From Deltaproteobacteria bacterium (lineage in GTDB: Bacteria > JAGRBM01 > JAHCIT01), in NCBI GenBank assembly GCA_026129095.1, contig JAHCIT010000005.1, forward strand, positions 1 through 64,000: a stretch of 64,000 bases of DNA, given 5' to 3'. Positions 1 to 64,000 of this stretch are shown here, one piece after another. How positions within the stretch are numbered: the first letter of the stretch is position 1; each line of letters starts with the position of its first letter. Both the position numbers and the translations under genes were made by a program. The notes beneath the pieces are model-generated. The model did no database searches, was not told where the DNA came from, and saw only the letters and a program-made list of their open reading frames with translations.

Positions 1-28
1 TGGCCATTTACTCTTCACAATATAGTCG

Positions 29-59
29 TTGACAAACTTTAAAGTAAAGTGTTTACTAT
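29..59 (+). promoter_or_regulatory. Sigma-70-like promoter of the first cluster
   Basis: A perfect -35 hexamer TTGACA (29-34) is followed after 17 bases by TTTACT (52-57), or after 19 bases by TACTAT (54-59). It lies about 85 bases before the first start codon in an AT-rich stretch. I infer that it drives the co-directional genes from 141 to 5123. No transcript end is known. Confidence 0.55.
43..57. promoter_or_regulatory. Inverted repeat overlapping the -10 (putative operator)
   Basis: AGTAAA-GTG-TTTACT is a perfect 6-3-6 inverted repeat lying exactly on the proposed -10 element, where a bound repressor would block polymerase. A perfect 10-base palindrome (ACTTTAAAGT, 36-45) overlaps its left arm. 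No regulator gene lies nearby in the window, so the regulator may be encoded to the left. Confidence 0.4.
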
Positions 60-62
60 GCT

Positions 63-77
63 TTAGCGATACGCTAA
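63..77. promoter_or_regulatory. Second inverted repeat downstream of the promoter (putative operator)
   Basis: TTAGCG-ATA-CGCTAA is a second perfect 6-3-6 inverted repeat, 5 bases after the first and near the expected transcription start. Its geometry matches the first but its sequence differs, so it could bind a different regulator or act in the leader RNA. The function is inferred from position only. Confidence 0.35.
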
Positions 78-140
78 GACTAGCAACGTAAAAGGTAAGG
101 CCTTCGATACAGCCACATACCTAGTCAAAGGAGATTTTCA

Positions 141-1073
141 ATGAATCAGACGGTTCAACGCGCGACGCAAGAACAGCTCACCAAGGTCGACACGAGCGAT
201 AACATTTACAAGGTGGACCTTTGGCTAAAGAGCGCCCCTCAGGGTTACCTTCAAAAGACGCGCTATGGAAAATATGAGGATTGGCCTATCGAAGAAAATC
301 CTCTCCTTTTCCAAGACGGAGATCTGCGTGACCAGCAGCTGATGATGCTGGCGCACTTCGTTGTGGGTGAAAGGGCGGCGCTTTTCTCGGCAGCTGGCTG
401 CATCCCACGGGAGCCCGATCATGCTGCTCGGGGCTTCCTTTCGACTCAGACCGCGGACGAGGGCCGTCATGTGGAAGTATTCTCACAGCGGCTGTTTGAC
501 CTTGGCGTGCGCAAGGATCAGTTCGAGAGTTTTCTCGATACTTGGACGAACCCGCACCTCAAGAACTTCTGCCTGGCGCTGGACGATCTGGTGAAGAACG
601 GGGATTACGTTGCCGCCATTGTCGGCAATAACATTATCCTGGAAGGTCTCGCTTTCAGCGTTTTCGAGTTCTCCAGAGGGATGAGCAAGTTTAGCGATCC
701 CGTGGGTGAACAGGTGCTCTGCGGCGTGATCGCTGATGAACGCCGGCATGTGGGATTTGGCGAAAACCATCTGGCAAAGCTGATCGCCCGTTATCCGGAA
801 AGCCGTGCAAAAGTTCAGGCCGCACAGAAAGAGTTGACAGGTTTCATGTTCGCAAGTTTCAAGAGCATGCTGAAAACTTTTGGCCGGACGATGGAGCGGA
901 CGATCGGGGAGTACAAGGAGGTGCTCGGGGATTTCGAGCCTTACCCTGGAATTAAGCTGTCGCAGGCCAAAGCGGATACCTTGATGGATGCTATGTGGAA
1001 TAAAATGGAAGGTGAATTCAAAGGCCGGCTCCATCGGCTCGGTGTCGAGTATCAAGAACCCTACGCAAGCTGA
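141..1073 (+). CDS. Ferritin-like di-iron oxygenase (R2-like/VlmB-like)
   Basis: The 310-aa protein shows the four-helix di-iron carboxylate ligand pattern: E77, E107-x2-H110, about E168 and E200-x2-H203, the last in an ADERRH motif. That spacing is typical of ribonucleotide-reductase R2-like and N-oxygenase/ligand-oxidase families, which activate O2 to hydroxylate or desaturate substrates. There is no signal peptide, so it is probably cytosolic. The start follows AAGGAG (127-132) with 8 bases spacing. It is the first gene of a unit continuing with UbiB, COQ4 and another di-iron protein. A COQ7-like hydroxylase role is possible by context, but the sequence is not COQ7-like in length. The substrate is unknown. 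Confidence 0.75.
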   Translation: MNQTVQRATQEQLTKVDTSDNIYKVDLWLKSAPQGYLQKTRYGKYEDWPIEENPLLFQDGDLRDQQLMMLAHFVVGERAALFSAAGCIPREPDHAARGFLSTQTADEGRHVEVFSQRLFDLGVRKDQFESFLDTWTNPHLKNFCLALDDLVKNGDYVAAIVGNNIILEGLAFSVFEFSRGMSKFSDPVGEQVLCGVIADERRHVGFGENHLAKLIARYPESRAKVQAAQKELTGFMFASFKSMLKTFGRTMERTIGEYKEVLGDFEPYPGIKLSQAKADTLMDAMWNKMEGEFKGRLHRLGVEYQEPYAS

Positions 1074-1215
1074 GTGGCGGCATATTTTGGTCCTGGAGGC
1101 GGCCGGGCTCGGACACTACTGTTTCTTCGGAAAGCTTCCTGAAGGCCTTTGGTGCATTCCGCGCCGTCTCACATGAGGCAGTGCCATGGTTTGATATCCA
1201 TAGCTTGGAGACCAG

Positions 1216-3435
1216 ATGAGCAAGTTCCAGAAGGGCCCGAACGTAGAAGACTGGGAACCCGGCAGAAACAAACCGGTTGATGCGCCGCCGGACGATCGGG
1301 AGAGCGTCCCGCCGGTGAGAGTCGTATCCGTAGGTAGAACCTCTGGAGTTTCGGGAGCGTGGAGGCCCAAGCCGCTCAAGATCCCGCCCCCTTCGCGGAT
1401 ACCCACTCATGTGGGTGATGCGCCAACAGCGCCGGAGATAGACATCGAGGGCACAGTCGAGCACCGGGCATTTGACGGTCCGTTACCGATCGACCGGTCG
1501 AAGTGGCAGACATCGGTCTCCGAAAAGGAAGAAGTCGCGGGCAGGATGCGGGTGGAGGCGCCACCGGCGCCGCCGAAAATGGTGCCTCGTCCCGAGGTCG
1601 AACCGGCTGTGGAAGTAGCCGCACCGGCGGACACGGCCGAAACAGGCCGCCGCGAGCCACATGATCACGAGGAAGAGATCATTATCGAGCAGAAGCGGCC
1701 TATTGCGGGAAAAGCCAGCAAGTACGGCCAACTTTGCGATCCGGATGCCTTGTCGGTGCTCGAAAAGCCGAACTACTCGGGAATTCCTGCCGATCCTGAA
1801 ATAAAGATTCCCCGGAATCTCCGGCCGAACCCGGCGAGGCTCTCGGAAATCCTCGGCACTCTGGCGAAGCATGGGATATTCATGCAGGTCGAACGGATGC
1901 TCGATCACCCGAAGGACCGAGCCTTTGCCCGGCGGTTACGAATGGCGTTCGAGGAACTCGGGCCCACGTTTATCAAGCTGGGGCAGATGATTGCTTCAAG
2001 TCCGGGGATATTCCCCGAAACGATATCCGACGAATTCCTCAAGTGCCTCGACAGGGTCCCTCCGTTCCCATATTCCGAAGTAAAGAGAATCCTCCGGGAA
2101 GAACTGGGAGACGACTATAAGTCCAGGTTCCGAAATATCGACGTCAAACCCATCGCCGCTGCCAGCATCGCGCAGGTTCATTTCGCGGAACTGGCGGACG
2201 GAACGCCAGTGGTAATTAAAGTACAGCGGCCGGGCATCAAGGCGGTTGTCGAACGTGACGTCGGCATCTTGTTCCTGATCGCCAAGATGCTGGTCCGGTT
2301 TTTCAGGAACGCCCACCTGGCAAGTCCCGTGGACGTCGTATCGGACTTCAACATAACGCTTCATGAAGAACTCGATTTCCGTCTTGAAGCGAACAGCATG
2401 GAAAAGTTTAACGCCGTGTTCGCGTCGGCGGGGAATAAAAGAATCTACGCGGCGAAGGTCCACCGCGAACATTCGACCAGGCGTGTGCTTGTAATGGAGC
2501 GGCTGTCCGGGGCCCGAGTCGATGATATAAAGGGCATCCGCAAGCTTGGAGCCGATCCGGAAGACGCACTCCGCCTTGGTGTTAAGGCTGTGCTCAGGAC
2601 CATGATGCTCCACGGTTTCTTCCATGGGGACGTGCATGCTGGAAATCTGCTCATCACGCCCGATAACGGGGTCCACTTTATGGATTTCGGCATCGTCGGT
2701 CGTCAATCCGTGGAGAAGAGCAAGCTGATGACGCACCTGCTCGTTTCCATGATGGCGGGTACTTACGAAAATCTGTCTGACGTTCTTATCAAGCTTGGAT
2801 CTGCCCCCGAAAATGTCAATCGTTCGGGGCTGACGAGTGACATCAAGAATCTAATGAGAGAATTTAAAGACTCGCCGCTGGGTGAAATTAACTTTGGCGA
2901 TCTTCTGACCTCGATCGTGCAGGCCGCGGTGAAGAACAACGTGAGGCTGCCGAGGGAATTCATTCTCCTGGTGAAACAGATGGTCTATTTCGACCGTTAT
3001 GCACATCTGCTGGCGCCCGATCTGAACATATTTGAGGATCGTTTCCTGATCGACTTCCTCTGGCGGGATCCGCAGGGACGAGAGCGGTATCCGCAGATGC
3101 AGATGATCGGGATGTTACAGAACGTGAGATCCGTCAAAGACCTGCGGAATAACAAACAGCGTTCGTTCAACGAGCTGCCGGAACGGTATCGTGGCCGGTA
3201 CCGCTATATGGATGGCACGCCAATTACTCCAAACGAATTGCAATGCGTAGTATGCAACATTGTCATTATCGCAAAACGCCCGTTCCAGGCTGGCGACCGT
3301 GCTTTTTGCCAACCGTGCGGAACGAAGATGGTGGTGATTGAGAAAGACGGCAAACTTACCGCCGAACCTATTTATTCACCAGATGCCCAAGCGGTGTTCC
3401 AGGTTACGGAAAACCTGCAGGATTTTGCCCAATAA
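1216..3435 (+). CDS. UbiB/ABC1 (AarF) atypical kinase with N-terminal extension and C-terminal zinc ribbon
   Basis: The 739-aa protein is longer than usual UbiB/COQ8 proteins (about 450-550 aa). Residues 1-185 are low-complexity, rich in Pro, Glu and Arg, and probably disordered. The family core follows: a KxGQ-type motif (FIKLGQ, near 252), the Ala-rich nucleotide loop (AAASIAQVH, near 315), a Lys at about 335, HGDVHAGN (near 472) and MDFG. The C-terminus has two CxxC pairs about 22 residues apart (CVVC and CQPC, near 677-701), a likely zinc ribbon. COQ8/UbiB proteins are ATPases that help extract or present lipid intermediates to membrane hydroxylases. A COQ4 homologue follows 29 bases later, supporting such a role. 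No terminal TM helix like that of UbiB is seen. Confidence 0.85.
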   Translation: MSKFQKGPNVEDWEPGRNKPVDAPPDDRESVPPVRVVSVGRTSGVSGAWRPKPLKIPPPSRIPTHVGDAPTAPEIDIEGTVEHRAFDGPLPIDRSKWQTSVSEKEEVAGRMRVEAPPAPPKMVPRPEVEPAVEVAAPADTAETGRREPHDHEEEIIIEQKRPIAGKASKYGQLCDPDALSVLEKPNYSGIPADPEIKIPRNLRPNPARLSEILGTLAKHGIFMQVERMLDHPKDRAFARRLRMAFEELGPTFIKLGQMIASSPGIFPETISDEFLKCLDRVPPFPYSEVKRILREELGDDYKSRFRNIDVKPIAAASIAQVHFAELADGTPVVIKVQRPGIKAVVERDVGILFLIAKMLVRFFRNAHLASPVDVVSDFNITLHEELDFRLEANSMEKFNAVFASAGNKRIYAAKVHREHSTRRVLVMERLSGARVDDIKGIRKLGADPEDALRLGVKAVLRTMMLHGFFHGDVHAGNLLITPDNGVHFMDFGIVGRQSVEKSKLMTHLLVSMMAGTYENLSDVLIKLGSAPENVNRSGLTSDIKNLMREFKDSPLGEINFGDLLTSIVQAAVKNNVRLPREFILLVKQMVYFDRYAHLLAPDLNIFEDRFLIDFLWRDPQGRERYPQMQMIGMLQNVRSVKDLRNNKQRSFNELPERYRGRYRYMDGTPITPNELQCVVCNIVIIAKRPFQAGDRAFCQPCGTKMVVIEKDGKLTAEPIYSPDAQAVFQVTENLQDFAQ

Positions 3436-3464
3436 TTGATAATAAAAATAGAGGAGCGACAAAG

Positions 3465-4190
3465 ATGAAAAGTCAAAATCCATATGCTCTCCGACCTTTT
3501 CAGGCCTTGGACGCGGTCCATAAGGGAATCCAGAATCCTGACGACACAAAGCAGGCCGCCCGGATGGTTGAGGCAGTTCAGGGGCGAGCGCCGCTGCGGA
3601 TGCTCCGGCGGGTTCGGAGGAATCCTCTGGGACGGAAACTCCTTGCGGAAAAGCCGGATCTCCTTGCCGCACTCCAAGACGCCCAGTGGCTCGCCTCTCT
3701 TCCCGAGGGGACGCTAGGCAGGAGTTATTACGAATTTTGCCGCCGGGAAAAGCTGACGCCCGGAGGGCTATACAAAGCGGTTGAGGATGGATTTGACCGG
3801 GAACGGTTTGAGATGCTTGGCGAAGATGAAAAATTTCTCCAGATGTGGATGCGGGATACTCACGATCTATTCCACGTCGTCACCGGCTACCAGACTGATC
3901 TACTCGGCGAAATAAGCGTGCTGGCGTTCAGTGCGGTCCAGACCCGCAACCCGGGCGTTTGGTTCATGGTTCTGGCTGGAGCGTGCATTCTGGCCCAGCG
4001 GCGAATGATCAACCCGACGCTATTGATGGGGGCCCTTCGGATGGGTATTCGGGCACGAAACGTGGTTGTTACGGACTGGAAAGGTATGCTGTCACTGCCG
4101 CTTGAAGAGGTAAGAAACCGTCTGAACATAACTCCGGCCCCCGCATACGTACCGCTGTATACGAGTCTCGTCCGGATGGAAGTGGCCTGA
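3465..4190 (+). CDS. COQ4 family protein
   Basis: This 241-aa protein contains the signature HDxxH-x11-E exactly: H133, D134, H137 and E149. In COQ4 this motif binds a divalent metal, and COQ4 has been linked to oxidative decarboxylation of the coenzyme Q head group at C1 and to organising the COQ complex. The start follows GAGGAG (3451-3456). It lies between UbiB and a ferritin-like gene, with no other ring-modification gene in the window. That suggests a COQ4 paralogue recruited to a non-ubiquinone or modified-quinone substrate. The family call is firm; the substrate is inference. Confidence 0.88.
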   Translation: MKSQNPYALRPFQALDAVHKGIQNPDDTKQAARMVEAVQGRAPLRMLRRVRRNPLGRKLLAEKPDLLAALQDAQWLASLPEGTLGRSYYEFCRREKLTPGGLYKAVEDGFDRERFEMLGEDEKFLQMWMRDTHDLFHVVTGYQTDLLGEISVLAFSAVQTRNPGVWFMVLAGACILAQRRMINPTLLMGALRMGIRARNVVVTDWKGMLSLPLEEVRNRLNITPAPAYVPLYTSLVRMEVA

Positions 4191-4235
4191 TATCTGTTCA
4201 CAAGAGGACTCACTCTTCCTAGCAGGAGTTACTAT

Positions 4236-5123
4236 ATGAATGTAAATATCGAACATCTGCTAGATCTTTCGAAAAAAGGACAGTGGTCGGTGAAGGACTA
4301 TGACTGGGCTACGCCGATCCGCGATACCGACGATCTCGGGCCGCGTGAACGCAGGATGCTGGGTCTAGTCTTCCTTTTCACGGCCGGTGTGGAGAAGTTG
4401 GGAGCCGAGGCATTTCGGATCAATGCCAAGAATACCCGGGATTCCGACGTACGGGAATTGTTCGAAATCATAGCCAGTGACGAAGACCGTCATGCCGCTG
4501 CGGAAACGCTTCTGGCAGAGCGATTGGGTGTCGAGTGGGAGGACCTTTCCCCTTTGATCAGGATGGCTTTCAAGAAGCTATCCCGTGATTTACGGCAGAT
4601 GCAAGATTGTCCCTCCCGTGCCTCCCGGGTTTTCCACGAGATCGTCGGAACCCAGATCATTCTGTTCGAACTTGCTCTGGACGCACTCTGGAGTCCGACG
4701 ATCAAGGAAATGATGCGGGATCCGTTCCAGGATGAAATAATCCGCCTGATTGATCGGGATGAGTCGCGCCATCTCGCAATGGATTACTGGCTTCTGGATC
4801 AGAAGGGCTTGGGGTATCACCGGGCGAATCTTAGTCCCGCCGGGATTCTGCTGAACCTGCCTATTCGATTGCCGTCCGCGCTCCTTGGCGGGACGGCATT
4901 TCTCACATTTTTCTGGAAAATGAGAAGCTTGAATATAAATTCGGCTCGCTTCCAGGACTACTGGGACCGGGTGATTGATATCCCCACAAAGGCACCAAAT
5001 GCCCGATGTTTCCCCGTGCACCGGAATACGGTCGAAATACTCCAGCAAACCATCGATTTCCTCAGTGGCCATGACTATTTATTTCGCGGTTTCATGCTCG
5101 GCGTGACTGGCCGGCTGGTCTAG
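4236..5123 (+). CDS. Ferritin-like di-iron protein, second type
   Basis: The 295-aa protein has ferritin-superfamily helices with GVEKLGAEAF (near 51-60), E83-x2-H86 (SDEDRH), a helix with E135/E145, and E176-x2-H179 (RDESRH). These could supply a di-iron site as in COQ7, rubrerythrin or desaturase-like proteins. It is not similar in sequence to the first gene, so the two are not a recent duplication. Residues about 205-230 are hydrophobic, suggesting membrane contact. The start follows AGGAG (4222-4226). It is the last gene before a 290-base gap holding an IS21-type end. A hydroxylase acting with COQ4 and UbiB is plausible but unproven. Confidence 0.65.
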   Translation: MNVNIEHLLDLSKKGQWSVKDYDWATPIRDTDDLGPRERRMLGLVFLFTAGVEKLGAEAFRINAKNTRDSDVRELFEIIASDEDRHAAAETLLAERLGVEWEDLSPLIRMAFKKLSRDLRQMQDCPSRASRVFHEIVGTQIILFELALDALWSPTIKEMMRDPFQDEIIRLIDRDESRHLAMDYWLLDQKGLGYHRANLSPAGILLNLPIRLPSALLGGTAFLTFFWKMRSLNINSARFQDYWDRVIDIPTKAPNARCFPVHRNTVEILQQTIDFLSGHDYLFRGFMLGVTGRLV

Positions 5124-5133
5124 TGACCTCAAA

Positions 5134-5200
5134 CCCGGTCACCGGAATCCACATTTAACCACTGCCCGGGTGGTACATTTTTACTCCGCCCTGCCGGTAT
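5134..5200 (-). repeat. Solitary IS21-type terminal repeat
   Basis: These 66-67 bases match the reverse complement of 15405-15471 over their whole length with about 10-12 differences and one indel. They share ACCGGAATCCACATT and ACTCCGCCCTGCCGGTA. The partner copy is the downstream end of the IS21 remnant at 15.4 kb. No transposase lies here, so this is a solo end left by deletion or recombination. Confidence 0.7.
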
Positions 5201-5305
5201 ACTATTAGTCCGACATTGGCGCAGGTCATATAACTCGTTGTAATTATTAGTTATGTTAGTATATTTAATAATATGCTATAAAATATACTTAATGCACTCT
5301 TCTCA

Positions 5306-5336
5306 TTGACAGGCTGAAGCTATTAAGACATATATA
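5306..5336 (+). promoter_or_regulatory. Putative promoter of the second transcription unit
   Basis: TTGACA (5306-5311) precedes TATATA (5331-5336) with a 19-base spacer, or CATATA with 17. It lies in a very AT-rich stretch about 75 bases before the next start codon. Just upstream, AGTATATTT (5258-5266) and AAATATACT (5281-5289) form an inverted repeat that may be a regulator site. Confidence 0.45.
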
Positions 5337-5411
5337 TCTTTATCAGTTTGGTGGGGTCGGCAAAGGTAAATTTGCCCTGAGTCAATCACTCAACATAAGA
5401 GGACAAAAAAC

Positions 5412-6275
5412 ATGGAAGTGAAGCCTATATCTATTGATCGCCATCCTCGGCGTTCACTGCGCAAAACACACGATATCCCAATCCGTAAATTTGACTTCCC
5501 TATCAAGCGGGAAGGGGATTATGCCTTTCCCGACCGTCCTGCAGAATCGCACTTTCTGCACATCCTGTCTCTGTTTTTCCCGGAGGGAGAGCGCTTCTTC
5601 GTCGACTCGGTGATGAATTACCGCGATCAGATCAAGGACGAGAAGCTTCGCCAGCAGATTCGAGGTTTTGCCGGGCAAGAGGCCCAGCACGCAAAGCAGC
5701 ACGCGAAATACAATGACAGAATTGCCAAGCCGCGAATTCGGACGGATTGGCTGGATCCCGTTCAGGATGTACTGTTCAAACTCGCACGGAAGCTGCCCAA
5801 AAAGGTCCAGCTTGCGGCGACAGTCGGTGCCGAACACTTTACGGCGCTTCTGGCCGACAAGGTCCTTCGACACCCGGAGATCGTCAAAGGTTCCAATCCA
5901 GATCATCAGGCCTTGTGGATGTGGCACGCGGCAGAGGAAACCGAACATAAAGCGGTTGCTTTCGACGTCTATCGGGCAATCGGTGGTGGCTATGTAATTC
6001 GTGTGGCCACAATGACAGCGCTATCAACAGCTCTGGTGCCCGGCATCGCGGGAATGATGATCTATTTCATGGCGGCGGACGAGAAGCTGTTCTCTTTTAA
6101 AGACTGGCGCTCTTTTGGGCAATGGGCTTTCGGGGAGGGCGGAATGTTCTCGGATTTTGTGGGCCCTTTTGTCGCTTTCTACCGGCCGGGTTTTCATCCT
6201 TGGCAACAGGATAACTCTGCCCTCTTGGAGAAATGGAAAGGGCTGCAGGGCAATCAGACGTCGGCCCAGGCATGA
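5412..6275 (+). CDS. PF10118/COG3687-type predicted metal-dependent hydrolase (ferritin-like)
   Basis: The 287-aa protein matches the 'predicted metal-dependent hydrolase' family by its N-terminal DIPIRKFDFP and FFPEGERFF region and by E90-A-Q-H93. Candidate metal ligands are E60, E90-x2-H93, E141 and E176-x2-H179. This is a di-iron-like pattern, so it may really be an oxygenase-type four-helix protein rather than a hydrolase. Residues about 200-225 are hydrophobic. The family often occurs beside flavin monooxygenases and SDRs, as here. The start follows AGAGGA. It opens the second unit of the cluster. The biochemical activity is unknown. Confidence 0.75.
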   Translation: MEVKPISIDRHPRRSLRKTHDIPIRKFDFPIKREGDYAFPDRPAESHFLHILSLFFPEGERFFVDSVMNYRDQIKDEKLRQQIRGFAGQEAQHAKQHAKYNDRIAKPRIRTDWLDPVQDVLFKLARKLPKKVQLAATVGAEHFTALLADKVLRHPEIVKGSNPDHQALWMWHAAEETEHKAVAFDVYRAIGGGYVIRVATMTALSTALVPGIAGMMIYFMAADEKLFSFKDWRSFGQWAFGEGGMFSDFVGPFVAFYRPGFHPWQQDNSALLEKWKGLQGNQTSAQA

Positions 6276-6362
6276 ATTCCCCCAATATTGGACGGCGAAT
6301 AACTTATGCAGTGGAGGCGATTTTGACACAATCCACGGCAGTATTTAGGGAGCTGAATTATC

Positions 6363-7430
6363 ATGGCGACCACAAAGAAGAATGGTAGCTCAAAACAGCC
6401 GGTGGCCGGAAGTCGCCGGAAGGACGGCTTGGTGCATGCTTCTCCCCGTACCGTAGCCGTCACGGGGTCGTCGGGCAGCCTCGGTGAGGCGGTCATAGAT
6501 CAACTGCTCCGGAGTTTTCCAAAGGTTAAGGTCGTCGCTCTCGATATTGCGCAGCCGCATAGGAATCACGAACCGGAACGATTCAAGTTTATCAAGAGAG
6601 ATGTACGTGACGTGACCCTACAGAAAACTCTAAAGGGCGTGGACGCCGTTATTCATCTTGCATTTATCGTGGACAAGACCGGCGGTCTTACGCCGAAGGA
6701 GATCGAATCTATCAACCTGGATGGTACCCGGAATGTATTCCTGTCGGGGGCGGCAGCCGGGGTAAAGCAGTTCGTCTACGCGTCTTCAGTGGCTGCTTAC
6801 GGGATGCACGCCGATGTAGCGGGCGAACTTCTCACCGAAGAAGCACCGCTTCGCGGGAATCCGGACTTCTTCTACTCGGATCACAAGGCGCGGGTGGAGA
6901 AATGGATCGACGGTTTTGAGAAAGACCGCCCCGGGATTCGTGTCGCACGGCTGCGGCCGTCGATATTCTTAGGTGAGCGTTCCCCGACACGGCCCGTCCG
7001 AATGCTGGCCTATACACCAGTTATACCGTCCATCCGGGGTTTCGATCACGTACGGTTTCAAATCGCCCATGAAGAAGATATCGCCGACGCGTTTTGCGTC
7101 GCTTTCGCTAGCAACGCCCATGGTGCGTTCAATTTAGCCGCTGAAGGAACGCTTAGTCTGCCGGAGATAGCCGCCGAGATGGGCAAGTGGACCTTCCCGC
7201 TTCCGAAGTCGGTTCTCACGATTGGTGCCGTCGCCTACCGTCTCGGCCTTTCACCATGGGACCCGGACTGGCTGATCAAGGCGTCAAGGGCGAATGTCGC
7301 CATGTCCACGGAAAAGGCTCTTAAGGATCTCGGATGGAATCCTCGTTATCGCACGGCTGGTGATGTGCTCCGGGCCGTAGTCGGTGGGAGGCGCACTCCC
7401 CCACAGCCTGTGAAGCTGGCTCAGGCATAA
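6363..7430 (+). CDS. NAD(P)-dependent epimerase/dehydratase-type SDR
   Basis: This is a 355-aa extended SDR. After about 28 basic residues comes the Rossmann motif VTGSSGSLGEAV (TGxxGxxG), then RDVRD (cofactor-side Asp), an ASSVAAYG strand and the catalytic YSDHK (YxxxK). Extended SDRs oxidise or reduce hydroxyl groups on sugars, sterols or lipids. The neighbours point to a lipid or terpenoid substrate rather than a nucleotide sugar. The start follows GGGAG (6349-6353), 87 bases after the previous gene, so co-transcription is likely. The basic N-terminal extension is unusual and could be a membrane-surface anchor or an over-called start. Confidence 0.82.
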   Translation: MATTKKNGSSKQPVAGSRRKDGLVHASPRTVAVTGSSGSLGEAVIDQLLRSFPKVKVVALDIAQPHRNHEPERFKFIKRDVRDVTLQKTLKGVDAVIHLAFIVDKTGGLTPKEIESINLDGTRNVFLSGAAAGVKQFVYASSVAAYGMHADVAGELLTEEAPLRGNPDFFYSDHKARVEKWIDGFEKDRPGIRVARLRPSIFLGERSPTRPVRMLAYTPVIPSIRGFDHVRFQIAHEEDIADAFCVAFASNAHGAFNLAAEGTLSLPEIAAEMGKWTFPLPKSVLTIGAVAYRLGLSPWDPDWLIKASRANVAMSTEKALKDLGWNPRYRTAGDVLRAVVGGRRTPPQPVKLAQA

Positions 7431-7585
7431 ACGCGTAGGATAACCAACTGTTATCTGTAGGTCTTTGACTCATAAGTCTGTCGTGCGCCGTGGCTCAATT
7501 CTACCTATCGGATATTCGATTCCGGTGTTCACTGAAGACCTAACCGGCATGCGTCCGTGAAGAAGAAATCTGGAAGAAAGAGTCT

Positions 7586-9055
7586 ATGCTCGCCTTCGGT
7601 TTCGCATCCACCCATCCGGTAACGATAAGGCAGATACTCGATTTCACCCGCTGGGAAGTAAGTCTCGCGAAAGACCGATCGCGACGGCCGCATCGGCTTA
7701 CATCTGTCCAATTCGACCAGGTCCGTTATCTGCTCAATTTTTCACGACTGACCCGATTCCGGCCGGGTTCCGCTCGGATCCCGCTGGTGAGCGGCGCAAT
7801 CCGGCCTGAAGCTGACGTGTCCCAGCAGATTACAAATTTACGGAACCGGGTGCACCAGATATTTTCGGTGGCATTCCCAATGGGACGAATCCGCTATGGT
7901 GTGCTGATAAAGGGTGTGCACGAACTCTGGAAAGATATGGCGCAGCTTCGAGGCCAAGTGCTTCGGCACCATTCCGACGAGTTTTCCGAGGAAGAACTAG
8001 ATGCGGAAATCTGCCAGAAAACCTGGGTGAGTGTCGCAGGCGGTGGCGGCGGAGCCGGGTATGTCTATCTCGGCGCCTATATGGAAATGCATGAGGCTGG
8101 ACTCATTCCCGGCTATATTGTCGGATCCTCCATCGGAAGTATCATGGGGCTTCTGCGAGCCCGCAATCGCATTCCAGATTTTCAGCAGATTCTAGACCTC
8201 TCCTATTCGTTGAGAAGGGATAGTCTCCTGCGTGTGATCAGCATGAAGCGTAGATACGGCATGCCGGGTTTGTTCAGGCTGTATCTCCGTGGCGGAATTA
8301 GTCCACATTTTTCAGGATCTGGCGGCACACCCATGCGGCTTACGGATCTGGAAATTCCGTATGAAGCCGTTGTCGCCGGTATTCCAAGAGGCGCCCTTCG
8401 CGAATCGATGGATGACCTGGATCGTGATTTTTATCCGTACGCCGGTCAGGTTCCTGCCTGGAAAATTCGGGCGAAGATCGCGGAACAATTCGTCAAACTA
8501 ATGGGCTACCTGAACCCGCTGCTTTGCAAGGAGATACTGATCGGTTCCACTCCGCTTACCAGGGATTTTGACGCGGTAGATGCAGTTGGTTTCTCTTCCG
8601 CAGTGCCAGGAATTATCCATTATGACGTAACACGGGAAGATCCTCGGATGCACGACATCCTCTCGAGTCTCTTTCGCCAGGAAGACCTAGCAGCACTTGT
8701 GGACGGTGGAGTAGCCAACAACGTTGCCTGCCGGACTGCGTTCCAACGTGTGATGGAGGGGAACATCGGCACCCGGAATGCATTGATAATCGGATTTGAT
8801 TGCTTCGCGCCCAAAATTCTGCAAGACCAGCATCTTTATCCCATTCAGGCTGTCGTGCAACTTCAGGTAGCACTTAACCGGCCATATGCGGCGACGATCA
8901 TAAATTTTCCCAGAACTCTGTCCCCTTTCAATGTCATGCCTTCGCGGGTCGAAATTGACTGGTCTGTCGATGAGGGCCGACGCGTAATAGGCAGGGAACT
9001 GGAGTGGATCAGACTTATTATGAGTCCTGCCAAATTCGTTCGGGAAATTTTCTGA
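7586..9055 (+). CDS. Patatin-like phospholipase/esterase
   Basis: In this 489-aa protein the patatin core begins near residue 150 with a Gly-rich oxyanion loop (GGGGGAGYVYLG), then GxSxG (GSSIGS, nucleophile Ser about 182) and the catalytic Asp in DGG (about 372-374). The first 150 residues are a long basic helical region unlike small patatins and may bind membranes. The family hydrolyses acyl esters of lipids. It lies 155 bases after the SDR gene and ends 22 bases before the convergent ABC1 gene. It could hydrolyse the ester made by the Baeyer-Villiger enzyme encoded downstream, which is inference from gene content. Confidence 0.82.
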   Translation: MLAFGFASTHPVTIRQILDFTRWEVSLAKDRSRRPHRLTSVQFDQVRYLLNFSRLTRFRPGSARIPLVSGAIRPEADVSQQITNLRNRVHQIFSVAFPMGRIRYGVLIKGVHELWKDMAQLRGQVLRHHSDEFSEEELDAEICQKTWVSVAGGGGGAGYVYLGAYMEMHEAGLIPGYIVGSSIGSIMGLLRARNRIPDFQQILDLSYSLRRDSLLRVISMKRRYGMPGLFRLYLRGGISPHFSGSGGTPMRLTDLEIPYEAVVAGIPRGALRESMDDLDRDFYPYAGQVPAWKIRAKIAEQFVKLMGYLNPLLCKEILIGSTPLTRDFDAVDAVGFSSAVPGIIHYDVTREDPRMHDILSSLFRQEDLAALVDGGVANNVACRTAFQRVMEGNIGTRNALIIGFDCFAPKILQDQHLYPIQAVVQLQVALNRPYAATIINFPRTLSPFNVMPSRVEIDWSVDEGRRVIGRELEWIRLIMSPAKFVREIF

Positions 9056-9077
9056 GTTTCAGTCGCACCATCTCGTG

Positions 9078-10487
9078 CTATGCGGTGGTCGCGCGCTGTT
9101 CCGTGGTAGCTTTGCTAGATAATACGCTGAGGTAGGTTATCGCAATCGGCAGAAAATCGACCTTCGGCATATGCAATTCGAGAGGTACCGGCGCGGTGGC
9201 GAGTACGCGGGCGAGCAGCGCGTAATGATGGGGAACGGACACTATCCGATGTTCATCGTTCAGGGCCACGAATTCCGCAGTCATTTCCGAGAGATTATTC
9301 CGTAACAGATCGATCAGGCTGGTGCCATCCCGGAAAAATCCCAGTATCTCGTCAGTTATCCGGATCCCTTGTCTGACCCACAGATCGAACGATTCACGCG
9401 TCTGGAGCCGGGTCCGGAACCCCTGGTTCCAAAGTGCATCAGTAATCTGATCATGTTGACGCGTCAGATAGCCGTTAACCACGCGAACTACGTCGGTCCG
9501 AAAACCTTCCGGGAAATCCTTGGTGCATCCAAAGTCGAGCATGACCAAAGTCGCGGTGGATCCTGAGGATCCCGGCGTCTCATCGAGCACCATGAAATTA
9601 CCAGGATGCGTATCGGCTTGGAAGAAGCCGTAGTATGAAATCGTGAAAAACAGACATTCGACCAAGCAGCGGAATATCCAGTTCTTTTTATCAGTTGGAA
9701 CCTGCGGATCGGAGTACCAGGGAACGATCTTGCGTGCCTGGATAAATTCCATGCAAAGAATAGCATCGCGGCAATACTCTTCATAAAGGCGCGGTACAAC
9801 GACCATTCTGCGGTCCCTCAGCCCTTTAAGCTGCTCGTACATCCGGATCTGATTCCGGGCCTCGTTGCGATAATCGAGTTCAAGATGGATGTGGGTCGTA
9901 AACTCGTCGATCAATACTGAAAATTCAATGCCTGACGATTCGCGATAAAATCCCCATTCGAGGATTTTGACGAAAATAGGCAGCATAAGCCGGACAACCT
10001 TGATGTCAGCGAAAAAGAACTTGTCGATTCCAGGATATTTGACCTTGATGACGGCTTCCCGGCCGTCTTGGAGCGTGACGCGATGGACTTGTCCGATGGA
10101 AGCACATGCCAGAGGGACTGGATCGAATTTCGCGAACACCTCTTCGGCCGGCTTGCCATACTGTTCGATAATCCGCTGGCGAACCTCCTTCTCGGAGGCT
10201 GTAGGCATCTGATCCTGCATTTTGACCATCTCCATCAGATATTGCGTGGGAAGAAATGCAGCCTGAGTGGAGAGGAACTGTCCGATTTTGATATACACGC
10301 CCTTAAGACGGACAAAATCCGCATAAAGCCGCTGGGCATTTCGGCTATGCAGGGCGTCCATCTTTTCCCGCCGAATCCCTTTCGGTGTACGACGATATGT
10401 CACAAGCCCAAACCACACGTAGCTGGCGAGTATCTTTGAGAATAATAAAACAGCAATGACCGCGCGGATTGAGCGGAATTTTAGCAT
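9078..10487 (-). CDS. Second UbiB/ABC1 atypical kinase
   Basis: Starting at the ATG preceded by GGAGGAAAGGA, the protein has 469 aa and opens with a hydrophobic segment (about 8-30) that may anchor it. Family motifs are KIGQ (VYIKIGQF), the nucleotide loop as ACASIGQVH (Cys replacing one Ala of the usual AAAS), KVKYPG, HPGN and LDFG. It diverges strongly from the UbiB at 1216-3435 and lacks its long N-terminus and zinc ribbon. An in-frame ATG 29 codons upstream exists but has a weaker ribosome site. It faces the patatin gene tail to tail and is divergent from the MBL gene, the only minus-strand gene in this cluster. Confidence 0.85.
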   Translation of the reverse strand: MLKFRSIRAVIAVLLFSKILASYVWFGLVTYRRTPKGIRREKMDALHSRNAQRLYADFVRLKGVYIKIGQFLSTQAAFLPTQYLMEMVKMQDQMPTASEKEVRQRIIEQYGKPAEEVFAKFDPVPLACASIGQVHRVTLQDGREAVIKVKYPGIDKFFFADIKVVRLMLPIFVKILEWGFYRESSGIEFSVLIDEFTTHIHLELDYRNEARNQIRMYEQLKGLRDRRMVVVPRLYEEYCRDAILCMEFIQARKIVPWYSDPQVPTDKKNWIFRCLVECLFFTISYYGFFQADTHPGNFMVLDETPGSSGSTATLVMLDFGCTKDFPEGFRTDVVRVVNGYLTRQHDQITDALWNQGFRTRLQTRESFDLWVRQGIRITDEILGFFRDGTSLIDLLRNNLSEMTAEFVALNDEHRIVSVPHHYALLARVLATAPVPLELHMPKVDFLPIAITYLSVLSSKATTEQRATTA

Positions 10488-10756
10488 TTTATCAATTTCC
10501 TTTCCTCCAGACAATAGCCCACCATCAAAGCGGCCAAAGATCGTCATGTCTCCACGGCTCGAAGGATAGAGCATAATATAAATTTAATACTAGACATACT
10601 AGCATAGTTATTGCTATATTTGCCGAGGGGCGTGAGCTAAGAGCATTGTCTTTTAATAGGTCTAGGGGCCCAGATTGTGCAATTGGGCCACAAAGGCGTG
10701 GGCTTTACCTGTAGAAGATTTCGCAAGGGATTTGGTTATAAGGCATCGAAGAATAA
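10488..10756. promoter_or_regulatory. Divergent intergenic region, AT-rich core
   Basis: This 270-base region separates two divergent genes. Its core (about 10575-10625) is strongly AT-rich, with TATAAATTTAAT-like stretches and two ACTAG copies 11 bases apart (10590s). It probably holds back-to-back promoters and a shared operator. No ORF or RNA gene is recognisable. Confidence 0.35.
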
Positions 10757-11884
10757 ATGGAAGATTTCTCCGCCGTCGGCAACTCGATTCGTGAAATATT
10801 TCCGGGATTGTTTCGCATCCGCCTTCCTCAGCCACGATATGGAAGCGTATACGTGCATCTAGCGAAAGGCGGCTCTGGGCCCCTGACACTCTTCGACGCC
10901 GGCCTGCCACACCCTCTGACACAGAACGCCCTGCGTCGGCATCTGGGTGAGTTGGACGTTTCGGTCTCCGACTTAGAACAAATTGTCTATACTCACTCCC
11001 ACATAGATCACATGGGCGGCGGTTCAGTCATATCCGGCCTGACGGATAGGCCCAAGCATATCGCTTTTCAGGGTTGTTTAGGAGTTTGCGAAGACTATCA
11101 AGAGTACAACCGCAGGGCTAGTTCCTGGAAATCGCTGATTCAGCACCTGAGCTATACGCCAGGTATGAAGGACCGGATTGTTCAGCTTTTGCCGATAGAA
11201 TCTCGCGCGAAAGGGAATCTGCTGGATGGGAATATTTCGGTAGAAGACGCAGACCAAACCTATCATCTCTTCGATAAGGGGGCAGCCGAAATCAGGTTCG
11301 ACCGGGGCATTTCGGATGGAGATTCGTTTGAGGCAGGCCCCTATGCATGGTCCGTGATCGAAACCCCGGGACACAATCCGCATCATGTCGTATTGGTAGA
11401 ATCGGAAAACCGCTTTTCGGTTACCGGGGATATGATCCTGGATCACGGAACGCCGATTATGCGTTCCATGGGAGACGACGTGTCCGTATATCTCGCGTCC
11501 CTGCTAAAACTGAGGCGGACCGTACTGGGAACCGCGCTCACGTCGCACGGGTGCGTGTTTCCAGACGGTAATACCGCACTTTGTCGTGTGCTGGAGGAGC
11601 GCGAAGCGTTACTCGAGTGGGTATGGGCGGCGATACAGGACAGGCCTCAACGTCTGGTGGATATTTCGATGGCGGCCGGCGCGGCGGGAGTCGCAGGGAA
11701 AAAAGTAAATCCTATGTTGCTCATGGGTGTGCTTGATTCTGCGGTACATGTCTGGTCCGAACGGGGAGCGGTCTGGGTTGATCCATCTAACGGAATAGTG
11801 TCGATCAAATCCGACAAATGGGGTAGCTCCGCGGATGCTGAAGCGATGATTCCGCTCGATGAAGAACGTCCCAATATCGCGTAA
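10757..11884 (+). CDS. Metallo-beta-lactamase-fold hydrolase
   Basis: The 375-aa protein carries the MBL metal motif HSHIDH (HxHxDH, residues about 80-85), followed by later ligands in PGHNPHH (about 202-208) and TGDMILDH (about 222-229). These would form a binuclear Zn/Fe site. The C-terminal 120 residues resemble the helical, winged-helix-like cap of MBL-fold thioesterases and lactonases. Possible reactions are thioester, lactone or sulfonate ester hydrolysis. A lactone or ester made by the Baeyer-Villiger gene is an attractive substrate. The ribosome site is weak (AAGG at 10740). It starts a four-gene unit ending at 15375. Confidence 0.8.
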   Translation: MEDFSAVGNSIREIFPGLFRIRLPQPRYGSVYVHLAKGGSGPLTLFDAGLPHPLTQNALRRHLGELDVSVSDLEQIVYTHSHIDHMGGGSVISGLTDRPKHIAFQGCLGVCEDYQEYNRRASSWKSLIQHLSYTPGMKDRIVQLLPIESRAKGNLLDGNISVEDADQTYHLFDKGAAEIRFDRGISDGDSFEAGPYAWSVIETPGHNPHHVVLVESENRFSVTGDMILDHGTPIMRSMGDDVSVYLASLLKLRRTVLGTALTSHGCVFPDGNTALCRVLEEREALLEWVWAAIQDRPQRLVDISMAAGAAGVAGKKVNPMLLMGVLDSAVHVWSERGAVWVDPSNGIVSIKSDKWGSSADAEAMIPLDEERPNIA

Positions 11885-11904
11885 CTTGATAAGGATCGGG
11901 TCAC

Positions 11905-12360
11905 ATGAATGAGAAGCTAACCAAAGACTTGATGGAAAAATTTAACCCTCAGCTGGCTTCGGCGATCCAGTCGGCTAATAACGCAATGGCCGGGCTGCCC
12001 AAATTTCTCGGATGCAGAGTGACCGAACTTACACCGGGCAGGCTCATGGCCAATCTTCCGGTCCGCAAAGAACTGCTGACGCCTATTGGGAATTTGCATG
12101 GAGGTGTCCTTGCCGGGTTTGTCGACCACATTCTCGGGGTTGTGCTTTATCCCGTCATGAAGCCGGGACAATGGGCGGCTACCACCGAATTCAAGCTGAA
12201 CTATCTCGCGCCAATCAAAGACGGGGTTCTGCTGGCGGAGTCGTCGGTGATTGCGATGACACGAAATACGGCTGTTGTGCGGGCGGAAGTTTCCAATGGG
12301 GAACGCCTCGTCTGTGCAGCCCAAGGCACGTTGCTGATTAGAGATCCGAAGGGCTCCTGA
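11905..12360 (+). CDS. PaaI-type hot-dog thioesterase
   Basis: This 151-aa single hot-dog domain contains NLHGGVLAGFVDH, the PaaI-type HGG(x)nD active-site helix, followed by strands typical of acyl-CoA thioesterases (TTEFKLNYL, AVVRAEV). It would hydrolyse an acyl-CoA and free CoA, which fits a fatty or aromatic acid product. AAGGA precedes the start by 10 bases, and the gene begins 20 bases after the MBL gene, so the two are surely co-transcribed. Confidence 0.85.
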   Translation: MNEKLTKDLMEKFNPQLASAIQSANNAMAGLPKFLGCRVTELTPGRLMANLPVRKELLTPIGNLHGGVLAGFVDHILGVVLYPVMKPGQWAATTEFKLNYLAPIKDGVLLAESSVIAMTRNTAVVRAEVSNGERLVCAAQGTLLIRDPKGS

Positions 12361-12386
12361 AGTTTAATCGCAGGGAGACAGTCTCA

Positions 12387-13736
12387 ATGGCAATCAGTGG
12401 ATTGAAGAGTCTGGTACAGCCAGCAATGGATTCGTTTGATTCTGGGAAGTCACGGCCGTTGGAGTGGCGTCAGCGCCAGCTTACAGGGATTATCCGTTTC
12501 TGTTTCAATCGTCGCCAGGAAATTCTGGCGGCCCTGCGCGACGATCTCGGAAAACCCACGAGGGAGGCTGTCGCTGCGGATATTGGGGCATCGATTATCG
12601 AAGCAGTCACTCTCAAGATGAATCTTCGGAAGTGGGCAAAGCGGGAACGGGTGTCCACACCTTTCCCCCTGCTTCCCGCCAACAGCTATATCGAAAAGGA
12701 ACCATTCGGAGTCGTGCTGATTATCGGAGCCTGGAACTATCCACTCCAGCTGACTCTACTGCCCTTGGCCGGAGCTGTTGCTGCGGGCAATTGTGCGATT
12801 ATCAAGCCTTCCGAAGTTGCACCTCGTACGTCGGAACTTCTCTCACGGGTACTCCCGGACTTCATCGATTCCGACTGCATCAGGGTGGTCGAGGGGGGGC
12901 CGGACGTGACCAGCCAGCTGTTGCAGGAACCGTTCGATTACATTTTCTATACAGGAAGCGGGGCGATCGGAAAGATCGTCATGAGGGCGGCTGCAGAGCG
13001 CTTGATACCGGTAACCCTTGAGCTGGGCGGCAAGAGTCCGTGTCTGGTGGATAGGGATATCAGTATTCAGGTGGCTGCCAAACGGATAGCGCTCGGCAAA
13101 TGGATGAACGCTGGGCAGACCTGCATCGCGCCGGACTACGTTCTCGTCCACCAACAGGCTGAAGGCCGTTTGCTCGAAGCGCTAAGAGGCACGATACAGT
13201 CGTTTTATGGAAACAATCCGCAGAAAAGTCCGAATTACGCACGGATCGTCAATAAAAAGCATTTCGACCGGATTTCGAAATTCCTAAAAGATGGGAAAGT
13301 AGTGATCGGCGGGGAAAGCGACCCGAAAGACTGCTATATTGCGCCGACTGTCATCCGCGTTACCGATGGTAATGCACCGGTCATGCAGGAGGAGGTTTTC
13401 GGCCCTCTACTGCCGGTCATGGCGGTGCGTGACATGGAAGAAGCAATTGCGTTCGTTCGCTCCCGACCGAAACCCCTTGCCCTGTATCTTTTTTCAAACA
13501 ACACGGATGTTCAGCAACGCGTGATCGCCAAGACATCCGCAGGTGGAGTCTGTATCAATCATACGGTTCTTCACGCGGGAAATCCGAACCTTCCTTTCGG
13601 CGGCGTTGGAGCGAGCGGTATCGGTGCCTATCACGGACGTCGCACCTTCGAGACGTTCACGCACCGAAAACCCGTACTCGAGAAGCCAGTATTTCCGGAT
13701 TTCAGTTTCATGTACCCAAAAGAAAAGTCGGATTAA
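12387..13736 (+). CDS. Aldehyde dehydrogenase, ALDH3-like
   Basis: The 449-aa length matches the class 3 (fatty/aromatic aldehyde) group, shorter than class 1/2. The general base Glu lies in LELGGKSP (about 212) and the catalytic Cys in AGQTCIAPD (about 246). GSGAIGK is the cofactor loop and LPFGGVGASG is conserved near the C-terminus. It oxidises aldehydes to acids with NAD(P). AGGGAGA precedes the start and the gap to the thioesterase is 26 bases. In this cluster it would finish oxidation of an alcohol/aldehyde released by the esterases. Confidence 0.92.
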   Translation: MAISGLKSLVQPAMDSFDSGKSRPLEWRQRQLTGIIRFCFNRRQEILAALRDDLGKPTREAVAADIGASIIEAVTLKMNLRKWAKRERVSTPFPLLPANSYIEKEPFGVVLIIGAWNYPLQLTLLPLAGAVAAGNCAIIKPSEVAPRTSELLSRVLPDFIDSDCIRVVEGGPDVTSQLLQEPFDYIFYTGSGAIGKIVMRAAAERLIPVTLELGGKSPCLVDRDISIQVAAKRIALGKWMNAGQTCIAPDYVLVHQQAEGRLLEALRGTIQSFYGNNPQKSPNYARIVNKKHFDRISKFLKDGKVVIGGESDPKDCYIAPTVIRVTDGNAPVMQEEVFGPLLPVMAVRDMEEAIAFVRSRPKPLALYLFSNNTDVQQRVIAKTSAGGVCINHTVLHAGNPNLPFGGVGASGIGAYHGRRTFETFTHRKPVLEKPVFPDFSFMYPKEKSD

Positions 13737-13851
13737 GGGGCAGAGTAAATTAGCGTCATCTCAAAATAGCCATCAACGAATTGAGGCTTAGAGGGTCCAG
13801 CTCGCGGGAAAATATGCAGTTGTCCGAGTCGAATTACGAAAGGCGGTTGAC

Positions 13852-15375
13852 ATGCAGAGCCAAGATTTCGATGTTCTAATTATCGGTGCAGGAATCTCTG
13901 GGATCGGAGCGGCCTGCCATTTAAGCCGCGAATGCCCGAACAGGCGGGTCGCCATCATCGAAAGGCGCAAGGCCATGGGCGGGACGTGGGATCTGTTTCG
14001 TTATCCGGGTATCCGCTCTGATTCCGATATGTTTACCTTTGGCTACAACTTCCGGCCTTGGACCAACCCGAAGACGCTGGCCGACGGTCCATCGATCAAG
14101 CGATACGTCATGGATGCCGCGCGAGAGAGTGGGGTCGACAAGAAAATCCACTACGGCTTGAGCGTGACCGGTGCCTTCTGGAACAGTAAGGACCAGCAGT
14201 GGACGATCGAAACACTGAGGGAAGAAAATGGCGAGGTCCAGAGCTATACATGCAGCTTTCTGCTGATTTGTACGGGGTATTACAATTACGACAAGGGCTA
14301 TAAGCCAGACTTTCCGGGGGAAAAGGACTTTGAGGGCCGGGTAATCCATCCCCAGCAGTGGCCCGAGGATCTAGACTACAGCGGCAAGCGTGTAGTCGTC
14401 ATCGGCAGCGGCGCGACGGCCGTCACTCTGATCCCGGCAATGGCAGATAAGACCTCACACATTACCATGTTGCAGCGGTCGCCGACATACATGATGTCGC
14501 TTCCGGAAGTGGACCCGATCGCCTCGCGACTGATGGGCTTGCTGCCCGAAATGGCGACCTACCGTATCATGCGCGCGCGCAATATCGCCCTGCAGTACTG
14601 GTCGTTCGTGATTTCGCGGAAATATCCCAAGCAGGCGCGCGAGCTATTTCTGGCTCTGGCCCGTTGGCAGCTTGGCAAGGACATCGACATGCGCCATTTC
14701 ACTCCTAGCTACAATCCATGGGATGAACGCATCTGCGCGATGCCTGGAGGCGATCTGTTCAAGGCTATACGTAGTGGTCGCGCCTCGATTGTGACTGATA
14801 AAATAAAGACCTTTATTCCGAACGGGATATTATTGGAGTCGGGAAAGGAGCTGGAGGCCGACATCATAGTCTCAGCCACCGGCCTGGACCTGCAGTTCCT
14901 AGGCGGTATGAAACTTACTGTCGACGGAAAGGTTCGCCTTCCCAGGGAAGCGATGCTGTACAAGAGTGTGCTGCTCGAAGGCATTCCCAATGCTTCGATC
15001 GTGATCGGCTATACCAACGCCTCGTGGACGCTGCGGGCGGATCTGGCGGCCGAGTACCTTTGTCGCCTGCTCAACCACATGGACAAGAAGGGCTACGCCG
15101 TAGTGACGCCCGTTGACCGCGAGGGGTGCCGGACCGAGGAATCGGTCATGGGATCATTGAAGTCGGGCTACGTCTACCGTGCCATCGATAAGATGCCCCG
15201 TCAGGGTAGGCACGGCCCGTGGAAACTCACCCACAACTACTATCGGGACATTCTGATGCTGCGCAAGGGAGTGATCGAGGACCAGTATCTGGAGTTCTCG
15301 CGGGCGAAGTCCCCGATGTCACGTAGTCTTACATTGCATGAGATGGTCGATCGTGTCACAAAAGCCGCGGGGTGA
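13852..15375 (+). CDS. Flavin-containing monooxygenase of Baeyer-Villiger type
   Basis: This 507-aa protein has an FAD Rossmann motif (GAGISGIG, 10-17), an NADPH Rossmann motif (VIGSGATA, near 184) and, between them, FEGRVIHPQQWP (near 159-170). The last exactly fits the BVMO fingerprint FxGxxxHxxxW(P/D). Type I BVMOs insert oxygen next to a ketone, giving an ester or lactone; relatives also oxidise sulfur. AAGG precedes the ATG. The 115-base gap from the ALDH gene still fits one operon. It ends 29 bases before the IS21 remnant, which marks the edge of the cluster. Confidence 0.9.
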   Translation: MQSQDFDVLIIGAGISGIGAACHLSRECPNRRVAIIERRKAMGGTWDLFRYPGIRSDSDMFTFGYNFRPWTNPKTLADGPSIKRYVMDAARESGVDKKIHYGLSVTGAFWNSKDQQWTIETLREENGEVQSYTCSFLLICTGYYNYDKGYKPDFPGEKDFEGRVIHPQQWPEDLDYSGKRVVVIGSGATAVTLIPAMADKTSHITMLQRSPTYMMSLPEVDPIASRLMGLLPEMATYRIMRARNIALQYWSFVISRKYPKQARELFLALARWQLGKDIDMRHFTPSYNPWDERICAMPGGDLFKAIRSGRASIVTDKIKTFIPNGILLESGKELEADIIVSATGLDLQFLGGMKLTVDGKVRLPREAMLYKSVLLEGIPNASIVIGYTNASWTLRADLAAEYLCRLLNHMDKKGYAVVTPVDREGCRTEESVMGSLKSGYVYRAIDKMPRQGRHGPWKLTHNYYRDILMLRKGVIEDQYLEFSRAKSPMSRSLTLHEMVDRVTKAAG

Positions 15376-15514
15376 TGACTCATGTCAGGGGCGGACCAAA
15401 CGTGTACCGGCAGGGCGGAGTAAAAGTTTACCACTTGGAGCGGGGGTTTAATGTGGATTCCGGTGATCGGGTTCGGGCTGGAAATGGCTGGTTTTGACCC
15501 ATCCCGGGGTGCGT

Positions 15515-15552
15515 GAAAAGGAAACGGGGCTGTACGGCCCCGTTTCCTTTTC
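15515..15552. terminator. Perfect 16-bp stem-loop inside the IS21 end
   Basis: GAAAAGGAAACGGGGC (15515-15530) pairs perfectly with 15537-15552 around a 6-base loop. The arms end in runs of A and T, so it reads as a bidirectional intrinsic terminator. It lies after the istB stop and before the IS end, and could also end transcripts coming from the monooxygenase gene. Confidence 0.65.
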
Positions 15553-15569
15553 GCGTGGTGGGCCAACGG

Positions 15570-15806
15570 TCAGGCCAGTCGGCGTTCCTTCTTGCTCCTG
15601 GCGAGGCGGTAGCTTTCGCCGTTCATCTCCAGAATGTGGAAATGGTGGGTGAGGCGGTCGAGCAGCGTCCCGGTGAGCTGCTCAGAGCCCATGATCTCGG
15701 TCCATTCGTCGAAGGGGAGATTGCTGGTGACGAGAACCGATCCCCGCTCGTACCTCTGGCTGAAAACCTCGAATAGCAGTTCCGCCCCGGTCTTGGAGAG
15801 CGGCAC
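15570..15806 (-). pseudogene. istB: istB C-terminal fragment (IS21 helper ATPase)
   Basis: The 78 residues match the C-terminal part of IstB: GAELLFEVFSQRYERGS, then VTSNLPFDEW and LLDRLTHHFHILEMNG. The Walker A half of this AAA+ transposition helper is missing. The reading frame stops abruptly at the IS3 boundary at 15807, so this is a remnant. Confidence 0.85.
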
Positions 15807-15892
15807 TGCCCCGTACCTCTCTTTGGGTCCGCACTAAACTGAAAGCTCCGGCGGGTTGAACGTCGTGCATCCTTCAGGCTGGCCTGCGGCCC

Positions 15893-16112
15893 TTATTCGG
15901 TCCCGCACGGGCACCAGTTCTCGTTCAGGCACTCGTCCCGCATCCGTCCGTTGAAACTCTCCACGTAGGCATTCTGGATGGGCTTGCCCGGCTCGATAAA
16001 CGCCAGCCGGATTCCCGTCTCGAACGCCCACTGGCCCACCAGCCGGCAGGCCCGCCGCTGCGGAAGGCCGTGCTCGTTCTCCGCGAACCCGCACGCCTTC
16101 CGCCTCGCGGCG
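15893..16112 (-). pseudogene. IS3 orfB remnant (DDE transposase, internal deletion)
   Basis: An N-terminal piece (CGFAENEHGLPQRRACRLVG) runs directly into the C-terminal catalytic part (FIEPGKPIQNAYVESFNG, then RMRDECLNE) containing the conserved Glu of the DDE triad. About 170 residues with the two Asp are missing, so it cannot transpose. Confidence 0.8.
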
Positions 16113-16188
16113 GGCGTTACCAATTTTTCGCGATGATTGCCCGCGCCGCCTGAAGGTCCAAGGCCCGATTGACCACCAGCTGCCTCAG

Positions 16189-16386
16189 TTAGCGGTTTTC
16201 CTCTTCCAGCGCATTCAGACGCATTGCATCCGACACTTCCAGCCCGCCGCAATTCGCTTTCCACCGGTACAACGTGCCTGCGCTGATCCCGTGGCGGCGG
16301 GTGATGTCCTCTACCGCCGTCCCGGCCTCATGCTCCTTCAGGATTCCAATGACCTGCTCTTCGCTAAAACGGCTTTTCTTCACCGT
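16189..16386 (-). pseudogene. IS3 orfA remnant (HTH protein)
   Basis: KKSRFSEEQVIGILKEHEAG, an HTH (ITRRHGISAGTLYRWK) and ALEEENR are typical OrfA. An in-frame TAA interrupts it after EEENR. Beyond that stop the same frame continues recognisably (LRQLVVNRALDLQAARAI), so the stop is a mutation inside the gene. Confidence 0.8.
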
Positions 16387-16484
16387 CGTCTCCAGTTCCA
16401 AAGCTGTCCGCCATTGAACCACGGCGGACAGGTCAGGCCGGTTTCTTTCATTATACGACGGACCGGAACGGTGGGTACGGGTCA

Positions 16485-16713
16485 GGTCGTCATCCAGAAT
16501 CCCATCGATGACCCCGGTATACGCCGCCAGCTTCGGCTTCGCCGTCGGTTCCTTTCGGCAGTAGCCCGGCGAAACCGAAAACATCAGTATCTCCCTCACC
16601 GTATTCCGGTGAACCCCGAACCGGCTCGGCGCTTCACGGCCGCTTAATCTCTCAACCTGACACGCCCGTCTAATCCTCGCATACAACTCCACTTTGTACA
16701 TCTCCCTGGACAC
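16485..16713 (-). pseudogene. istA: istA N-terminal fragment (IS21 transposase)
   Basis: The fragment begins MSREMYKVELYARIRRAC and has an HTH (SRFGVHRNTVREIL) and YTGVIDGILDDD, the start of IstA. It is cut after about 75 of roughly 500 residues at the IS3 end (16484). It lies 60-80 bases inside the IS21 terminal repeat, the normal place for istA. Confidence 0.85.
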
Positions 16714-16803
16714 GCCTCCCGTCCGGCTTTTCCCTCATTCCAGGATCTACCTGACCGAAGGGCTTGCCGGCGGTTCACTTTTGCTCCGCCCTTCACACAC
16801 AAT

Positions 16804-17499
16804 ATGGCCGAATACTCGGCGAACCGGCCTGAGCGGCGTACGGTCAAAAGCTATCTCCAGGACGGGACCCTTTCCCCAGAAGCCATGGAACGGGTTTTTC
16901 TGATCGCAGAGAAATTCTTTCATGTAGCTCCTTGGGATGCGACCGGAGGTGACAATCCTTTTCATCTAAATGCTCCCGGTTGGGGGCTGTCGGACGCGAC
17001 CGTCGTGGTAATCGGAGCGTCCGGGGAAAGTGTCGGCCTGCCGATTTTTGCATCGTCTGATTACATCTGTCGTTTCACGATATGGCGCTGGTATTTTTCG
17101 ACGGTTCAACGCCCGATCCTGAGCTCCTGAAGTCGGTGCGATCCAACAATTTCGAGCGGAAACGGGAGATGCCGAAACCGATGCTGGCCGAAATCGGGAA
17201 ATCCGGCTGGCCGGTCGCCGGGCCCGATGCCTACCCCCGCATCTTGTGGACAGATACGGGTAATGTAAACAAACCGATTACGGAGCGGGAGGTTGATCTT
17301 TAGTACGGCGGTCGCCACTGGCGTGACCGCTTTCATGCGCCTGAACTCGGAAATATTCGATGAACCGTACCCGGAACCTGTCGAGATGACCGTCGCCTGT
17401 GCGGGGTTGCCTGGAATGCCCTCGATTACGCATACGCTCCCGCACCAGATTATCCCTTGGATCGACGAATTGGGGGACGGGCCAGACGATATCGGCTGA
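16804..17499 (+). pseudogene. Frameshifted unknown gene in three pieces
   Basis: Three short open stretches follow each other: 16804-17130, 17082-17303 (another frame) and 17293-17499 (first frame again). Each reads like protein, e.g. FHLNAPGWGLSDATVVVIGA, FFDGSTPDPELLKSVRSN and EPVEMTVACAGLPGMPS. They overlap end to end, as expected for one gene of about 230 residues broken by two frameshifts. I do not recognise the family. It lies immediately after the IS21 end, which probably marks its upstream break. Confidence 0.45.
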
Positions 17500-18066
17500 T
17501 ATCCGGCCGCGTCGGACGTAAAATCGACGTATCTCGCGCGGCGGCATCGTTCAATGCGCCCGGTACGGCACTGGTTCCACAGGTGGCGTAAGGGTCCTGT
17601 AGCGTCACGTCTACGGGCTCCCGTGACAGCGGCTCACCAGACGTACGTCATTGGCAGCACCACGTATTTCGCACGGTAGTTTCGCCTCGGCCACGTATTT
17701 CCGGTGTAAATAGCCCCCCATTATTCCTGATAATGCCGCGCTTCCGGGCCGCACCAGGCAATGGTTTCCCGGTTTACCTGCGCGAATTAGTCATGTGCGC
17801 AAGTTCAGCCCATTTTTATGCAAATGGTTCGTCGCTAACTTGGTTCGGTGATGACCGGCGAGGCCCGAAATGGGTGTCCGCCCAAAAGGGTCATTGTTGA
17901 GCAGACGCGGAACCCGCAGATTGGTGATGAAAGGTCAGGCTGAATCTTGCGCAAGGAAAGATCATTTTTGCTCGGTCCCAGATTCGCCAGAGTTTCAGTG
18001 GGGACGAAAATTCCGGATTTCTGGCCATTTTATTTACCTCCCCTCCGGCCGCATCCTGATCCTGGA
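17500..18066. other. Gene-poor stretch
   Basis: I see no convincing coding region here. Open frames such as 17870-18223 have unlikely composition and end inside the next gene. The repeated phrase CACGTATTTC at about 17660 and 17695 is the only local structure noticed. It is probably decayed flank between the IS debris and the integrase module. Confidence 0.3.
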
Positions 18067-18080
18067 AAAGGAGATCGACA

Positions 18081-18341
18081 TTGGAACCTCAACTCTCTCC
18101 ACTCGCCAGATTCATCTTCGCCAGACTCAAGCGGCGCTCGGCGGTAATTCCCCAGGCATCCCTGTTCATCCGGGATCTGAAAAGCGCCATCCGTCGTCAG
18201 GGCTACGAAATCGCCGGCGATGAACTGGGGCAGGCCTTCGATGAGCTGATCAGGGCAGGTCTGGCGCACCTTAAGGTTCGCAAGGACTACATGGGGCTTA
18301 TCGCGCTAAAACGGTTCGAAGGCCTTAAATCTCAAGATTAA
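18081..18341 (+). CDS. Small winged-helix-like protein of the integrase module
   Basis: This 86-aa protein starts with TTG, chosen because AAAGGAG (18067-18073) lies 7 bases upstream. It is basic and helical, with FDELIRAGLAHLKVRKDYMG resembling the recognition helix and wing of a small DNA-binding protein. It precedes an excisionase-like gene by 18 bases and an integrase by 300. A role in element regulation or a directionality factor is likely from context only. Confidence 0.55.
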   Translation: MEPQLSPLARFIFARLKRRSAVIPQASLFIRDLKSAIRRQGYEIAGDELGQAFDELIRAGLAHLKVRKDYMGLIALKRFEGLKSQD

Positions 18342-18359
18342 CCTCAAAGGAGAAACGCC

Positions 18360-18578
18360 ATGAACAACAATTCCCTCAAGCTGGTGGATGCCGGACTCGT
18401 CCGGATCGACGAATGCTGCCGGTTCCTCGGCATCAGCAGGGCGAAGCTATACGAGGTCATGGACCAGGGTGAACTTCCTTATGTGAAGATCGGCCGATCG
18501 CGGCGGATCCCGCAGCAGGCGATGAAGGAGTTCGCGGCGAGCAGGATAGTGGGCTTAGGCGATTCGCACACCGGCTGA
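18360..18578 (+). CDS. Excisionase-like MerR-type HTH protein
   Basis: This 72-aa protein has the DNA-binding fold of the excisionase/HTH_17 family: IDECCRFLGISRAKLYEVMD, then GELPYVKIGRSRRIP, which is the helix-turn-helix plus the 'YVKIGRSRRIP' wing. Such proteins direct integrase toward excision or act as small regulators. AAAGGAG lies 8 bases before the ATG. The integrase gene follows 64 bases later, so I infer it controls that integrase. Confidence 0.82.
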   Translation: MNNNSLKLVDAGLVRIDECCRFLGISRAKLYEVMDQGELPYVKIGRSRRIPQQAMKEFAASRIVGLGDSHTG

Positions 18579-18642
18579 TCCCGGGTTAAGATGCTTAGTT
18601 AACCTGACCGGGGAAGGTTCCCGGTAGCTACGGAGTCGGAAC

Positions 18643-19944
18643 GTGTCCAGGCGGCGTGGAAAAGGCGAAGGTTCGATTGTCGAGCGAAGGCCCGGCCAGT
18701 GGCTGGCCGTCCTGACCGTCGGCATTGATGCGAACGGCCGCCGGCGGCGGAAGTACGTTTATGGAACGACCAAGAAGGCGGTTCAGGATAAACTGCTGGC
18801 GCTCCGGAGCGATGCCGCGCGGGGATTGATTGTGGCCACCGACCGGATGACGATTGCGGAATTCCTCCGCCGATGGCTCAAGGATTCAGCAAAACTCAGA
18901 TTGAGGCCCACGTCCTATGACCGGTTCGAATGGTTTGTCGAGAAGCAGATTCTGCCGCGAATTGGCGGGGTGCAGCTTACCGCACTAACGCCTGCCCACG
19001 TCCAGGCGCTTTATGCCTCTATGATTCGGGACAAGAAGTCTGCGCGCGCATGCCAGCATGTGCATGTGATTCTTCATTCTGCATTAAACGAGGCCCTGAG
19101 ATGGGGCCTTGTCTCCCGTAACGTCTGCGACGCTGTCCGGAGACCCCGGCATGTGAGCAAGCCTATCCAACCTCTGGATAAGGAACAGGTTCAGAAGTTT
19201 CTCAAACATACCCGCGGAAAGAGGCTTGAAGCGCTCATGATCCTGGCGCTGACCACAGGACTCCGGCAGGGAGAGCTTCTTGCTCTCGATTGGAAGGATC
19301 TGGACCTTGCCGCCGGCACGGTGAGTGTGCGGAAGACGCTTGTAGAGATCAAAGGGGAGTTCTCCATCGGTGAACCCAAGACCGCGCAATCGAACCGGCA
19401 GGTACGGCTGCCGGAAATCGCAGTGCAGGTTCTGAAGGTGCATAAGGAAAAGATGCTGGCCGAAGGGAACATCTCGGCACCGGTATTCTGCGACTCGGAC
19501 GGCGGATATATCCGCAAGAGCAATCTGCTTCGTCGGGACTTCCGGGGGATACTCAAGGCAGCGAAGTTGCCGATGATCCGGTTCCATGACCTGCGCCATA
19601 CGTTTGCGACACTGTCGATTGCCGAAGGCGTACCGATCAAGGTGATCCAGGAGGCGCTTGGTCATAGTTCCGTCACCCTTACGCTCGGGACCTATTCCCA
19701 TGTGCTTCCATCGATGCAGGAAGAGGCCGTCACGAAGCTGAATCGGCTGTTCGGAACGCTGGATTCCCAAGATAGGTTGTACTTAGGTTGTACGAAGGCT
19801 CCGGAGGGTGCCCCAGCGAAGAAGCGGGCTCGGAGAAAGTCCAAGGAAAAACAGGAAGTTAACGATGGTGGCTGGGGTGGGGGTCGAACCCACGACCTAC
19901 GGCTTATGAGACCGTCCGAGATGGGGTTCCACAGGTGGCAATGA
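18643..19944 (+). CDS. Tyrosine site-specific recombinase (integrase)
   Basis: The 433-aa protein starts with GTG after GGAG (18632). It has an AP2-like arm-binding N-terminus, a SAM-like core-binding domain (about 65-150, TIAEFLRRWLKD) and a catalytic domain with Arg in TGLRQGELLALDW, H-x-x-R in FHDLRHTFATL, His in LGHSSVTL and the nucleophile in GTYSHV. All catalytic residues are present, so it may be active. The last ~25 codons (GGGRTHDLRLMRP) are read from a tRNA-derived attachment core, a common feature when int abuts att. The true C-terminus therefore depends on what the element is joined to. Confidence 0.93.
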   Translation: MSRRRGKGEGSIVERRPGQWLAVLTVGIDANGRRRRKYVYGTTKKAVQDKLLALRSDAARGLIVATDRMTIAEFLRRWLKDSAKLRLRPTSYDRFEWFVEKQILPRIGGVQLTALTPAHVQALYASMIRDKKSARACQHVHVILHSALNEALRWGLVSRNVCDAVRRPRHVSKPIQPLDKEQVQKFLKHTRGKRLEALMILALTTGLRQGELLALDWKDLDLAAGTVSVRKTLVEIKGEFSIGEPKTAQSNRQVRLPEIAVQVLKVHKEKMLAEGNISAPVFCDSDGGYIRKSNLLRRDFRGILKAAKLPMIRFHDLRHTFATLSIAEGVPIKVIQEALGHSSVTLTLGTYSHVLPSMQEEAVTKLNRLFGTLDSQDRLYLGCTKAPEGAPAKKRARRKSKEKQEVNDGGWGGGRTHDLRLMRPSEMGFHRWQ

Positions 19945-20037
19945 CGATCCAGAATCGTCTGAAAATCAATAGGTTGCATTGCTTTTGAAATCTGCTGGCG
20001 TCTGCTGAAACCACCTGTTTCCATGGATAGGTTGTAC
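19773..20037 (+). repeat. Arm-type direct repeats around the attachment core
   Basis: TAGGTTGTAC occurs at 19773-19782, 19784-19793 and 20028-20037, with a variant TAGGTTGCAT at about 19970-19979. The first two are one base apart. They flank the tRNA-derived core at 19866-19913 on both sides, the layout of integrase arm-binding sites in an attP. Confidence 0.6.
19866..19913 (-). other. Attachment core: 3' half of a tRNA-Met(CAT) gene
   Basis: On the minus strand the sequence gives an anticodon loop CTCATAA, a T-arm (GTGGGTTCGACCCCCAC), acceptor strand CCCAGCC and ACCA. The 5' half of a tRNA (D-arm, acceptor 5' strand) is absent to the right, so this is not a functional tRNA. It is the integration target carried by the element, or a displaced copy of it. 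Confidence 0.8.
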
Positions 20038-20184
20038 GGGGTTGCTCACGGCAGGGCGATACGGACCGATAAGGGCTCCCTCTGCGACTGTTGCTCATGC
20101 TCAGTGTAAGAACTTCCTCACTGCTGCGTCCTCCATTCCAGGGAAAGCCACTTATCTGGCACCCACAGACAGGAGTAATCGGAA

Positions 20185-22413
20185 ATGCCACGCGACCACA
20201 CTTTTCACCACACACACACACGCAGTAATGGCAACGACCACAATTGTCATGCTCATGGCCACGCCAGGCATTCTCCAGCCGTCACACCCGCCAAGTCTGA
20301 TTTTTACACCTGCCCAATGCATCCCGAAGTAGTGCAGGAAGGGCCGGGAAATTGTCCCAAATGCGGGATGGCACTGGAGCCAGTGACTATTGCTGTCCAG
20401 ACCGAAGAAAACACTGAATTCAATGACATGTCACGCCGGTTCTGGATCAGTCTAGCGCTGACGTTCCCCATATTTCTCCTCGCCATGGGTGAGATGATCC
20501 CCGGGCAATCATTGAGCTGGCTGTTACCGCCGCAACCGACACGCTGGATCCAGTTTTTTCTTGCTACCCCAGTTGTAATGTGGGGTGGCTGGCCATTTTT
20601 CGAACGGATGTGGACATCTTTTCGCAACCGTCACCTGAACATGTTCACCTTGATTGGCATTGGCACCGGTGCTGCATGGGGCTTTAGTGTAGCGGCATTA
20701 CTGGTTCCAGAAATGTTTCCGGCCGGATTCCGGGGACATAACGGAGAAGTTGGGATCTATTTCGAAGCAGCTTCTGTGATTGTTGTGCTTGTTTTGCTCG
20801 GCCAGGTTCTGGAATTGAAAGCGAGAGACCGCACAGCAGGCGCGATCCGGACGTTAATGGATATGGCACCCAAGGTAGCACGGCGCGTAGATCCAGATGG
20901 AACGGAAACAGATATACCCCTGGAGCAAGTTGCAACGAACGACATCCTCCGGGTGCGGCCAGGCGAAAAAATCCCCGTTGACGGGATCATCCAGTCTGGG
21001 AGAAGTTCAGTGGATGAAGCACTTCTTTCGGGCGAGTCCATTCCAGTTGAAAAGGGACCAGGAGATTCGGTCACCGGCGCGACCCTCAACGTAAATGGCA
21101 CATTTTTGATGCAAGCCAGGCAGGTCGGTTCAGCTACAGTTCTGGCCCGTATCGTGCAAATGGTTGGAGAAGCTCAACGCAGCCGTGCTCCGCTCCAGAA
21201 ACTTGCTGACCGGGTTTCAGGGATATTTGTTCCAGCAGTAATTGCCATCGCGGCGATTTCCTTTGCTATTTGGTCAATATGGGGGCCTCAACCTGCATAT
21301 GCATATGCGTTAGCCAGTTCGGTAACCGTGCTCATTATCGCCTGCCCATGCGCACTAGGCTTGGCAACGCCAATGTCAGTCATGGTAGGCGTCGGCCGGG
21401 GAGCGACGATGGGAGTGTTGATCCGAAATGCTGAAGCACTGGAGGCAATGTCCAAAATCGATACCCTTGTCGTTGACAAGACCGGAACACTGACCGACGG
21501 TCGGCCTAAACTGACAAGCATTGAGTCTCTCGGCAGTTGGAATGAGGAAGAGATTCTTCGTCTTGCTGCCGGGCTTGAATTGGGTAGTGAGCATCCACTG
21601 GCTGCATCTATCCTGGCAGCAGCAGAAGACCGGAAACTATCTCCGTCGCTGGTCAGCGGCTTCCAGTCAATCCCGGGGCAAGGCATAGTTGCTTCTCTGA
21701 ACGGAGAACCGGTCGTGCTCGGCAACACCAAACTGATGGATGCCCAGGGGATTGATGTGAATAGTGCAGGAGACCGAGCGAATACAATGCGCTCTCATGG
21801 ACAGACGGTAATGTTTCTCGCTGTCGCGAACCGCTTGCAGGGACTCATAGGTGTCGCTGATCCTGTACGTGAGAGTACTCCTGAGGCAATCCGGGCACTT
21901 CGTGAAGAAGGCGTGCATATTATAATGTTGACCGGAGACAGCCGGATTACAGCCAAGGCAGTCGCCAGTACGTTAGGAATTGACGAGGTATACGCAGAGG
22001 TTTCACCGGCCCAAAAGCATTCGGCAATAAAGCGACTCCAGGCTGAGGGGCGTAAAGTCGCCATGGCGGGCGACGGAGTAAATGATGCCCCCGCCCTGGC
22101 TCAGGCCCATGTTGGAATCGCCATGGGTAATGGCACCGATGTGGCCATGGAGAGTGCGGGAATCACCCTTTTAAAAGGGGACCTTCGAGGCATTGTCAAG
22201 GCACGCCGTCTTAGCCGGGCGACTGTGCAGAATATCCGACAAAACCTGTTTTTTGCCTTTATATACAATGCATTGGGAGTACCAGTGGCAGCTGGAGCTC
22301 TGTATCCCGCATTCGGCATTCACCTCAATCCCATGTTCGCTGCTGCCGCCATGAGTCTTAGCTCGGTATCGGTCATCGTAAATGCCCTGCGGCTCCGAAA
22401 GACGGCCCTATAG
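20185..22413 (+). CDS. Copper-translocating P1B-type ATPase
   Basis: In this 742-aa protein residues 1-35 are His-rich, followed at 41-68 by a heavy-metal-binding domain of the CPMHP...CPKCGM type rather than a CXXC ferredoxin-like domain. The P1B core has the ion-path CPC (about 387-389), TGES-like [19 protein letters not shown] (D431 phosphorylated), SEHPLA and GDGVNDAP (about 628). CPC with this N-terminus is typical of Cu(+)/Ag(+) exporters (CopA/CopB-like). It pumps ions from cytosol to periplasm, where CusCBA could pass them outside. AGGAG precedes the ATG by 9 bases. Confidence 0.93.
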
Positions 22414-22511
22414 TGATGATCTCCGTTACGCGGACACTTTCCACAGGTTCACGCCTCCTTTGCCTAAGTGGACTTGCTCCCATTCTGAACAGCGATCAAA
22501 ATGGAAAAGGC

Positions 22512-22916
22512 ATGCGGTTAAAGAAGGCTATACCCGTCGCGCTGGTTGCGTTTTTCACGCTGCAGACAGCTGTCTCGCTTGCCTGTGAGCAGCGGTGCCA
22601 TCGTCCCCTACAAACCGTCAATGAGGTTGAAGTCGATGCCGATTTACCGCCCTGCCACCGGGGAGCCGCAACGCCGGACAACTCTCCGGTAGACAGCCAG
22701 CCCTGCTCCTTCAAGGGATGCATGGACTTGCGGTCATTGGATTCTTCCCACGCAAGCGCGCCGGTCAGTATTCCACTTTCAGGAATCATGATCGCCTTCC
22801 TGTCGTATGCTCCAGGAGTGGATACAAACAAGACTGCCGTTTTCAGCCAATATGCCGGCTTAAGCCCCCCGGCAACCGCGGCTCAAAATCTTGCCACGGT
22901 CATCCTGACACTCTGA
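22512..22916 (+). CDS. Small exported Cys-rich protein
   Basis: From the internal ATG the protein has 134 aa: a Sec signal peptide (MRLKKAIPVALVAFF, cut near AVSLA), then a short mature part with six Cys (CEQRC, PPCH, QPCSFKGC). Near the end is a second hydrophobic stretch. An upstream in-frame ATG at 22413 would add 33 unlikely residues. Cys plus His and position between a copper ATPase and a Cus pump suggest a periplasmic metal carrier or sensor. I do not recognise the family. Confidence 0.5.
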   Translation: MRLKKAIPVALVAFFTLQTAVSLACEQRCHRPLQTVNEVEVDADLPPCHRGAATPDNSPVDSQPCSFKGCMDLRSLDSSHASAPVSIPLSGIMIAFLSYAPGVDTNKTAVFSQYAGLSPPATAAQNLATVILTL

Positions 22917-23059
22917 TCTGTATGTAGTGCCGGTGCATTCTCGCGCCTGCATGTAGCCCTTCGTCGCATCCACCTGTTTCCGGCTCTGGAGCCTGCGTCC
23001 AAGTAACCTATTCTTGGGCGATGACTCGGAGGCCTTGGCACGGCGAAACTGGTTCGCCG

Positions 23060-24430
23060 ATGGATCTGGTCATGAAACCACTATCTTCTGTCAATAATCA
23101 TTTTTCCCGGTGCATCCGGCTTTCGGCCTTGCTGCTTGCCGCCGCACTGGGCTTTGCGGTTCCGGGGTTTGCTGCCCCCCCACCCGTTACGCTGGAGGCA
23201 CTTCTGGCAGAGGCCATCCGCGTCAACCCGCAGCTTGCCGCCGCCCGGTCAAGCGCAGAAGCAGCACAGCAGATGGAACACATCGAAGGCGCGCTGCCGG
23301 ATCCGGAGTTTGTGTTCCAGTACATGGTTACGCCCGCTGAAACCAGGGCTGGGCCGATTCGCTACCGCTTTGAACTGGAGCAAATGGTTCCCTTCTGGGG
23401 CATACGGGGCTTCCGCCGGGAGGCGGCACGAAAGGAGGCAAAGGCGATACGACTGGACTCGGTGGAACGTGAACTTGACGTACTGAGTGAACTGGCCGTC
23501 GCATTCCACGACTGGGATTACGCAGAAGCGGCGCTCAGGATCAACTTCAAAAACAGGGACTTGCTCAATCAGCTCCGCGAGCTGGCTGAACAGCTCTATG
23601 CCGCCGGACAGGTTCCACAAAGCGATACTCTCAAGGCTGTTGTGGAAATAGCCCGGGCCGATGTGGCCGATGCCGGGTTCCGGCGAATGTCGGAGACCGC
23701 TCAAGCGGAAATAAGCGCAATCCTGAACCGCCCGCTTGCCGTCAGCCTGGGCCAGCCGCTCACTGCGGATATGAACTACCCGGTACCAGATCTCGATTCA
23801 CTGGCCGCACGGGCACTTGTCCGGCGCCCGGATCTCCTGGCTGCCGAAGCGATGACAGAGGCCGAACAGGCGCGTCTGGACCTTGCGCGGCGTGAATACT
23901 GGCCAGACCTCAAACTCGGAGCCATGTATGCGCCCGTCAAGGGTGGAACCAACCCCACATTCATGGCTGACGGAGACGACGATTTCGCCATCAAGGCGGG
24001 CATCAACATACCGCTGCAAATCGGACGCCGCCGGGCAGCAGTCGCGGGCAGTACAGCCCGGCTGGAGGCACGCCGGCATGAGCGGGAAGCGCTTAAGGTT
24101 CAGTTGATCCATAAGATTCACGAGCGCCACGAACGGGTACGGGAAACGGAGGCCGTGCTTGATCTCTACCGGAGCCGGATACGCCCCGCTGCAGAGCTTG
24201 AGCTGGAATCAGCCAGGGAAGGATATGTAACCGGACGACTCGGCTTTATCGGCCTGCTCGACAGCCAGCGTTCCTATATAGGTGTCTTGTTTGAAGAAGC
24301 TGCCGCACGGCGCGATCACCGGCAGGAACTGGCCCGACTTTTCAGAACCGCAGGGCTGCTGCCGACAGGGCAGGAGCCGGCCGGGTCCGGCGAACCTCCA
24401 TCTACCCGCCTTGAAAGGAATCTCCCATGA
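23060..24430 (+). CDS. TolC/CusC-family outer-membrane efflux channel
   Basis: It has a signal peptide (about 5-36, ending GFAAP) and two OEP repeats. Long amphipathic helices carry the family pattern: VTLEALLAEAIRVNPQL at the first and DLLAAEAMTEAEQARLDLA at the second. The length (about 456 aa) fits CusC/CzcC. The channel forms a trimer joining the RND pump to the outside. Start codons at 23021, 23060 and 23072 are possible; 23060 or 23072 gives the normal signal peptide. It overlaps the next gene by 4 bases, so the pump genes are translationally coupled. Confidence 0.88.
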   Translation: MDLVMKPLSSVNNHFSRCIRLSALLLAAALGFAVPGFAAPPPVTLEALLAEAIRVNPQLAAARSSAEAAQQMEHIEGALPDPEFVFQYMVTPAETRAGPIRYRFELEQMVPFWGIRGFRREAARKEAKAIRLDSVERELDVLSELAVAFHDWDYAEAALRINFKNRDLLNQLRELAEQLYAAGQVPQSDTLKAVVEIARADVADAGFRRMSETAQAEISAILNRPLAVSLGQPLTADMNYPVPDLDSLAARALVRRPDLLAAEAMTEAEQARLDLARREYWPDLKLGAMYAPVKGGTNPTFMADGDDDFAIKAGINIPLQIGRRRAAVAGSTARLEARRHEREALKVQLIHKIHERHERVRETEAVLDLYRSRIRPAAELELESAREGYVTGRLGFIGLLDSQRSYIGVLFEEAAARRDHRQELARLFRTAGLLPTGQEPAGSGEPPSTRLERNLP

Positions 24431-25719
24431 AAACATTCATCGAAAAATACCGGACTCTCATCGGGAGCATGGCCATCGTCGCCGGCGGGCTCCTGATCTA
24501 CCTGTATCTGAACCCTCCAGCAGACACCTCTAGCTTGCATTCCCATGATGCGGGTCTGGAAACCCATGGCAGCCATGGTACGGTGACTCAGGCAGAACTG
24601 TGGACCTGCTCCATGCATCCGCAGATCCGTCACGATAAACCGGGTGCATGTCCCATTTGCGGGATGCCACTTGTACCGGTAACGGGCCAGGCCGCCAACA
24701 AGCTTGCTGTGGAAACCGATATTGTCCGGAGGCAGCCGCTTAACCGGGAAATACGGGCGGTCGGCAAACTCGCTGTCGATGAAACACGACTTGGATATAT
24801 CACGGCCCGCGTGGGCGGACGTGTGGACCGGCTTTATGTGGGTTTTGTGGGAGCCCCCGTCAGGAGAAACGACCCGCTCGCGGAAATCTACAGTCCGGAA
24901 CTGCTCGTCGCCCAGCGCGAACTGCTGCTCGCTGCCTCCAGGCCGGGCGCATCCGGACAGTTGCTGGAACTGGCCCGGACGAAACTCCGGTTATGGGGCC
25001 TGCTGCCAGCCCAGATAAGCGAAATTGAGGCATCCGGACAGCCCCGGACCCATATCACTCTTTTTGCGCCCCAGGCCGGAACAGTAATCGAAAGGAATGT
25101 TCTTGAAGGCCAGTACGTGAAAGAGGGTGATGTGCTGTTCCAGATTGCCGACTTGAGCACGCTGTGGCTCAACCTCGATATCTACGAAAGCGACTTGTCC
25201 TGGATACGAACCGGCCAGACAGTCGATATCAATGTTGAATCGTACCCCGGCGAATGGTTTTCGGGAACCGTCGCCTTTATTACACCGATGATGGATGACG
25301 CCACGCGTACGGTTCGGGTGCGCGTAAACGTCAGCAACCCGGATGGGCGGATGAAACCGCTGATGTACGCATCGGCGGTCATCCGTGTGCCGTGGAAGTC
25401 CGGAACAGAAAAATTGCCTCTGGCGGTTCGGGCCTCGGCAGTGCTGGATACCGGCACGCGCAAGGTTGTCTACCGGCAGACTCCAGACGGGAATTTTGAG
25501 CCTGTGGACGTAAAACTAGGCCCCCTGTCCCTGGGGGATGACGCGCAGTCCAGGCCCGGACGCTACTACCCAGTGATAGACGGACTCGGCGAAGGTGATG
25601 AGGTGGCCGTCCGCGGCGCTTATCTCATCGACAGCCAGCGGCAGATTGATGGATCGCCAAGCCTTCTGTACCCGGAAGGGCATGGCGGAACCCATGACCA
25701 TTCCCATCACGGGCACTGA
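24427..25719 (+). CDS. cusB: CusB-like periplasmic adaptor with heavy-metal-binding domain
   Basis: The 430-aa protein has an N-terminal membrane anchor or signal (about 9-28), a His-rich linker and a CSMHP...CPICGM heavy-metal-binding domain (59-85) like that of the ATPase upstream. Adaptor domains follow: barrel-sandwich (VGGRVDRLYVGFVGAPVRR), hairpin (SPELLVAQRELLLA), beta-barrel and membrane-proximal regions. CusB-type adaptors receive Cu(I)/Ag(I) and pass it to the RND pump. The C-terminus is His-rich (HGGTHDHSHHGH), an added metal-binding tail. The gene overlaps the channel gene and precedes cusA by 19 bases. Confidence 0.9.
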   Translation: MKTFIEKYRTLIGSMAIVAGGLLIYLYLNPPADTSSLHSHDAGLETHGSHGTVTQAELWTCSMHPQIRHDKPGACPICGMPLVPVTGQAANKLAVETDIVRRQPLNREIRAVGKLAVDETRLGYITARVGGRVDRLYVGFVGAPVRRNDPLAEIYSPELLVAQRELLLAASRPGASGQLLELARTKLRLWGLLPAQISEIEASGQPRTHITLFAPQAGTVIERNVLEGQYVKEGDVLFQIADLSTLWLNLDIYESDLSWIRTGQTVDINVESYPGEWFSGTVAFITPMMDDATRTVRVRVNVSNPDGRMKPLMYASAVIRVPWKSGTEKLPLAVRASAVLDTGTRKVVYRQTPDGNFEPVDVKLGPLSLGDDAQSRPGRYYPVIDGLGEGDEVAVRGAYLIDSQRQIDGSPSLLYPEGHGGTHDHSHHGH

Positions 25720-25738
25720 AACGCAGGGTATAAGAATC

Positions 25739-28700
25739 ATGAGCTATCTTATCCGCTGGTGTCTCGATAACCGCCTCCTCGTCGTCATACTGTCGGCGGC
25801 CATCCTCGCTGGAGGCTTTCTTTCACTCCGCCATCTTCCGGTCGATGCAATTCCCGACATCGGCGAAAAACAGGTGATCGTTTACGCCGACTGGCCGGGC
25901 CGTTCCCCCCAGGATGTCGAAGACCAGGTGACCTACCCGCTTGGCGTAAGCCTTCAGGGAACACCCGGTGTCCGCAACATCCGCACCATGTCGGGATTCG
26001 GCTTTTCAATGGTATTCGTCATTTTCCGGGATGAGGTGGACTACTACTGGGCCCGCTCACGGACGCTGGAAAGGCTCAGTGCCGCGCAATCCCGCCTTCC
26101 TCAGGGGGTGGTGCCCGTCCTCGGCCCGGATGCGACGGCACTGGGACAGATCTACTGGTACACGCTGGAAGCCGATGGCGCGAATCCGGCCCAGCTCCGG
26201 TCCCTGCAGGACTGGTACGTCCGCTACCAGCTCAATGCGGTCGAGGGTGTATCCGAAGTCGCAAGTGTCGGAGGATATGTCCGGCAGTACCAGATCGATG
26301 TGCATCCCGACCGCCTGCGGGCTCACCGGGTCACGCTTCCGGAGGTGTACGAGGCTGTTGTCCGGAGCAATATCGACGTCGGAGCCAAGGTGGTCGAGCA
26401 GAACGGGCTTGAATTTTTCATCCGGGGTGTCGGGTTTCTCAAAGGCATCGAGGATATTGAAAACATTGTGATCCGGCAGGAAGGCGGAACTCCCCTCCTT
26501 GTCCGGAATGTCGCACACGTCACCATGGGCCCGGATTTCCGCCGTGGCGGCCTGGACAAGAGGGGCCGGGAGGCAGTGGGCGGAGCCGTCACCATGCGGT
26601 ATGGCGAGAACCCCCTGGCAGTACTGGAACGGGTCAAGGAGCGGATCAGGGAGATAGAATCCGGCCTCACGATAACGCTTTCAGACGGCCGGCAGGTTCC
26701 GGTGCATATCGTCCCGTTCTACGACCGTAGCGCTATCATTCAGGAGACTCTCGATACACTGGCCAAGGCACTGACTGAGGAAGTGCTGGTTGTGGCCGGC
26801 ATCGTGCTGGTCTTCCTGCTGCACCTGCGCAGTTCACTCGTCATACTTCCCACGCTGCCGCTGGCGCTCGCGAGCAGTTTTCTCCTGATGTACTGGCTGG
26901 GCGTCGACGGCAACATCATGTCCATGGCGGGTCTGGCCATCGCGATCGGCGACATTGCCGACATGGGCATCATCATGACCGAGAACATCTACCGGCGGCG
27001 GCTCGAGGAACCGGACCGTCCCCATCTGGAGCTGGTCCGGGAAGCAGCGGCCGAGGTGGCGACCCCCATCTTCACGGCCGTTTCAAACACGCTGATATCC
27101 TTTATCCCTGTCTTTTTTCTTACCGACCAGGAAGGGAAACTGTTCAAGCCGCTCGCTTATACAAAGACATTCGCCATCGGTGCGGCCGTGGTATTTGCCA
27201 TCGTGCTGGTTCCAGTTCTTTCCTACTACCTGCTGAATCCGAAACGGCTTTCGGTGCGGGTTTCAGGCCTCGTGGCATCACTCACCGGGATAGCGGCCTC
27301 GATTGCATCGGGACTGCTGATTACCAGCTCACTCGAAGGCCGGGCCGGATGGACCGGCTGGCCGGCGGCCGCCGGTATCGGCGTGATTTCGGGTTTCATC
27401 GTTTACCGGCTGGGCCGCGAGCGCCTGATACCGGTGGATGACAACGTGGTATCACGCTTCATCCACGGTGCCTACCGTCCGGCGCTCCGGTGGGTACTCG
27501 CCCACAAGATGCTGTTCCTGATGCTGCCCGCCGGCCTCGTTGCCACCGGTTTCATGATTTTTGTCCGGACCGGGCGGGAGTTCATGCCACCTCTGGATGA
27601 GGGGTCCATTCTCTACATGCCATCCCTGCTTCCATCGGCGTCGCTGACCGAGGTACAGGCCGCACTGGCCAGGCAGAACGTGGCGATCGAATCGGTTCCG
27701 GAAATAGCCAGTGTCGTCGGCAAGTTCGGCCGCACCGATTCCCCCCTCGATCCGGCCCCGGTCAGCATGATCGAGACCGTGATCATGCTGAAACCAAAGG
27801 GACAGTGGCGGCCGGTCCCCGTCGAGCGGTGGCATACCGGAGTGCACTGGCTTTCCGTACTGCACCCGCTGCTAGACAGGGTGTGGCCTCCATACCGGGA
27901 TCGCACGAAGGAGGATATTCTCGCCGAGCTACAGGAAGTTACCGATATCCCCGGGGTGCTGCCGACATGGCTCCAGCCAATCCAGACGCGCCTTATCATG
28001 CTGCAGACCGGATTCCGGGCGATGATGGGGGTGAAGATCTACGGCTCCGACCTGAAGGAAATCGAGCGTATCGGACTTGAAATGGAGCAGATCCTGAAAG
28101 CGGTCCCCGGCGCGACCGACATCGTGGCCGACCGGATCATCGGAAAGCCCTATCTGGAGTATGAAATCGACCGCCAGGCCATCGCCCGGTACGGGGTCAG
28201 CGTTCGTGATGTACAGGACATCATTGAAATGGGCATTGGCGGCGAAAACCTTACGAGTACGGTCGAAGGCCGTGAACGCTATCCAGTACGCGTCAGATAC
28301 CCCAAGGAGTTGCGCGAGGATTTTGACAGCCTCCAGCGGATACCGGTTCCTGCCGCCACTGGCGCCCAGATTCCGATCTCGCAGCTTGCCCGCATACGGC
28401 ACCGGACCGGCCCACAGGAAATCAAAGGCGAAAACGGCCTGCTGGTCGGCTATGTGACGATGAATACCCGCGACCGGGACGAAGTGAGCGTGGTTGAGGA
28501 TGCCGAGCGGCTGCTTCGCGCCGAAAAGGAAAAAAGCGACCGCCTCCTCTCGGAAGGCCGGCCTGGAGAAGTCACGCTACACGTACCGCCCGGTTACCAC
28601 TGGGAGTGGGGCGGGCAGTTCGAGAATCAGCGCCGGGCGGCGGAGCGGCTCGCCGTGCTCGTGCCACTCGTCCTTCTCGGAATGTTCATCATGATCTATC

Positions 28701-29170
28701 TGGGCTTCGGGAAATGGTGGCTCGCCCTGCTGGTGTTTTTTTCCATTCTGGTCGCGGCTTCCGGCGGTTTTATTCTCCTGAACTGGTGGGGAGCGAACCT
28801 GAGCGTTGCCGTATGGGTGGGCTTCATCGTGCTGTTTGGCGTCGCCGATGACGACAGCGTGGTGATGCTCTCTTACCTGGAACGGAACTTCAGGGACCGG
28901 CGGGAAACAGGCAGTCCTGTTTCCCGCGAGGAAATCCGCGAACTGGTCGTCAATGCAGGGCTGAAGCGCATCCGGCCCTCGCTCATGGCACTTTCCACCA
29001 GCGTGATCGGGCTCCTGCCGGTGATGCTCGCGCAGGGACGCGGATCCGATATCATGCAGCCCATGGCAATCCCCAGCGTCGGCGGCATGGCGATACACGT
29101 CATTACCCTGTTTGTAACGCCGTGCATCTACTGCGCCGTGATGGAGCGAAAACTCCTGGGATCTCACTGA
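25739..29170 (+). CDS. cusA: CusA-like heavy-metal RND efflux pump
   Basis: The 1143-aa inner-membrane proton antiporter starts at the ATG giving MSYLIRWCLDNRLLVV, the usual first TM helix. It has the HME-RND early motif WPGRSPQDVEDQVTYPL and TM4 Asp-containing helices (GLAIAIGDIADMGIIM). The periplasmic domain contains Met residues (e.g. IMLQTGFRAMMGVK) likely to bind Cu(I)/Ag(I). Length exceeds E. coli CusA (1047). Near residues 500-570 there is extra hydrophobic sequence (VASLTGIAASIASGLLI and AAAGIGVISGFIVYRLG), as two added membrane segments. The gene stops 8 bases from a truncated RHS reading frame, so a junction lies here. Confidence 0.92.
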   Translation: MSYLIRWCLDNRLLVVILSAAILAGGFLSLRHLPVDAIPDIGEKQVIVYADWPGRSPQDVEDQVTYPLGVSLQGTPGVRNIRTMSGFGFSMVFVIFRDEVDYYWARSRTLERLSAAQSRLPQGVVPVLGPDATALGQIYWYTLEADGANPAQLRSLQDWYVRYQLNAVEGVSEVASVGGYVRQYQIDVHPDRLRAHRVTLPEVYEAVVRSNIDVGAKVVEQNGLEFFIRGVGFLKGIEDIENIVIRQEGGTPLLVRNVAHVTMGPDFRRGGLDKRGREAVGGAVTMRYGENPLAVLERVKERIREIESGLTITLSDGRQVPVHIVPFYDRSAIIQETLDTLAKALTEEVLVVAGIVLVFLLHLRSSLVILPTLPLALASSFLLMYWLGVDGNIMSMAGLAIAIGDIADMGIIMTENIYRRRLEEPDRPHLELVREAAAEVATPIFTAVSNTLISFIPVFFLTDQEGKLFKPLAYTKTFAIGAAVVFAIVLVPVLSYYLLNPKRLSVRVSGLVASLTGIAASIASGLLITSSLEGRAGWTGWPAAAGIGVISGFIVYRLGRERLIPVDDNVVSRFIHGAYRPALRWVLAHKMLFLMLPAGLVATGFMIFVRTGREFMPPLDEGSILYMPSLLPSASLTEVQAALARQNVAIESVPEIASVVGKFGRTDSPLDPAPVSMIETVIMLKPKGQWRPVPVERWHTGVHWLSVLHPLLDRVWPPYRDRTKEDILAELQEVTDIPGVLPTWLQPIQTRLIMLQTGFRAMMGVKIYGSDLKEIERIGLEMEQILKAVPGATDIVADRIIGKPYLEYEIDRQAIARYGVSVRDVQDIIEMGIGGENLTSTVEGRERYPVRVRYPKELREDFDSLQRIPVPAATGAQIPISQLARIRHRTGPQEIKGENGLLVGYVTMNTRDRDEVSVVEDAERLLRAEKEKSDRLLSEGRPGEVTLHVPPGYHWEWGGQFENQRRAAERLAVLVPLVLLGMFIMIYLGFGKWWLALLVFFSILVAASGGFILLNWWGANLSVAVWVGFIVLFGVADDDSVVMLSYLERNFRDRRETGSPVSREEIRELVVNAGLKRIRPSLMALSTSVIGLLPVMLAQGRGSDIMQPMAIPSVGGMAIHVITLFVTPCIYCAVMERKLLGSH

Positions 29171-29177
29171 TTCTTCT

Positions 29178-29330
29178 CCACTGAAAATAACCGAGGTTGG
29201 CCGTGCCGCCGCCAAACAGGATCGGGTCCCTGGCGAGCCAGCGGCCGGTCCTGGGGTCGTAGTCCCGCGCCCCGAAGCGGTACAAACGCGTGTCGGGGTC
29301 GTGCAGCCCGCCCGCGCAGGGCGCCGCAGG
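29178..29330 (-). pseudogene. RHS core fragment (orphan)
   Basis: The minus strand encodes GLHDPDTRLYRFGARDYDP and RTGRWLARDPILFGGGTAN, the hallmark end of the RHS-repeat-associated core. It should continue with NLYGY and a variable toxin tip but changes abruptly at about 29178, beside the cusA stop. Upstream the frame lacks the rest of the RHS protein, so it is an orphan core module, as often found after a complete rhs/immunity pair. Confidence 0.85.
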
Positions 29331-29448
29331 CTGAAAGGAGAGAACAACGAAAACAGGAACAGAAGAATTGACGCACCAGCAGGAACAAAATTATTAACCG
29401 ATCTCAGGGAAAAAGCGAAACTTTCAGGACACTACCACCATTTATACG

Positions 29449-29892
29449 TCACGAGGATGACAGGCGAGACGATGCATTCGCCGTGATCCACCAAGAAAGA
29501 AATGATGCACCAATCATCCCTGCTGTCCATATCAATACGACAAAAATCAAATTGTCTCGAACTGTTATTTTTGGATCAGATAATCGTGATATTTCTGGAT
29601 TAGACTTCATGAAGATTAGATGTATATGGCCCCCGACTTCGCATTTTTCTTCCGGCCGAACGTAGCTATTATATACACACGATGTTGAGTATATTTGACT
29701 ATTCACTTCATATTCTATTACTCCAACACGAACTCCATTCCGGTCACTTACAGAAACAACAGCCGCTTTTATTGTATCCCCACTACGATACAATTCGAGT
29801 TCTTCGAGAGTACTCCAGATCACGCCAATACTGACTATTGCAAGAAATGCGGAAAATATGTAAAATATGCGTCTTCTGACTTTATTTTCCAT
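29449..29892 (-). CDS. Small membrane protein, putative RHS immunity protein
   Basis: The 147-aa protein has two TM segments (about 9-26 and 113-135) flanking a beta-rich soluble part with two Cys (TSCVYNS, EEKCEVGGH). It overlaps the RHS tip by 11 bases and is AT-rich relative to the flanks, as tip/immunity cassettes usually are. Immunity function is inferred from position directly downstream of an RHS C-terminal region; I do not recognise the family. Confidence 0.55.
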   Translation of the reverse strand: MENKVRRRIFYIFSAFLAIVSIGVIWSTLEELELYRSGDTIKAAVVSVSDRNGVRVGVIEYEVNSQIYSTSCVYNSYVRPEEKCEVGGHIHLIFMKSNPEISRLSDPKITVRDNLIFVVLIWTAGMIGASFLSWWITANASSRLSSS

Positions 29893-30295
29893 GGCAGTTA
29901 TTCAGTCCCCTTGATATCACTTCAGTATTAGTGACCGACCCGCCCTGATAGGCCGCAACACCGGCGCCGGGACTAAGAGCAATGCTATGGATGGTTTTGC
30001 CTTCACTATTCTTACCCCATGACCAAGTAGCTGAGCTCTTGCCGATAAGTCCGAGATCCAGAGTTAGGGTTTTCGACAAACCTTGGAGATCAGATTCTTT
30101 GTTGGCAGTGGTAAGGATAAGACCCACCGAAACACCAATTCGACCACCCAAACCATACCCAGCATTTGCTCCACCTTCATCTTCGGGAATACTCACCCCT
30201 GAACGGACAAGACCTTTTGCAGCTCCATAGGTTATGAACCCTGACCTGCCCCCGCAAATTTGAGCCAAACCGAGTGAGAGTCCAAACTGCCCTTT
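29882..30295 (-). pseudogene. RHS C-terminal tip, cut off from its core
   Basis: The open frame reads GQFGLSLGLAQICGGRSGF and continues through Gly/Ser-rich sequence to SRGLNNCHGK. There is no upstream core because the IS3-type element begins at about 30296. Low GC and the following membrane protein gene support an RHS variable tip. The toxin type is not recognised. As it lacks the shell and delivery domains, it is probably inactive. Confidence 0.5.
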
Positions 30296-31500
30296 GAGGG
30301 CTGGAGACTCCCCGATGAAAAGCAGAAAGAGGCACGCGCCGGAGGCGATCGTAAAGAAACTCCGGGAGGTGGACGCAGAGCTGGCCGCCGGTACGCCGAT
30401 GGGCCAGGTGTGCCAGAAGCTCGAAGTGAGCGAGCAGACCTACTACCGCTGGAAGCGGAAATACGGCGGCCTGAGCATGGACGAGGCGAAGCGGCTCAAG
30501 GCACTCGAAGAAGAGAACGGACGGCTGAAGAAGCTCGTGGCGGATCTCTCCCTCGACAAGGAAATGCTGAAGGAACTCGTCAAGGGAAACTTCTAAGCCC
30601 CGAACGCCGACGCAGGGCCGTCAGAAAGCTCCGGGACCGGTACCCGGTCTCGGACCGACGGATCTGCCGGCTGGTGAAGCAGCCCAGATCGACTCAGGTG
30701 TATGTGCCAAGGGTGAAGGACGAGAACCAGCAGATCGTCGAACGGATGCTGGAACTGGTCAGGGTTTACCCAAGGTACGGATACCGGAGAATCTGCGCGA
30801 AGCTCCGCCAGGAAGAGTGGCAGGTGAGCGAGAAGCGCGTTCACCGGCTCTGGAAGCGTGAGGGGCTGAAAGTGCCCAGAAAGCCACGAAAACGGCGCAG
30901 GCTGGGCCTGAGCGCAAACAGCATCGTCTGCTACCGGGCCGAGCACAAGGACCATGTCTGGACGTGGGATTTCGTCCATGACCGGACGGAAGAGGGCCGT
31001 ACCCTCAAGTGGCTCACCCTCGTGGATGAGTTCACGCGGGAGTGTCTGGCCTTAAAGGTCGAACGGAAACTGAAGTCGGAAGACGTGATCGAGGTGCTGG
31101 AAGAACTGATCGCCACGCGGGAACTCCCGAGGTTTATCCGCAGCGACAACGGATCGGAGTTTATCGCCAAGGCGCTGAAGAACTGGCTGGCCGAGGCCCA
31201 TGTCGGCACGCTCTATATCGCGGCCGCTTCACCGTGGGAAAACGGCTACGCCGAGAGCTTTAACGGCAAGCTCCGGGACGAGCTTCTGGAGTGTGAACTG
31301 TTCTACAGCCTCGACGAGGCAAAATTCCTGGGACAGGAATGGAAGGATGAGTATAATAACGAACGACCGTACAGCAGTCTGGACTACCTGACGCCTGCGG
31401 AGTTCGCCCAGTGCTTGGTAGATTCGGCTTCCGGGGCTTCGCCCCTCCAGCCGATTCTACCGGGTCAGATGTACAACCCGACTAACACTCGGAGTGGCCC
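30296..31500 (+). mobile_element. IS3-family (IS407-like) insertion sequence
   Basis: An orfA/orfB pair of normal length separates the RHS tip from an integrase tail. Terminal repeats could not be assigned with confidence by eye; the listed ends are where flanking genes stop. Both genes look intact, so this element, unlike the IS3 at 15.8 kb, may still move. Confidence 0.75.
30315..30596 (+). CDS. IS3-family OrfA
   Basis: The 93-aa protein starts at MKSRKRHAPEAIVKKLREVD. It has an HTH (VCQKLEVSEQTYYRWKRK) and a leucine-zipper-like coil (LKALEEENGRLKKLVADLSL). It binds the IS ends and, when fused by frameshift, gives OrfAB transposase. The stop is at 30594-30596, just past the point where orfB opens. 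Confidence 0.9.
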   Translation: MKSRKRHAPEAIVKKLREVDAELAAGTPMGQVCQKLEVSEQTYYRWKRKYGGLSMDEAKRLKALEEENGRLKKLVADLSLDKEMLKELVKGNF

Positions 31501-31510
31501 GGAAATGTAG
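30590..31510 (+). CDS. IS3-family OrfB (DDE transposase)
   Basis: It reads in the -1 frame relative to orfA and overlaps it, as expected for programmed -1 frameshifting. The rve-type integrase core has D in WTWDFVHDRT, D in FIRSDNGSEF and E in NGYAESFNG, a complete DDE set. The frame is open upstream to 30410, but homology begins at SPERRRRAVRKLRDRYP. The C-terminal residues after PAEFAQ may run beyond the IS end into flanking sequence. Confidence 0.88.
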   Translation, partial: LLSPERRRRAVRKLRDRYPVSDRRICRLVKQPRSTQVYVPRVKDENQQIVERMLELVRVYPRYGYRRICAKLRQEEWQVSEKRVHRLWKREGLKVPRKPRKRRRLGLSANSIVCYRAEHKDHVWTWDFVHDRTEEGRTLKWLTLVDEFTRECLALKVERKLKSEDVIEVLEELIATRELPRFIRSDNGSEFIAKALKNWLAEAHVGTLYIAAASPWENGYAESFNGKLRDELLECELFYSLDEAKFLGQEWKDEYNNERPYSSLDYLTPAEFAQCLVDSASGASPLQPILPGQMYNPTNTRSGPEM

Positions 31511-31682
31511 GGCTGGTCACGTCCATCCCAAGATCGTCCAGGAGCGTCTGGGACACTCCCAGATCTCGGTCACGCTCGATACCTACAGCCATGTTCTCCC
31601 CGGCATGCAGCGCGACGCCGCCGACAGGCTGGATGCGCTGCTAAACCCCTCGTCTGGCCCGTCAGCCCCCATGAAACGCTAG
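31500..31682 (+). pseudogene. Tyrosine integrase C-terminal tail
   Basis: The tail reads HPKIVQERLGHSQISVTLDT followed by YSHVLPGMQ, with the last His and nucleophilic Tyr of a phage integrase, then a 25-residue end. Everything upstream is missing because the IS3 element ends here. It resembles, but is not identical to, the same part of the intact integrase at 18.6-19.9 kb. Confidence 0.8.
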
Positions 31683-33169
31683 ATATCCCGGGGGTCAAAA
31701 GGCGGAAAATCAGCCCAGGGGTGCGACGAGCCGCTGAAGACGGACGACGACTCCAGCCGGTAGTCCTCAGACTTTACTTCATAGGTCCCCCGCTCCCGCG
31801 CCCCCTCCCTCGCTATCCAGCAGGCCATGAGCCGGTCCCCGGTATGGGAGTCGGGATGGTAGAGGAGGCAGTCGCTGATCCAGTTCTGGATCTCCGGCGA
31901 CGAGTCGGGACCCGGTATCTCCCACAGCCCCTGCTCAAACTCGGCGAAAACCGACTCCACGCCATAGGCCTCGTGGTGCTTGTTGAGGCCCGTCTGGTGG
32001 GCCTCGACCGGAAGCCCCGGGTTTCTCTCCACAAGCGCCTGGCGAAGATAGTCCTGCGCGCCGTTGCTTTCGAGAAAGACGACCGAACTCCACCTCGCCT
32101 GCACGGCGATGATCCGCTCCAGGATCATGGGGAGCGCCCACTGGCCGCTCTCGATGCCCATGACCCGGCGGATATTCGTGGCCCGGTTGACCGCGATCGT
32201 GAAGATGGCCGTGAGATCATGGCTCTTCCCCCGCCCCACGGCCGGATCGACTCCGGTAAAGAGCGCCCATTCCTCCGGATGCACCGGCTCGCCGGGCTTC
32301 AGGTCACTCCGGATGCACCGGTTTACCCAGGCCTCCTTGCAGCGGGCCGCCTCGTCCGACCGGGGTTCGTTCAGGAACTGACGCGCAAAGGCCAGCGGGC
32401 CCAGTTCATCGCGCCTTTTCTGTATACGCTGCTCCGTCCACCCAAACGGTACATCCGGCTTTCCCCGTGGCTTTGGCCACAGGATCCTGCCATCCGAGAC
32501 CGCCCGGTCCAGGTGGTGATAAAACCCCGGCCGGCGTGCCAGTTCGAACATCGCATCCCCGGGGTGCCAGGCCGTGCCGATGGCGATCAGCCTGCCGCCG
32601 TCCACGAGACGGCCCAGCACCTCGCTCTCGATCCACGCCAGCACCTTCCGCCTCGAACTTTCCGTAAAGGTGTTTTCGAACCCCAGGACGTCGTCCAGGA
32701 TGACGAGATCGAGGCGGCTCCCGTTAATCGGCCCGAAGGCCCCCGTCACCTGGACCGTCCGGTCCTTGTGAAACGCCGTCCTCCTGAGGCTGATCGCCCC
32801 CTGCCCCCACGGCGTCCCCGGCCGGACATGGGGAAAGACCTCCCGGTAACGGGGGTTCTCAATGACATGCCGCGAGATCGTCTGCAGGAACTTCTCGGCC
32901 TGCGGATTGCTCGTGGCCGAAATGATGGCGATGCGTGTGTTGGGATCGCGGCCCATGAGCCACAGGGGCCTCAGGATGCTCATCTGCTCGGACTTGCCGT
33001 GCTCGACCGGCGCATGGAGGATGAGCCGGTCGTGACGGCCAGCCAGTTCATGCCAGTGCCGGTGGAAGGGTTCGTTCCGGTAGCCGCCCACGTAGGCGGC
33101 GAAGAAGTTGATGTCCCGGCGGGACATCAGCCGGAAATAGTCCAGACGGTCCTTACTGCTGGTCTTCAA
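31679..33169 (-). CDS. Phage-type terminase large subunit
   Basis: The 496-aa protein has an ATPase domain with Walker A APVEHGKS (about 53-60) and Walker B/acidic box LVILDDVLGFEN. A RNase H-like nuclease domain begins at FTGVDPAVGRGKSHDLTA (about 310). The two domains package DNA by cutting concatemers and translocating DNA into the prohead. It overlaps the small-subunit-like gene by 17 bases. No portal, protease or capsid gene follows; instead the sequence passes to an integrase tail, so the packaging module has lost its structural partners. Confidence 0.88.
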   Translation of the reverse strand: MKTSSKDRLDYFRLMSRRDINFFAAYVGGYRNEPFHRHWHELAGRHDRLILHAPVEHGKSEQMSILRPLWLMGRDPNTRIAIISATSNPQAEKFLQTISRHVIENPRYREVFPHVRPGTPWGQGAISLRRTAFHKDRTVQVTGAFGPINGSRLDLVILDDVLGFENTFTESSRRKVLAWIESEVLGRLVDGGRLIAIGTAWHPGDAMFELARRPGFYHHLDRAVSDGRILWPKPRGKPDVPFGWTEQRIQKRRDELGPLAFARQFLNEPRSDEAARCKEAWVNRCIRSDLKPGEPVHPEEWALFTGVDPAVGRGKSHDLTAIFTIAVNRATNIRRVMGIESGQWALPMILERIIAVQARWSSVVFLESNGAQDYLRQALVERNPGLPVEAHQTGLNKHHEAYGVESVFAEFEQGLWEIPGPDSSPEIQNWISDCLLYHPDSHTGDRLMACWIAREGARERGTYEVKSEDYRLESSSVFSGSSHPWADFPPFDPRDI

Positions 33170-33569
33170 TGAGCGCCTCCAGCCGTTTCAGCAGATCCTC
33201 TTCCTCATCCGGCCGCATCTGGTACTCCATCCGCTGCGTCGGCTCCCCCTCCATCAGGAGGCACTTGTCGGTGACGATTCCATAAGCGACCGGGAGCCGC
33301 TCCGGGGGGATCATTCCCTCCATGACCGCCTGCAGGAGCCGGATGGCGGCGGCCGCCTGCAGGCGGTTGGCCATCTGGAGCCGCTCGGCCCGCTTGTGGC
33401 GCCGGTAGGTTTCAAACTCCTCGCTCCCGGACCAGCTCTTGTGCCACTCGACCGTTGTCGTTTCCGGCAACCTGAGCTTCCGGGCCACCTCGGCGTTCGT
33501 CAAGTCCCCGGCGAACAGCCGGTAGGCCTCGTCCCGGAGCTTTGGATCGTGTTTCTTACCCCTTGGCAC
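33153..33569 (-). CDS. Terminase small-subunit-like HTH protein
   Basis: The chosen GTG start gives 138 aa beginning VPRGKKHDPKLRDEAYRLF. An upstream ATG at 33701 would lie wholly inside the methyltransferase gene and add an unlikely sequence. An HTH (LTNAEVARKLRLPETTTVEW) lies near the N-terminus; the rest is helical and acidic at the end (RPDEEEDLLKRLEALI). Position directly before the large terminase gene supports a DNA-recognition role in packaging. Confidence 0.7.
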   Translation of the reverse strand: MPRGKKHDPKLRDEAYRLFAGDLTNAEVARKLRLPETTTVEWHKSWSGSEEFETYRRHKRAERLQMANRLQAAAAIRLLQAVMEGMIPPERLPVAYGIVTDKCLLMEGEPTQRMEYQMRPDEEEDLLKRLEALIEDQQ

Positions 33570-34809
33570 GGCGCGCCTTCTTTCCGGCAAAGGTCTCAAA
33601 TCTCTGGACGATGACGTCGCAGTAAACCGGGCTGATCTCGAGGCCATGGCACCGGCGGCCCAGTTCCTCGGCCGCGATGAACTGCGAGCCGCTCCCGGCA
33701 AAGGGCTCGTAGCAGAGCTCGCCCGGTTTGGTGTGCTGGCGGATGGGCAGGCGAAACAGTTCCACCGGCTTTGACGTCGGATGACTGGTCGGCGTGCCCG
33801 GTGCGACCGTCGGAACCTGCCAGACGGTGCTTGAAAAGCCCTCCACGATCCGCTCAGGCCGGTGGGGCCTTTGCCACCCGAACAGGCACGGCTCGTGCTG
33901 CCACAGGTACCACGACCGGGTGAGCACTGGCCGGTCCTTCATCCAGATGATCTGCTGGTGGACAAAGGCATTGTTGTCATTCCATACCTTCTCAAGCATC
34001 GCCTGGCGGCGGCTCGCGTGCCAGCAGTACCAGGCCGCCCCGGGGAGCACGGCCTCCTTTACTGCCACCCGGTAGAAGTCCTCGTAGAGCTTTATCCCCT
34101 GGGCCGACTCGTCCCATGTAAGCCCATAGCTGCCGGACCAGTCCTTGTTCCGTTTTTTCCCCTCATTCCACCGGTGCGGATGGTTCGTCCCGTCGTAGTC
34201 GACCAGATACGGCGGATCGGTCGCAAACAGTTTTGCCTTCTCGCCCTGCATCACCCGGACAACGTCGGCCTCCTTTGTCGAATCTCCGCACAGGAGCCGG
34301 TGATTGCCCAGAATCCACAGGTCACCCGGCCGTGTGACCGGCCGTTTCGGGGGCTCAGGGACCGCTTCCGGGTCGCCCTGCTGGGTCTGGACATATGGCC
34401 TCCCAAGGCGGTCCAGAAGGCCATTCAGGGCGTCCCGGTCGTAGCCCGTGCCGTGAAGGCTGCCCGATGTCTTTTCGACCGACTCCAGCAGCGCCGCCAG
34501 CGCCTCCGTGTCATACCCCGCCACGTCGTTCGTCCGGTTATCGGCCAGCAGTATCCGCCGCGCCTCCTCGTCGGTGCAGTCGACCCAGATCACCGGTATC
34601 TCCCGCGCCCGCATCCGCCGGGCCGCCTCCAGCCGGTGGTTCCCGGCCAGCACGTGCCCCGTCGACCGCTGGGCCACGACCGCCCCGTAGAAGCCATTCT
34701 GTTCAATCGACTCGCTGATCGCCCGCAAATCCCCCCGGCGGGGGTTTTCGGGGTGGGGCTTCAGTTTCGACAGCAGTTCCATCCCCTGCCCGGCATTCCG
34801 GATCTCCAT
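33556..34809 (-). CDS. ParB-domain DNA methyltransferase (phage type)
   Basis: The ATG after GAGGAG gives 417 aa. An N-terminal ParB/Srx-like domain (PHPENPRRGDLRAI, GNHRLEAARRM) is followed by an amino-methyltransferase with DPPY (ATDPPYLVDYDG) ahead of the AdoMet motif (EPFAGSGS). That order is the beta class, usual for N6-adenine or N4-cytosine; DPPY favours adenine. Phage copies protect DNA from restriction or mark it for packaging. No restriction gene is adjacent. It overlaps the small terminase gene and is divergent from the gene at 34905. Confidence 0.87.
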   Translation of the reverse strand: MEIRNAGQGMELLSKLKPHPENPRRGDLRAISESIEQNGFYGAVVAQRSTGHVLAGNHRLEAARRMRAREIPVIWVDCTDEEARRILLADNRTNDVAGYDTEALAALLESVEKTSGSLHGTGYDRDALNGLLDRLGRPYVQTQQGDPEAVPEPPKRPVTRPGDLWILGNHRLLCGDSTKEADVVRVMQGEKAKLFATDPPYLVDYDGTNHPHRWNEGKKRNKDWSGSYGLTWDESAQGIKLYEDFYRVAVKEAVLPGAAWYCWHASRRQAMLEKVWNDNNAFVHQQIIWMKDRPVLTRSWYLWQHEPCLFGWQRPHRPERIVEGFSSTVWQVPTVAPGTPTSHPTSKPVELFRLPIRQHTKPGELCYEPFAGSGSQFIAAEELGRRCHGLEISPVYCDVIVQRFETFAGKKARRAKG

Positions 34810-34904
34810 AAATCGCTCCTCATCGGCTACAGTCCCCACCCGTAGGGCAATATTAGGTGGTCCGCCGGGGGCAGCGGGGACTTGGGAAGAAACCGGAGAT
34901 TCCA

Positions 34905-35339
34905 ATGGGACACGAACGCGATCCGATGACCGGACTCACCATCTGGGGGCAATCGAAGCACTTCAATCGGAACTATCTGAACGGAGACGATACCTTCAAC
35001 ACCGCCCCTTATTCCGATTGCGACATCTTCTGCACAGCTTCGATCGCCGCTGAGTTCGGCATGAACCCCGATTATTCCCGGAAGGTGATCATTCGCCAGT
35101 ACTGGGAAATGTTTGGCTTCCGGCGGGTCAGGGGTGATTCCGGCGAGAGCATTTTCATGACCCACACCCAGTCGGCCGCCGCGGCGGCAAACTCCTGGCA
35201 CACAGCGCGGCTCCTCCGCCGCCGGGAACGGGTACCGGGGTGGACGGGCGTCTCGTCCGCCTCTGCACCCGCGTATCTTCCATCCGGCTATTTCCCGTCC
35301 AGCTACAACGCCACGGCAGTTTCCTCACTGGGGGGTTAG
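34905..35339 (+). CDS. Hypothetical protein
   Basis: From the ATG preceded by GGAG (34893-34896) the protein has 144 aa. The first ~85 residues read as a folded, aromatic-rich domain (LTIWGQSKHFNRNYLNGDD, KVIIRQYWEMFGF). The C-terminal 60 residues are Ala/Ser/Pro/Tyr-rich and probably disordered. Divergent placement from the phage methyltransferase suggests an accessory phage-island gene. I do not recognise the family; the opposite-strand frame here looks less protein-like. Confidence 0.45.
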   Translation: MGHERDPMTGLTIWGQSKHFNRNYLNGDDTFNTAPYSDCDIFCTASIAAEFGMNPDYSRKVIIRQYWEMFGFRRVRGDSGESIFMTHTQSAAAAANSWHTARLLRRRERVPGWTGVSSASAPAYLPSGYFPSSYNATAVSSLGG

Positions 35340-35451
35340 GGGCGATAAAACGGACGGAGGTGCGGGTTTCTGCTGTCTACAGCAAGACCGCGAGTCAGTT
35401 GCAACCCGCGCCCATCAACAGAATAATGTGACGAAACAGTCTGGCCGCAGA

Positions 35452-35811
35452 TCAGGCCAGTTGCAGGAAGTTGGCAGGCGCGAATATGCCGTGCCGGCGG
35501 AGCGGCTCTGGCGACTCACGCTCGCACAGCGCCTTCACGCTTTTCAGCCGCTCGGCGGCCGCGAGCGCGAAAAATGGCGTACCCAGTACGCCTTCATTCT
35601 TCGTCCATTCAGGAGCATTGGTCCGGCCACGTTCGGCCAGAAGCTCCGCCAGTGCGGCAGCGACAATCCGCACCTGACGGTTGCCAGATTCCGGTGGTGC
35701 AAACGACACCCTTGGATCGCGCAGCCGGGTCCATTCGAGCGTCAGTTCCCTGAGCCGCAGGGCGTCCCGTGCGATCAGCGCTTCCGCCATCTGTTCCAGC
35801 AAGGGTTTCAC
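35452..35811 (-). CDS. Partner protein of a nucleotidyltransferase pair
   Basis: This 119-aa, mainly helical protein (LLEQMAEALIARDALRLREL, VRIVAAALAELLAERG) overlaps the nucleotidyltransferase gene by 4 bases, so translation is coupled. A two-gene unit of a small nucleotidyltransferase and a helical partner resembles MNT/HEPN-type toxin-antitoxin or abortive-infection modules. The HEPN RxxxxxH motif is not evident, so I call it only a partner. Confidence 0.55.
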   Translation of the reverse strand: MKPLLEQMAEALIARDALRLRELTLEWTRLRDPRVSFAPPESGNRQVRIVAAALAELLAERGRTNAPEWTKNEGVLGTPFFALAAAERLKSVKALCERESPEPLRRHGIFAPANFLQLA

Positions 35812-36335
35812 AACGTCTCCCAGAGGTCTTCCAGCGCGTATTTTGCCTTCAGTTCGGCTCCCGGTTCAAGGTACGGCAGCATCGCGCTCCAGGCAGCTTC
35901 GCGGCTCATCCCGGCATCCCTGAGCTTGCGGACCAGAAGCTCGGCGTCCGAGATGTCCAGATCATCCCGCCATGCCGACAGTTTCATGGCCGCCAGCTGG
36001 ACAACCGACGGCATCGCCACCTCAATCCCCGGAGCCCTTAATATGACCGTTTCCTGTACCGGCGGCCGGACGTACGCCTTTGCCGCATCATTCAGCCAGC
36101 CATCGGGCAGGCCGAGGTTCGATCCCACTCCGGCAACGAGTCTCCGGATATGCGACGAATCGGCTGGTTCGAGAAAAACCGAGTCGATATCGTACGTGCT
36201 TTCCCGGCTGCCGAATCCCAAAGTCATGGCTGCTCCACCAACAACCAGCAGCCGTATATGCGTTCCATCTGCAAGAGCGGCCTGGCCCAGTTCACGGAGG
36301 GCATTCTCGATTTCGGCTTTTGACAGGCGGGACAC
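35808..36335 (-). CDS. DUF6036-like nucleotidyltransferase
   Basis: The 175-aa protein begins with GTG after GGAGG. LLVVGGAAMTLGFGSRES followed by TYDIDSVFLEP carries the GG(x)nDxD core of minimal DNA-polymerase-beta-like nucleotidyltransferases. Later SVVQLAAMKLSAWRDDLDIS matches the DUF6036/AbiEii-type C-terminal part. Such enzymes transfer nucleotides to proteins or tRNA in defence and toxin-antitoxin systems. It is the first gene of a coupled pair in a phage-like region. Confidence 0.75.
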   Translation of the reverse strand: MSRLSKAEIENALRELGQAALADGTHIRLLVVGGAAMTLGFGSRESTYDIDSVFLEPADSSHIRRLVAGVGSNLGLPDGWLNDAAKAYVRPPVQETVILRAPGIEVAMPSVVQLAAMKLSAWRDDLDISDAELLVRKLRDAGMSREAAWSAMLPYLEPGAELKAKYALEDLWETL

Positions 36336-36483
36336 GCCGTGGACCTCCGCAGGATTCCCTGCCGCCAGATCTTAACCGATTTTCCGCCATACCAGTGGTC
36401 CCACCGGCAAAGACCACCCCAGCAATCTCGCTGGAAATCACCCTCCACCCAGCCTTCGGGAAAAGCCGCACCTGGTTGAGGGA

Positions 36484-36789
36484 CCCCCGCCTTATATCAG
36501 CCTTACGTACCAGCGGGCGCACATGACTTTGCTTTTTTGTCCGGAAACCTACGAACTTCTACGAACCTTGAGAGTTACTGGTATTTCTTGCCGCAATTCG
36601 CAGAAAACCAGTGCCGGACTCTTAATCAGCGGGTCGCCGGTTCGAGCCCGGCATCTCCCACCACACCTTTCCCCGGCAACTAAACCCCTGGTATCCCTGT
36701 CAGATTGCAGGAATGGGTCCATTACGGCCGGTTCCGGCTGAAACCGCCCGAATTGCTGGAAACCAGGAGCGGATGACTTTGGGACAGCA
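36484..36789 (+). repeat. Repeat copy A with tRNA-Lys(CTT) 3' half
   Basis: This is one of three related 250-300 bp repeats (others at 40592 and 57265). It contains CTACGAAC twice (36549-36556 and 36559-36566), then the 3' half of a tRNA-Lys (36616-36663: CTCTTAA anticodon loop, T-arm, ATCTCCC and ACCA), then a shared right flank with CCCTGTCAGATTGCAGG. The 5' tRNA half is absent. This layout is an integrase attachment site with paired arm sites. Confidence 0.8.
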
Positions 36790-36831
36790 TTTTCGCTGGC
36801 CATCGGGGCTGGTTTTGGGGTGAGCTCACAA

Positions 36832-36881
36832 GGCCGGTTTCTTTTCAGTTTACGACGGACCGGGAAGACGGGTACGGGTCA
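36832..36881 (-). repeat. Solitary IS3 end
   Basis: On the minus strand TGACCCGTACCC, CCGGTCCGTCGTA and AAGAAACCGGCC match the end of the deleted IS3 at 16484. No transposase lies next to it. It supplies the last residues and stop codon of the gene at 36850-37146, so it has truncated that gene. Confidence 0.7.
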
Positions 36882-37146
36882 GCTCTGCGTTGCGGATATC
36901 GGCTATGTATTCCGACCGCTCCATCGGCGGTTCTCCTAGTATTCGCCGCTTCTCGTTTTCCTTTTCTTCAAGCGCCAAGAGATCAGGCGTCATATTTTCA
37001 TCTCTTGATGGCTCCAGAGACTCGAAGGTCAGCGACACGCACGCATACACCTGGCTCTCATAGATATCCGCCTTGCACCCATCGCACTCCAGGACGATCG
37101 GTTTGAGGGACAGGCTCTTCAAAAGACGCGGGTTCAAGCGCACCAT
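36850..37146 (-). CDS. Truncated hypothetical protein with CxxC
   Basis: The 98-aa protein starts MVRLNPRLLKSLSLKPIV and has ECDGCKADIYESQVYAC, two or three Cys that may bind zinc. The last 10 residues (LTRTRLPGPS) come from an IS3 terminal sequence, so the native C-terminus is lost. It overlaps the ArdC-like gene by 13 bases and was probably its operon partner. The family is not recognised. Confidence 0.5.
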   Translation of the reverse strand: MVRLNPRLLKSLSLKPIVLECDGCKADIYESQVYACVSLTFESLEPSRDENMTPDLLALEEKENEKRRILGEPPMERSEYIADIRNAELTRTRLPGPS

Positions 37147-38195
37147 GTGTATTCCTCCGGTTTGGGGTTTTCGGTGATATGTCCTGTGACAAGGGGTTTC
37201 GGTTTCGGCGGCCGCTTCCGCTCGGCGGCGCGGAGGATCTTCTGGGCGGCGCGCTGGATGCGGTTCATGGACTGCTCCAGATCCTCCACTCCGCCCTGGA
37301 GCCAGTTCCGGTCCTCCCAGTAGGCGATATAGGTCGGGGCCCGGGTCGGCAGCCCGAGGGCCCGGGCCACGATATAAGCGACCGACTCCGCCTCCATCTC
37401 GTAACGGGCCTTCAGAAGTATCCTGATGACCTGATAGGCCACGTCACTGGTGTCGCCGCCGCATTTCTTCAGCAACTCCTCGTTCTGAGGGGCGTGCAGA
37501 ATTTCGTGCGCCAGCTCATGGATCAGCACCAGCGACCTGCGCAGGGAGGAGAGCGTCAGGTCCACTTCGACCCGCCCGCCCCACGAACGGCCTGAATAGT
37601 TCCCGCCCGGCTCCTTTTTGGGCTCAACCGCGATACCCAGATGGGCCGCGCCGTTGAGCAGCCGGTCCCACCACGGGGTTTCCCCCTCCACCGACCAGCT
37701 GATCGTCGGCAGCGGCTCCCCCTCGGTCTGGGAAATATCGTAGACGCGGCCCAGGCGGAAACTGACCGCACAAACTACCCGGATCGGGAATTCACCCGGT
37801 TTCACCCTGCGGCGGTAACTTTTCCAGACCCGTTCACTGGCTACCCGGGTCGCTTCCGGGAATTGCTCGTAGATCCAGAGGATATTGCTGAAGGAATACC
37901 GGTTAAAGGCGGCGCACGTTTCCAGCCAGATCAGCCACTCATCCGAAAGCCGCGCCGCGTCGGTCTCCTGCGCCAGGTCCTGAACCCACTGGTGAGCCTT
38001 TTCGCGGACCCGCTGCCGGGCCTGCCGGATCTCGAATCCGGCCTCGGGCACCGCTTCCGTCGTGGCCGATGAGCCCGCCAGAAGCACATCCCGTCTAGCT
38101 TCGCGCTCGGCCCGTAGCCTCTGCCCCCATGCCTTCCGCGTGGCCCGCATCTCTTTCCGCCCGTAATTCGATCCGATATTCCGTCTGATCGCCAT
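37134..38195 (-). CDS. ArdC-like/zincin metallopeptidase-domain protein
   Basis: The 353-aa protein starts at MAIRRNIGSNYG, 8 bases after GGAGGT. The N-terminal half resembles the ArdC ssDNA-binding domain (FNRYSFSNILWIYEQFPEA, W-K-S-Y-R-R). The C-terminal half has the zinc protease motif HELAHEILH (HExxH) with a downstream EAESVAYIVARALG helix that could supply the third ligand. ArdC proteins on mobile elements protect incoming DNA from restriction; related ImmA-like proteases cleave repressors. The promoter region has a perfect inverted repeat. Confidence 0.75.
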   Translation of the reverse strand: MAIRRNIGSNYGRKEMRATRKAWGQRLRAEREARRDVLLAGSSATTEAVPEAGFEIRQARQRVREKAHQWVQDLAQETDAARLSDEWLIWLETCAAFNRYSFSNILWIYEQFPEATRVASERVWKSYRRRVKPGEFPIRVVCAVSFRLGRVYDISQTEGEPLPTISWSVEGETPWWDRLLNGAAHLGIAVEPKKEPGGNYSGRSWGGRVEVDLTLSSLRRSLVLIHELAHEILHAPQNEELLKKCGGDTSDVAYQVIRILLKARYEMEAESVAYIVARALGLPTRAPTYIAYWEDRNWLQGGVEDLEQSMNRIQRAAQKILRAAERKRPPKPKPLVTGHITENPKPEEYTWCA

Positions 38196-38234
38196 AACCG
38201 CACCTCCATTGATATAGTCATTATAAGGGATGCC

Positions 38235-38253
38235 TGTGACAGGTAGTGTCACA
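38235..38253. promoter_or_regulatory. Perfect 7-5-7 inverted repeat (operator) upstream of the ArdC-like gene
   Basis: TGTGACA-GGTAG-TGTCACA is a perfect inverted repeat about 45 bases upstream of the ArdC-like start. On the minus strand a TATAAT-type -10 lies just downstream (about 38220-38225), so the repeat occupies the spacer/-35 region. A repressor bound here would block expression; no cognate regulator is identified. Confidence 0.55.
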
Positions 38254-38349
38254 AATCTGGATGGGTTCTAAGGGCCATTTGGAGGGGTTATAATGATAAC
38301 GGGACCGGCGACATGATTTGTCATTCGGGGCCGCTACACTGGCGGCCTG

Positions 38350-39399
38350 TCAGCGAAGGTCGTACCAGACCCCGCGGCCACTGCCGTGCTGGTTCAGTGT
38401 GCCCTGTTCGACCAGTGTCCGGAAATGCTGTTTGAGCGTGTTGCGGCTGGCGCCGGTCAGCTTGATCGCCTCGCCGATGGTGACCCGGCCGTGCTCGCGG
38501 GCGAATTCGACGATCCGGAGCGACAGTTCGGGCATCGCCGCCAGCACGATCCTTTCGCGCTCGACCTTCTTCTCCAGCCGCCTGACCTGCTCGGACAGGG
38601 ATCGCAGGAAAAACACGAGCCACGGCTGCCAGTCCGGCGCCCCGGTACGGATCGTACCCTGTGTCTGGCGCAGGGCCAGATAGTAAGCTTCCTTGCTCTG
38701 TTCGATCACGCTTTCCAAGGAGCTGTACGGCACGTAGGCGTAACCGGCCTGCAGGAGCAGGAGCGTTGTCAGCGCCCGGGAGAGCCGGCCGTTGCCATCC
38801 TGGAACGGATGGATCTCCAGAAACACAACAATGCAAAGGGCGATGACCAGCAGCGGATGCAGACGGGCTGCCTCCCGTTCCTGCCTCACCCAGGCCACCA
38901 GCTCCGCCATCAGCCGGGGCGTGTCGAACGGCGTCGCGGTCTCGAATACGACGCCGATCTGCACGCCGGTCTCGTCGAAGGCGGCTACACTGTTCGAATT
39001 CGTCTTGTAATGGCCCCGATGCCGGGTGTCCTTCTCGCTGTATTGCAGAAGGATCTGGTGCAATTGCTTGATGTGATTCTCGGTGAACGGAATGTCCTGC
39101 CAGGACGAGAATACCAGATCCATGAGTCCCGCATAGCCAGCCACCTCCTGCTCATCACGGGTGGCGAAGGACCTGATCTCCAGGTTCGCCAGCAGCCGTT
39201 CAACCTCCCGGTCGGACAGCTTGCTGCCCTCGATACGCGTGGAGGAGCCGATGCTCTCGATGGTGGCCACGCGCCGCAGGGCCGACAGCCGCTCAGGCGC
39301 GAGTGTGCCCAAGGCGCGCCAGGTACCTTTGAATTCGTCGATCCCGGCAATGAGGCCCAGGATCTCCGGGGTGATCTGAATGGTGTCTGCCCGAAGCAT
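38350..39399 (-). CDS. Fic-domain protein with autoinhibitory helix
   Basis: This 349-aa protein has the inhibitory motif S53-T-R-I-E57-G (class II, N-terminal), then the Fic domain with HPFQDGNGR (197-205), the complete HPFx(D/E)GNGR active site, and a C-terminal winged helix (VTIGEAIKLTGASRNTLKQH). Fic enzymes transfer AMP or other phosphate groups to target hydroxyls; the inhibitory Glu keeps them off. Chromosomal copies of this architecture modify their own regulation or partner proteins. It stands alone between the ArdC-like operon and a HAD gene. Confidence 0.92.
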   Translation of the reverse strand: MLRADTIQITPEILGLIAGIDEFKGTWRALGTLAPERLSALRRVATIESIGSSTRIEGSKLSDREVERLLANLEIRSFATRDEQEVAGYAGLMDLVFSSWQDIPFTENHIKQLHQILLQYSEKDTRHRGHYKTNSNSVAAFDETGVQIGVVFETATPFDTPRLMAELVAWVRQEREAARLHPLLVIALCIVVFLEIHPFQDGNGRLSRALTTLLLLQAGYAYVPYSSLESVIEQSKEAYYLALRQTQGTIRTGAPDWQPWLVFFLRSLSEQVRRLEKKVERERIVLAAMPELSLRIVEFAREHGRVTIGEAIKLTGASRNTLKQHFRTLVEQGTLNQHGSGRGVWYDLR

Positions 39400-39580
39400 G
39401 AGCCAATACTACACCCATTTACACCCATTTCCGAGCAGCATCATTATGGCCGGTTTTCACACAATCTACCGGGATTGAGCTTATATGACGGTAACGAGCC
39501 CAATAATGGGGGGGGGGATTCCGGAACCCCAGTCGAAGACACATCCTGTCACTCGCCCGGCTATATTCCCGCTTACGAGC

Positions 39581-40462
39581 ATGCCGCTTAAACTTCTCAT
39601 CACCGATCTCGACCACACGCTCTGGGACTGGGCGGGGTATATCGTGCCGTCGCTGAAGGCGATGGTGGGGTCACTCGAACGGACGACCGGCTATCCCCGT
39701 CCGTTCATCATCCGGTCGCTCCGGCAGGTCTATGGCCGCTACCAGACCACCGAATACGCCTTCGCGCTCCAGCAGTCGGATATCTGGACCCGCTGGCGAA
39801 AGCAGCACGGAAACGATCTCGACGGTTTCCTGGAGAACGTCGTGGCCCCGGCCGCCCTCGCCTACGCCGCCGAACGGAAGAAACGTTTTTGCCTGTATCC
39901 TGGCGTGAAAGAGACGCTTGAGCAGATCAGGCAATCAGGTGTGAAGATCGTCGCTTTATCCGACGCGCCGAGATTTCCTGCCGAGCAGCGGCTGAAGCGC
40001 GCCGGCATCGACGGCGTGTTCGACGCGCTCTATTGCCTGAAGTCCTATCCGATTCCGAAGTCCGGCGGCCGCCACCGGGTCGCGCCGTTCATTGTCGTCA
40101 AAGAGAAGTCCGGCCACTACCGGTCGAAGGTGAAACGGGTCATCGAGCTGCCACCCGCCTGGGAGAAACCGGACCCGCGTGGACTCAGGAAAATCCTGAA
40201 ATCGTTCGGCGTAAAGCCGGAAGAAGCGATCCTCGCCGGCGATTCCCTCCGGAAAGACGGGGCCGTCGCTCACGCCGCCCATGTTCCGTTCTACTGGGCA
40301 CGCTACGGAACCGGGATCCCGGCCAAGGCCCTTGAAGAACTCTCCCTCTATACCCCCGCCGCCGTCCGGCGGCGGAACTCTTCACCGCCAGCGGGAGAAG
40401 TGCACAGGAGGGGAGAACTGGCTTCGTTCGGGGATCTGCTGAGATGTCTCCCCTCAGCCTGA
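39581..40462 (+). CDS. HAD-superfamily phosphatase
   Basis: Starting at MPLKLLITDLDHTLWDW the protein has 293 aa. Motif I is DLDHT (DxDxT), motif II is VALSDAP (S), and motifs III/IV are a Lys in the helix before EEAILAGDSLRKDGAVAHAA. An upstream ATG at 39485 would add 32 residues without family similarity. The substrate is unknown; the cap region (about 30-130) is helical. The ribosome site is weak, and a run of eight or nine G just upstream (39509-39518) is unusual. Confidence 0.8.
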   Translation: MPLKLLITDLDHTLWDWAGYIVPSLKAMVGSLERTTGYPRPFIIRSLRQVYGRYQTTEYAFALQQSDIWTRWRKQHGNDLDGFLENVVAPAALAYAAERKKRFCLYPGVKETLEQIRQSGVKIVALSDAPRFPAEQRLKRAGIDGVFDALYCLKSYPIPKSGGRHRVAPFIVVKEKSGHYRSKVKRVIELPPAWEKPDPRGLRKILKSFGVKPEEAILAGDSLRKDGAVAHAAHVPFYWARYGTGIPAKALEELSLYTPAAVRRRNSSPPAGEVHRRGELASFGDLLRCLPSA

Positions 40463-40512
40463 TCACCCGTCCCGGTTGCAGTTACAAAATCAATACCGGA
40501 ACAGAAGTGCCA

Positions 40513-40588
40513 GCACCCTCCCCCCTCCCTCGTACTATCCAGCTGGCCATGAGCCGGTCCCCAGTATGGGAATCGGGATGATAGAGGA
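40513..40588 (-). pseudogene. Terminase large-subunit relic
   Basis: About 75 bases match the terminase gene at 31800-31870 with roughly 10 differences. The minus strand gives LLYHPDSHTGDRLMASWIVR, compared with the same stretch near the terminase C-terminus. Nothing else of the gene remains. It lies directly against repeat copy B, so it marks a second, lost phage-like element. Confidence 0.85.
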
Positions 40589-40591
40589 GTG

Positions 40592-40892
40592 ACCCGCCCC
40601 GCCTCATATCAGCCTTATGCCCCCACAGGGCGCACATGGCTTTCCTTTTTTGTCCGGAAACCTACGAACTTCTACGAACTGGCTCGGAGATTTTCCTGTA
40701 ACTGGAGGGGGTTAAAGAGCCGGACTCTTAATCAGCGGGTCGCCGGTTCGAGCCCGGCATCTCCCACCACACCTTCCCCCGCCAATTAACCCCTAGGTAT
40801 CCCTGTCAGATTGCAGGTTTGGGTCCATCGCGGCCGGTTCCGGCTAAAACCGTCCGAACTCCTGAAAAACGGGAGCGGATGACTTTGGGACA
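40592..40892 (+). repeat. Repeat copy B with tRNA-Lys(CTT) 3' half
   Basis: CTACGAAC occurs at 40662-40669 and 40672-40679, the tRNA-Lys 3' half at 40722-40769, then the shared right flank. Homology with copy A continues to GGAGCGGATGACTTTGGGACAGC (ends 40892). The 5' half of the tRNA is again missing, and the anticodon stem cannot pair (GCCGGA against TCAGC), so this is an attachment-type sequence, not a tRNA gene. Confidence 0.8.
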
Positions 40893-41265
40893 GCGAGTAG
40901 AACACGTCCCTCATCTGGCTTTCCTGGTCGCTCCGGTAGGGATGATCGCCCGGACGCCGCGCTCCAGTATCCGGTCGAAAACCCCCGGCTTTCCGCCATG
41001 AATTGAACCGGTGATAGACCGGCTGCCACTCGCCGTACCACTCCGGCATGTCCCGCCACGGCATCCCCGCCGACAGCACCCAGAACGTCCCGTTCATGAC
41101 CGTTCGCGGGTCGTTCAGCGGGCCGCCGAACCCCCGTTTGAGCAGTAAATTCTCGATCAGCCTGAACTGGTCTTCCGACAAATCGTACGGCGGGCCATCG
41201 GTGCATCTCTCCTGCACCCCCACTCCCCGCCACGGGTAAAAGATTCGTGCCGGAAGTACAAGCAC
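40893..41265 (-). pseudogene. IS5-family transposase N-terminal fragment
   Basis: YDLSEDQFRLIENLLLKRGF and MNGTFWVLSAGMPWRDMPEW are the N-terminal DUF4096-type domain of IS5-group transposases. The frame is lost after SWRKAGGF and the catalytic DDE part is missing. It abuts repeat copy B, so the deletion probably came with the recombination there. Confidence 0.85.
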
Positions 41266-41385
41266 TTTTCAGTCAGAGCCTAGCTACTTTCGGGATACCG
41301 CCACCAGATTGTCAAGAATAGAAATTCCATCCTATTCTGGAGATCCTGTTTCATGTTCTAGTGCAACCACATCCGGCGGGATTCG

Positions 41386-43845
41386 ATGGATATTGGTTTT
41401 GAATCGGCTGCGGGTTGGCTGGTGCCGGCATTACTGGCCGCACTGGCTGGAGCCCTGATTGTCTGTCGGCGGATTTATACCGGATCCCGGACGCTCGAAG
41501 CCGAACTTGTCCGGGGGCAGCACCGCCTCCGGATGGTTCTGGAAACCCTGCCAGACCTGTACTTCATCCAAACGGCTGATGGCGTGTTTCTGGAGTGGTA
41601 CGCATCAAATCCGGAGATGCTTGCACTGCCGCCGGAGCAGTTCGTCGGGCGCTCAATGCGGGAAGTACTGCCGGCCGATCTTTGCGAACTGTCGGCGCAG
41701 GCGTTCCAGGAAGCCCGGGCCCAAGGCGCTGCCACGCCGTTTGAATACGCCCTGAAGTTCCAGGGCATGGAACGGATCTACGAGGCCCGGGTTTTTCCCT
41801 ACGGAGAAAAGGAGTTCCTGACAGTAGCCCGGGATATTACGAACCGCCGGCGCATGGAAGAAGGGCTTGTGCGGTCGCGGGAGTTTCTCCAGGACATTCT
41901 GGATTCCCTGGCTTCTTCTATTGCCATTCTGGACTGGAACGGGGTGATTCTGTCGGTCAACGCTGAATGGAACCGTTTTGCGTCCGAAAACGGCGGCAAT
42001 CCACAGACTTGCGGTGCCGGGGCCAGTTATCTGAAGGTTTGCCACCGGGCCAATGGCCCGGGATCGGAAGCGGCCGGAGTGGTCGCGGCCGCCATCGTGG
42101 ATCTGGCGGCGGGAAACCGGGACCGTTGCGAGGTTGAATATCCCTGCCACGGAAACGGAGAGGACCGCTGGTTCGTCGTGCGGCTGAGCAGGTTCAGCCA
42201 TCATGGTCAGGTCCGCATTGTTGCCGCGCACACCGACATAACTGCGAGGAAGCAGTCCGAGATGGCTCTGGCCTCCACGTTCCGGCAGATACAGCAGATC
42301 AAGCGCGAGTGGGAAGCAACCGTCGACACCCTGCCGGAACTGGTTTGCCTTCTTGACAACTCGGGCCGCGTGGTACGTGCAAATCGGCGCATGCTCGACT
42401 GGGGTATTTCAACTTTCGCGGGACTGCCGACACGGCCGCTACCAGATCTGATTTTCCGTGATGCCGGCCCAGGCCCCACTCTCCTGTGGAGCGAGGCATG
42501 GAACCGGATGAAGGCAGAGGGAGTCGGTGGATTTGATCTGGATACACCAGTTTCCGGCCGGTACCTGAAGATCGACCTGAGACCGGTCAGCCAGGAACTC
42601 GGCTCCACGGGAGAAAGTCTGGTGCCATATGCGGTTGCTACCGTTTATGACATCAGCGCACAGGTGAAAGCTGCCCAGTTACGTCAGCAGCTTGAAGAGC
42701 AATTACGTCAGGCGCAGAAAATGGAGATCGTCGGACAGCTGGCCGGTGGGGTGGCGCACGATTTCAACAACCTGCTGGTTGTCATCAACGGATATGCGCA
42801 TGTGCTGATGGCCCAGCTGGACCCGTCGTCACAGATGTGGGAAGACGCCCGGAGCATTTTTGAAACCGGCGAACGTGCGGCCGCCCTGACTCGCCAGCTT
42901 CTCACGTTCAGCCGTCAGCAGATCGCCGAGCCAAGACTGCTCAATGTGGGTGAGGTCGTCGGGGGAATGGAAAAGATTCTCCGCCGCCTGATTCGGGAAA
43001 ACGTGGTCCTGCATTTCAACCTAGAGGCTGGGGGCTGGGAAGTCAGGGCTGATCCCCGCCACCTGGAGCAGATAGTCGTGAACCTGGCGCTGAACTCACA
43101 GGATGCGATGCCCGAAGGCGGTACACTATCCATTTCGGTCCGGGAAATGGTGGATGGCGACGGGCAGGTGCGGTTCGTGGTGCTGGAAACCTCTGATACC
43201 GGAACGGGAATGCCGGCACATGTGAAGGCGCGCATCTTCGAGCCGTTTTTCACCACGAAGGAGGTTGGCAAGGGTACGGGGCTCGGCCTCTCGGTGGTCT
43301 ACGGTATTGTGCAGGGGCTCGGGGGACATGTCGAGGTGGACAGCGAGGAAGGCAGGGGAACCCGGATTCAGATACGGATTCCTGCTGTCGCTTCGACTGA
43401 GGCAGCGGATGAAACCGATGCCCCGCCACTGCCCTCTGGCGGGCAGGAAACGATTCTGGTGGTTGAGGATGAAGAAGCCGTCCGGCAGGTCGCGGTCCGG
43501 ACACTGAAGGGGCTGGGATACCAATTACTTGAATCATCAAGCGGTGAAGATGCCCTACGGATCGCTGCCGCACATCGGGGGGAGATTCACCTGCTGCTTA
43601 CGGATGTCGTGATGCCTGGCATGAGCGGCATCGCACTGGCAAGAGCCATCCAATCAGTCCGGCCGGGAACCCGCTATCTGCTGGTTTCCGGGTATGCGGG
43701 TGACGCCCTGAATGCACTGCCCGGCGTACCGGAACGGCATCTCGTCCTGAAGCCATACCGCCCGGATGACCTCGCCCGAAAGATACGTGAGATACTGGAC
43801 GGTCCGGTCGAACCGGTCCCGGAAGCGAATCCAAATATTCCTTGA
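41386..43845 (+). CDS. Hybrid sensor histidine kinase (PAS x3, HK, REC)
   Basis: The 819-aa protein has one N-terminal TM helix (about 10-28). PAS domains lie at about 45-155, 160-285 and 305-430, followed by a coil, HisKA with the phospho-His in VAHDFNNL (about 458), HATPase (NLALNSQDAMPEGG near 566, DTGTGMP) and a receiver (TDVVMPG Asp about 739, KPY Lys about 788). It would autophosphorylate in response to an intracellular or redox signal and pass phosphate to its own receiver, then to an Hpt. It opens the signalling island right after the IS5 fragment. The ligand is unknown. Confidence 0.9.
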   Translation: MDIGFESAAGWLVPALLAALAGALIVCRRIYTGSRTLEAELVRGQHRLRMVLETLPDLYFIQTADGVFLEWYASNPEMLALPPEQFVGRSMREVLPADLCELSAQAFQEARAQGAATPFEYALKFQGMERIYEARVFPYGEKEFLTVARDITNRRRMEEGLVRSREFLQDILDSLASSIAILDWNGVILSVNAEWNRFASENGGNPQTCGAGASYLKVCHRANGPGSEAAGVVAAAIVDLAAGNRDRCEVEYPCHGNGEDRWFVVRLSRFSHHGQVRIVAAHTDITARKQSEMALASTFRQIQQIKREWEATVDTLPELVCLLDNSGRVVRANRRMLDWGISTFAGLPTRPLPDLIFRDAGPGPTLLWSEAWNRMKAEGVGGFDLDTPVSGRYLKIDLRPVSQELGSTGESLVPYAVATVYDISAQVKAAQLRQQLEEQLRQAQKMEIVGQLAGGVAHDFNNLLVVINGYAHVLMAQLDPSSQMWEDARSIFETGERAAALTRQLLTFSRQQIAEPRLLNVGEVVGGMEKILRRLIRENVVLHFNLEAGGWEVRADPRHLEQIVVNLALNSQDAMPEGGTLSISVREMVDGDGQVRFVVLETSDTGTGMPAHVKARIFEPFFTTKEVGKGTGLGLSVVYGIVQGLGGHVEVDSEEGRGTRIQIRIPAVASTEAADETDAPPLPSGGQETILVVEDEEAVRQVAVRTLKGLGYQLLESSSGEDALRIAAAHRGEIHLLLTDVVMPGMSGIALARAIQSVRPGTRYLLVSGYAGDALNALPGVPERHLVLKPYRPDDLARKIREILDGPVEPVPEANPNIP

Positions 43846-43945
43846 ATATCAAAGCAATATGGGGCGGGCACTACCAAAGCATGTCTTTCCAGAAGCCAAG
43901 GTTCCGGTTTTGATATGACCCAGCCTTCCTGAAGCCGGCAATCCT

Positions 43946-46018
43946 TCAAACCTCGACTGACGCCGCTTTTGCAGGGTCTTCCGCATCGGGCAACCACATC
44001 ATGGGGGTTGCCGTATCGGCAAAAATCACTTGCCGGCGGCCGGACTCCTTGGCGCGGTATAATCTGCGGTCTGCAACCTTCAGAAGATCATCCAGGCTTT
44101 CGCCATCCGCGCCGAATGACGCCACTCCTGCACTGAAAGAGCATCTGAAATTGCCTCCATGATCGTCCGGGAATGCAAGCTCACAGAATTCGTTCAGGAG
44201 CCGATCAATAATCTGGCCAGCAGTTGCTGCGTTCTGGCCGGGCAACATGAGAACAAACTCCTCGCCACCCCACCGCCCTCGAAGGTCTTCCTTCCGGAAT
44301 CGCAACTGCACAAGATGCCCAAAACCGGAAATTACGCGGTCGTCAGCCAAATGTCCCCGCTGATCGTTCACCTGCTTGAACCGGTCGATATCAATCAGGC
44401 ACAGGGACACGGGCCTGTCCCTCCGCCGTGCGTCAGCAAGGATGACCTGGGCATTTTCGGCAAAAGGCCGGCGGAGAAGCAGGCCCGTCAGCGAATCCTT
44501 TGCAGCCAGTTCCCTTTCGAGCCGGGCACGATCCAGCCGCACCTTGATCCGGGCCAGCAACTCCGCTTCCACGAATGGCTTGCTGACATAGTCGTCCGCA
44601 CCGGCACGAAAGGCCGCCAGCCGCACATCAAGGCCGGTCAGTGCGGTCGTTACGATTATGGGCAGGTTTCTCCATGCGGTTGACTGGCGAAGCAGCTTGC
44701 AAATATCAAAACCGCTGACTCCAGGCATCAGGATATCCAGTATCAGAAGTCCAGGCCGCACTTCCGACATCGCCTCCATGATGTGGGCAGTAGACGTTAG
44801 AGTATATGTTGAAAAACCGTTTCGGGTCAGAATATTGCTGGCAAGTACAGAGAACCGTTCGTCATCATCCACAATCATGACCGGTATGCCTGTGTTTAGC
44901 CTCGCATCCCTGAACTCCCTGAAGGTGCCACGGACAGTCTCCAGATCAAGTGGTTTCTCCAGAAAACGCGCTGCGCCAAAATGGACAGAATCAATACGGT
45001 CCTGAAAGCGGCCTGCCATGCCGATAAACGCAACCGGCACATCCGGAAATACCCTGGTCAGATTCATGGCCTCACGTCTGTCCTCCGGACCGGGCAGTTC
45101 GAAGTCTATAAAGAGCCCTTGCAGCTTGCCCTGACCCTTTTCGATTGCCAGAGCATCAGCCAGTGTGGCGGCCACCAGCGAACGGACTCCAGCTTCAAGG
45201 CAGCAAGCCTCAACCGCCCGAACGACATTCCTGTCTGTCGAGATGACAAGCATGGTCGCTGCTTCCACTCCCAGACAGTCCTCATGACTCTCTTTTCCCT
45301 CTTCTGGTGAAATGGCCGCACATGAGCTGGAGAACCGCGCGAGACGTAGTTTAGCAGTTTCGGCAAGAACTCCGCTCTCAGGCGCAGCCATGAGTTCGAC
45401 CAAGACGTCCTCAAGCTCTGCCGCAGCGGTTCCAACTTCCAGAAAACCGTACAATGCGGCTGTGCCCCGGATATTGTGTACCTTGATCCGTGCGTGGGCT
45501 ACGTCGGTTTCGGAATACCCAATGTTGAGCAATCGTGTGACCACATGCTCAAGTTCTTTGACAACGTGGACCAAGGAACCTTGGAACTCCCTGTGCAGTT
45601 CATTGATCTCAGGATCATGCAGGCCTGCAATACACTTCACAGGTGGTATGGGCTTTTTCGGAAGCAGCATCTCTATCTGTTCCACCAGGACCGGAATCTG
45701 AACCGGCTTGTGCACCACGAGCATCACACCCAGATCATTGGTCAGGAGCTGATAGCTCTTGAAATCCCTCCAGAATGAAGAGACAAATACCACCGCGACC
45801 TGGCACCCGCTGGAGCGAATGCCGGCTATCCAGTCCAGCCCATTCGTATCCGGCAGAAGACCGTCCACAACCACCAGATCAATAGTGCAATGCCTAAGAT
45901 GTTCGGTAGCCTCCCGCCCGGTAGCGGTGGTAGTGACGTCATGGCCAGCCAAACGGAACTGTGCCGCCAGTGGTTCGGAAAAATGACGGTCGTCTTCCAG
46001 TAGCAGAATTGATGCCAT
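43946..46018 (-). CDS. REC-Hpt-REC-REC-GGDEF diguanylate cyclase
   Basis: The order in this 690-aa protein is receiver 1 (Asp52 in VVVDGLLPD); Hpt (H181 in VHNIRGTAALYG, about 140-215); receiver 2 (about 255-372) lacking one of the acidic pair (STDRN) and probably degenerate; receiver 3 (about 380-500, DDDERF, DILMPG, SKPF); and GGDEF with WGGEEF (about 583-588). Carrying its own Hpt and several receivers, it can act as an integrator in a phosphorelay with c-di-GMP as output. It is convergent with the kinase at 41386 and 21 bases downstream of a receiver gene. Confidence 0.88.
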   Translation of the reverse strand: MASILLLEDDRHFSEPLAAQFRLAGHDVTTTATGREATEHLRHCTIDLVVVDGLLPDTNGLDWIAGIRSSGCQVAVVFVSSFWRDFKSYQLLTNDLGVMLVVHKPVQIPVLVEQIEMLLPKKPIPPVKCIAGLHDPEINELHREFQGSLVHVVKELEHVVTRLLNIGYSETDVAHARIKVHNIRGTAALYGFLEVGTAAAELEDVLVELMAAPESGVLAETAKLRLARFSSSCAAISPEEGKESHEDCLGVEAATMLVISTDRNVVRAVEACCLEAGVRSLVAATLADALAIEKGQGKLQGLFIDFELPGPEDRREAMNLTRVFPDVPVAFIGMAGRFQDRIDSVHFGAARFLEKPLDLETVRGTFREFRDARLNTGIPVMIVDDDERFSVLASNILTRNGFSTYTLTSTAHIMEAMSEVRPGLLILDILMPGVSGFDICKLLRQSTAWRNLPIIVTTALTGLDVRLAAFRAGADDYVSKPFVEAELLARIKVRLDRARLERELAAKDSLTGLLLRRPFAENAQVILADARRRDRPVSLCLIDIDRFKQVNDQRGHLADDRVISGFGHLVQLRFRKEDLRGRWGGEEFVLMLPGQNAATAGQIIDRLLNEFCELAFPDDHGGNFRCSFSAGVASFGADGESLDDLLKVADRRLYRAKESGRRQVIFADTATPMMWLPDAEDPAKAASVEV

Positions 46019-46038
46019 GCCTTACCCTCAAACCTCGC

Positions 46039-46494
46039 TCAAGCCGCCACGCTAGATATTTCTGGTTGAACCGCCGCCCGTACGTCGGCCAGGCCAGCGG
46101 CATTTGATCTGCGGCGGGCAAGGATCTGTTCGACGTTCTCAACCAGAGAGGCAGGAATGAAAGGCTTTCGAATCGTGGCGATTGCGCCTATGGATCTGTA
46201 GAAATCTGCCGCTCCGGCATCCGAAGCGGCGGTCAGGAAAGCGACCGGAATGCTAGCAGTAGCCGCCGACTTGAGAATGTATTTGAGCGTCTCAGGTCCG
46301 CTCATCACTGGCATGATTGAATCCAGCAGAATCAGGTCAGGAAGATTTTCACCAATTACCGCGAGGCCTTCCACTCCGGAGGCCACTGAAATGACATCCA
46401 TTTTCCCGATTCTGCGCAAGGAGATTTCCACCAATCGCCGGACGAACCGGTCATCATCAATCACGAGAATCTTGGGTTGGATGCTTCCAAGCAT
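46039..46494 (-). CDS. Stand-alone response-regulator receiver
   Basis: This 151-aa receiver has DDD (ILVIDDDRFVRR), phospho-Asp in LLDSIMPVMSG, Thr in FLTAAS and Lys in IRKPF, all intact. A 25-residue C-terminal tail shows no output domain. AAGGG precedes the start. It lies 21 bases upstream of the diguanylate cyclase gene, so it could pass phosphate to that protein's Hpt. Confidence 0.88.
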   Translation of the reverse strand: MLGSIQPKILVIDDDRFVRRLVEISLRRIGKMDVISVASGVEGLAVIGENLPDLILLDSIMPVMSGPETLKYILKSAATASIPVAFLTAASDAGAADFYRSIGAIATIRKPFIPASLVENVEQILARRRSNAAGLADVRAAVQPEISSVAA

Positions 46495-46585
46495 TTTGTT
46501 TCCCTTTTAAGTCCAAGCTCCCCCTGGCATTTTGGAAGTGTGGGCTGGAGCGGGTTCTTCCCGGTCATGAAACAGGCAAGAGAGA

Positions 46586-47188
46586 TCAATTGAACTCCTT
46601 GGAGCCGCTCCCCGCGGTCGCCAGCCGGATCTCACGGGCATCCCGGAGATCTGGACCCAGAAACTGCCGGTTGAGGAAGGTCATCGCTATCGGCATGCTC
46701 GAGAAGCTCCCCAGAGGCGTCAGCGATGCGGTGAAGGGACCGGACTCTGTAACCCTGTGCTCCAGCCAGATGAGATGCAGCTTTTCCAAGCGAGCTACCG
46801 CGTCCATGACCTGGGTACGTGTCAGTCCGCTTTCCCGGGCGAACTCCCGAAGACCCGCCCGGTCGTGCTTGTTCAGCACCGTCAGCAGCATCATGTCGCT
46901 GCGCGTGACAGGAACGTCCAGAATGATAGACAGTTCCCGGGCCCCGGCATCGAGACGGGCATAGTCTTCTTCGCGGCCCCTGGGCGGCTGAAGGCCATCG
47001 AACAAGCCGGTATGCACCCCCGCCGCCTCGGCTGTCACCGGGCTCATCATGGCGGTAACACCAATAGATATGGGGTTTGTCCCCACCGCACTTATCGCGA
47101 CAATTTCAGCACCCGCACAGGCCTGGAGCAGCAGAATGGAAACCGTACCAAGCATCCGGATCGGCGATTTGAAGAAACAGGCTTTCAT
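46586..47188 (-). CDS. Lipoprotein with winged-helix-like region
   Basis: The ATG 7 bases after GGGGAG gives 200 aa. The N-terminus has a signal with lipobox-like LLQACAG, so it is probably a lipoprotein. The central part (VTRSDMMLLTVLNKHDRA, GLTRTQVMDAVARLEKLHLI) looks like a winged helix, odd for an exported protein. The upstream ATG at 47338 has no ribosome site. Either it is an exported protein with a wHTH-like protein-binding fold, or the lipobox is fortuitous. The family is not recognised. Confidence 0.5.
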   Translation of the reverse strand: MKACFFKSPIRMLGTVSILLLQACAGAEIVAISAVGTNPISIGVTAMMSPVTAEAAGVHTGLFDGLQPPRGREEDYARLDAGARELSIILDVPVTRSDMMLLTVLNKHDRAGLREFARESGLTRTQVMDAVARLEKLHLIWLEHRVTESGPFTASLTPLGSFSSMPIAMTFLNRQFLGPDLRDAREIRLATAGSGSKEFN

Positions 47189-47487
47189 GGTCATTCTCCC
47201 CGGGGTCTCAGGCCCCATGCACGCCACGACTAATACAAGCGCCGTGCCATCCGGCGAGGGACTTGTAACTCGTTGATTGGGCGAGGATTTCGTATTTGTC
47301 CGGATCGCAAGGCCCTCGATCCACTGGGTCAACGGCAACCCTGGTTTGCTTTATGTGGTCAGCAATTACCCCGCCCCTGGAGGAAAAAGTTACGTCAGTA
47401 GTCGTAACCAGAAGCCGTTTGCGTAAAAACGCAAATGCACAAGCTCCAGACCAGAAGCTGTGGCTGATTAGGTGATGGTATATCGAT

Positions 47488-47970
47488 TCAGCCGGACACT
47501 GAGCTGCGCAGCAAGTATCCTTCCGGATAAAGTGCCCGATCCGGAGACGTATCGCGCTCAGGCTCGTGCGCCAGCCGCCGACGAATATCCACGGTCAGGC
47601 GGTCAGGCTGAAAACTACCCTTGGCGAGCATTTCCAAAACATCGGCCTTCGACAGGTAGAGGTCCACGCCATCCCGGACCCCGCAATAGGGATCCTCTGT
47701 ATCCGGGCTTCCAGTCATCACAACGGTCATCGGCCGGGAATCCGCAAAAGCTCCGCGCGCTGCGATCCGTTCGCAAAAATCGAAGCCCGATGGGCCCGGC
47801 ATGATCTGGTCGGCAAATATGATATCGGGACGAGCAAAGGGCACCAGTTCCAGTCCCTCGCGGGCATTTGCGGCGTACCACACCCGATGCCCGGCCTGCT
47901 CAAGGGGTTTTCCCAGACGGCGGCGAAAGAACGGGTCGTCGTCAACGATCAGTGTCCGTGGGTTCCTCAT
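47488..47970 (-). CDS. Receiver protein with conserved C-terminal tail (1)
   Basis: This 160-aa receiver has VDDDPFF, phospho-Asp in FADQIMPGPSG and Lys in YLSKADV. After the receiver come 35 residues with LTVDIRRRLAHEPE, a tail shared with the next gene (LPHDIRRRLVSEQE). The insertion RGAFADSRPMTVVMTGSP in the alpha3/beta4 region is also shared in position. No DNA-binding output. A 300-base gene-free gap follows, with a short TTTGCGT hairpin (47418-47435). Confidence 0.8.
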   Translation of the reverse strand: MRNPRTLIVDDDPFFRRRLGKPLEQAGHRVWYAANAREGLELVPFARPDIIFADQIMPGPSGFDFCERIAARGAFADSRPMTVVMTGSPDTEDPYCGVRDGVDLYLSKADVLEMLAKGSFQPDRLTVDIRRRLAHEPERDTSPDRALYPEGYLLRSSVSG

Positions 47971-48011
47971 TTCTGGATACGCTCCATTTGTCCGCAGGTT
48001 TCCCAGGCCAG

Positions 48012-48515
48012 TCAGGACGCAAGTGCGATCACCGGAAGCGGCTTGAACCGGGCCACATGACGATTGCCTGCTTCATCCGGAACCGCTCCGGCCAGCCAGC
48101 GGGGCTCCTGCTCGCTTACCAGCCGCCGGCGAATATCGTGAGGAAGTCTCTCATTCTGGAAAGCCCGGCTATCCATGAGACGGATAAAATCCCTCTTGGA
48201 CATGTAAAGATCGACTCCGAAATCAGTCGCATGAAAATGGTCGTTCGCTTCCGGGCTGGCCGTAACGACGAAAGTCCAGGGGCCGTCCTCTTCGCTTAGC
48301 GGTGGCCTGGCCAGGCTGCATACCTCGATACCGGTCAAATACGGCATCAGTTCGTCGGCCACCACCACATCCGGGCGCACCCGGCGGCAAATCCGCGAGG
48401 CCTCTTCGCCATTCGCGGCCGTCCAGACCCGGTGACCTTCCTCATGCATGTGGTCTGCCACCACTTTCACAAAAAACGGGCTGTCATCAGCTACAAGGAC
48501 TCGCAGTTTTCTCAT
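48012..48515 (-). CDS. Receiver protein with conserved C-terminal tail (2)
   Basis: From the ATG after GGGAG the protein has 167 aa: VADDSPFF, phospho-Asp in VADELMPYLTG and Lys in YMSKRDF. The C-terminal tail with DIRRRL marks it as a diverged duplicate of the gene 40 bases downstream. Residue changes (DDS for DDD; different alpha4 face) suggest different partners. Function is inferred as a shuttle or protein-interaction regulator. Confidence 0.8.
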   Translation of the reverse strand: MRKLRVLVADDSPFFVKVVADHMHEEGHRVWTAANGEEASRICRRVRPDVVVADELMPYLTGIEVCSLARPPLSEEDGPWTFVVTASPEANDHFHATDFGVDLYMSKRDFIRLMDSRAFQNERLPHDIRRRLVSEQEPRWLAGAVPDEAGNRHVARFKPLPVIALAS

Positions 48516-48761
48516 GGCAATCTCCCAACTCCTGGAGATGCTCAAGCAAACCGCGGGCCCTTCATGATGAGATGGACTGCCGAAACGAGAGAATGCACGA
48601 AAATCTAGATATCCTCTTTAAAATCAAGTGGATGGGCGATTTTCAAATTCGCCAATATGATCAGGCCTTGAGGTGGGAGCCCCGGTTTCCACCATTTTCC
48701 TGCTGCCAGAGGGGAGGTTCGCAGTCATAAGAAACCCGGGGTGGGTAGGTAAGCAGCGGCC

Positions 48762-50204
48762 TTATGCTTCTGGATCGCCTTCATCTCCATTTGCATCTGA
48801 CCCGTGCAAGCCGCTCTTCTGGAGCAGACGCCGGAAATTGCTTCGATCCATGCCGGCCAGCGAAGCCGCCTTGGAAATGTTCCCGTCCGCCTGTTTCACC
48901 ATGTAACTGAGATAGGCGGCATTGAACTGCTGGAGAAAGCGGTCCTTTTCATCCTGGTAGCTCCCGCCAAACGGGCCTGCCATGTCCATTCCTCCAGGAA
49001 TGGCCTCGCCAGCAGTCAACGGGCCGGGTGATGCAGCCGTGCCGGGAATCCCCTGGACCGCAATCAGTCCACCCTTCCCGAACACAACAGACCGTTCCAC
49101 CACATTCTTCAACTCACGGATATTGCCCGGCCAGGAATAGCTGCGTATCGCCGCCATGCCCTCTGGTGTGAAACCTTCAGCAGGCTTACCGTACTTTTTC
49201 GCAAACATCTGGAGAAACAGGTGAGCAAGCAGCTCGGCATCTCCCGGCCGGGACCGGAGCGGCGGGGCCTCGATGCGGATTACATTCAGCCTGTAGAACA
49301 GGTCCTCCCGGAAGGTCTTCTTGCGGACTTCAGCCTCAAGATCACGGTTGGTGGCTGCAATGATCCGGGTATTGACAGTACGGGTCTGGGAGCTTCCCAC
49401 CCGGCGCACTTCCCCTTCCTGTATGGCTCGCAGCAGCTTGGCCTGGAGCTGAAGGGCGAGTTCGCCAATCTCATCCAGAAAAAGCGTGCCGCCGTCAGCC
49501 GCCTCAAACAGGCCGGCACGGGGCTTGTCGGCACCGGTAAAGGCCCCCTTTTCGTGGCCGAACAGTTCCGATTCGACCAGCGTTTCAGTAAAGGCCGAGC
49601 AGTTGGCTATGACAAACGGCCCATCGCGGCGTTCCGAATGCTCGTGGAGCGACCGGGCAAGAAGTTCCTTGCCAGTTCCGCTGTCACCGGTAATCAGTAC
49701 CGGAGCACCGGTCGGCCCAGCCGTCTCCACCAGGCGGCGAATCTCCTCAATCTGGGAGCTTTGACCCAGGATCATTGCTGCCGCCGGCTGGTTTGACTGC
49801 TCCAGTTCCCGCGCCTTGCGGCGCAGCCGGACCAGTTCTCCGGCACGCTGGACAAGGAAAACAAGCCGCTCGGCATCGAACGGTTTCAATAGGTAATCAT
49901 AGGCTCCCTCGCGTACCGCGGTAATCGCCTGCGGCACGTCGCCATGGGCCGTGATAAAGATGACCTCCGGTTCGCCGGGTAGTTTCCGATAGTCCGAAAG
50001 AGCATCGAGTCCCGTGCGGCGCGGCATCGAAACGTCAGAAACCACGACATCCACTGTTCCGTCAGGAAATCCATTTAACGCCCGTTCCACATCCGGGAAA
50101 GTCCGCACACTCATCCCTTTCCCACCCAGAATACGCGAATACAGGGTCAGGATGGCCTGCTCATCATCGACCAGGGCGACAACCAGCGGAGTATCAAACT
50201 GCAT
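48762..50204 (-). CDS. NtrC-family sigma-54-dependent activator
   Basis: Starting at MQFDTPLVVALVDDEQ the protein has 480 aa. It has a receiver (Asp in VVSDVSMP, Lys in LKPFD), then the AAA+ domain with Walker A GDSGTGKE, the sigma-54 contact loop GAFTGA and Walker B LFLDEIGE, and a Fis-type HTH at the end (ISKAASLAGMDRSNFRRLL). It should activate sigma-54 promoters when phosphorylated. It is the only clear DNA-binding output in the island, so the kinases here probably control it directly or via the Hpt protein at 50348. Confidence 0.93.
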   Translation of the reverse strand: MQFDTPLVVALVDDEQAILTLYSRILGGKGMSVRTFPDVERALNGFPDGTVDVVVSDVSMPRRTGLDALSDYRKLPGEPEVIFITAHGDVPQAITAVREGAYDYLLKPFDAERLVFLVQRAGELVRLRRKARELEQSNQPAAAMILGQSSQIEEIRRLVETAGPTGAPVLITGDSGTGKELLARSLHEHSERRDGPFVIANCSAFTETLVESELFGHEKGAFTGADKPRAGLFEAADGGTLFLDEIGELALQLQAKLLRAIQEGEVRRVGSSQTRTVNTRIIAATNRDLEAEVRKKTFREDLFYRLNVIRIEAPPLRSRPGDAELLAHLFLQMFAKKYGKPAEGFTPEGMAAIRSYSWPGNIRELKNVVERSVVFGKGGLIAVQGIPGTAASPGPLTAGEAIPGGMDMAGPFGGSYQDEKDRFLQQFNAAYLSYMVKQADGNISKAASLAGMDRSNFRRLLQKSGLHGSDANGDEGDPEA

Positions 50205-50347
50205 TCGCCGGGAAATCCTTCCGATGGATCCAGTGGAGCTTGGACTTGTGAAAGGAACTGTAGCCTTATCAGAATGTAGTAGCCAGCCATGAAATCCCGT
50301 TATCCGGATCGTCATGGACTGCCTCGCTGTTCCCTGCGCGGCCGGCA

Positions 50348-50749
50348 TCAGACACCCGGCCTGATATCCAGAAATTCTCCCAGGCGGCTCAGCACATCCA
50401 CCAGCACGGAAAGTGGCCGCCTCCACCTGTCACCGACGGAGTCACGCGCCCCCCTCGACAGCAGTTCAAGCTCCGTTTCGGCCCGGCCCGCCATCATGCC
50501 AATACTCTCAAAACCGAATATCCCAGCTCCACCGGCGATTGAATGGACAAGGCGGTGGAGCTTGCGGGCTTCCCCGGGCTGCGGCCGGGCGGCACCAGGT
50601 GCCAGAAAGGGCTCGCACAGGCTGGCCGTTCGCACCGCCTCGGTCAGGAATTCGATCTGGAGATCGTCGATATTGTCGCCAACTCCCTGTGCAATACCGA
50701 AGGAACGTGCCGGGGTGTCCGCGAGAGCCTGTGTAGCAGCGCCTTGCAT
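50348..50749 (-). CDS. Hpt-domain phosphotransfer protein
   Basis: The 133-aa helical protein has the Hpt motif H69-S-I-A-G-G-A-G-I-F-G (HxxxGxAxxxG) in LVHSIAGGAGIFGFES. The rest is four-helix-bundle-like. Hpt proteins carry phosphate from hybrid-kinase receivers to terminal receivers. It is 140 bases upstream of the sigma-54 activator gene, in the same direction, which makes that activator its likely target. Confidence 0.82.
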   Translation of the reverse strand: MQGAATQALADTPARSFGIAQGVGDNIDDLQIEFLTEAVRTASLCEPFLAPGAARPQPGEARKLHRLVHSIAGGAGIFGFESIGMMAGRAETELELLSRGARDSVGDRWRRPLSVLVDVLSRLGEFLDIRPGV

Positions 50750-50811
50750 GACTGGAATCCTCCGTTGACCTGCCTTCCTGACTCAACCGCCAGCGGGGCG
50801 GCGCCGGTGGA

Positions 50812-51399
50812 CTAAAGCGAGATCCGGGTATCGGGTTCCGGCTGCATCCCCCAAGACTTCGTTTCGTAGGCATAGACCGCTGCATCTGGCGGAATGGCTC
50901 CGGCAGTATTCACGCTGCCATCGATCCGGGCGCCGCGCAGATCGGCCCCAGCCAGCCGGGCGCCTTCCAGCCGGGCGCCGCGCAGATCGGCGCCGCGCAG
51001 ATCGGCGAAGGAGAGGTCCGCATTCTCCAAGTTGCTGCCCCGCAGGTCGGCCCCCTGAAGTTTGGATCGTGACAGATTCGCACCACTGAAGTCGGACCCA
51101 CTGGCCGCAGTCTCATTGAGAACAGCGAATCTCAGGTCTGCCTGAATGAACTTCACGCCCGAGATATCCCGGCCAGTCAGATTGGCAGCGGCAAGCCGGG
51201 CTCCCTCGCAGGAAAACCCCGAATCCAACAGGATATTATCGTGACACATCAAACGTCCGTCGAGACGGGTATGCATGTTGTCCGCGACGATCGGTCCCTT
51301 CATCGCACACCCAGACGACAGGGCAATGTGCAGTAAACCGATGATGGCCGTAATGACGACGTTGAAGGCCAGTTTCGTTTCGATGGTTCCGGTTTTCAT
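50812..51399 (-). CDS. Pentapeptide-repeat lipoprotein
   Basis: The ATG after GGAG gives 195 aa. The signal peptide ends in a lipobox (ALSSGC), so it is a predicted lipoprotein. From residue about 75 there are some 15 A(D/N)LxG-type pentapeptides (GADLRGSNLENADLSFADLR and similar), forming a right-handed quadrilateral helix. Such exported proteins are usually structural or binding proteins rather than Qnr-type gyrase mimics. It is divergent from the AgmX-like gene; the two surface-protein genes flank a shared promoter region of 400 bases. Confidence 0.82.
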   Translation of the reverse strand: MKTGTIETKLAFNVVITAIIGLLHIALSSGCAMKGPIVADNMHTRLDGRLMCHDNILLDSGFSCEGARLAAANLTGRDISGVKFIQADLRFAVLNETAASGSDFSGANLSRSKLQGADLRGSNLENADLSFADLRGADLRGARLEGARLAGADLRGARIDGSVNTAGAIPPDAAVYAYETKSWGMQPEPDTRISL

Positions 51400-51801
51400 G
51401 ATCGCAGTCTCCTCGACTGTGCCAAGAGCAACCGGAGTGCCATCGCTTACAAAAGGATGGCGACGAATATGAGGGAAGAGCTGCAAGCCCATGGAAATCC
51501 TTGGATATCCGGATTTTCCATCTGCGGCAGGCAACCCGTTTTTGATCTGCTAGGATCCCTACTTTCCCGGTGTCCAATGTTACCCGCCGGGTTCCTAATG
51601 ACCCCAAAATACAGATCCGATCTGCCTCCTTGCTGGTACTGGCACCAAAACTCCGACAGGAGCCAGGCACCATGCAGAACGCTAAAATCATTGGGTTCTG
51701 CCTCCTTGAGGCAAATTGTATCCAGGTTTGGGTTGTTTGGCCCGGCTGTTGCTTCATCCAGAAGCGGGCACATCGTGCCCCGGAAGAGGAAGTACCCGAG
51801 G

Positions 51802-52722
51802 ATGAATGCAAAACCGAAGACAAAAACCCAAAGTACGCAACGCAAGGTGCGCCCTGCCGGAGCCAAGAAGTCCGCCCTTACCGGGGCACGTTCCAGCAAG
51901 CGCGTTTCCATGAAGGAAGGCGCTGACAAGCCTGCACCGGCCCGTCGAAAGGTATCTGTCCCGGCCCGGCGCAGTATGCGCCGGAAGATACCCACTGCGG
52001 CCGACGCCATCATGGCAATTCCACTCGGCCACAAGCCCGAAGTCCGTCGGAACCCGGACCGCCGCTTGGAAGTCATTTCGGCAGGAGCCGTGCTGGTGGC
52101 CTCGGTGGCCATTGTCCTTGGGATAGCGCTCACCGGGCCCGAGCCCGTTCCTCCAACACCCGTTCCGGCCACTACCGCACCTGCTGATAGCGCAGTGCCC
52201 ACGCCCGCCGAACCAGAGCAGACTGCCAAGCCCCAGCCCGACACAAAACCCCCGGCAGCACGGAAGACTACCGCGGCCAAGCCGAAACCTGCCCCGGTAG
52301 TTCTGGCCGAATGGGCCCGCCCGGCCATCGACGTACGGATGCACAACATCAGACGGCTCTATTGGAACATCATGCAGGACGGCGAAGGGCCTGTGGGTGA
52401 GCTGGCCGTCCACCTTCAGGTAGAACCGGAGGGACATGTGAGCCGTGCCTGGGTTGAGCGGAGCACGCTCGCCCGCAATTACGGGTCTTTCGAAGCCAGT
52501 GTGGTGAGGGAACTCATCTCTGCACCCTTCAACGCAACTGGCGCGGACCGGCCACTGGGCGTCGTTGTCCCGATCGCGTTCGACGGCACGCAGAGCATTG
52601 TCGAACGGATCCTGGCAAGCGACGCAACGGATCCGGTCAGTTCCGGACGGCCTTATGCACAAGTCTTGACGCGGGAAATGCCGGGGGTGGCAGATGCCAG
52701 CCGGCATGCCTCCGCTTCCTGA
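51802..52722 (+). CDS. AgmX/TonB-like envelope protein
   Basis: Starting at MNAKPKTKTQ (GAGG 5 bases before), the protein has 306 aa: a Lys/Arg-rich cytosolic N-terminus (1-95), one TM helix (about 96-118), a Pro/Ala/Thr-rich linker (120-170) that could span the periplasm, and a TonB/AgmX-like C-terminal domain (LYWNIMQDGEGPVGELAVHL, VSRAWVERSTL). This layout is that of energy-transducing or gliding-motility AgmX/GltJ-type proteins. No ExbB/ExbD partner is encoded here. A strong terminator follows. Confidence 0.72.
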   Translation: MNAKPKTKTQSTQRKVRPAGAKKSALTGARSSKRVSMKEGADKPAPARRKVSVPARRSMRRKIPTAADAIMAIPLGHKPEVRRNPDRRLEVISAGAVLVASVAIVLGIALTGPEPVPPTPVPATTAPADSAVPTPAEPEQTAKPQPDTKPPAARKTTAAKPKPAPVVLAEWARPAIDVRMHNIRRLYWNIMQDGEGPVGELAVHLQVEPEGHVSRAWVERSTLARNYGSFEASVVRELISAPFNATGADRPLGVVVPIAFDGTQSIVERILASDATDPVSSGRPYAQVLTREMPGVADASRHASAS

Positions 52723-52746
52723 AACGTCCCTTACCTCCTCCTCCAT

Positions 52747-52782
52747 GGCAGCTCTCTCATGACGAGGGAGCTGCCCCTTTTT
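52747..52782 (+). terminator. Intrinsic terminator after the AgmX-like gene
   Basis: GGCAGCTCTCTC (52747-52758) pairs with GAGGGAGCTGCC (52764-52775) in a 12-bp stem with one wobble pair and a 5-base loop. A T-rich tract (52778-52782) follows. It lies 25 bases after the stop codon. Confidence 0.85.
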
Positions 52783-52947
52783 GTTACAAAAATATCAACG
52801 GAAGCCAGCGGGAAAATGGTTCTCCGCCTTGCCAGCAGAAAACGCAATCATTAAAATGTTTTTCAGTTTCGACATTTTTCACCTTTACTGTTTTGGCTGT
52901 GCCGCGCCATCAAGCGCGAATATGGACAAGGCAAGAGCAGATCAGGC

Positions 52948-54753
52948 ATGAGACTCAACTTTGACCGGAAATCTGCTTTGGGACTGGTTGCTGCCATCCT
53001 GCTGGTTGTCGCAGCAGGCACGGCTGCCTATCTCGATCTCCACCAGTTCCGCGACACAGTCAAACGCGTTTCACATAGCCATAGAGTTCTTCTGAAGTTG
53101 GAACATATTCGCTCGCTCATGCAGGATGAGCAGATCGGTGTACGTGGCTTCGTCATTACCGGTGACGCCCGCTCGCTGGAGACCTATTTCCATACGCGAG
53201 CAGTGATTTCCGATGAGCTGGGCAGCCTCCGCCGGCTGACATCCGATAACCCGGCATACCAGGCCCGCATCCAGAAACTGGAATCCCTGATTCGCCAGCG
53301 GTTCGACCTGAGCGAACAGATCATCAACCAGCGGAAAACCACCGGGGCAGAAACCGGGGAAGCCCTGTCTCTGATTACCCATGCCGCACAGTATATGGAA
53401 CGTATTCGCGGGATTGTCGATGCAATCGAAACCGGGGAAACCCGGTTCCTCGAAGAGCGTACCCGCCGGGCAGAAGCCGATTCCCGGATGACACTGATGA
53501 CGCTGGGGGTATTCGGAACGCTCGGGGTCGTGGCCATTGTCGCGTTTGTCATGCTGCTCAACCGGGAGCTCGGCCGCAGCCAGCAGTTCGAGCAGGCACT
53601 TCGCCGGGAAGAAGAACGGCTCAGATCCATCATGGACAACAGTCCGCTTGTCATTTTTCTAAAGGATACCGAAGGCCGCCACCAGTTCGTCAACCAGGAG
53701 TTCCTGGACGCCTTCCGGCTGGACCGTTCCCACGTCATCGGCCGTGCCGATAGGGAAATCTTTCCTCCTGAAATCGCCGACAAGTTCATGTCAAACGACC
53801 GCGAAGTAATGGCGACCGGCCATCCCGCCCAGTTCGAGGAAACCGCCAACCGTGATGGAGTCCCTCATATTTACTCTGTCGCCAAGTTCCCGCTCCGTGA
53901 GCCCGGCGGAAGGATATATGCCATTTGCGGCATGGCCTCCGACATTACTGAACGGAAGAAAGCCGAAGAAACGATCCGGGGGCTGAGCGATTCCCTCATT
54001 TCCCGCACCCAGCAGCTCGAAGCCGCCAATCACGAGCTTGAGGCTTTCAGTTATTCCGTTTCTCATGATCTCCGGGCACCACTCCGGAGCATCAATGGCT
54101 TCAGCCAGGCCCTGATAGAGGATTACCGGGACAAGCTGGAGCCCGCCGCACAGGACTATCTGAACCGGATCATGGTGGCCACCCGGCGCATGGGGCATCT
54201 CATTGACGATCTGCTGGAACTGTCACGGGTCACACGCGCTGACATATGCGGACAGTGGGTGGACCTGAGTGCTCTTGCCCGGAGCGTCATGGACGAACTC
54301 CGGCAGTCAGCACCCGGCCGGGAAGTCCACGCCACCATTAAAGATGGCATCTCCGGCTGGGGAGACACCAGACTCCTCCGGGTCATCCTGACAAACCTTC
54401 TTGGTAACGCCTGGAAGTTCACTTCAAAAACTCCTTGCCCATCCATTGAATTCGGGAGCATTGCGCATCCGGACGGCACTGCTACCATTTTTGTACGTGA
54501 CAACGGCGCCGGCTTCGACATGGCCCACGCAAAAAACCTCTTTGGCGTGTTTCAGCGCCTTCATTCTACATCAGAGTTCGAAGGAACAGGGATTGGCCTG
54601 GCGACCGTCCGGAGGATCGTGCAGCGGCACGGCGGTATGGTCCGGGGCGAAGGCCGGCCGGGTGAAGGCGCGGTATTTTACTTCACGCTGGGCCGCCCCC
54701 GGGTGTCTGCGGAAGGAGCAGCTGGTGAGCAGCAAATATATTCTGCTGGTTGA
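52948..54753 (+). CDS. CHASE3-PAS sensor histidine kinase
   Basis: This 601-aa protein has TM1 at about 10-27, a periplasmic four-helix CHASE3 domain (about 30-185, with the typical DEQIGVRGFVITGD), TM2 at about 190-207, a PAS domain (about 220-350), HisKA with the His in SVSHDLRAPLRSIN (about 374) and HATPase (NLLGNAWKFT, DNGAGFD, GIGLATV). It lacks its own receiver. The next gene, overlapping by 29 bases, is an Rcp1-type receiver, its clear partner. It senses a periplasmic or membrane signal. Confidence 0.92.
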   Translation: MRLNFDRKSALGLVAAILLVVAAGTAAYLDLHQFRDTVKRVSHSHRVLLKLEHIRSLMQDEQIGVRGFVITGDARSLETYFHTRAVISDELGSLRRLTSDNPAYQARIQKLESLIRQRFDLSEQIINQRKTTGAETGEALSLITHAAQYMERIRGIVDAIETGETRFLEERTRRAEADSRMTLMTLGVFGTLGVVAIVAFVMLLNRELGRSQQFEQALRREEERLRSIMDNSPLVIFLKDTEGRHQFVNQEFLDAFRLDRSHVIGRADREIFPPEIADKFMSNDREVMATGHPAQFEETANRDGVPHIYSVAKFPLREPGGRIYAICGMASDITERKKAEETIRGLSDSLISRTQQLEAANHELEAFSYSVSHDLRAPLRSINGFSQALIEDYRDKLEPAAQDYLNRIMVATRRMGHLIDDLLELSRVTRADICGQWVDLSALARSVMDELRQSAPGREVHATIKDGISGWGDTRLLRVILTNLLGNAWKFTSKTPCPSIEFGSIAHPDGTATIFVRDNGAGFDMAHAKNLFGVFQRLHSTSEFEGTGIGLATVRRIVQRHGGMVRGEGRPGEGAVFYFTLGRPRVSAEGAAGEQQIYSAG

Positions 54754-55162
54754 GGACAATCCCGATGACGAGGCGCTCACATTGCGTACGCTCCGCAAAT
54801 GTGGTCTTGCCAACGAAGTACATGTTGTCCGCGACGGTGCTGAAGCACTCGATTTTCTTTTCAAGGCCGGTCGCTACGAGAACCGGAGCCCCAATGACCT
54901 GCCAGCCCTGATCCTCCTGGATCTCAAGCTGCCGAAAATTGACGGGCTGGATGTCCTGAAGCGGATACGTGCGGATACCGGCACGAAGCTGCTGCCGGTC
55001 GTCATATTCACTTCATCGAAAGAGCAGCAGGATCTCCTTGCCGGGTATACGAATGGTGCAAACGGATATGTACGGAAGCCTGTTGATTTCGCCGAATTCG
55101 CCGAAGCGGTGGCGGCCCTTCACCTCTACTGGATGATTACCAACGAGCCCATCCCAAGGTGA
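54725..55162 (+). CDS. Rcp1-type single-domain response regulator
   Basis: The GTG start (AAGGAG 7 bases before) gives 145 aa. VEDNPDDEALTLRTLRKCG, the long loop before LILLDLKLPKIDG and YVRKPVDF identify the Rcp1/CheY-like subgroup that pairs with phytochrome-like and CHASE3 kinases. It overlaps the kinase gene by 29 bases, so translation is coupled. No output domain; it probably relays to the hybrid kinase encoded 15 bases later. Confidence 0.9.
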   Translation: MSSKYILLVEDNPDDEALTLRTLRKCGLANEVHVVRDGAEALDFLFKAGRYENRSPNDLPALILLDLKLPKIDGLDVLKRIRADTGTKLLPVVIFTSSKEQQDLLAGYTNGANGYVRKPVDFAEFAEAVAALHLYWMITNEPIPR

Positions 55163-55177
55163 TCCGGGAAAGTAACA

Positions 55178-57133
55178 ATGAGTGAGAGCCCGCAGATCAG
55201 GGTCCTTTTCATAGAAGATTCCGAGGATGACGCCCTGCTCGCCATCCGTGAAATCAGTCATGGCGGATTCTCCGTGGATTACCAGCGTGTGGAGACTGCT
55301 GATCAAATGCAGACGGCGCTGGAAAAATCCGAATGGGATGTGGTGATCTGCGACCATCACATGCCCAGGTTCAACAGCTTTTCCGCCTTGCGTCTCCTCA
55401 AGACGATGCGGCCCGACATCCCGTTCATTTCCGTGTCTGGTACGCTCGGAGAGGATATGGCCGTCGAGGCAATGCGGGCAGGTGCCTATGACTACATGAT
55501 CAAGTCCAACCTGAAGCGCCTCGTTCCCTCCATCAGCCGCGCACTTCGGGAAAACGAGAGCCGCAAGGCCCATCGGGCGGCCGAAGACCAGCTTCGCCTG
55601 CTGGAGGCCGCCATACGAGGCATTCATGAGGGTGTAGTGGTGACGGATGCCCGGCTTGATCCTCCCGGTCCAACCATCGTCTTCGTGAATGACTACCTCT
55701 GCCGGCTGACGGGGTATGCTCCAGGTGAACTGATCGGCAAAACCCCCCGCCTGTTCCAGGGATCCAAAACCGACCGGCAGTTGCTGGATTCACTGAAGAG
55801 GGCTCTCCGTTCCGGACAGCCATTCACTGGCGAAACGGTCAACTACCGGAAGGACAGATCTGAATACCTGGCGGAGTGGCATATTTCGCCGGTCAGGGAC
55901 CGCGATGGAAACATATCGAATTTCATCTCAACACAGCGGGATCTGACAGAACGCCGGCGGGCCGAGCAGCGGCACGCCGAAATGGAACGCCAGTTCCGGG
56001 TGGCCCAGAAACTGGAAGCGGTGGGCCAACTCGCTGGCGGCATTGCTCACGATTTCAACAATCTGCTGGTGGTCATCAACGGATACGCACAAATGCTCCG
56101 TAACAATCTCGCCGGCCAGGCCCGGCAGCAGGAAGATGCCGGGTTGATTCTCCAGGCAGGCGAGCGGGCCGCCGATCTCACACGGCGGCTGTTGACATTC
56201 AGCCGGCAGGACACCCGTAATCCACGCCGGACTACCCTGAATGATATTATCAAAGGGTTTGAGAAGATGCTCCGGCGGCTCGTCCGGGAAGACATAGACC
56301 TGCAATTCCACCTCGCATCCGATATCCGCCACATAAAGGTAGATCCGGGCCAAATGGAACAGATTCTGCTGAACCTCAGCATCAACGCATCCGATGCCAT
56401 GCCCCACGGCGGCATACTTGCGATTGAAAGCCGGAATGGGGAGCTGTCCGCATCCAACCTCAATCCACTTTTTGACGCAAAACCGGGGCATTACTCAGTC
56501 CTGACGGTTCGCGACAACGGCACTGGCATCAGCGAGGACATCCTGTCCCGTATTTACGAGCCGTTTTTCACCACCAAGGGAGACGGAAAAGGAACAGGCC
56601 TGGGGCTCGCCACCGTGCTTGGAATTGTGAAAGCCCACGGTGGCCTAATCCGGGTTCGCAGCCGCGAGGGCGAGGGAACCGAGTTCCAGATATATCTACC
56701 AGAGAATACCGCCGCACAGGAACAGTCCGCACGGCCTATCCAACCCGTGACCGGTGGTAGCGAGACTATACTGCTCGTCGAAGACCAGCCCGAGGTTCGG
56801 ACCGTAGCAGCACGCATACTGGCCGGGTTTGGCTACCAGGTGATAGAGGCGGGCAATGGCGAGGAAGCGCTCGAAGCCGCTGCACGGCATTCGGGACCAG
56901 TCCACCTGCTGCTTTCCGATGTAATCATGCCCCGGATGAGCGGTCCGGCACTGGCCGACCGCCTCCTGCAGCAGAGGCCGGATACCCGTGTCCTGTTCGT
57001 ATCCGGTCACATTTCGGACGTGACTGGCAAGCACGTTCTCCTGAATGAATCGTCCGAACTGCTCAGAAAACCCTACCATCCAGACGATCTGGCCAGAGCG
57101 GTGCGAAGCGCTCTTGACCGGAAAAGACCGTGA
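55178..57133 (+). CDS. REC-PAS-HK-REC hybrid histidine kinase
   Basis: This soluble 651-aa protein has an N-terminal receiver (EDSEDDA, Asp in VVICDHHMPRF, KSNL), PAS (about 140-265), HisKA with the His in GGIAHDFNNLLVV (about 290), HATPase (NLSINASDAMPHGG, DNGTGIS) and a C-terminal receiver (SDVIMPRMSG, RKPYHP). The PAS segment has GKTPRLFQG like LOV domains but lacks the photoactive Cys, so light sensing is unlikely. Its kinase core resembles that of the kinase at 41386, suggesting shared ancestry. It is last in the CHASE3 kinase operon and may be fed by Rcp1-type relay. Confidence 0.9.
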   Translation: MSESPQIRVLFIEDSEDDALLAIREISHGGFSVDYQRVETADQMQTALEKSEWDVVICDHHMPRFNSFSALRLLKTMRPDIPFISVSGTLGEDMAVEAMRAGAYDYMIKSNLKRLVPSISRALRENESRKAHRAAEDQLRLLEAAIRGIHEGVVVTDARLDPPGPTIVFVNDYLCRLTGYAPGELIGKTPRLFQGSKTDRQLLDSLKRALRSGQPFTGETVNYRKDRSEYLAEWHISPVRDRDGNISNFISTQRDLTERRRAEQRHAEMERQFRVAQKLEAVGQLAGGIAHDFNNLLVVINGYAQMLRNNLAGQARQQEDAGLILQAGERAADLTRRLLTFSRQDTRNPRRTTLNDIIKGFEKMLRRLVREDIDLQFHLASDIRHIKVDPGQMEQILLNLSINASDAMPHGGILAIESRNGELSASNLNPLFDAKPGHYSVLTVRDNGTGISEDILSRIYEPFFTTKGDGKGTGLGLATVLGIVKAHGGLIRVRSREGEGTEFQIYLPENTAAQEQSARPIQPVTGGSETILLVEDQPEVRTVAARILAGFGYQVIEAGNGEEALEAAARHSGPVHLLLSDVIMPRMSGPALADRLLQQRPDTRVLFVSGHISDVTGKHVLLNESSELLRKPYHPDDLARAVRSALDRKRP

Positions 57134-57264
57134 AATGCTGGGAACCAAGCAAACCCTGCGGCCTGTCCTTTATAATCAGCGCAGAACCTGCCGACCCAGA
57201 TGCCCCGGCGCGCCATACCCTTAGGAGATTGTCGTCTCCACTCCTTAACTGGAACCACACCCCT

Positions 57265-57510
57265 ACCCGCCCCGCCTCATATCAGCCTTATGCCCCCACA
57301 GGGCGCACATGACTTTGCTTTTTTGTCCGGAAACCTACGAACTTCTACGAACTGGCGCGGCGATTTCCCCGTAACTGGAGAGGGTTAAAGGGCCGGACTC
57401 TTAATCAGCGGGTCGCCGGTTCGAGCCCGGCATCTCCCACCACACCTTCCCCCGGCAGTTAAACCCCTCATATCCCTGTCAGATTGCAGGTTTGGGTCCA
57501 TCTCGGCCGG
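57265..57510 (+). repeat. Repeat copy C with tRNA-Lys(CTT) 3' half
   Basis: CTACGAAC occurs at 57335-57342 and 57345-57352, the tRNA-Lys 3' half at 57395-57442, then a right flank shared with copies A and B up to about TCTCGGCCGG (57510). It lies between the last signalling gene and moaA, so it forms the right edge of the signalling island. It is closer to copy B than to copy A. Confidence 0.8.
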
Positions 57511-57543
57511 GTCAGGTCGAAACCTGCCACCCGGGAGTTCTAA

Positions 57544-58509
57544 TCAGCCCCCAATTCCCGACATGGGAAATGCCTGTGTCCCCTGCTCGCCGCATTCGGG
57601 GTGAAAGGACCGCTTGCCAGCGATGATCTGCCGCAGTTTTCCTTCTGCCGCCGCTTCATCCTGTTCCCACTCCTGAAGCAGCGAGAGAATATCCACGCCG
57701 TCCGGTTCATACAGGCATCCCCTCAAACGGCCGTCGGCGGTCAGCCGGATACGGTTGCAGCGATCACAGAACGGCTCGGTTTCAGATGCAATGAAACCAA
57801 TTCTGCCGGCGCCGTTGGCAATCCTGAATTCGCGGGCTGGCCCAGAAGCATCCTCTCCAACGCATGGGATCAGATCAAACTCCCGTGCAATAATACGTCG
57901 TGCATGGTCAGCAGAAACGAACCTTGAATGCACGAATTCCGGCGCCGGACCGGTGTTCATCAGCTCGATGAACCGGACGGTGATGTTCCGGCTGACCGAA
58001 AAATTGCAGAAATCGACAAGTTCATCGTCGTTGATGCCCGCCATCAGGACCGTATTCACCTTCACCGGGGAAAGTCCCGCCTGTACGGCGGTATCGATAC
58101 CGGCGATGACTGCATCCAGCCGGTCCCTGCCGGTGATCTTCAGGAAGCGGTCCGGGCGAAGCGTGTCCAGGTGGATATTTATGCGATCAAGCCCGGCCTG
58201 ACGGAGCCGGTGCGCCTGCCTGGCCAGCCATTCTCCGTTCGTCGTCAGAGCGATATCCCTGATTTCCCGGTTCACACGGATCTGGCTGATAATCCCGGCA
58301 CAATCGGGACGGGAAAGCGGTTCGCCGCCCGTAAGGCGAACGCGGTTCACCCCGATCCGCGACAACATCCAGACAAGCCGGCTGATTGTCCTGGCCGGCA
58401 GGACCGGCAGCGACGGGGTTCCAGCCAGCCCTTCCGGCTGGCAGTATGCACATTTGAACGGGCACACCGGCGTTATTGACAGCCGCAAGCTGATGTCGCG
58501 TGTTGTCAC
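57544..58509 (-). CDS. moaA: GTP 3',8-cyclase MoaA (molybdenum cofactor synthesis)
   Basis: This radical SAM protein has C-x3-C-x2-C in CPFKCAYCQ, and a second cluster with C-x2-C-x13-C in CDRCNRIRLTADGRLRGC. The GG C-terminus (MSGIGG) needed for catalysis is present. The start is uncertain: GTG at 58509 gives 321 aa and begins 9 residues before the core; the frame stays open to an ATG at 58653 inside tatA. It makes the first intermediate of molybdopterin, fitting the molybdoenzyme genes upstream. It is the last gene of the operon. Confidence 0.92.
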   Translation of the reverse strand: MTTRDISLRLSITPVCPFKCAYCQPEGLAGTPSLPVLPARTISRLVWMLSRIGVNRVRLTGGEPLSRPDCAGIISQIRVNREIRDIALTTNGEWLARQAHRLRQAGLDRINIHLDTLRPDRFLKITGRDRLDAVIAGIDTAVQAGLSPVKVNTVLMAGINDDELVDFCNFSVSRNITVRFIELMNTGPAPEFVHSRFVSADHARRIIAREFDLIPCVGEDASGPAREFRIANGAGRIGFIASETEPFCDRCNRIRLTADGRLRGCLYEPDGVDILSLLQEWEQDEAAAEGKLRQIIAGKRSFHPECGEQGTQAFPMSGIGG

Positions 58510-58552
58510 CCCAGCCGTCAAATGGCACCCGCTCTTCTGTCCTTCCGGGATT

Positions 58553-58711
58553 TTACGAACTCCCGCTTTCGTCGTTGCCACGCAGGGAATCCCGCAACGA
58601 CCTGATTCCCCGGCCAATGGAGCTTCCCAGCGCAGGCAGCTTGCTGCCCCCAAACAGGAAGAGAAGCATGACCAGGAGAACGATCAGTTCTGTCGTGCCT
58701 ATTCCCAGCAT
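58553..58711 (-). CDS. tatA: TatA-type twin-arginine translocase component
   Basis: This 52-aa protein has a single TM helix (LIVLLVMLLFLFG), the hinge GGSKLPALGSSIG and an amphipathic helix (RGIRSLRDSLRG), the TatA/E layout. It overlaps the cytochrome gene by 13 bases. The Tat pathway exports folded Mo-cofactor proteins, so an operon-linked TatA supports export of the catalytic subunit. TatA proteins are usually 60-90 aa; the tail here is short. Confidence 0.85.
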   Translation of the reverse strand: MLGIGTTELIVLLVMLLFLFGGSKLPALGSSIGRGIRSLRDSLRGNDESGSS

Positions 58712-60366
58712 GAAACACCTCGCCTGGCCCGGGAACGTGCCCAACGCCTGCGGATCACAAAGGCTGGTACAAGTGCAACCAGCAACAGCACGGTCCCGGA
58801 ATCGGCAGCAACCCCCATGCCGCATCCACTTCCATTCTTTCCGGATGGTGCGCCTTTCAGCGCATCCGGGGATTCCAGATTGAACGAATGCCATCCAGAT
58901 ACGAGTTTCTGGCCGTTCCGGTCGCCCTCCCGGCCATCCCACACGGCAACAGCGATCCGCAAGGCATCAGCGGCTTCGCGGGTAAACTGGACATCACCTG
59001 CACCAGCGGTCCGGAGCCGCCGCCTGAAGACAACCCGCCACTTTCCATCGGCCCAGATACCCCGCCCCTCGACGTCCTGATCGGATTCCATCTGTGAGGT
59101 CAGACTTCCCTGGCCAGCCGAATTGAGATCTTCGACCGGGCTCCTCCGCGTACGGCTTGCCATTGGATTGTTTGCCGCCCAGCCCGTGAGGAAAACCTTC
59201 TGTTCCGTGGCTTCCCGTGGATACTGGTCGATCGCGTTCCCCGAGTACTGGCTGGCTATATCCCCAAAGCGGGCCGCATCCTGCTGCCAGTCGGCGCGCC
59301 AGTGCCAGATATTGACCAGCTTGCTCTTCTCACCCATCCCGTAAAACGGCGCGCTGCTGTCAGCAGATACCGGTAAAACCGGAAACTGGAGCGCTACCGA
59401 GTCGCGGAAATCCTCGGTCCTGAGCACGGACCGGTCGGCCAGTTCATCAGGCCATTCGACCAGGAAGCCGATCTCTCTGCCATTGGTAAGGCCGCGGACA
59501 ATCACATAGTCAGGCGCCCGGTCACGCTCCCACAGGGGCCGCACCGGAACCGGTACACCCGGAGCGAGGTGCCAGACAGGATCGGCTGGATCGACAGGAA
59601 CTTCACCACTGATTCCATTCACCGGTACGAGGCCGTCACCGGGGCGTACCAGGTGAGCTGGCTTGATGGCCAATGACTGGACGTAATGTACCAGATCCCA
59701 GGTATCCCGCTCACTCAGGCCGTAGCCCGCCATCGGGGTTCCTTCCAGACCCACCATGATTGCCCGGTAGATATCTGCAGGCTGCTTGCCTCCCCGGATA
59801 CGGTCTCCAAACGAAAAATTCCTTGGACGGGCAGGATAGCCATCATCCCCCTTCAGGCCCATTGCAGACTGTCCATCGCCTCTACCCGAAACCCCGTGGC
59901 AGGTATCGCAGGCGTTGACCTTGTACAGTTTCTTCCCGCGTTCAAGGCTTTCCTGATCCACTGGAGGCTGAGGACCAATGGCGATTGGCTCTCCCGGTTC
60001 TTCCTCCTGAAACCGGGTGGAAAATGACTTGACGTGCTGGAGAAGTCCCTTGAGCTCGGCATCGGTAAGCATGTCCCAGTTGGGCATGGATGTTCCGGGA
60101 ATGCCTGCCTTGAGAACTCTCAGCAGATCCTGATCTGTCGGGAGCGAACCTATGGAAGTGGATTTGAACTTGTAAACCCCCTGCGTAAAGTCACGCGGTT
60201 TGGGGCTGAGCAGATAAGCGGCTGTTCCTTTGCCGTCACCATTTACTCCATGGCACACGGAGCACTTCGAAGCGAACAGTTCAGCAGCCGGAGCCGTTTG
60301 CGCCACGGCGTGGCTGGTGGAGATCACAATTACAACAGGCAGTAACCAGTAGAACCAGCGGGACAT
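58699..60366 (-). CDS. Diheme cytochrome c with ethylbenzene-dehydrogenase-type heme domain
   Basis: A signal peptide (MSRWFYWLLPVVIVIS...VAQ) is followed by two class I cytochrome c domains with CSVCH (about 35) and CDTCH (about 150), and Met ligands likely in TSMPNWD and TPMAGYG. Then comes a region like the gamma subunit of ethylbenzene/dimethyl sulfide dehydrogenases (about 270-500, heme b site unverified; IWHWRADWQQD is typical). The C-terminus is a sorting-type tail: GCGMG, a TM helix (VLLLVALVPAFVI) and Arg cluster. It would shuttle electrons between the Fe-S subunit and the periplasmic pool while anchored. Confidence 0.82.
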   Translation of the reverse strand: MSRWFYWLLPVVIVISTSHAVAQTAPAAELFASKCSVCHGVNGDGKGTAAYLLSPKPRDFTQGVYKFKSTSIGSLPTDQDLLRVLKAGIPGTSMPNWDMLTDAELKGLLQHVKSFSTRFQEEEPGEPIAIGPQPPVDQESLERGKKLYKVNACDTCHGVSGRGDGQSAMGLKGDDGYPARPRNFSFGDRIRGGKQPADIYRAIMVGLEGTPMAGYGLSERDTWDLVHYVQSLAIKPAHLVRPGDGLVPVNGISGEVPVDPADPVWHLAPGVPVPVRPLWERDRAPDYVIVRGLTNGREIGFLVEWPDELADRSVLRTEDFRDSVALQFPVLPVSADSSAPFYGMGEKSKLVNIWHWRADWQQDAARFGDIASQYSGNAIDQYPREATEQKVFLTGWAANNPMASRTRRSPVEDLNSAGQGSLTSQMESDQDVEGRGIWADGKWRVVFRRRLRTAGAGDVQFTREAADALRIAVAVWDGREGDRNGQKLVSGWHSFNLESPDALKGAPSGKNGSGCGMGVAADSGTVLLLVALVPAFVIRRRWARSRARRGVSCWE

Positions 60367-60380
60367 CATCGCAGCCTCCA

Positions 60381-61148
60381 TCAAAAAAGCTCGTAATCCT
60401 GATCTGTTGCCGGTGCGGCACCGCAGCCGAAAACGTCAGGGGCGTGTTCCTCGGCAATTCTTTCTGTGGGGGGCGGGGCGAGATCCGGGGATATGCCCTG
60501 GATCCCGAGAAGTTCTATTTCCCGGTTTACAGCCAGTTTTCCCAGGCTTGCGGCGGCGAGATAACACTCGCCAGCGGCGCTTTTCCCGATACGATCAAAA
60601 ACAACAGGCACCCAGCGTCCGGCATGCTCCTCGACAAAACGCCGGCGAGCCTCTTCACAGATCAGGGCATCTTCCAGCCGTCCATCATCCCGCGCCAACG
60701 CCTCCTTGTGATTGAGAAGCGCCAGAAATTCGAGTTCAGGCCCCAGATGATCGGGGCGTTCGGCAAATTCTGATGACGGTTTGGCACCGAACGCCAGGTA
60801 GAAGCCGGCGATGTCGGCGAGTGTCTGGGACTGGGAAAAAGTGCTGGCGCCAAGATAGGACGTCTCGTAGGGCGACAGCGCACCTGCGGGAACATGCCCG
60901 AATGTCCGGGGATAGAGTCCCCGCAGGTTATCCGCCGCCGCCTGGCGTCTGATCTCGGCAACAAGTGCCTGCCCGTTTGCTATCGGATTCCCCATCATCC
61001 CAAGCAGGTCGGAAACGACCTCGCATTCGGAACAGATGGCTGCCGTATCCGGCCCGTCGGAAGAATCCATGAAGACAAGCGCAAGTAATCCGAATAGCCG
61101 GCTGTGTGTCACGAGATCGAGTAGTTTGCTGTCGTCGTCCATATACAC
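60381..61148 (-). CDS. TorD/NarJ-like molybdoenzyme chaperone
   Basis: The 255-aa all-helical protein has the family pattern ...SPYETSYLG..., then ERPDHLGPELEFLALLNHKE (the ExPDHxxxExE(F/Y)L motif), and a conserved helix with FYLAFG. Such chaperones bind the Tat signal of the catalytic subunit until cofactor insertion is done. It begins 13 bases after the Fe-S subunit gene. Met1 or Met3 is the start. Confidence 0.88.
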   Translation of the reverse strand: MYMDDDSKLLDLVTHSRLFGLLALVFMDSSDGPDTAAICSECEVVSDLLGMMGNPIANGQALVAEIRRQAAADNLRGLYPRTFGHVPAGALSPYETSYLGASTFSQSQTLADIAGFYLAFGAKPSSEFAERPDHLGPELEFLALLNHKEALARDDGRLEDALICEEARRRFVEEHAGRWVPVVFDRIGKSAAGECYLAAASLGKLAVNREIELLGIQGISPDLAPPPTERIAEEHAPDVFGCGAAPATDQDYELF

Positions 61149-61160
61149 TCCGGTAGCCGC

Positions 61161-62438
61161 TCAGATTGAGTTGTAATGCTGCTTCGGTCGCATATGGAAC
61201 GGCTCCTCGACTGTCGTGCGGACGATTTCCTTTCCGGTAGGTCCGTATCCAACAACAGTGTCGTTATACAGGGCGAAGGGCTTTCCACGGACGGTTGTTT
61301 CAAACGCCGGTTTCGCTGCCTTTTCAATTTTGTACTTGAAGATGATTTCCTGGCTTGCCCGGAACAGCTGCATGACGGCCAGCAATTCCCTCGACGGCCG
61401 TTCATAGGCATCTATCGCACCATCAACACCGGGACCGAACATCTGTCTCAGGTATGGACGGGATACCCAGCGTGGAGGGATGTAAAACCCGTTCGGCTGG
61501 GTGCCAAACTGCGGATATAGCGGCAGGGCCACCTTGGCGACTTTGACCATGTAATAAAGCGGATTGTCGGGTTCTTCAGCCCAGTCCCCCGTCTTGGGAT
61601 CTATCCGCACCAGTCCCTGCATGCGAATCTTGCCGACGCACGCCGTCATACACCTTGTTTCCATTGGCATCCCGTTGCAGAGCGGGTCCTTCCCCTCAAT
61701 TCTGGGATAACAACCAATGCATTTTTCGGAGACGCGAGTGGTCGAGCGGTACATCGACTTTTTATACGGACAGGCCTCGACGCATTTTCGATACCCGCGG
61801 CACCGCTCCTGATCGATCAGGACGATGCCGTCCTCCTTGCGCTTGTAAATCGCATTCCGCGGACAGGCGGCCAGGCATGCCGGATAGGTGCAGTGATTGC
61901 AGATTCTCTGCAGATAGAAAAACCAGCTTCCATGCTCGGGAAGGTCGGCTCCGGATTTGGCCAGACCGAACGGACCAGTCTGGTATTTCGTCGAAGCGTC
62001 TTCGCCCATATTGGGGAAACGCCAGTCGTCGTCTTTCGGCAGATATCCCAGCACACGGCCGCCACCATTGCCTGAGCCACCGGTCTTTTCGGCTGCCTCG
62101 AAGATTGTATCCCCCTTGAACACGCCATACGCGGCATCCTTGCCGCCACCTTCTCCGCTCCATGTTTGCCCGCCGGGGTTCTGTTCTTCGAGCATCTGGA
62201 GGATGCGAATATCCCATCCATGCGGGTAACCGCCGTACGGCTTGGTCTCGACATTATTCCACCACATGTATTCCTGCCCCCGCGAGAACGTCCATGTGGA
62301 CTTGCACGCCATGGTGCAGGTCTGACAGCCAATACAGCGGTTGATGTTGAATACGAAGGCAAACTGCGCGTCCGGATGCGCTTCCTCATGCGGGTAGCTC
62401 ATCTCTCGGCCGATCTGCCAGTTTTGCACTTTAGGCAT
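61161..62438 (-). CDS. Type II DMSO-reductase-family Fe-S subunit (NxrB/NarH-like)
   Basis: This 425-aa protein has four cluster motifs: CIGCQTCTMAC; CNHCTYPACLAAC; CRGYRKCVEAC, where Tyr replaces one Cys, giving a 3Fe-4S cluster as Trp does in NarH; and CIGC...CNGMPMETRCMTAC. The stretch WTFSRGQEYMWWNNVETKP resembles NxrB of nitrite oxidisers as I recall it; the family also covers NarH, PcrB, SerB, ClrB, EbdB and DdhB. It moves electrons between the Mo subunit and the cytochrome subunit. It lacks its own Tat signal and would be co-exported. AAGGAG precedes the start. Confidence 0.92.
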   Translation of the reverse strand: MPKVQNWQIGREMSYPHEEAHPDAQFAFVFNINRCIGCQTCTMACKSTWTFSRGQEYMWWNNVETKPYGGYPHGWDIRILQMLEEQNPGGQTWSGEGGGKDAAYGVFKGDTIFEAAEKTGGSGNGGGRVLGYLPKDDDWRFPNMGEDASTKYQTGPFGLAKSGADLPEHGSWFFYLQRICNHCTYPACLAACPRNAIYKRKEDGIVLIDQERCRGYRKCVEACPYKKSMYRSTTRVSEKCIGCYPRIEGKDPLCNGMPMETRCMTACVGKIRMQGLVRIDPKTGDWAEEPDNPLYYMVKVAKVALPLYPQFGTQPNGFYIPPRWVSRPYLRQMFGPGVDGAIDAYERPSRELLAVMQLFRASQEIIFKYKIEKAAKPAFETTVRGKPFALYNDTVVGYGPTGKEIVRTTVEEPFHMRPKQHYNSI

Positions 62439-62468
62439 CGCTACTCTCCTTGGAGGATGACAAACTTG

Positions 62469-62717
62469 TCAGCTGGACAGTCCGCCACCGCGGACCTGCC
62501 CGATCACGTCGATCACAAACTGCTCTCCGTACTGCTGGAAAATGCGGTTGACACCGAGATAAAAGGGATCGCGGAAAAGCATGAGAAGCTCCTCGTCCGA
62601 ATATCCCATCATCATGTATTCCTCGACGAAACATTCCGTCATTTTCCGGTCATCTCCGGGCACCAGCATGCCGACCATCTCGAACGGGTCTTCGACATCG
62701 GGTTCATTCTTTGGCAT
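62469..62717 (-). CDS. Small acidic protein between the Mo and Fe-S subunits
   Basis: The 82-aa acidic protein (MPKNEPDVEDPFEMVG...MTECFVEEYMMMGYSDEELL MLF) has no TM helix and one Cys. It lies 6 bases after the catalytic subunit gene and 30 before the Fe-S gene. The spacing and direction make it a real operon member. It may be an assembly or interaction factor; I do not recognise the family. Confidence 0.7.
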   Translation of the reverse strand: MPKNEPDVEDPFEMVGMLVPGDDRKMTECFVEEYMMMGYSDEELLMLFRDPFYLGVNRIFQQYGEQFVIDVIGQVRGGGLSS

Positions 62718-62723
62718 TTTCTT

Positions 62724-64000
62724 TCAACCTTTCCGGGTGAGCTCGCCAGCCAGATAGCGTTGCATCCATCCGGACTCGTTTCCGGGCATCATCCCGCGCC
62801 TGGTGGGCGCAAACAGCCCTACTCCACCCAAGCCCCCATCTTCGGCCTTGGATACCTTGACCAGTGTCTCTTTCGGAACGGTGTTGACCGCGTGGTTGTC
62901 GGCTTCGCCGCCAAACAGGTAGCTCATGTACACTTTGGCCTTGTGGAACAGGCTGTCGAGCTGATGCATCGGCATCAGCCAGCCCCGTGTGATCGACTGG
63001 TGGGATCCGTACCGGTAGTTCGACTGGTATCCCGTATCGAGTGACTGGGCCCGCCCGTCTGGGCGCGTTTCGGCCGCTTTCACGGTACGCTCGGTTGCCA
63101 TCCATGCACCGTGCTTGATCATCACTATTCCATACGGATAGGCAGGGTTGTATCTCGCCCGCAGCATCAGCCGGGAAACCCGGTAGAACGGGTCATCGGG
63201 TTTCCAACCGGTATACGGCCGGTCGGCGGGATTAGCGTCCACATACACGTAGTCCCCATCCTCAATGCCCATTTCCCTGGCTGCCTGCGGATTGATATGA
63301 ACCTGATGTTCACCAACGCCAGCGGCACGTTTGTCCAGCCGGTAGGGGTCACCAAAATCGTTGTTCCAGATGAAATGCCAGTCCGTCGTAAACCAGGAAG
63401 AATGGGTGGAATGCCGGGACTTCGGCGTAAGGCAGATAAACTTGTAGCCTTTCTCCCATAACGGGTTCTTTGTCTTTTTGACTTCCTTCCATGGCAGCCT
63501 GATGTTGCGGATCTGCCGCTCATCCGCACCCATGTGGCCGGGAGGAATCCCGTAATCCTCCGGACGAATAAAGGGATTCGAGCTGACAATAACGTTTGGC
63601 AGGTAGGGGGTCGCTTCCGGACCTTCCCTGTGAACAATGAAGTTCTCGCCGTATTCGATCACCTCGGGCTCATCGTTGTATGCCTGGAGACGGCCCGTTG
63701 GTGTGTAGAATGGCTGTGGATCGTGAATCTGCTCATAGAATGCCACTCTCGGATAGGTCCGGAAATTAAGAAGGGCGACGCCGGACTCCCCGTACTTGCC
63801 GGACATGATATCGGCGAGCTTGTAACCGCGTGTCGTGGTGGAAGAGTCGAGCAGACGCTGGATATAGGCATCCGTGGAACCTTCCAGAACGAACTTCCAC
63901 ATGTCCGCAAACCGCGACTCTCCAACGAGATCTCCTATCTTCTTCGACATCTCCGCCAGGATTCGCGCATCGTCGCGGGTGTCATAAACCGGAGCCAGCC
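62724..64000 (-). CDS. Type II DMSO-reductase-family molybdenum catalytic subunit (C-terminal part)
   Basis: About 425 C-terminal residues are in the window; the frame is open to 64000, so the Tat signal, 4Fe-4S and Mo-ligand Asp regions lie outside. Seen here are THSSWFTTDWHFIWNNDFG and a C-terminal cofactor-cap domain with VHINPQAAREMGIEDGDYVY. It resembles NarG/NxrA/EbdA/SerA-group enzymes, which reduce or oxidise nitrogen, chlorine or selenium oxyanions or hydroxylate hydrocarbons. The substrate cannot be chosen from this part. Confidence 0.88.
   Translation of the reverse strand, partial: LAPVYDTRDDARILAEMSKKIGDLVGESRFADMWKFVLEGSTDAYIQRLLDSSTTTRGYKLADIMSGKYGESGVALLNFRTYPRVAFYEQIHDPQPFYTPTGRLQAYNDEPEVIEYGENFIVHREGPEATPYLPNVIVSSNPFIRPEDYGIPPGHMGADERQIRNIRLPWKEVKKTKNPLWEKGYKFICLTPKSRHSTHSSWFTTDWHFIWNNDFGDPYRLDKRAAGVGEHQVHINPQAAREMGIEDGDYVYVDANPADRPYTGWKPDDPFYRVSRLMLRARYNPAYPYGIVMIKHGAWMATERTVKAAETRPDGRAQSLDTGYQSNYRYGSHQSITRGWLMPMHQLDSLFHKAKVYMSYLFGGEADNHAVNTVPKETLVKVSKAEDGGLGGVGLFAPTRRGMMPGNESGWMQRYLAGELTRKG

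Follow-up and report, generated by a model that had tools for sequence, protein, structure and literature searches.

COQ4 and UbiB family genes beside di-iron proteins and Baeyer-Villiger-type cleavage genes in a deltaproteobacterium: a candidate lipid oxidation island outside ubiquinone synthesis

The roles of COQ8/UbiB and COQ4 are an old question, since in ubiquinone synthesis neither is easily studied apart from the remaining complex. Human COQ4 has been reported to decarboxylate CoQ precursors oxidatively (PMC11495197). We analyzed a 64,000-nucleotide stretch of a deltaproteobacterial genome (the window), which begins with an island resembling the CoQ complex of COQ4, COQ8/UbiB and COQ7-type proteins in that it encodes COQ4 and ABC1 family members with their motifs, has di-iron proteins alongside and is expected to act on a hydrophobic substrate. 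It differs in that no UbiA/COQ2 was found, the di-iron proteins are VlmB-, aldehyde-deformylating-oxygenase (ADO)- or R2lox-like rather than COQ7-like, one UbiB carries an extra ribbon domain and the neighbors are catabolic. A second comparison is with the azoxy synthase VlmB (PMC11705231) and cyanobacterial ADO, which have their fold and ligand pattern in common with the island protein FLP1. However, FLP1 is only ∼23–25% identical to them in the structure match, lies far under the NCBIfam ADO cut-off and is partnered by a UbiB-fused ribbon and COQ4 instead of VlmO or acyl-ACP reductase.

Two further systems for comparison are gene clusters. In sphingomonads and hyphomonads (e.g. Sphingobium yanoikuyae pF2, Sphingopyxis fribergensis pSfKp5.2), COQ4 relatives lie in catabolic clusters with a Baeyer-Villiger-type monooxygenase (BVMO), a P450, two acyl-CoA dehydrogenases (ACADs), an acyl-CoA synthetase, a thiolase with DUF35 and a hydrolase; no described function of these clusters was found in the literature searched. 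The same kinds of genes occur in G001, a genome of the same order as our host. Yet the alphaproteobacterial clusters have no FLP1 homologue, are mostly without UbiB, and their COQ4 is only ∼39% identical to that of the window and belongs to another clade. The second system comprises actinobacterial SDR-FLP2-BVMO(-BVMO)-hydrolase operons with PF10118 (Mycolicibacterium chubuense pMYCCH.01, M. aubagnense), which likewise bring together an FLP2-type di-iron protein, an SDR, a BVMO and PF10118, but have no annotated COQ4 or UbiB and an FLP2 of only ∼21–24% identity. Our literature search retrieved no paper joining COQ4 with BVMO clusters, nor one joining COQ4, UbiB and ferritin-like proteins; PF10118 is mentioned in one paper.

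All 12 open reading frames of the island are in place and free of internal stops, and their families and motifs bear out the gene inventory of the first-pass annotation. Pfam, run on ten of the proteins, recognized COQ4 (PF05019), two ABC1/UbiB (PF03109), PF10118, epimerase-type SDR, patatin, metallo-β-lactamase (MBL) and 4HBT domains; the aldehyde dehydrogenase (ALDH) and the BVMO were checked through NCBIfam and PDB searches. Rather than a single operon, the genes make up two plus-strand blocks (141–9055 and 10757–15375), split by UbiB2 on the minus strand. As base 1 of the window is base 1 of contig C5, the island may be truncated upstream. Its GC content is low both in the host (0.536) and in G001 (0.55–0.56).

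The first gene encodes FLP1 (141–1073, plus strand), a predicted ferritin-like di-iron oxidase/oxygenase of the VlmB/ADO/R2lox group. Its profile matches VlmB (6d9f/8wvr) with 4.5e-26, and a fold search with a mediocre model (pLDDT 65) recovered the same structures with an E-value of 1.8e-6. Like VlmB-type proteins, it combines the ferritin-like fold with E, ExxH, E, ExxH ligands (E77, E107xxH110, E168, E200xxH203), a complete set that is conserved among homologues, with E168 replaced by D in the most diverged copy only. Against the ADO model TIGR04059 it scores 23.9 bits and misses the cut-off of 222.65. By profile and modelled fold, FLP1 resembles VlmB and ADO, not COQ7. FLP2 (4236–5123, plus) is a second putative ferritin-like di-iron protein with a weak match to R2lox; its ligands (E53, E83xxH86, E145, E176xxH179) are complete and invariant in five homologues, and its single-sequence structure model (pLDDT 38) was too poor for a fold search. 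The PF10118 protein (5412–6275, plus; 1.6e-80, 270.8 bits against a gathering threshold of 33.2), a predicted metal-dependent hydrolase, carries ferritin-like ExxH pairs at positions 90 and 176. Since all three proteins weakly match ferritin-like families, their earlier description as non-homologous is overstated; the matches suggest that all of them diverged within a single superfamily.

UbiB1 (1216–3435, plus; PF03109 7.5e-64, 216 bits) and UbiB2 (9078–10574, minus; 1.7e-54, 185 bits) both retain the KxGQ motif, the alanine-rich loop and DFG of this atypical kinase family, KxGQ and DFG being at positions 254 and 490 in UbiB1. Their scores against TIGR01982 (328.7 and 193.7 bits) fall below the equivalog cut-off of 487.55, which marks them as UbiB-family proteins and not as orthologous UbiB. 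Two such kinases had been proposed and both are in the window with their motifs, but the genome-wide count is 12, with ten outside the island. At its C-terminus (3136–3435, plus; approximately residues 641–739), UbiB1 carries a zinc-ribbon-like domain with a CxxC...CxxC pattern (Cys 677/680/698/701); other bacteria encode this domain as a small protein of its own, in one operon with FLP1. The C-terminal region and the stand-alone protein are 38–42% identical, and an alignment of 20 ribbons conserves FxEVPxxYR..YR, NE, CxxC, GD and CxxC. In myxococcotal genomes the stand-alone protein follows FLP1 and FLP1′, and this FLP1-FLP1′-zinc-ribbon unit of three genes, a conserved operon still without a name, is present at 16 of 34 FLP1 loci. 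The window and G001 carry the ribbon as part of UbiB, a gene fusion that by homology ties UbiB1 to FLP1.

The COQ4 protein (3465–4190, plus; PF05019 4.1e-29, 101.9 bits against a gathering threshold of 22.9) matches the profile of Alr8543 (6e12) with 3.8e-26. The exact HDxxH-x11-E motif claimed for it is confirmed as HDLFHVVTGYQTDLLGE at residues 133–149, and the H, D, H and E of this metal motif are invariant in 9 of 9 aligned sequences. The host genome has three COQ4 genes, two of them outside the island. A single clade unites 23 COQ4 relatives from clusters of the P450/BVMO/ACAD/thiolase type or related ones, and the window COQ4 falls outside this alphaproteobacterial catabolic clade. One Cupriavidus COQ4 lies ∼1 kb from a BVMO of 50% identity, and in L038, L062, L063 and L068 a homologue of the island thioesterase (57–59%) adjoins COQ4.

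The remaining genes, all on the plus strand, encode an extended, epimerase/3β-HSD-like SDR (6363–7430; PF01370 6.4e-21, PF01073 1.3e-20), a patatin-like hydrolase with GSSIG at 180 (7586–9055; PF01734 1.4e-14), an MBL-fold hydrolase with HSHID (10757–11884; PF00753 2.3e-15), a 4HBT/PaaI-type hotdog thioesterase (11905–12360; PF03061 8.5e-14), an MdlD/ALDH3-like ALDH (12387–13736; NCBIfam MdlD 384.7 bits, below the cut-off of 550) and the BVMO (13852–15375). The FxGxxxHxxxWP fingerprint of type I BVMOs, noted at first reading, is seen as FEGRVIHPQQWP at 160, together with the dinucleotide-binding motif GAGISG at 12; matches to BVMO structures (1e-33) cover the N-terminal 215 residues.

The island suggests that the quinone genes COQ4 and UbiB also oxidize another oily molecule. 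The reading we prefer, and to which we give an even chance, is an island for the oxygen-dependent oxidation and cleavage of a very hydrophobic, membrane-resident substrate, with UbiB and COQ4 acting outside ubiquinone synthesis. Families, motifs, conservation, co-location and fusion are read directly from the sequence; the catalytic steps, their order and the substrate we infer. In the core (141–5123), FLP1 would work with UbiB1 through the fused ribbon, its separate partner elsewhere, and COQ4 and FLP2 would complete the set. UbiB may extract or order the lipid using ATP, COQ4 would bind it and, at the HDxxH-x11-E metal site, perhaps catalyze its oxidation or decarboxylation, and hydroxylation would fall to the di-iron proteins. 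In the cleavage part (5412–15375), the SDR would turn the alcohol into a ketone, the BVMO would convert the ketone to an ester or lactone, and the patatin or MBL hydrolase would open the product; the ALDH would yield the acid, and the thioesterase would act on CoA esters. We also entertain, more tentatively, the broader possibility that COQ4, UbiB, a VlmB-like oxygenase and their shared ribbon form a general lipid-oxidation machine independent of ubiquinone, of which the myxococcotal operon would be the core enzyme and the ubiquinone pathway one use of an older toolkit.

G001, which is from a different family and is the single same-order relative available for comparison, carries 10 of the 12 island genes as orthologues within ∼34 kb of a single contig. 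Their identities range from 47 to 83% (FLP1 83%, UbiB1 66%, FLP2 60%, PF10118 47%, UbiB2 68%, MBL hydrolase 56%, thioesterase 75%, ALDH 62%, BVMO 76%), and conservation of the set is far beyond chance, given that the heme O synthases of the two genomes share only 57% identity. Scatter among relatives, which the first-pass annotation had named as evidence against its proposal, is thus not seen, and the co-occurrence it had asked about, of COQ4, both UbiBs, PF10118 and the BVMO, extends to a second family of the order. Gene order and orientation are altered in G001, where a PF10118 homologue adjoins the BVMO orthologue. Inserted among the island genes there are three acyl-CoA dehydrogenases, an acyl-CoA synthetase, a thiolase with a ChsH2-like OB protein, two further BVMO-like proteins and, next to COQ4, a P450. 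These lipid-catabolism genes and the similar alphaproteobacterial clusters uphold the proposed link to the catabolism of hydrophobic substrates. Against our preferred reading, the window SDR and patatin have no match in the G001 island, no close copy of the G001 thiolase was found in the host, and the window COQ4 stands apart from the alphaproteobacterial catabolic clade.

A further point against it is that the parts come apart elsewhere. Outside the order, the COQ4/FLP1 and BVMO halves were not found together: three genomes with FLP1 (G387, G389 and G390) lack a close BVMO, and G386 has its BVMO on a separate contig. The idea of one pathway is therefore one reading only, and the BVMO half may form a unit of its own. 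The island could then consist of two neighbors in a common low-GC region that serve different pathways, a COQ4/UbiB1/FLP1/FLP2 module and a BVMO-ALDH-thioesterase-MBL unit leading from ketone to acid. The oppositely oriented UbiB2 between the transcription blocks would fit this, as would the FLP1/COQ4 loci lacking a window-type BVMO and the wide occurrence of BVMO homologues (50–58% identity) on plasmids and secondary replicons. We nevertheless consider it unlikely, for G001 keeps both parts within 34 kb of one contig despite its reshuffled order and orientation, and has an FLP2 paralogue directly between ALDH and thioesterase; the operons of FLP2 relatives with BVMOs in actinobacteria and the Cupriavidus COQ4 near a BVMO also connect the two halves.

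The preferred reading places UbiB and COQ4 outside ubiquinone synthesis, as the first-pass annotation had, and the genome supports this. No UbiA/4-hydroxybenzoate prenyltransferase, which catalyzes the step that first commits a precursor to ubiquinone, was found in the host genome (96.65% complete) or in G001; the two UbiA-superfamily proteins of the host are CtaB (heme O synthase) and a MenA-like protein, and every classifiable one in G001 is CtaB or MenA-type. MenD scored above its cut-off in G001 only, and no futalosine genes were recognized among the reading frames near the host MenA. The host appears to use menaquinone. COQ4 and UbiB are retained by bacteria without detectable UbiA, in 3 and 12 copies in 3.7 Mb, and fusion and co-location tie them to a defined di-iron enzyme, which makes their role testable in a quinone-free setting.

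MenA and a nitrite-oxidoreductase-like operon, which the host also carries, point to an active respiratory chain, so that UbiB, COQ4 and di-iron hydroxylases, the ubiquinone toolkit, might instead act on a quinone-like lipid or on the respiratory quinone itself, hydroxylating a menaquinone precursor to give an unusual quinone. The decarboxylase activity reported for human COQ4 would suit such a role. It is, however, improbable: the island has no methyltransferase and no prenyltransferase, its conserved neighbors belong to lipid catabolism, catabolic clusters also house relatives of COQ4, and FLP1 is unlike COQ7.

Slightly less probable still is a biosynthetic role, in which the island would produce a modified lipid or metabolite and FLP1 would act in azoxy or alkane formation like VlmB or ADO, its nearest structural relatives. 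The myxococcotal FLP1-FLP1′-ribbon unit mostly lacks recognized catabolic genes close by, in keeping with this, but the Pfam matches of the island include no carrier protein, synthase or VlmO/VlmA-type partner, the G001 island contains β-oxidation genes, and BVMO, ALDH and thioesterase suit degradation. That the island is the organism's ubiquinone biosynthesis set, as the family names COQ4 and UbiB might imply and as the first-pass annotation had listed among the outcomes against it, we rejected as scarcely credible on the UbiA and MenA results and the two COQ4 and ten UbiB genes elsewhere in the genome.

An association of COQ4 with FLP1 is also seen in a count over loci. Five of the 34 FLP1 loci have COQ4 inside the sequence retrieved around them (chance probability 6.5e-5, counting the locus that revealed the family), or four of 33 without that locus (∼1e-3 in a rough recalculation with an assumed COQ4 density). 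Sampling of 386 genomes, mostly of other lineages, yielded only distant superfamily members beyond the order; FLP1 orthologues surfaced only on searching COQ4-bearing genomes, four of ten of which had a full-length FLP1, and then the phylum of G387.

The island at 141-15375 is filled by 12 ORFs, which are separated by short gaps and read without internal stops. Pfam confirmed COQ4, two ABC1/UbiB, PF10118, extended SDR, patatin, MBL and 4HBT domains; the ALDH is nearest to MdlD (NCBIfam, 384.7 bits, under that family's cut-off) and the last ORF matches Baeyer-Villiger monooxygenases (BVMO) in NCBIfam and PDB searches. The motifs which the first-pass annotation reported for COQ4 (HDLFHVVTGYQTDLLGE) and the BVMO (FEGRVIHPQQWP) are present exactly, and its gene observation as a whole was confirmed. 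Its description of three di-iron proteins as non-homologous has to be corrected, since all three give weak Pfam and NCBIfam hits to ferritin-like families and look like divergent members of that superfamily. FLP1 and FLP2 have complete di-iron ligand sets, which are retained in their homologues. As the window begins with the first base of the contig, the upstream side of the island may be cut.

G001, the only other genome compared from the host's order, contains on one contig (C286) the gene order FLP1-UbiB1-FLP2-COQ4-P450, with FLP2 and COQ4 reversed relative to the window. The identities to the window proteins are 83% (FLP1), 66% (UbiB1), 60% (FLP2) and 64% (COQ4), compared to 57% for our yardstick, CtaB. 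Further orthologues are located upstream, within ~34 kb: UbiB2 (68%), MBL (56%), ALDH (62%), thioesterase (75%), BVMO (76%) and PF10118 (47%). COQ4, both UbiB proteins, PF10118 and the BVMO, whose co-occurrence had been proposed as a check, are thus all on this contig, which also carries two additional FLP2 paralogues. The window SDR and patatin have no match in the G001 island. Interspersed in it are three acyl-CoA dehydrogenases, an acyl-CoA synthetase, a thiolase, of which a genome search found no close copy in the host, and a protein whose zinc-ribbon and OB domains are of the ChsH2 type; the proposed joining of COQ4/UbiB to lipid-oxidation genes is therefore conserved. The island has a GC content of 0.536 in the window and 0.55-0.56 in G001, against ~0.60-0.66 for most other stretches read in both genomes. 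Downstream of it, we saw by eye transposase-like ORFs and a tyrosine recombinase/integrase-type ORF (16189-16713, 18643-19944, 30410-31510), and these, with the low GC, suggest either that the island has a boundary here or that DNA was inserted later.

The island does not represent a ubiquinone set. In the host genome (3.67 Mb, 96.65% complete), the UbiA superfamily has two members: one is heme O synthase, CtaB (271 bits, cut-off 210), and the other has its nearest relatives among the 1,4-dihydroxy-2-naphthoate polyprenyltransferases, MenA, leaving no UbiA detectable in this genome. It nevertheless has three COQ4 matches and 12 full ABC1 (UbiB) proteins, an expansion unusual for an organism without detectable UbiA, and the use of COQ4/UbiB outside ubiquinone synthesis, as originally proposed, holds. 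MenD is above cut-off in G001, with no match over cut-off in the host; the UbiA superfamily of G001 comprises CtaB, MenA-type proteins and one further, unassigned member.

In profile searches, the solved structure nearest to FLP1 is VlmB (6d9f, 8wvr; 4.5e-26), described as a di-iron oxygenase producing azoxy compounds (PMC11705231), followed by R2lox and aldehyde decarbonylase. The predicted fold, a model of only moderate reliability (pTM 0.69, mean pLDDT 65), also has VlmB as best match (E 1.8e-6), with R2lox and ADO next. Orthologues with ~40% identity occur in four COQ4-bearing genomes outside the order (G386, G387, G389, G390). They were also present in 21 members of a 189-genome sample of G387's phylum (Myxococcota by tree labels). 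At 16 of 34 FLP1 loci read, FLP1 forms a unit with a shorter paralogue, FLP1', and a small CxxC...CxxC protein homologous to the UbiB1 C-terminus of both the window and G001. An alignment of 20 of these ribbon sequences has FxEVPxxYR..YR, NE, CxxC, GD and CxxC in common, and a Pfam search yielded no family above cut-off. The ribbon being stand-alone in some genomes and fused to UbiB in others, classic gene-fusion evidence, UbiB1 probably works with FLP1. At five of the 34 loci, the sequence read around FLP1 includes a COQ4, with the metal motif in all five; the fair count is 4/33, as the L159/L080 locus itself revealed the family. At L080 (PRO3, 6495-10705), FLP1, the ribbon protein, a second di-iron protein (FLPb) and COQ4 are consecutive, with a radical SAM protein interposed, and L229 has the same set. 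By eye, nitric-oxide-reductase-like and nitrite-reductase-like ORFs follow the set in L080.

Among 80 COQ4-bearing loci selected by name, many from sphingomonads/hyphomonads, and two sphingomonad plasmids, combine COQ4 with P450, ferredoxin, nitronate monooxygenase, thiolase, DUF35, two acyl-CoA dehydrogenases, acyl-CoA synthetase, a BVMO-like oxidoreductase and a hydrolase. In a tree of 90 COQ4 sequences, a single clade unites the 23 that come from such clusters or related ones; the window COQ4 is outside it, grouping with two G001 copies. Actinobacterial FLP2 relatives are found in SDR-FLP2-BVMO operons with PF10118 nearby, and a Tsukamurella relative in an SDR-FLP2-oxidoreductase operon. 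In the host (L014), a second COQ4 type adjoins a TetR regulator, an alpha/beta hydrolase and an SDR. The arrangement recurs in G001 (L016), a genome with five COQ4 copies, giving a further conserved setting for COQ4 that lacks ubiquinone genes.

In the best-supported reading, UbiB1 and COQ4 would handle a membrane lipid so that it can undergo di-iron oxidation. The resulting ketone would then, judging from family knowledge and co-location, be cleaved by the SDR/BVMO/hydrolase/ALDH/thioesterase part. The lipid-handling step draws on reports that human COQ4 converts a carboxyl to a hydroxyl group on CoQ precursors and that COQ8 may aid extraction of intermediates from the membrane (PMC11495197), and on the COQ4 homologue Alr8543, whose first model contained geranylgeranyl monophosphate and whose later one contained oleic acid (PMC9774615). 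The BVMO part may be a separate unit sharing the island. Two parts of the original interpretation stand, namely that COQ4/UbiB are used outside ubiquinone synthesis and that their joining to lipid-oxidation genes is conserved; the substrate and chemistry are not yet supported.

At the far end of the window, a type II DMSO-reductase-family operon (57544-63950, minus strand, alpha continuing to position 66209 of the contig) matches nitrite oxidoreductase (PDB 7b04) at 1e-201 for the C-terminal part of alpha, whose full ORF has 1161 aa, and 9e-182 for beta; it also encodes a heme-b/cytochrome c gamma-like subunit, a chaperone and a radical SAM protein. By sequence, the enzyme is closely related to nitrite oxidoreductase, which suggests that the host, from a sparsely sampled lineage, oxidises nitrite (or reduces nitrate). 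By eye, the region 20185-29170 encodes a copper/heavy-metal P-type ATPase and, after it, a metal efflux RND set of three genes.

Follow-up and report, generated by a model that had tools for sequence, protein, structure and literature searches.

Three roles have been proposed for the COQ8 proteins, namely substrate extraction, metabolon organisation and the phosphorylation of COQ3 (PMC8346625; PMC7615680). In the available parts of these two papers the Coq8 ATPase is described as possibly extracting hydrophobic precursors (PMC8346625), and COQ8B as fuelling the COQ metabolon in an ATP-dependent manner (PMC7615680). The targets of UbiB/COQ8 proteins, as well as the route by which they reach their enzymes, are still unsettled. 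With regard to architecture, the accessible text of a 2005 survey records C-terminal TM segments for archaeal ABC1 kinases and, in a single ABC1 kinase, a Usp domain at the N terminus; the word zinc is absent from that text (PMC1262709). The literature that we searched on ABC1/UbiB/AarF kinases with a zinc ribbon or finger, and on COQ4 in Myxococcota, does not describe the fusion architecture reported here, which names a candidate partner for a kinase of this type.

Within the window (the whole stretch of 64,000 nucleotides analysed, belonging to a genome of 3.67 Mb that we refer to as G000), a 739 aa ORF on the + strand (1216..3435) encodes an ABC1 (UbiB/COQ8-like) kinase with a fused four-cysteine ribbon at its C terminus. 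Its predicted start is the ATG at 1216, with GGAG at 1207–1210, five bases 5′, and an in-frame stop a few codons 5′ of the ATG. As an earlier, sequence-only reading of this DNA had proposed, the protein begins with some 185 disordered residues: the N-terminal extension (residues 1–188; 1216..1779, + strand) is Pro/Glu-rich, of low complexity and predicted to be disordered, with pLDDT <50 throughout in an AlphaFold2 model that is of high confidence from residue ~200 to 625 (the input to the model and to the structure alignment was the window protein with 48 of the 73 scorable ABC1 relatives). A shorter version of the extension is kept in L010, the sole full-length relative, which is encoded by a genome of the same order but another family (G001). 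Almost no counterpart to the first ~50 residues is present in L010, and residues 53–68 and 149–205 form islands that are better kept (69 and 54 % identity, respectively). Judged from this comparison, the extension is coding, and its constraint is weaker than that elsewhere in the protein.

The kinase core has in common with COQ8A/COQ8B, UbiB and ABC1 kinases the fold as well as the KxGQ, Ala-rich loop, ExD, HxDxHxGN and DFG motifs. The ABC1 domain (PF03109; residues 278–520; 2047..2775, + strand) scores 215.6 bits against a Pfam cut-off of 22.9 (E 7.5e-64), and the AAAS loop (314–317), K335, HGDVHAGN (470–477) and DFG (490–492) are in place. The sequence-only reading had set the protein against COQ8 types, in which an N-terminal KxGQ extension usually serves regulation. 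A loss or replacement of this element did not hold up, as KLGQ is present at residues 254–257 (1975..1986, + strand), where K254 and Q257 are invariant in all 49 rows of an alignment of the window protein with 48 relatives, and superposes on the corresponding region of human COQ8A. Over the whole predicted kinase fold, the comparison with COQ8A (7udp) gave a Z of 29.0 and an rmsd of 3.8 for 364 aligned residues, the KxGQ region included. On sequence and model, the core looks competent and of the COQ8 type; a pseudokinase was rejected because the catalytic residues, among them K335, D472, N477 and D490, are all intact.

Compared with COQ8A/COQ8B and UbiB, however, the window protein adds a 188-residue disordered N terminus and a four-cysteine ribbon, falls below the UbiB equivalog cut-off and is without the C-terminal TM pair. 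Its match to the NCBIfam UbiB equivalog TIGR01982 (residues 233–607) reaches 328.7 bits, under the curated cut-off of 487.55, and no hydrophobic stretch reached the threshold, which in most UbiB-type relatives is passed by two segments near the C terminus that are read as TM; an ordinary membrane-anchored UbiB was rejected on these two grounds. In a tree built from 402 columns of 59 kinase domains (32 of the 80 relatives from the first genome set were taken in), the window protein and L010 fall inside a clade of ten rows with support of 97/92, the other members being Myxococcales proteins, the paralogues L039 and L040 of the window phylum, a protein of G058 and two Nocardia proteins. Most members of this clade (L039, L040, L103, L105, L107 and L011) have no C-terminal TM segment, and L104, likewise one of the closest relatives, has none either. 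As the nearest branch was thus anchor-less already, the ribbon is an addition to that branch, and the initial idea that it took the place of an anchor has to be given up.

The C-terminal CxxC...CxxC itself, appended to a COQ8-like kinase, proved to be real. A linker (residues 609–648; 3040..3159, + strand), lying in a section that is 85 % identical to L010 (609–660), leads into the ribbon module (residues 649–720; 3160..3375, + strand), which we delimited by homology to a stand-alone ribbon protein of Myxococcota. The first CxxC (residues 677–680; 3244..3255, + strand) and the second (698–701; 3307..3318, + strand) are invariant in 42/42 aligned ribbon sequences, which also keep F, E, P, Y-R, Y-R, G, N-E and G-D. 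With cysteines at 677, 680, 698 and 701, the tail has the spacing CxxC-x17-CxxC in common with LysW, LIM and DksA-type ribbons and treble clefs, the cysteine spacing of DksA being that of the window ribbon, yet no family is convincingly matched by any of the 42 ribbon members. Searches of the 42 sequences against Pfam and NCBIfam returned weak matches only, in Pfam mainly to zinc fingers and ribbons, and no family model that covers the ribbon; among the PDB profile matches, the LIM protein CRP1 (E 0.022) ranks first. Models of the tail were poor, with a pLDDT of 61 when it was modelled alone from a single sequence and block means of 57–74 over the cysteine region of the full model. The module has the look of a ribbon or treble clef that is not yet catalogued, and its cysteine spacing, together with the weak profile matches, would be compatible with zinc as the bound metal.

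Should the metal be iron, the ribbon could be a rubredoxin-like electron donor to a diiron oxygenase, and the fusion would tie the kinase to electron delivery. The module does adjoin diiron oxygenases, which need electrons, and in rubrerythrin an Fe(Cys)4 domain occurs together with a diiron domain of the ferritin-like kind. Very weak rubredoxin-type matches were also obtained (2/42 in Pfam, best 0.096; 1/42 in NCBIfam, 0.055), and 15/42 sequences have a weak match to DmmA, a dimethylamine monooxygenase subunit family of NCBIfam (best 0.032). In rubredoxin, however, the CxxC pairs are followed by glycine, whereas those of the ribbon mostly are not, and zinc ribbons and fingers match better, if still weakly (LysW 9.4e-4, CRP1 LIM 0.022); an iron-binding electron donor is accordingly a reading that we regard as unlikely. 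Much further down the scale stands a LysW-like carrier protein that would present an attached substrate to the oxygenase. LysW was weakly matched in Pfam by 9/42 members (best 9.4e-4), LysW complexes head the Foldseek matches of the tail (E 0.31, non-significant), and the last residue of the stand-alone ribbon proteins is almost always Tyr. That Foldseek query was, however, a low-confidence model; moreover, LysW uses a free C-terminal Glu, whilst the fused ribbon runs 19 residues past Tyr720, so that its end is not free.

L010 and the window protein are 67 % identical and of the same architecture, and in the tail, where all four cysteines are kept, identity rises to 80 %. Between the two, dN is 0.12 for the ribbon, 0.12 for the linker, 0.16 for the kinase and 0.62 for the N-terminal extension (residues 1–200), with dS at or near saturation. 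By this measure the ribbon is constrained as strongly as the kinase. As the fusion is common to two genomes of different families, G000 and G001 being the whole of our sample of the phylum, an assembly or frameshift artefact was rejected.

Elsewhere, a C-terminal CxxC pair was found in 0/128 other ABC1 ORFs, so that this search of architectures upheld the claim that the domain order is unusual. The tally is made up of 0/73 in a first genome set, where 73 of 80 ORFs were scorable and seven were left unscored, and 0/55 in a second set of 57 distinct ORFs that includes the window protein and L010. In a contig scan that found 80 kinase relatives, and no tail, three rows match as far as residue 712–716; the ORFs of L123 and L150 have no C-terminal Cys pair, and L125 is among the unscored. 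A contig scan with the tail alignment, whose two exact peptide patterns derived from the linker and not from the ribbon, found no relative. Plasmids gave only kinase-domain matches by tblastn, all <60 % identity, and the tail search in the phylum of G058 covered one genome. Against 386 diverse genomes, the tail profile recovered G000 and G001 and otherwise six weak matches (E 0.001–0.01), with L066 among them. Outside the phylum, relatives mostly begin close to the kinase and have no such cysteines, which goes halfway towards refuting the sequence-only reading; what stands of it is that the one full-length orthologue, L010, has both extensions and that the cysteine module recurs elsewhere as a conserved family. 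The G143 locus L066:1480-1899 joins a related ribbon (profile E 8.8e-7) to the domain of a ferredoxin-thioredoxin reductase beta chain (Pfam E 1.1e-9).

A lineage-specific invention of the ribbon was also considered, and was overturned by matches in the phylum of L105 (a Myxococcales bacterium record), where the ribbon exists as a stand-alone protein in 43/377 sampled genomes, with E-values mostly of 1e-12 to 1e-16. These proteins are ~95 aa long (about 90–135 aa where a start could be assigned) and share 35–44 % identity with the window tail. From the 45 tail matches in the 43 genomes, 40 regions from 39 genomes were examined; the matches outside these regions are G742 and G701 (strong) and G416, G421 and G635:C4 (weak). 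In 38/40 regions a gene of the type that we call FerA, a ferritin-like diiron oxygenase, ends ≤700 bp upstream of the ribbon on the same strand, and in 29/40 there are two FerA-type segments upstream, distances being taken from BLAST segment ends and script-chosen starts. The other two regions are L230, cut by a contig end, and L246, where FerA is adjacent but divergent. At least two ExxH motifs are kept in 65/65 long FerA segments. These proteins make up a Myxococcota ribbon family, so far uncatalogued, whose genes are tied to those of diiron oxygenases, and the window tail, as far as can be read from sequence, is a member by both of its traits, namely homology with the four cysteines and an adjacent FerA gene. 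COQ4 is present in 4/40 regions. In L247 (9425-11885), the ribbon gene is followed at a distance of 1 kb by three consecutive genes, namely an AurF-type diiron gene, COQ4 and one resembling cytochrome oxidase subunit III, and COQ4 is near the ribbon also in L236.

This neighbourhood bears on what the ribbon might bind. The sequence-only reading had offered a protein or a nucleic-acid partner, and the first of these is backed by the FerA gene beside the stand-alone ribbon. Binding to DNA or RNA, which would make the kinase a regulator, draws on a generic similarity to zinc fingers and on that earlier suggestion; the conserved neighbours, however, are oxygenases and not regulators or RNA genes, and no nucleic-acid-binding family scored above its cut-off, so that we attach very little probability to it. 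The ribbon might also have no partner and be a passive appendage that stabilises or dimerises the kinase, ribbons often being small structural modules and the fusion being confined to two genomes. Against this, the same module stands alone in a conserved spot beside FerA, and is as constrained as the kinase when fused; we think a passive role improbable, if less so than nucleic-acid binding. An ABC1 kinase was found in 0/40 of the Myxococcota ribbon regions and the ribbon in 0/15 genomes holding close ABC1 relatives, and it is therefore the fusion by itself that links kinase and ribbon.

In the window, FerA (141..1073, + strand) ends 142 bp before the kinase-ribbon gene begins, and in G000 and G001 alike it is the gene immediately upstream of the fusion, as orthologues of 83 % identity. 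Its profile matches the PDB entry 6d9f, a 'putative VlmB homolog' (E 7.4e-24), followed by R2lox (6.5e-9), and six ligand-type residues (E77, E107, H110, E168, E200 and H203), invariant in 14/14 sequences, place it with VlmB and the ferritin-like diiron oxygenases AurF, R2lox and aldehyde-deformylating oxygenase. VlmB, in the available text, is the oxygenase required for the azoxy group of valanimycin and acts after VlmO (PMC11705231); FerA differs from VlmB in being tied to a ribbon gene or to the kinase-ribbon fusion. Downstream of the fusion is a COQ4-like gene (3465..4190, + strand; PF05019 E 4.1e-29), the profile of which matches PDB 6e12 and 3msq. Its product carries an HDxxHx11E metal motif at residues 133–149, kept in 6/6 COQ4-like sequences and equivalent to the Zn site H142/D143/H146/E158 that the available text reports for the COQ4 decarboxylase (PMC7615680). 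FerB (4236..5123, + strand), a second ferritin-like protein with two ExxH motifs, has a 60 % identical orthologue in G001. It is followed by a PF10118 gene ('predicted metal-dependent hydrolase'; 5412..6275, + strand), again with two ExxH motifs, that was not found in the examined part of the G001 cluster, and near the window cluster there is a second ABC1 kinase without a ribbon (9078..10574, − strand), the 68 % identical orthologue of which is also near the cluster in G001. The block of FerA, kinase-ribbon, COQ4 and FerB is thus common to both genomes, with the order of COQ4 and FerB swapped in G001. COQ4 is rare, being present in 5/290 sampled genomes; there are three copies in G000 and five in G001, the other homologues being located on G000:C4, G000:C3 and four G001 contigs (L191-L196). 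A second kinase-FerA neighbourhood is found in G001 at L050 (G001:C57), where an ABC1 kinase lies beside a FerA-like gene (32 % identity) on the same strand.

The grouping recalls the eukaryotic COQ metabolon of COQ4, the diiron protein COQ7 and COQ8, in that a kinase, a COQ4-like protein with its metal motif and ferritin-like diiron proteins are likewise brought together. It differs, however, as FerA is VlmB-like and not COQ7, and ubiquinone is unlikely as the product. Of the two UbiA-family enzymes in G000, one is a heme o synthase and the other is MenA-like, and no UbiH-type hydroxylase scored above its cut-off in this genome, which is 96.65 % complete; a ubiquinone role for the kinase-ribbon cluster is therefore unlikely on genome content. 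MqnA/MqnD of the futalosine pathway were not found in G000 at the same completeness. In G001 four UbiA-family matches were obtained, one of them classified. ABC1 proteins are numerous in both genomes, with 15 Pfam matches in G000 (12 of E <1e-50) and 15 in G001 by protein search, and many form orthologous pairs in the tree. Elsewhere in G000 (G000:C2:219898-226774), only a few kb separate the MenA-like prenyltransferase from this genome's canonical UbiB-type kinase, which does bear TM segments, a proximity hinting that the UbiB type serves menaquinone here.

We consider it about an even chance (probability roughly 0.5) that the ribbon docks the COQ8-like ATPase to which it is fused onto a complex of FerA diiron and COQ4-like proteins, the substrate of which would be some lipid and not ubiquinone. 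We infer the docking from the classical fusion argument: a module that is a separate protein next to an oxygenase in one phylum, and part of a kinase behind the same oxygenase in another, points to a physical link. Against this proposal count the facts that kinase and stand-alone ribbon were in no case found side by side, that the fusion is in two genomes only, that COQ4 lies in just 4/40 of the ribbon regions and that the tail models are poor. Under this proposal, FerA-type diiron oxygenase complexes would have the ribbon as their docking subunit, and through the fusion the kinase would be kept in one soluble complex together with FerA, the COQ4-like protein and FerB. ATP turnover there might present or release a hydrophobic substrate, probably one other than ubiquinone, or phosphorylation might drive assembly, as has been proposed for COQ8. 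More tentatively, and with the balance tipped somewhat against it, the ribbon could be a subunit, not described before, that is dedicated to a family of tandem VlmB-like diiron oxygenases and that became fused, in one rare phylum, to a COQ8-like ATPase. The outcome would be a soluble, anchor-free kinase-COQ4-diiron machine that modifies lipids and needs no ubiquinone, in other words a bacterial counterpart to the COQ metabolon in which the kinase is physically wired in. As a soluble set free of any anchor, FerA, kinase-ribbon, COQ4 and FerB are open to direct expression and testing.

Further along the window, where no tRNA was found between 14000 and 35000, a P-type ATPase for heavy metals and an RND efflux system come after a phage-type integrase (18643-29170), the whole probably representing a metal-resistance island.
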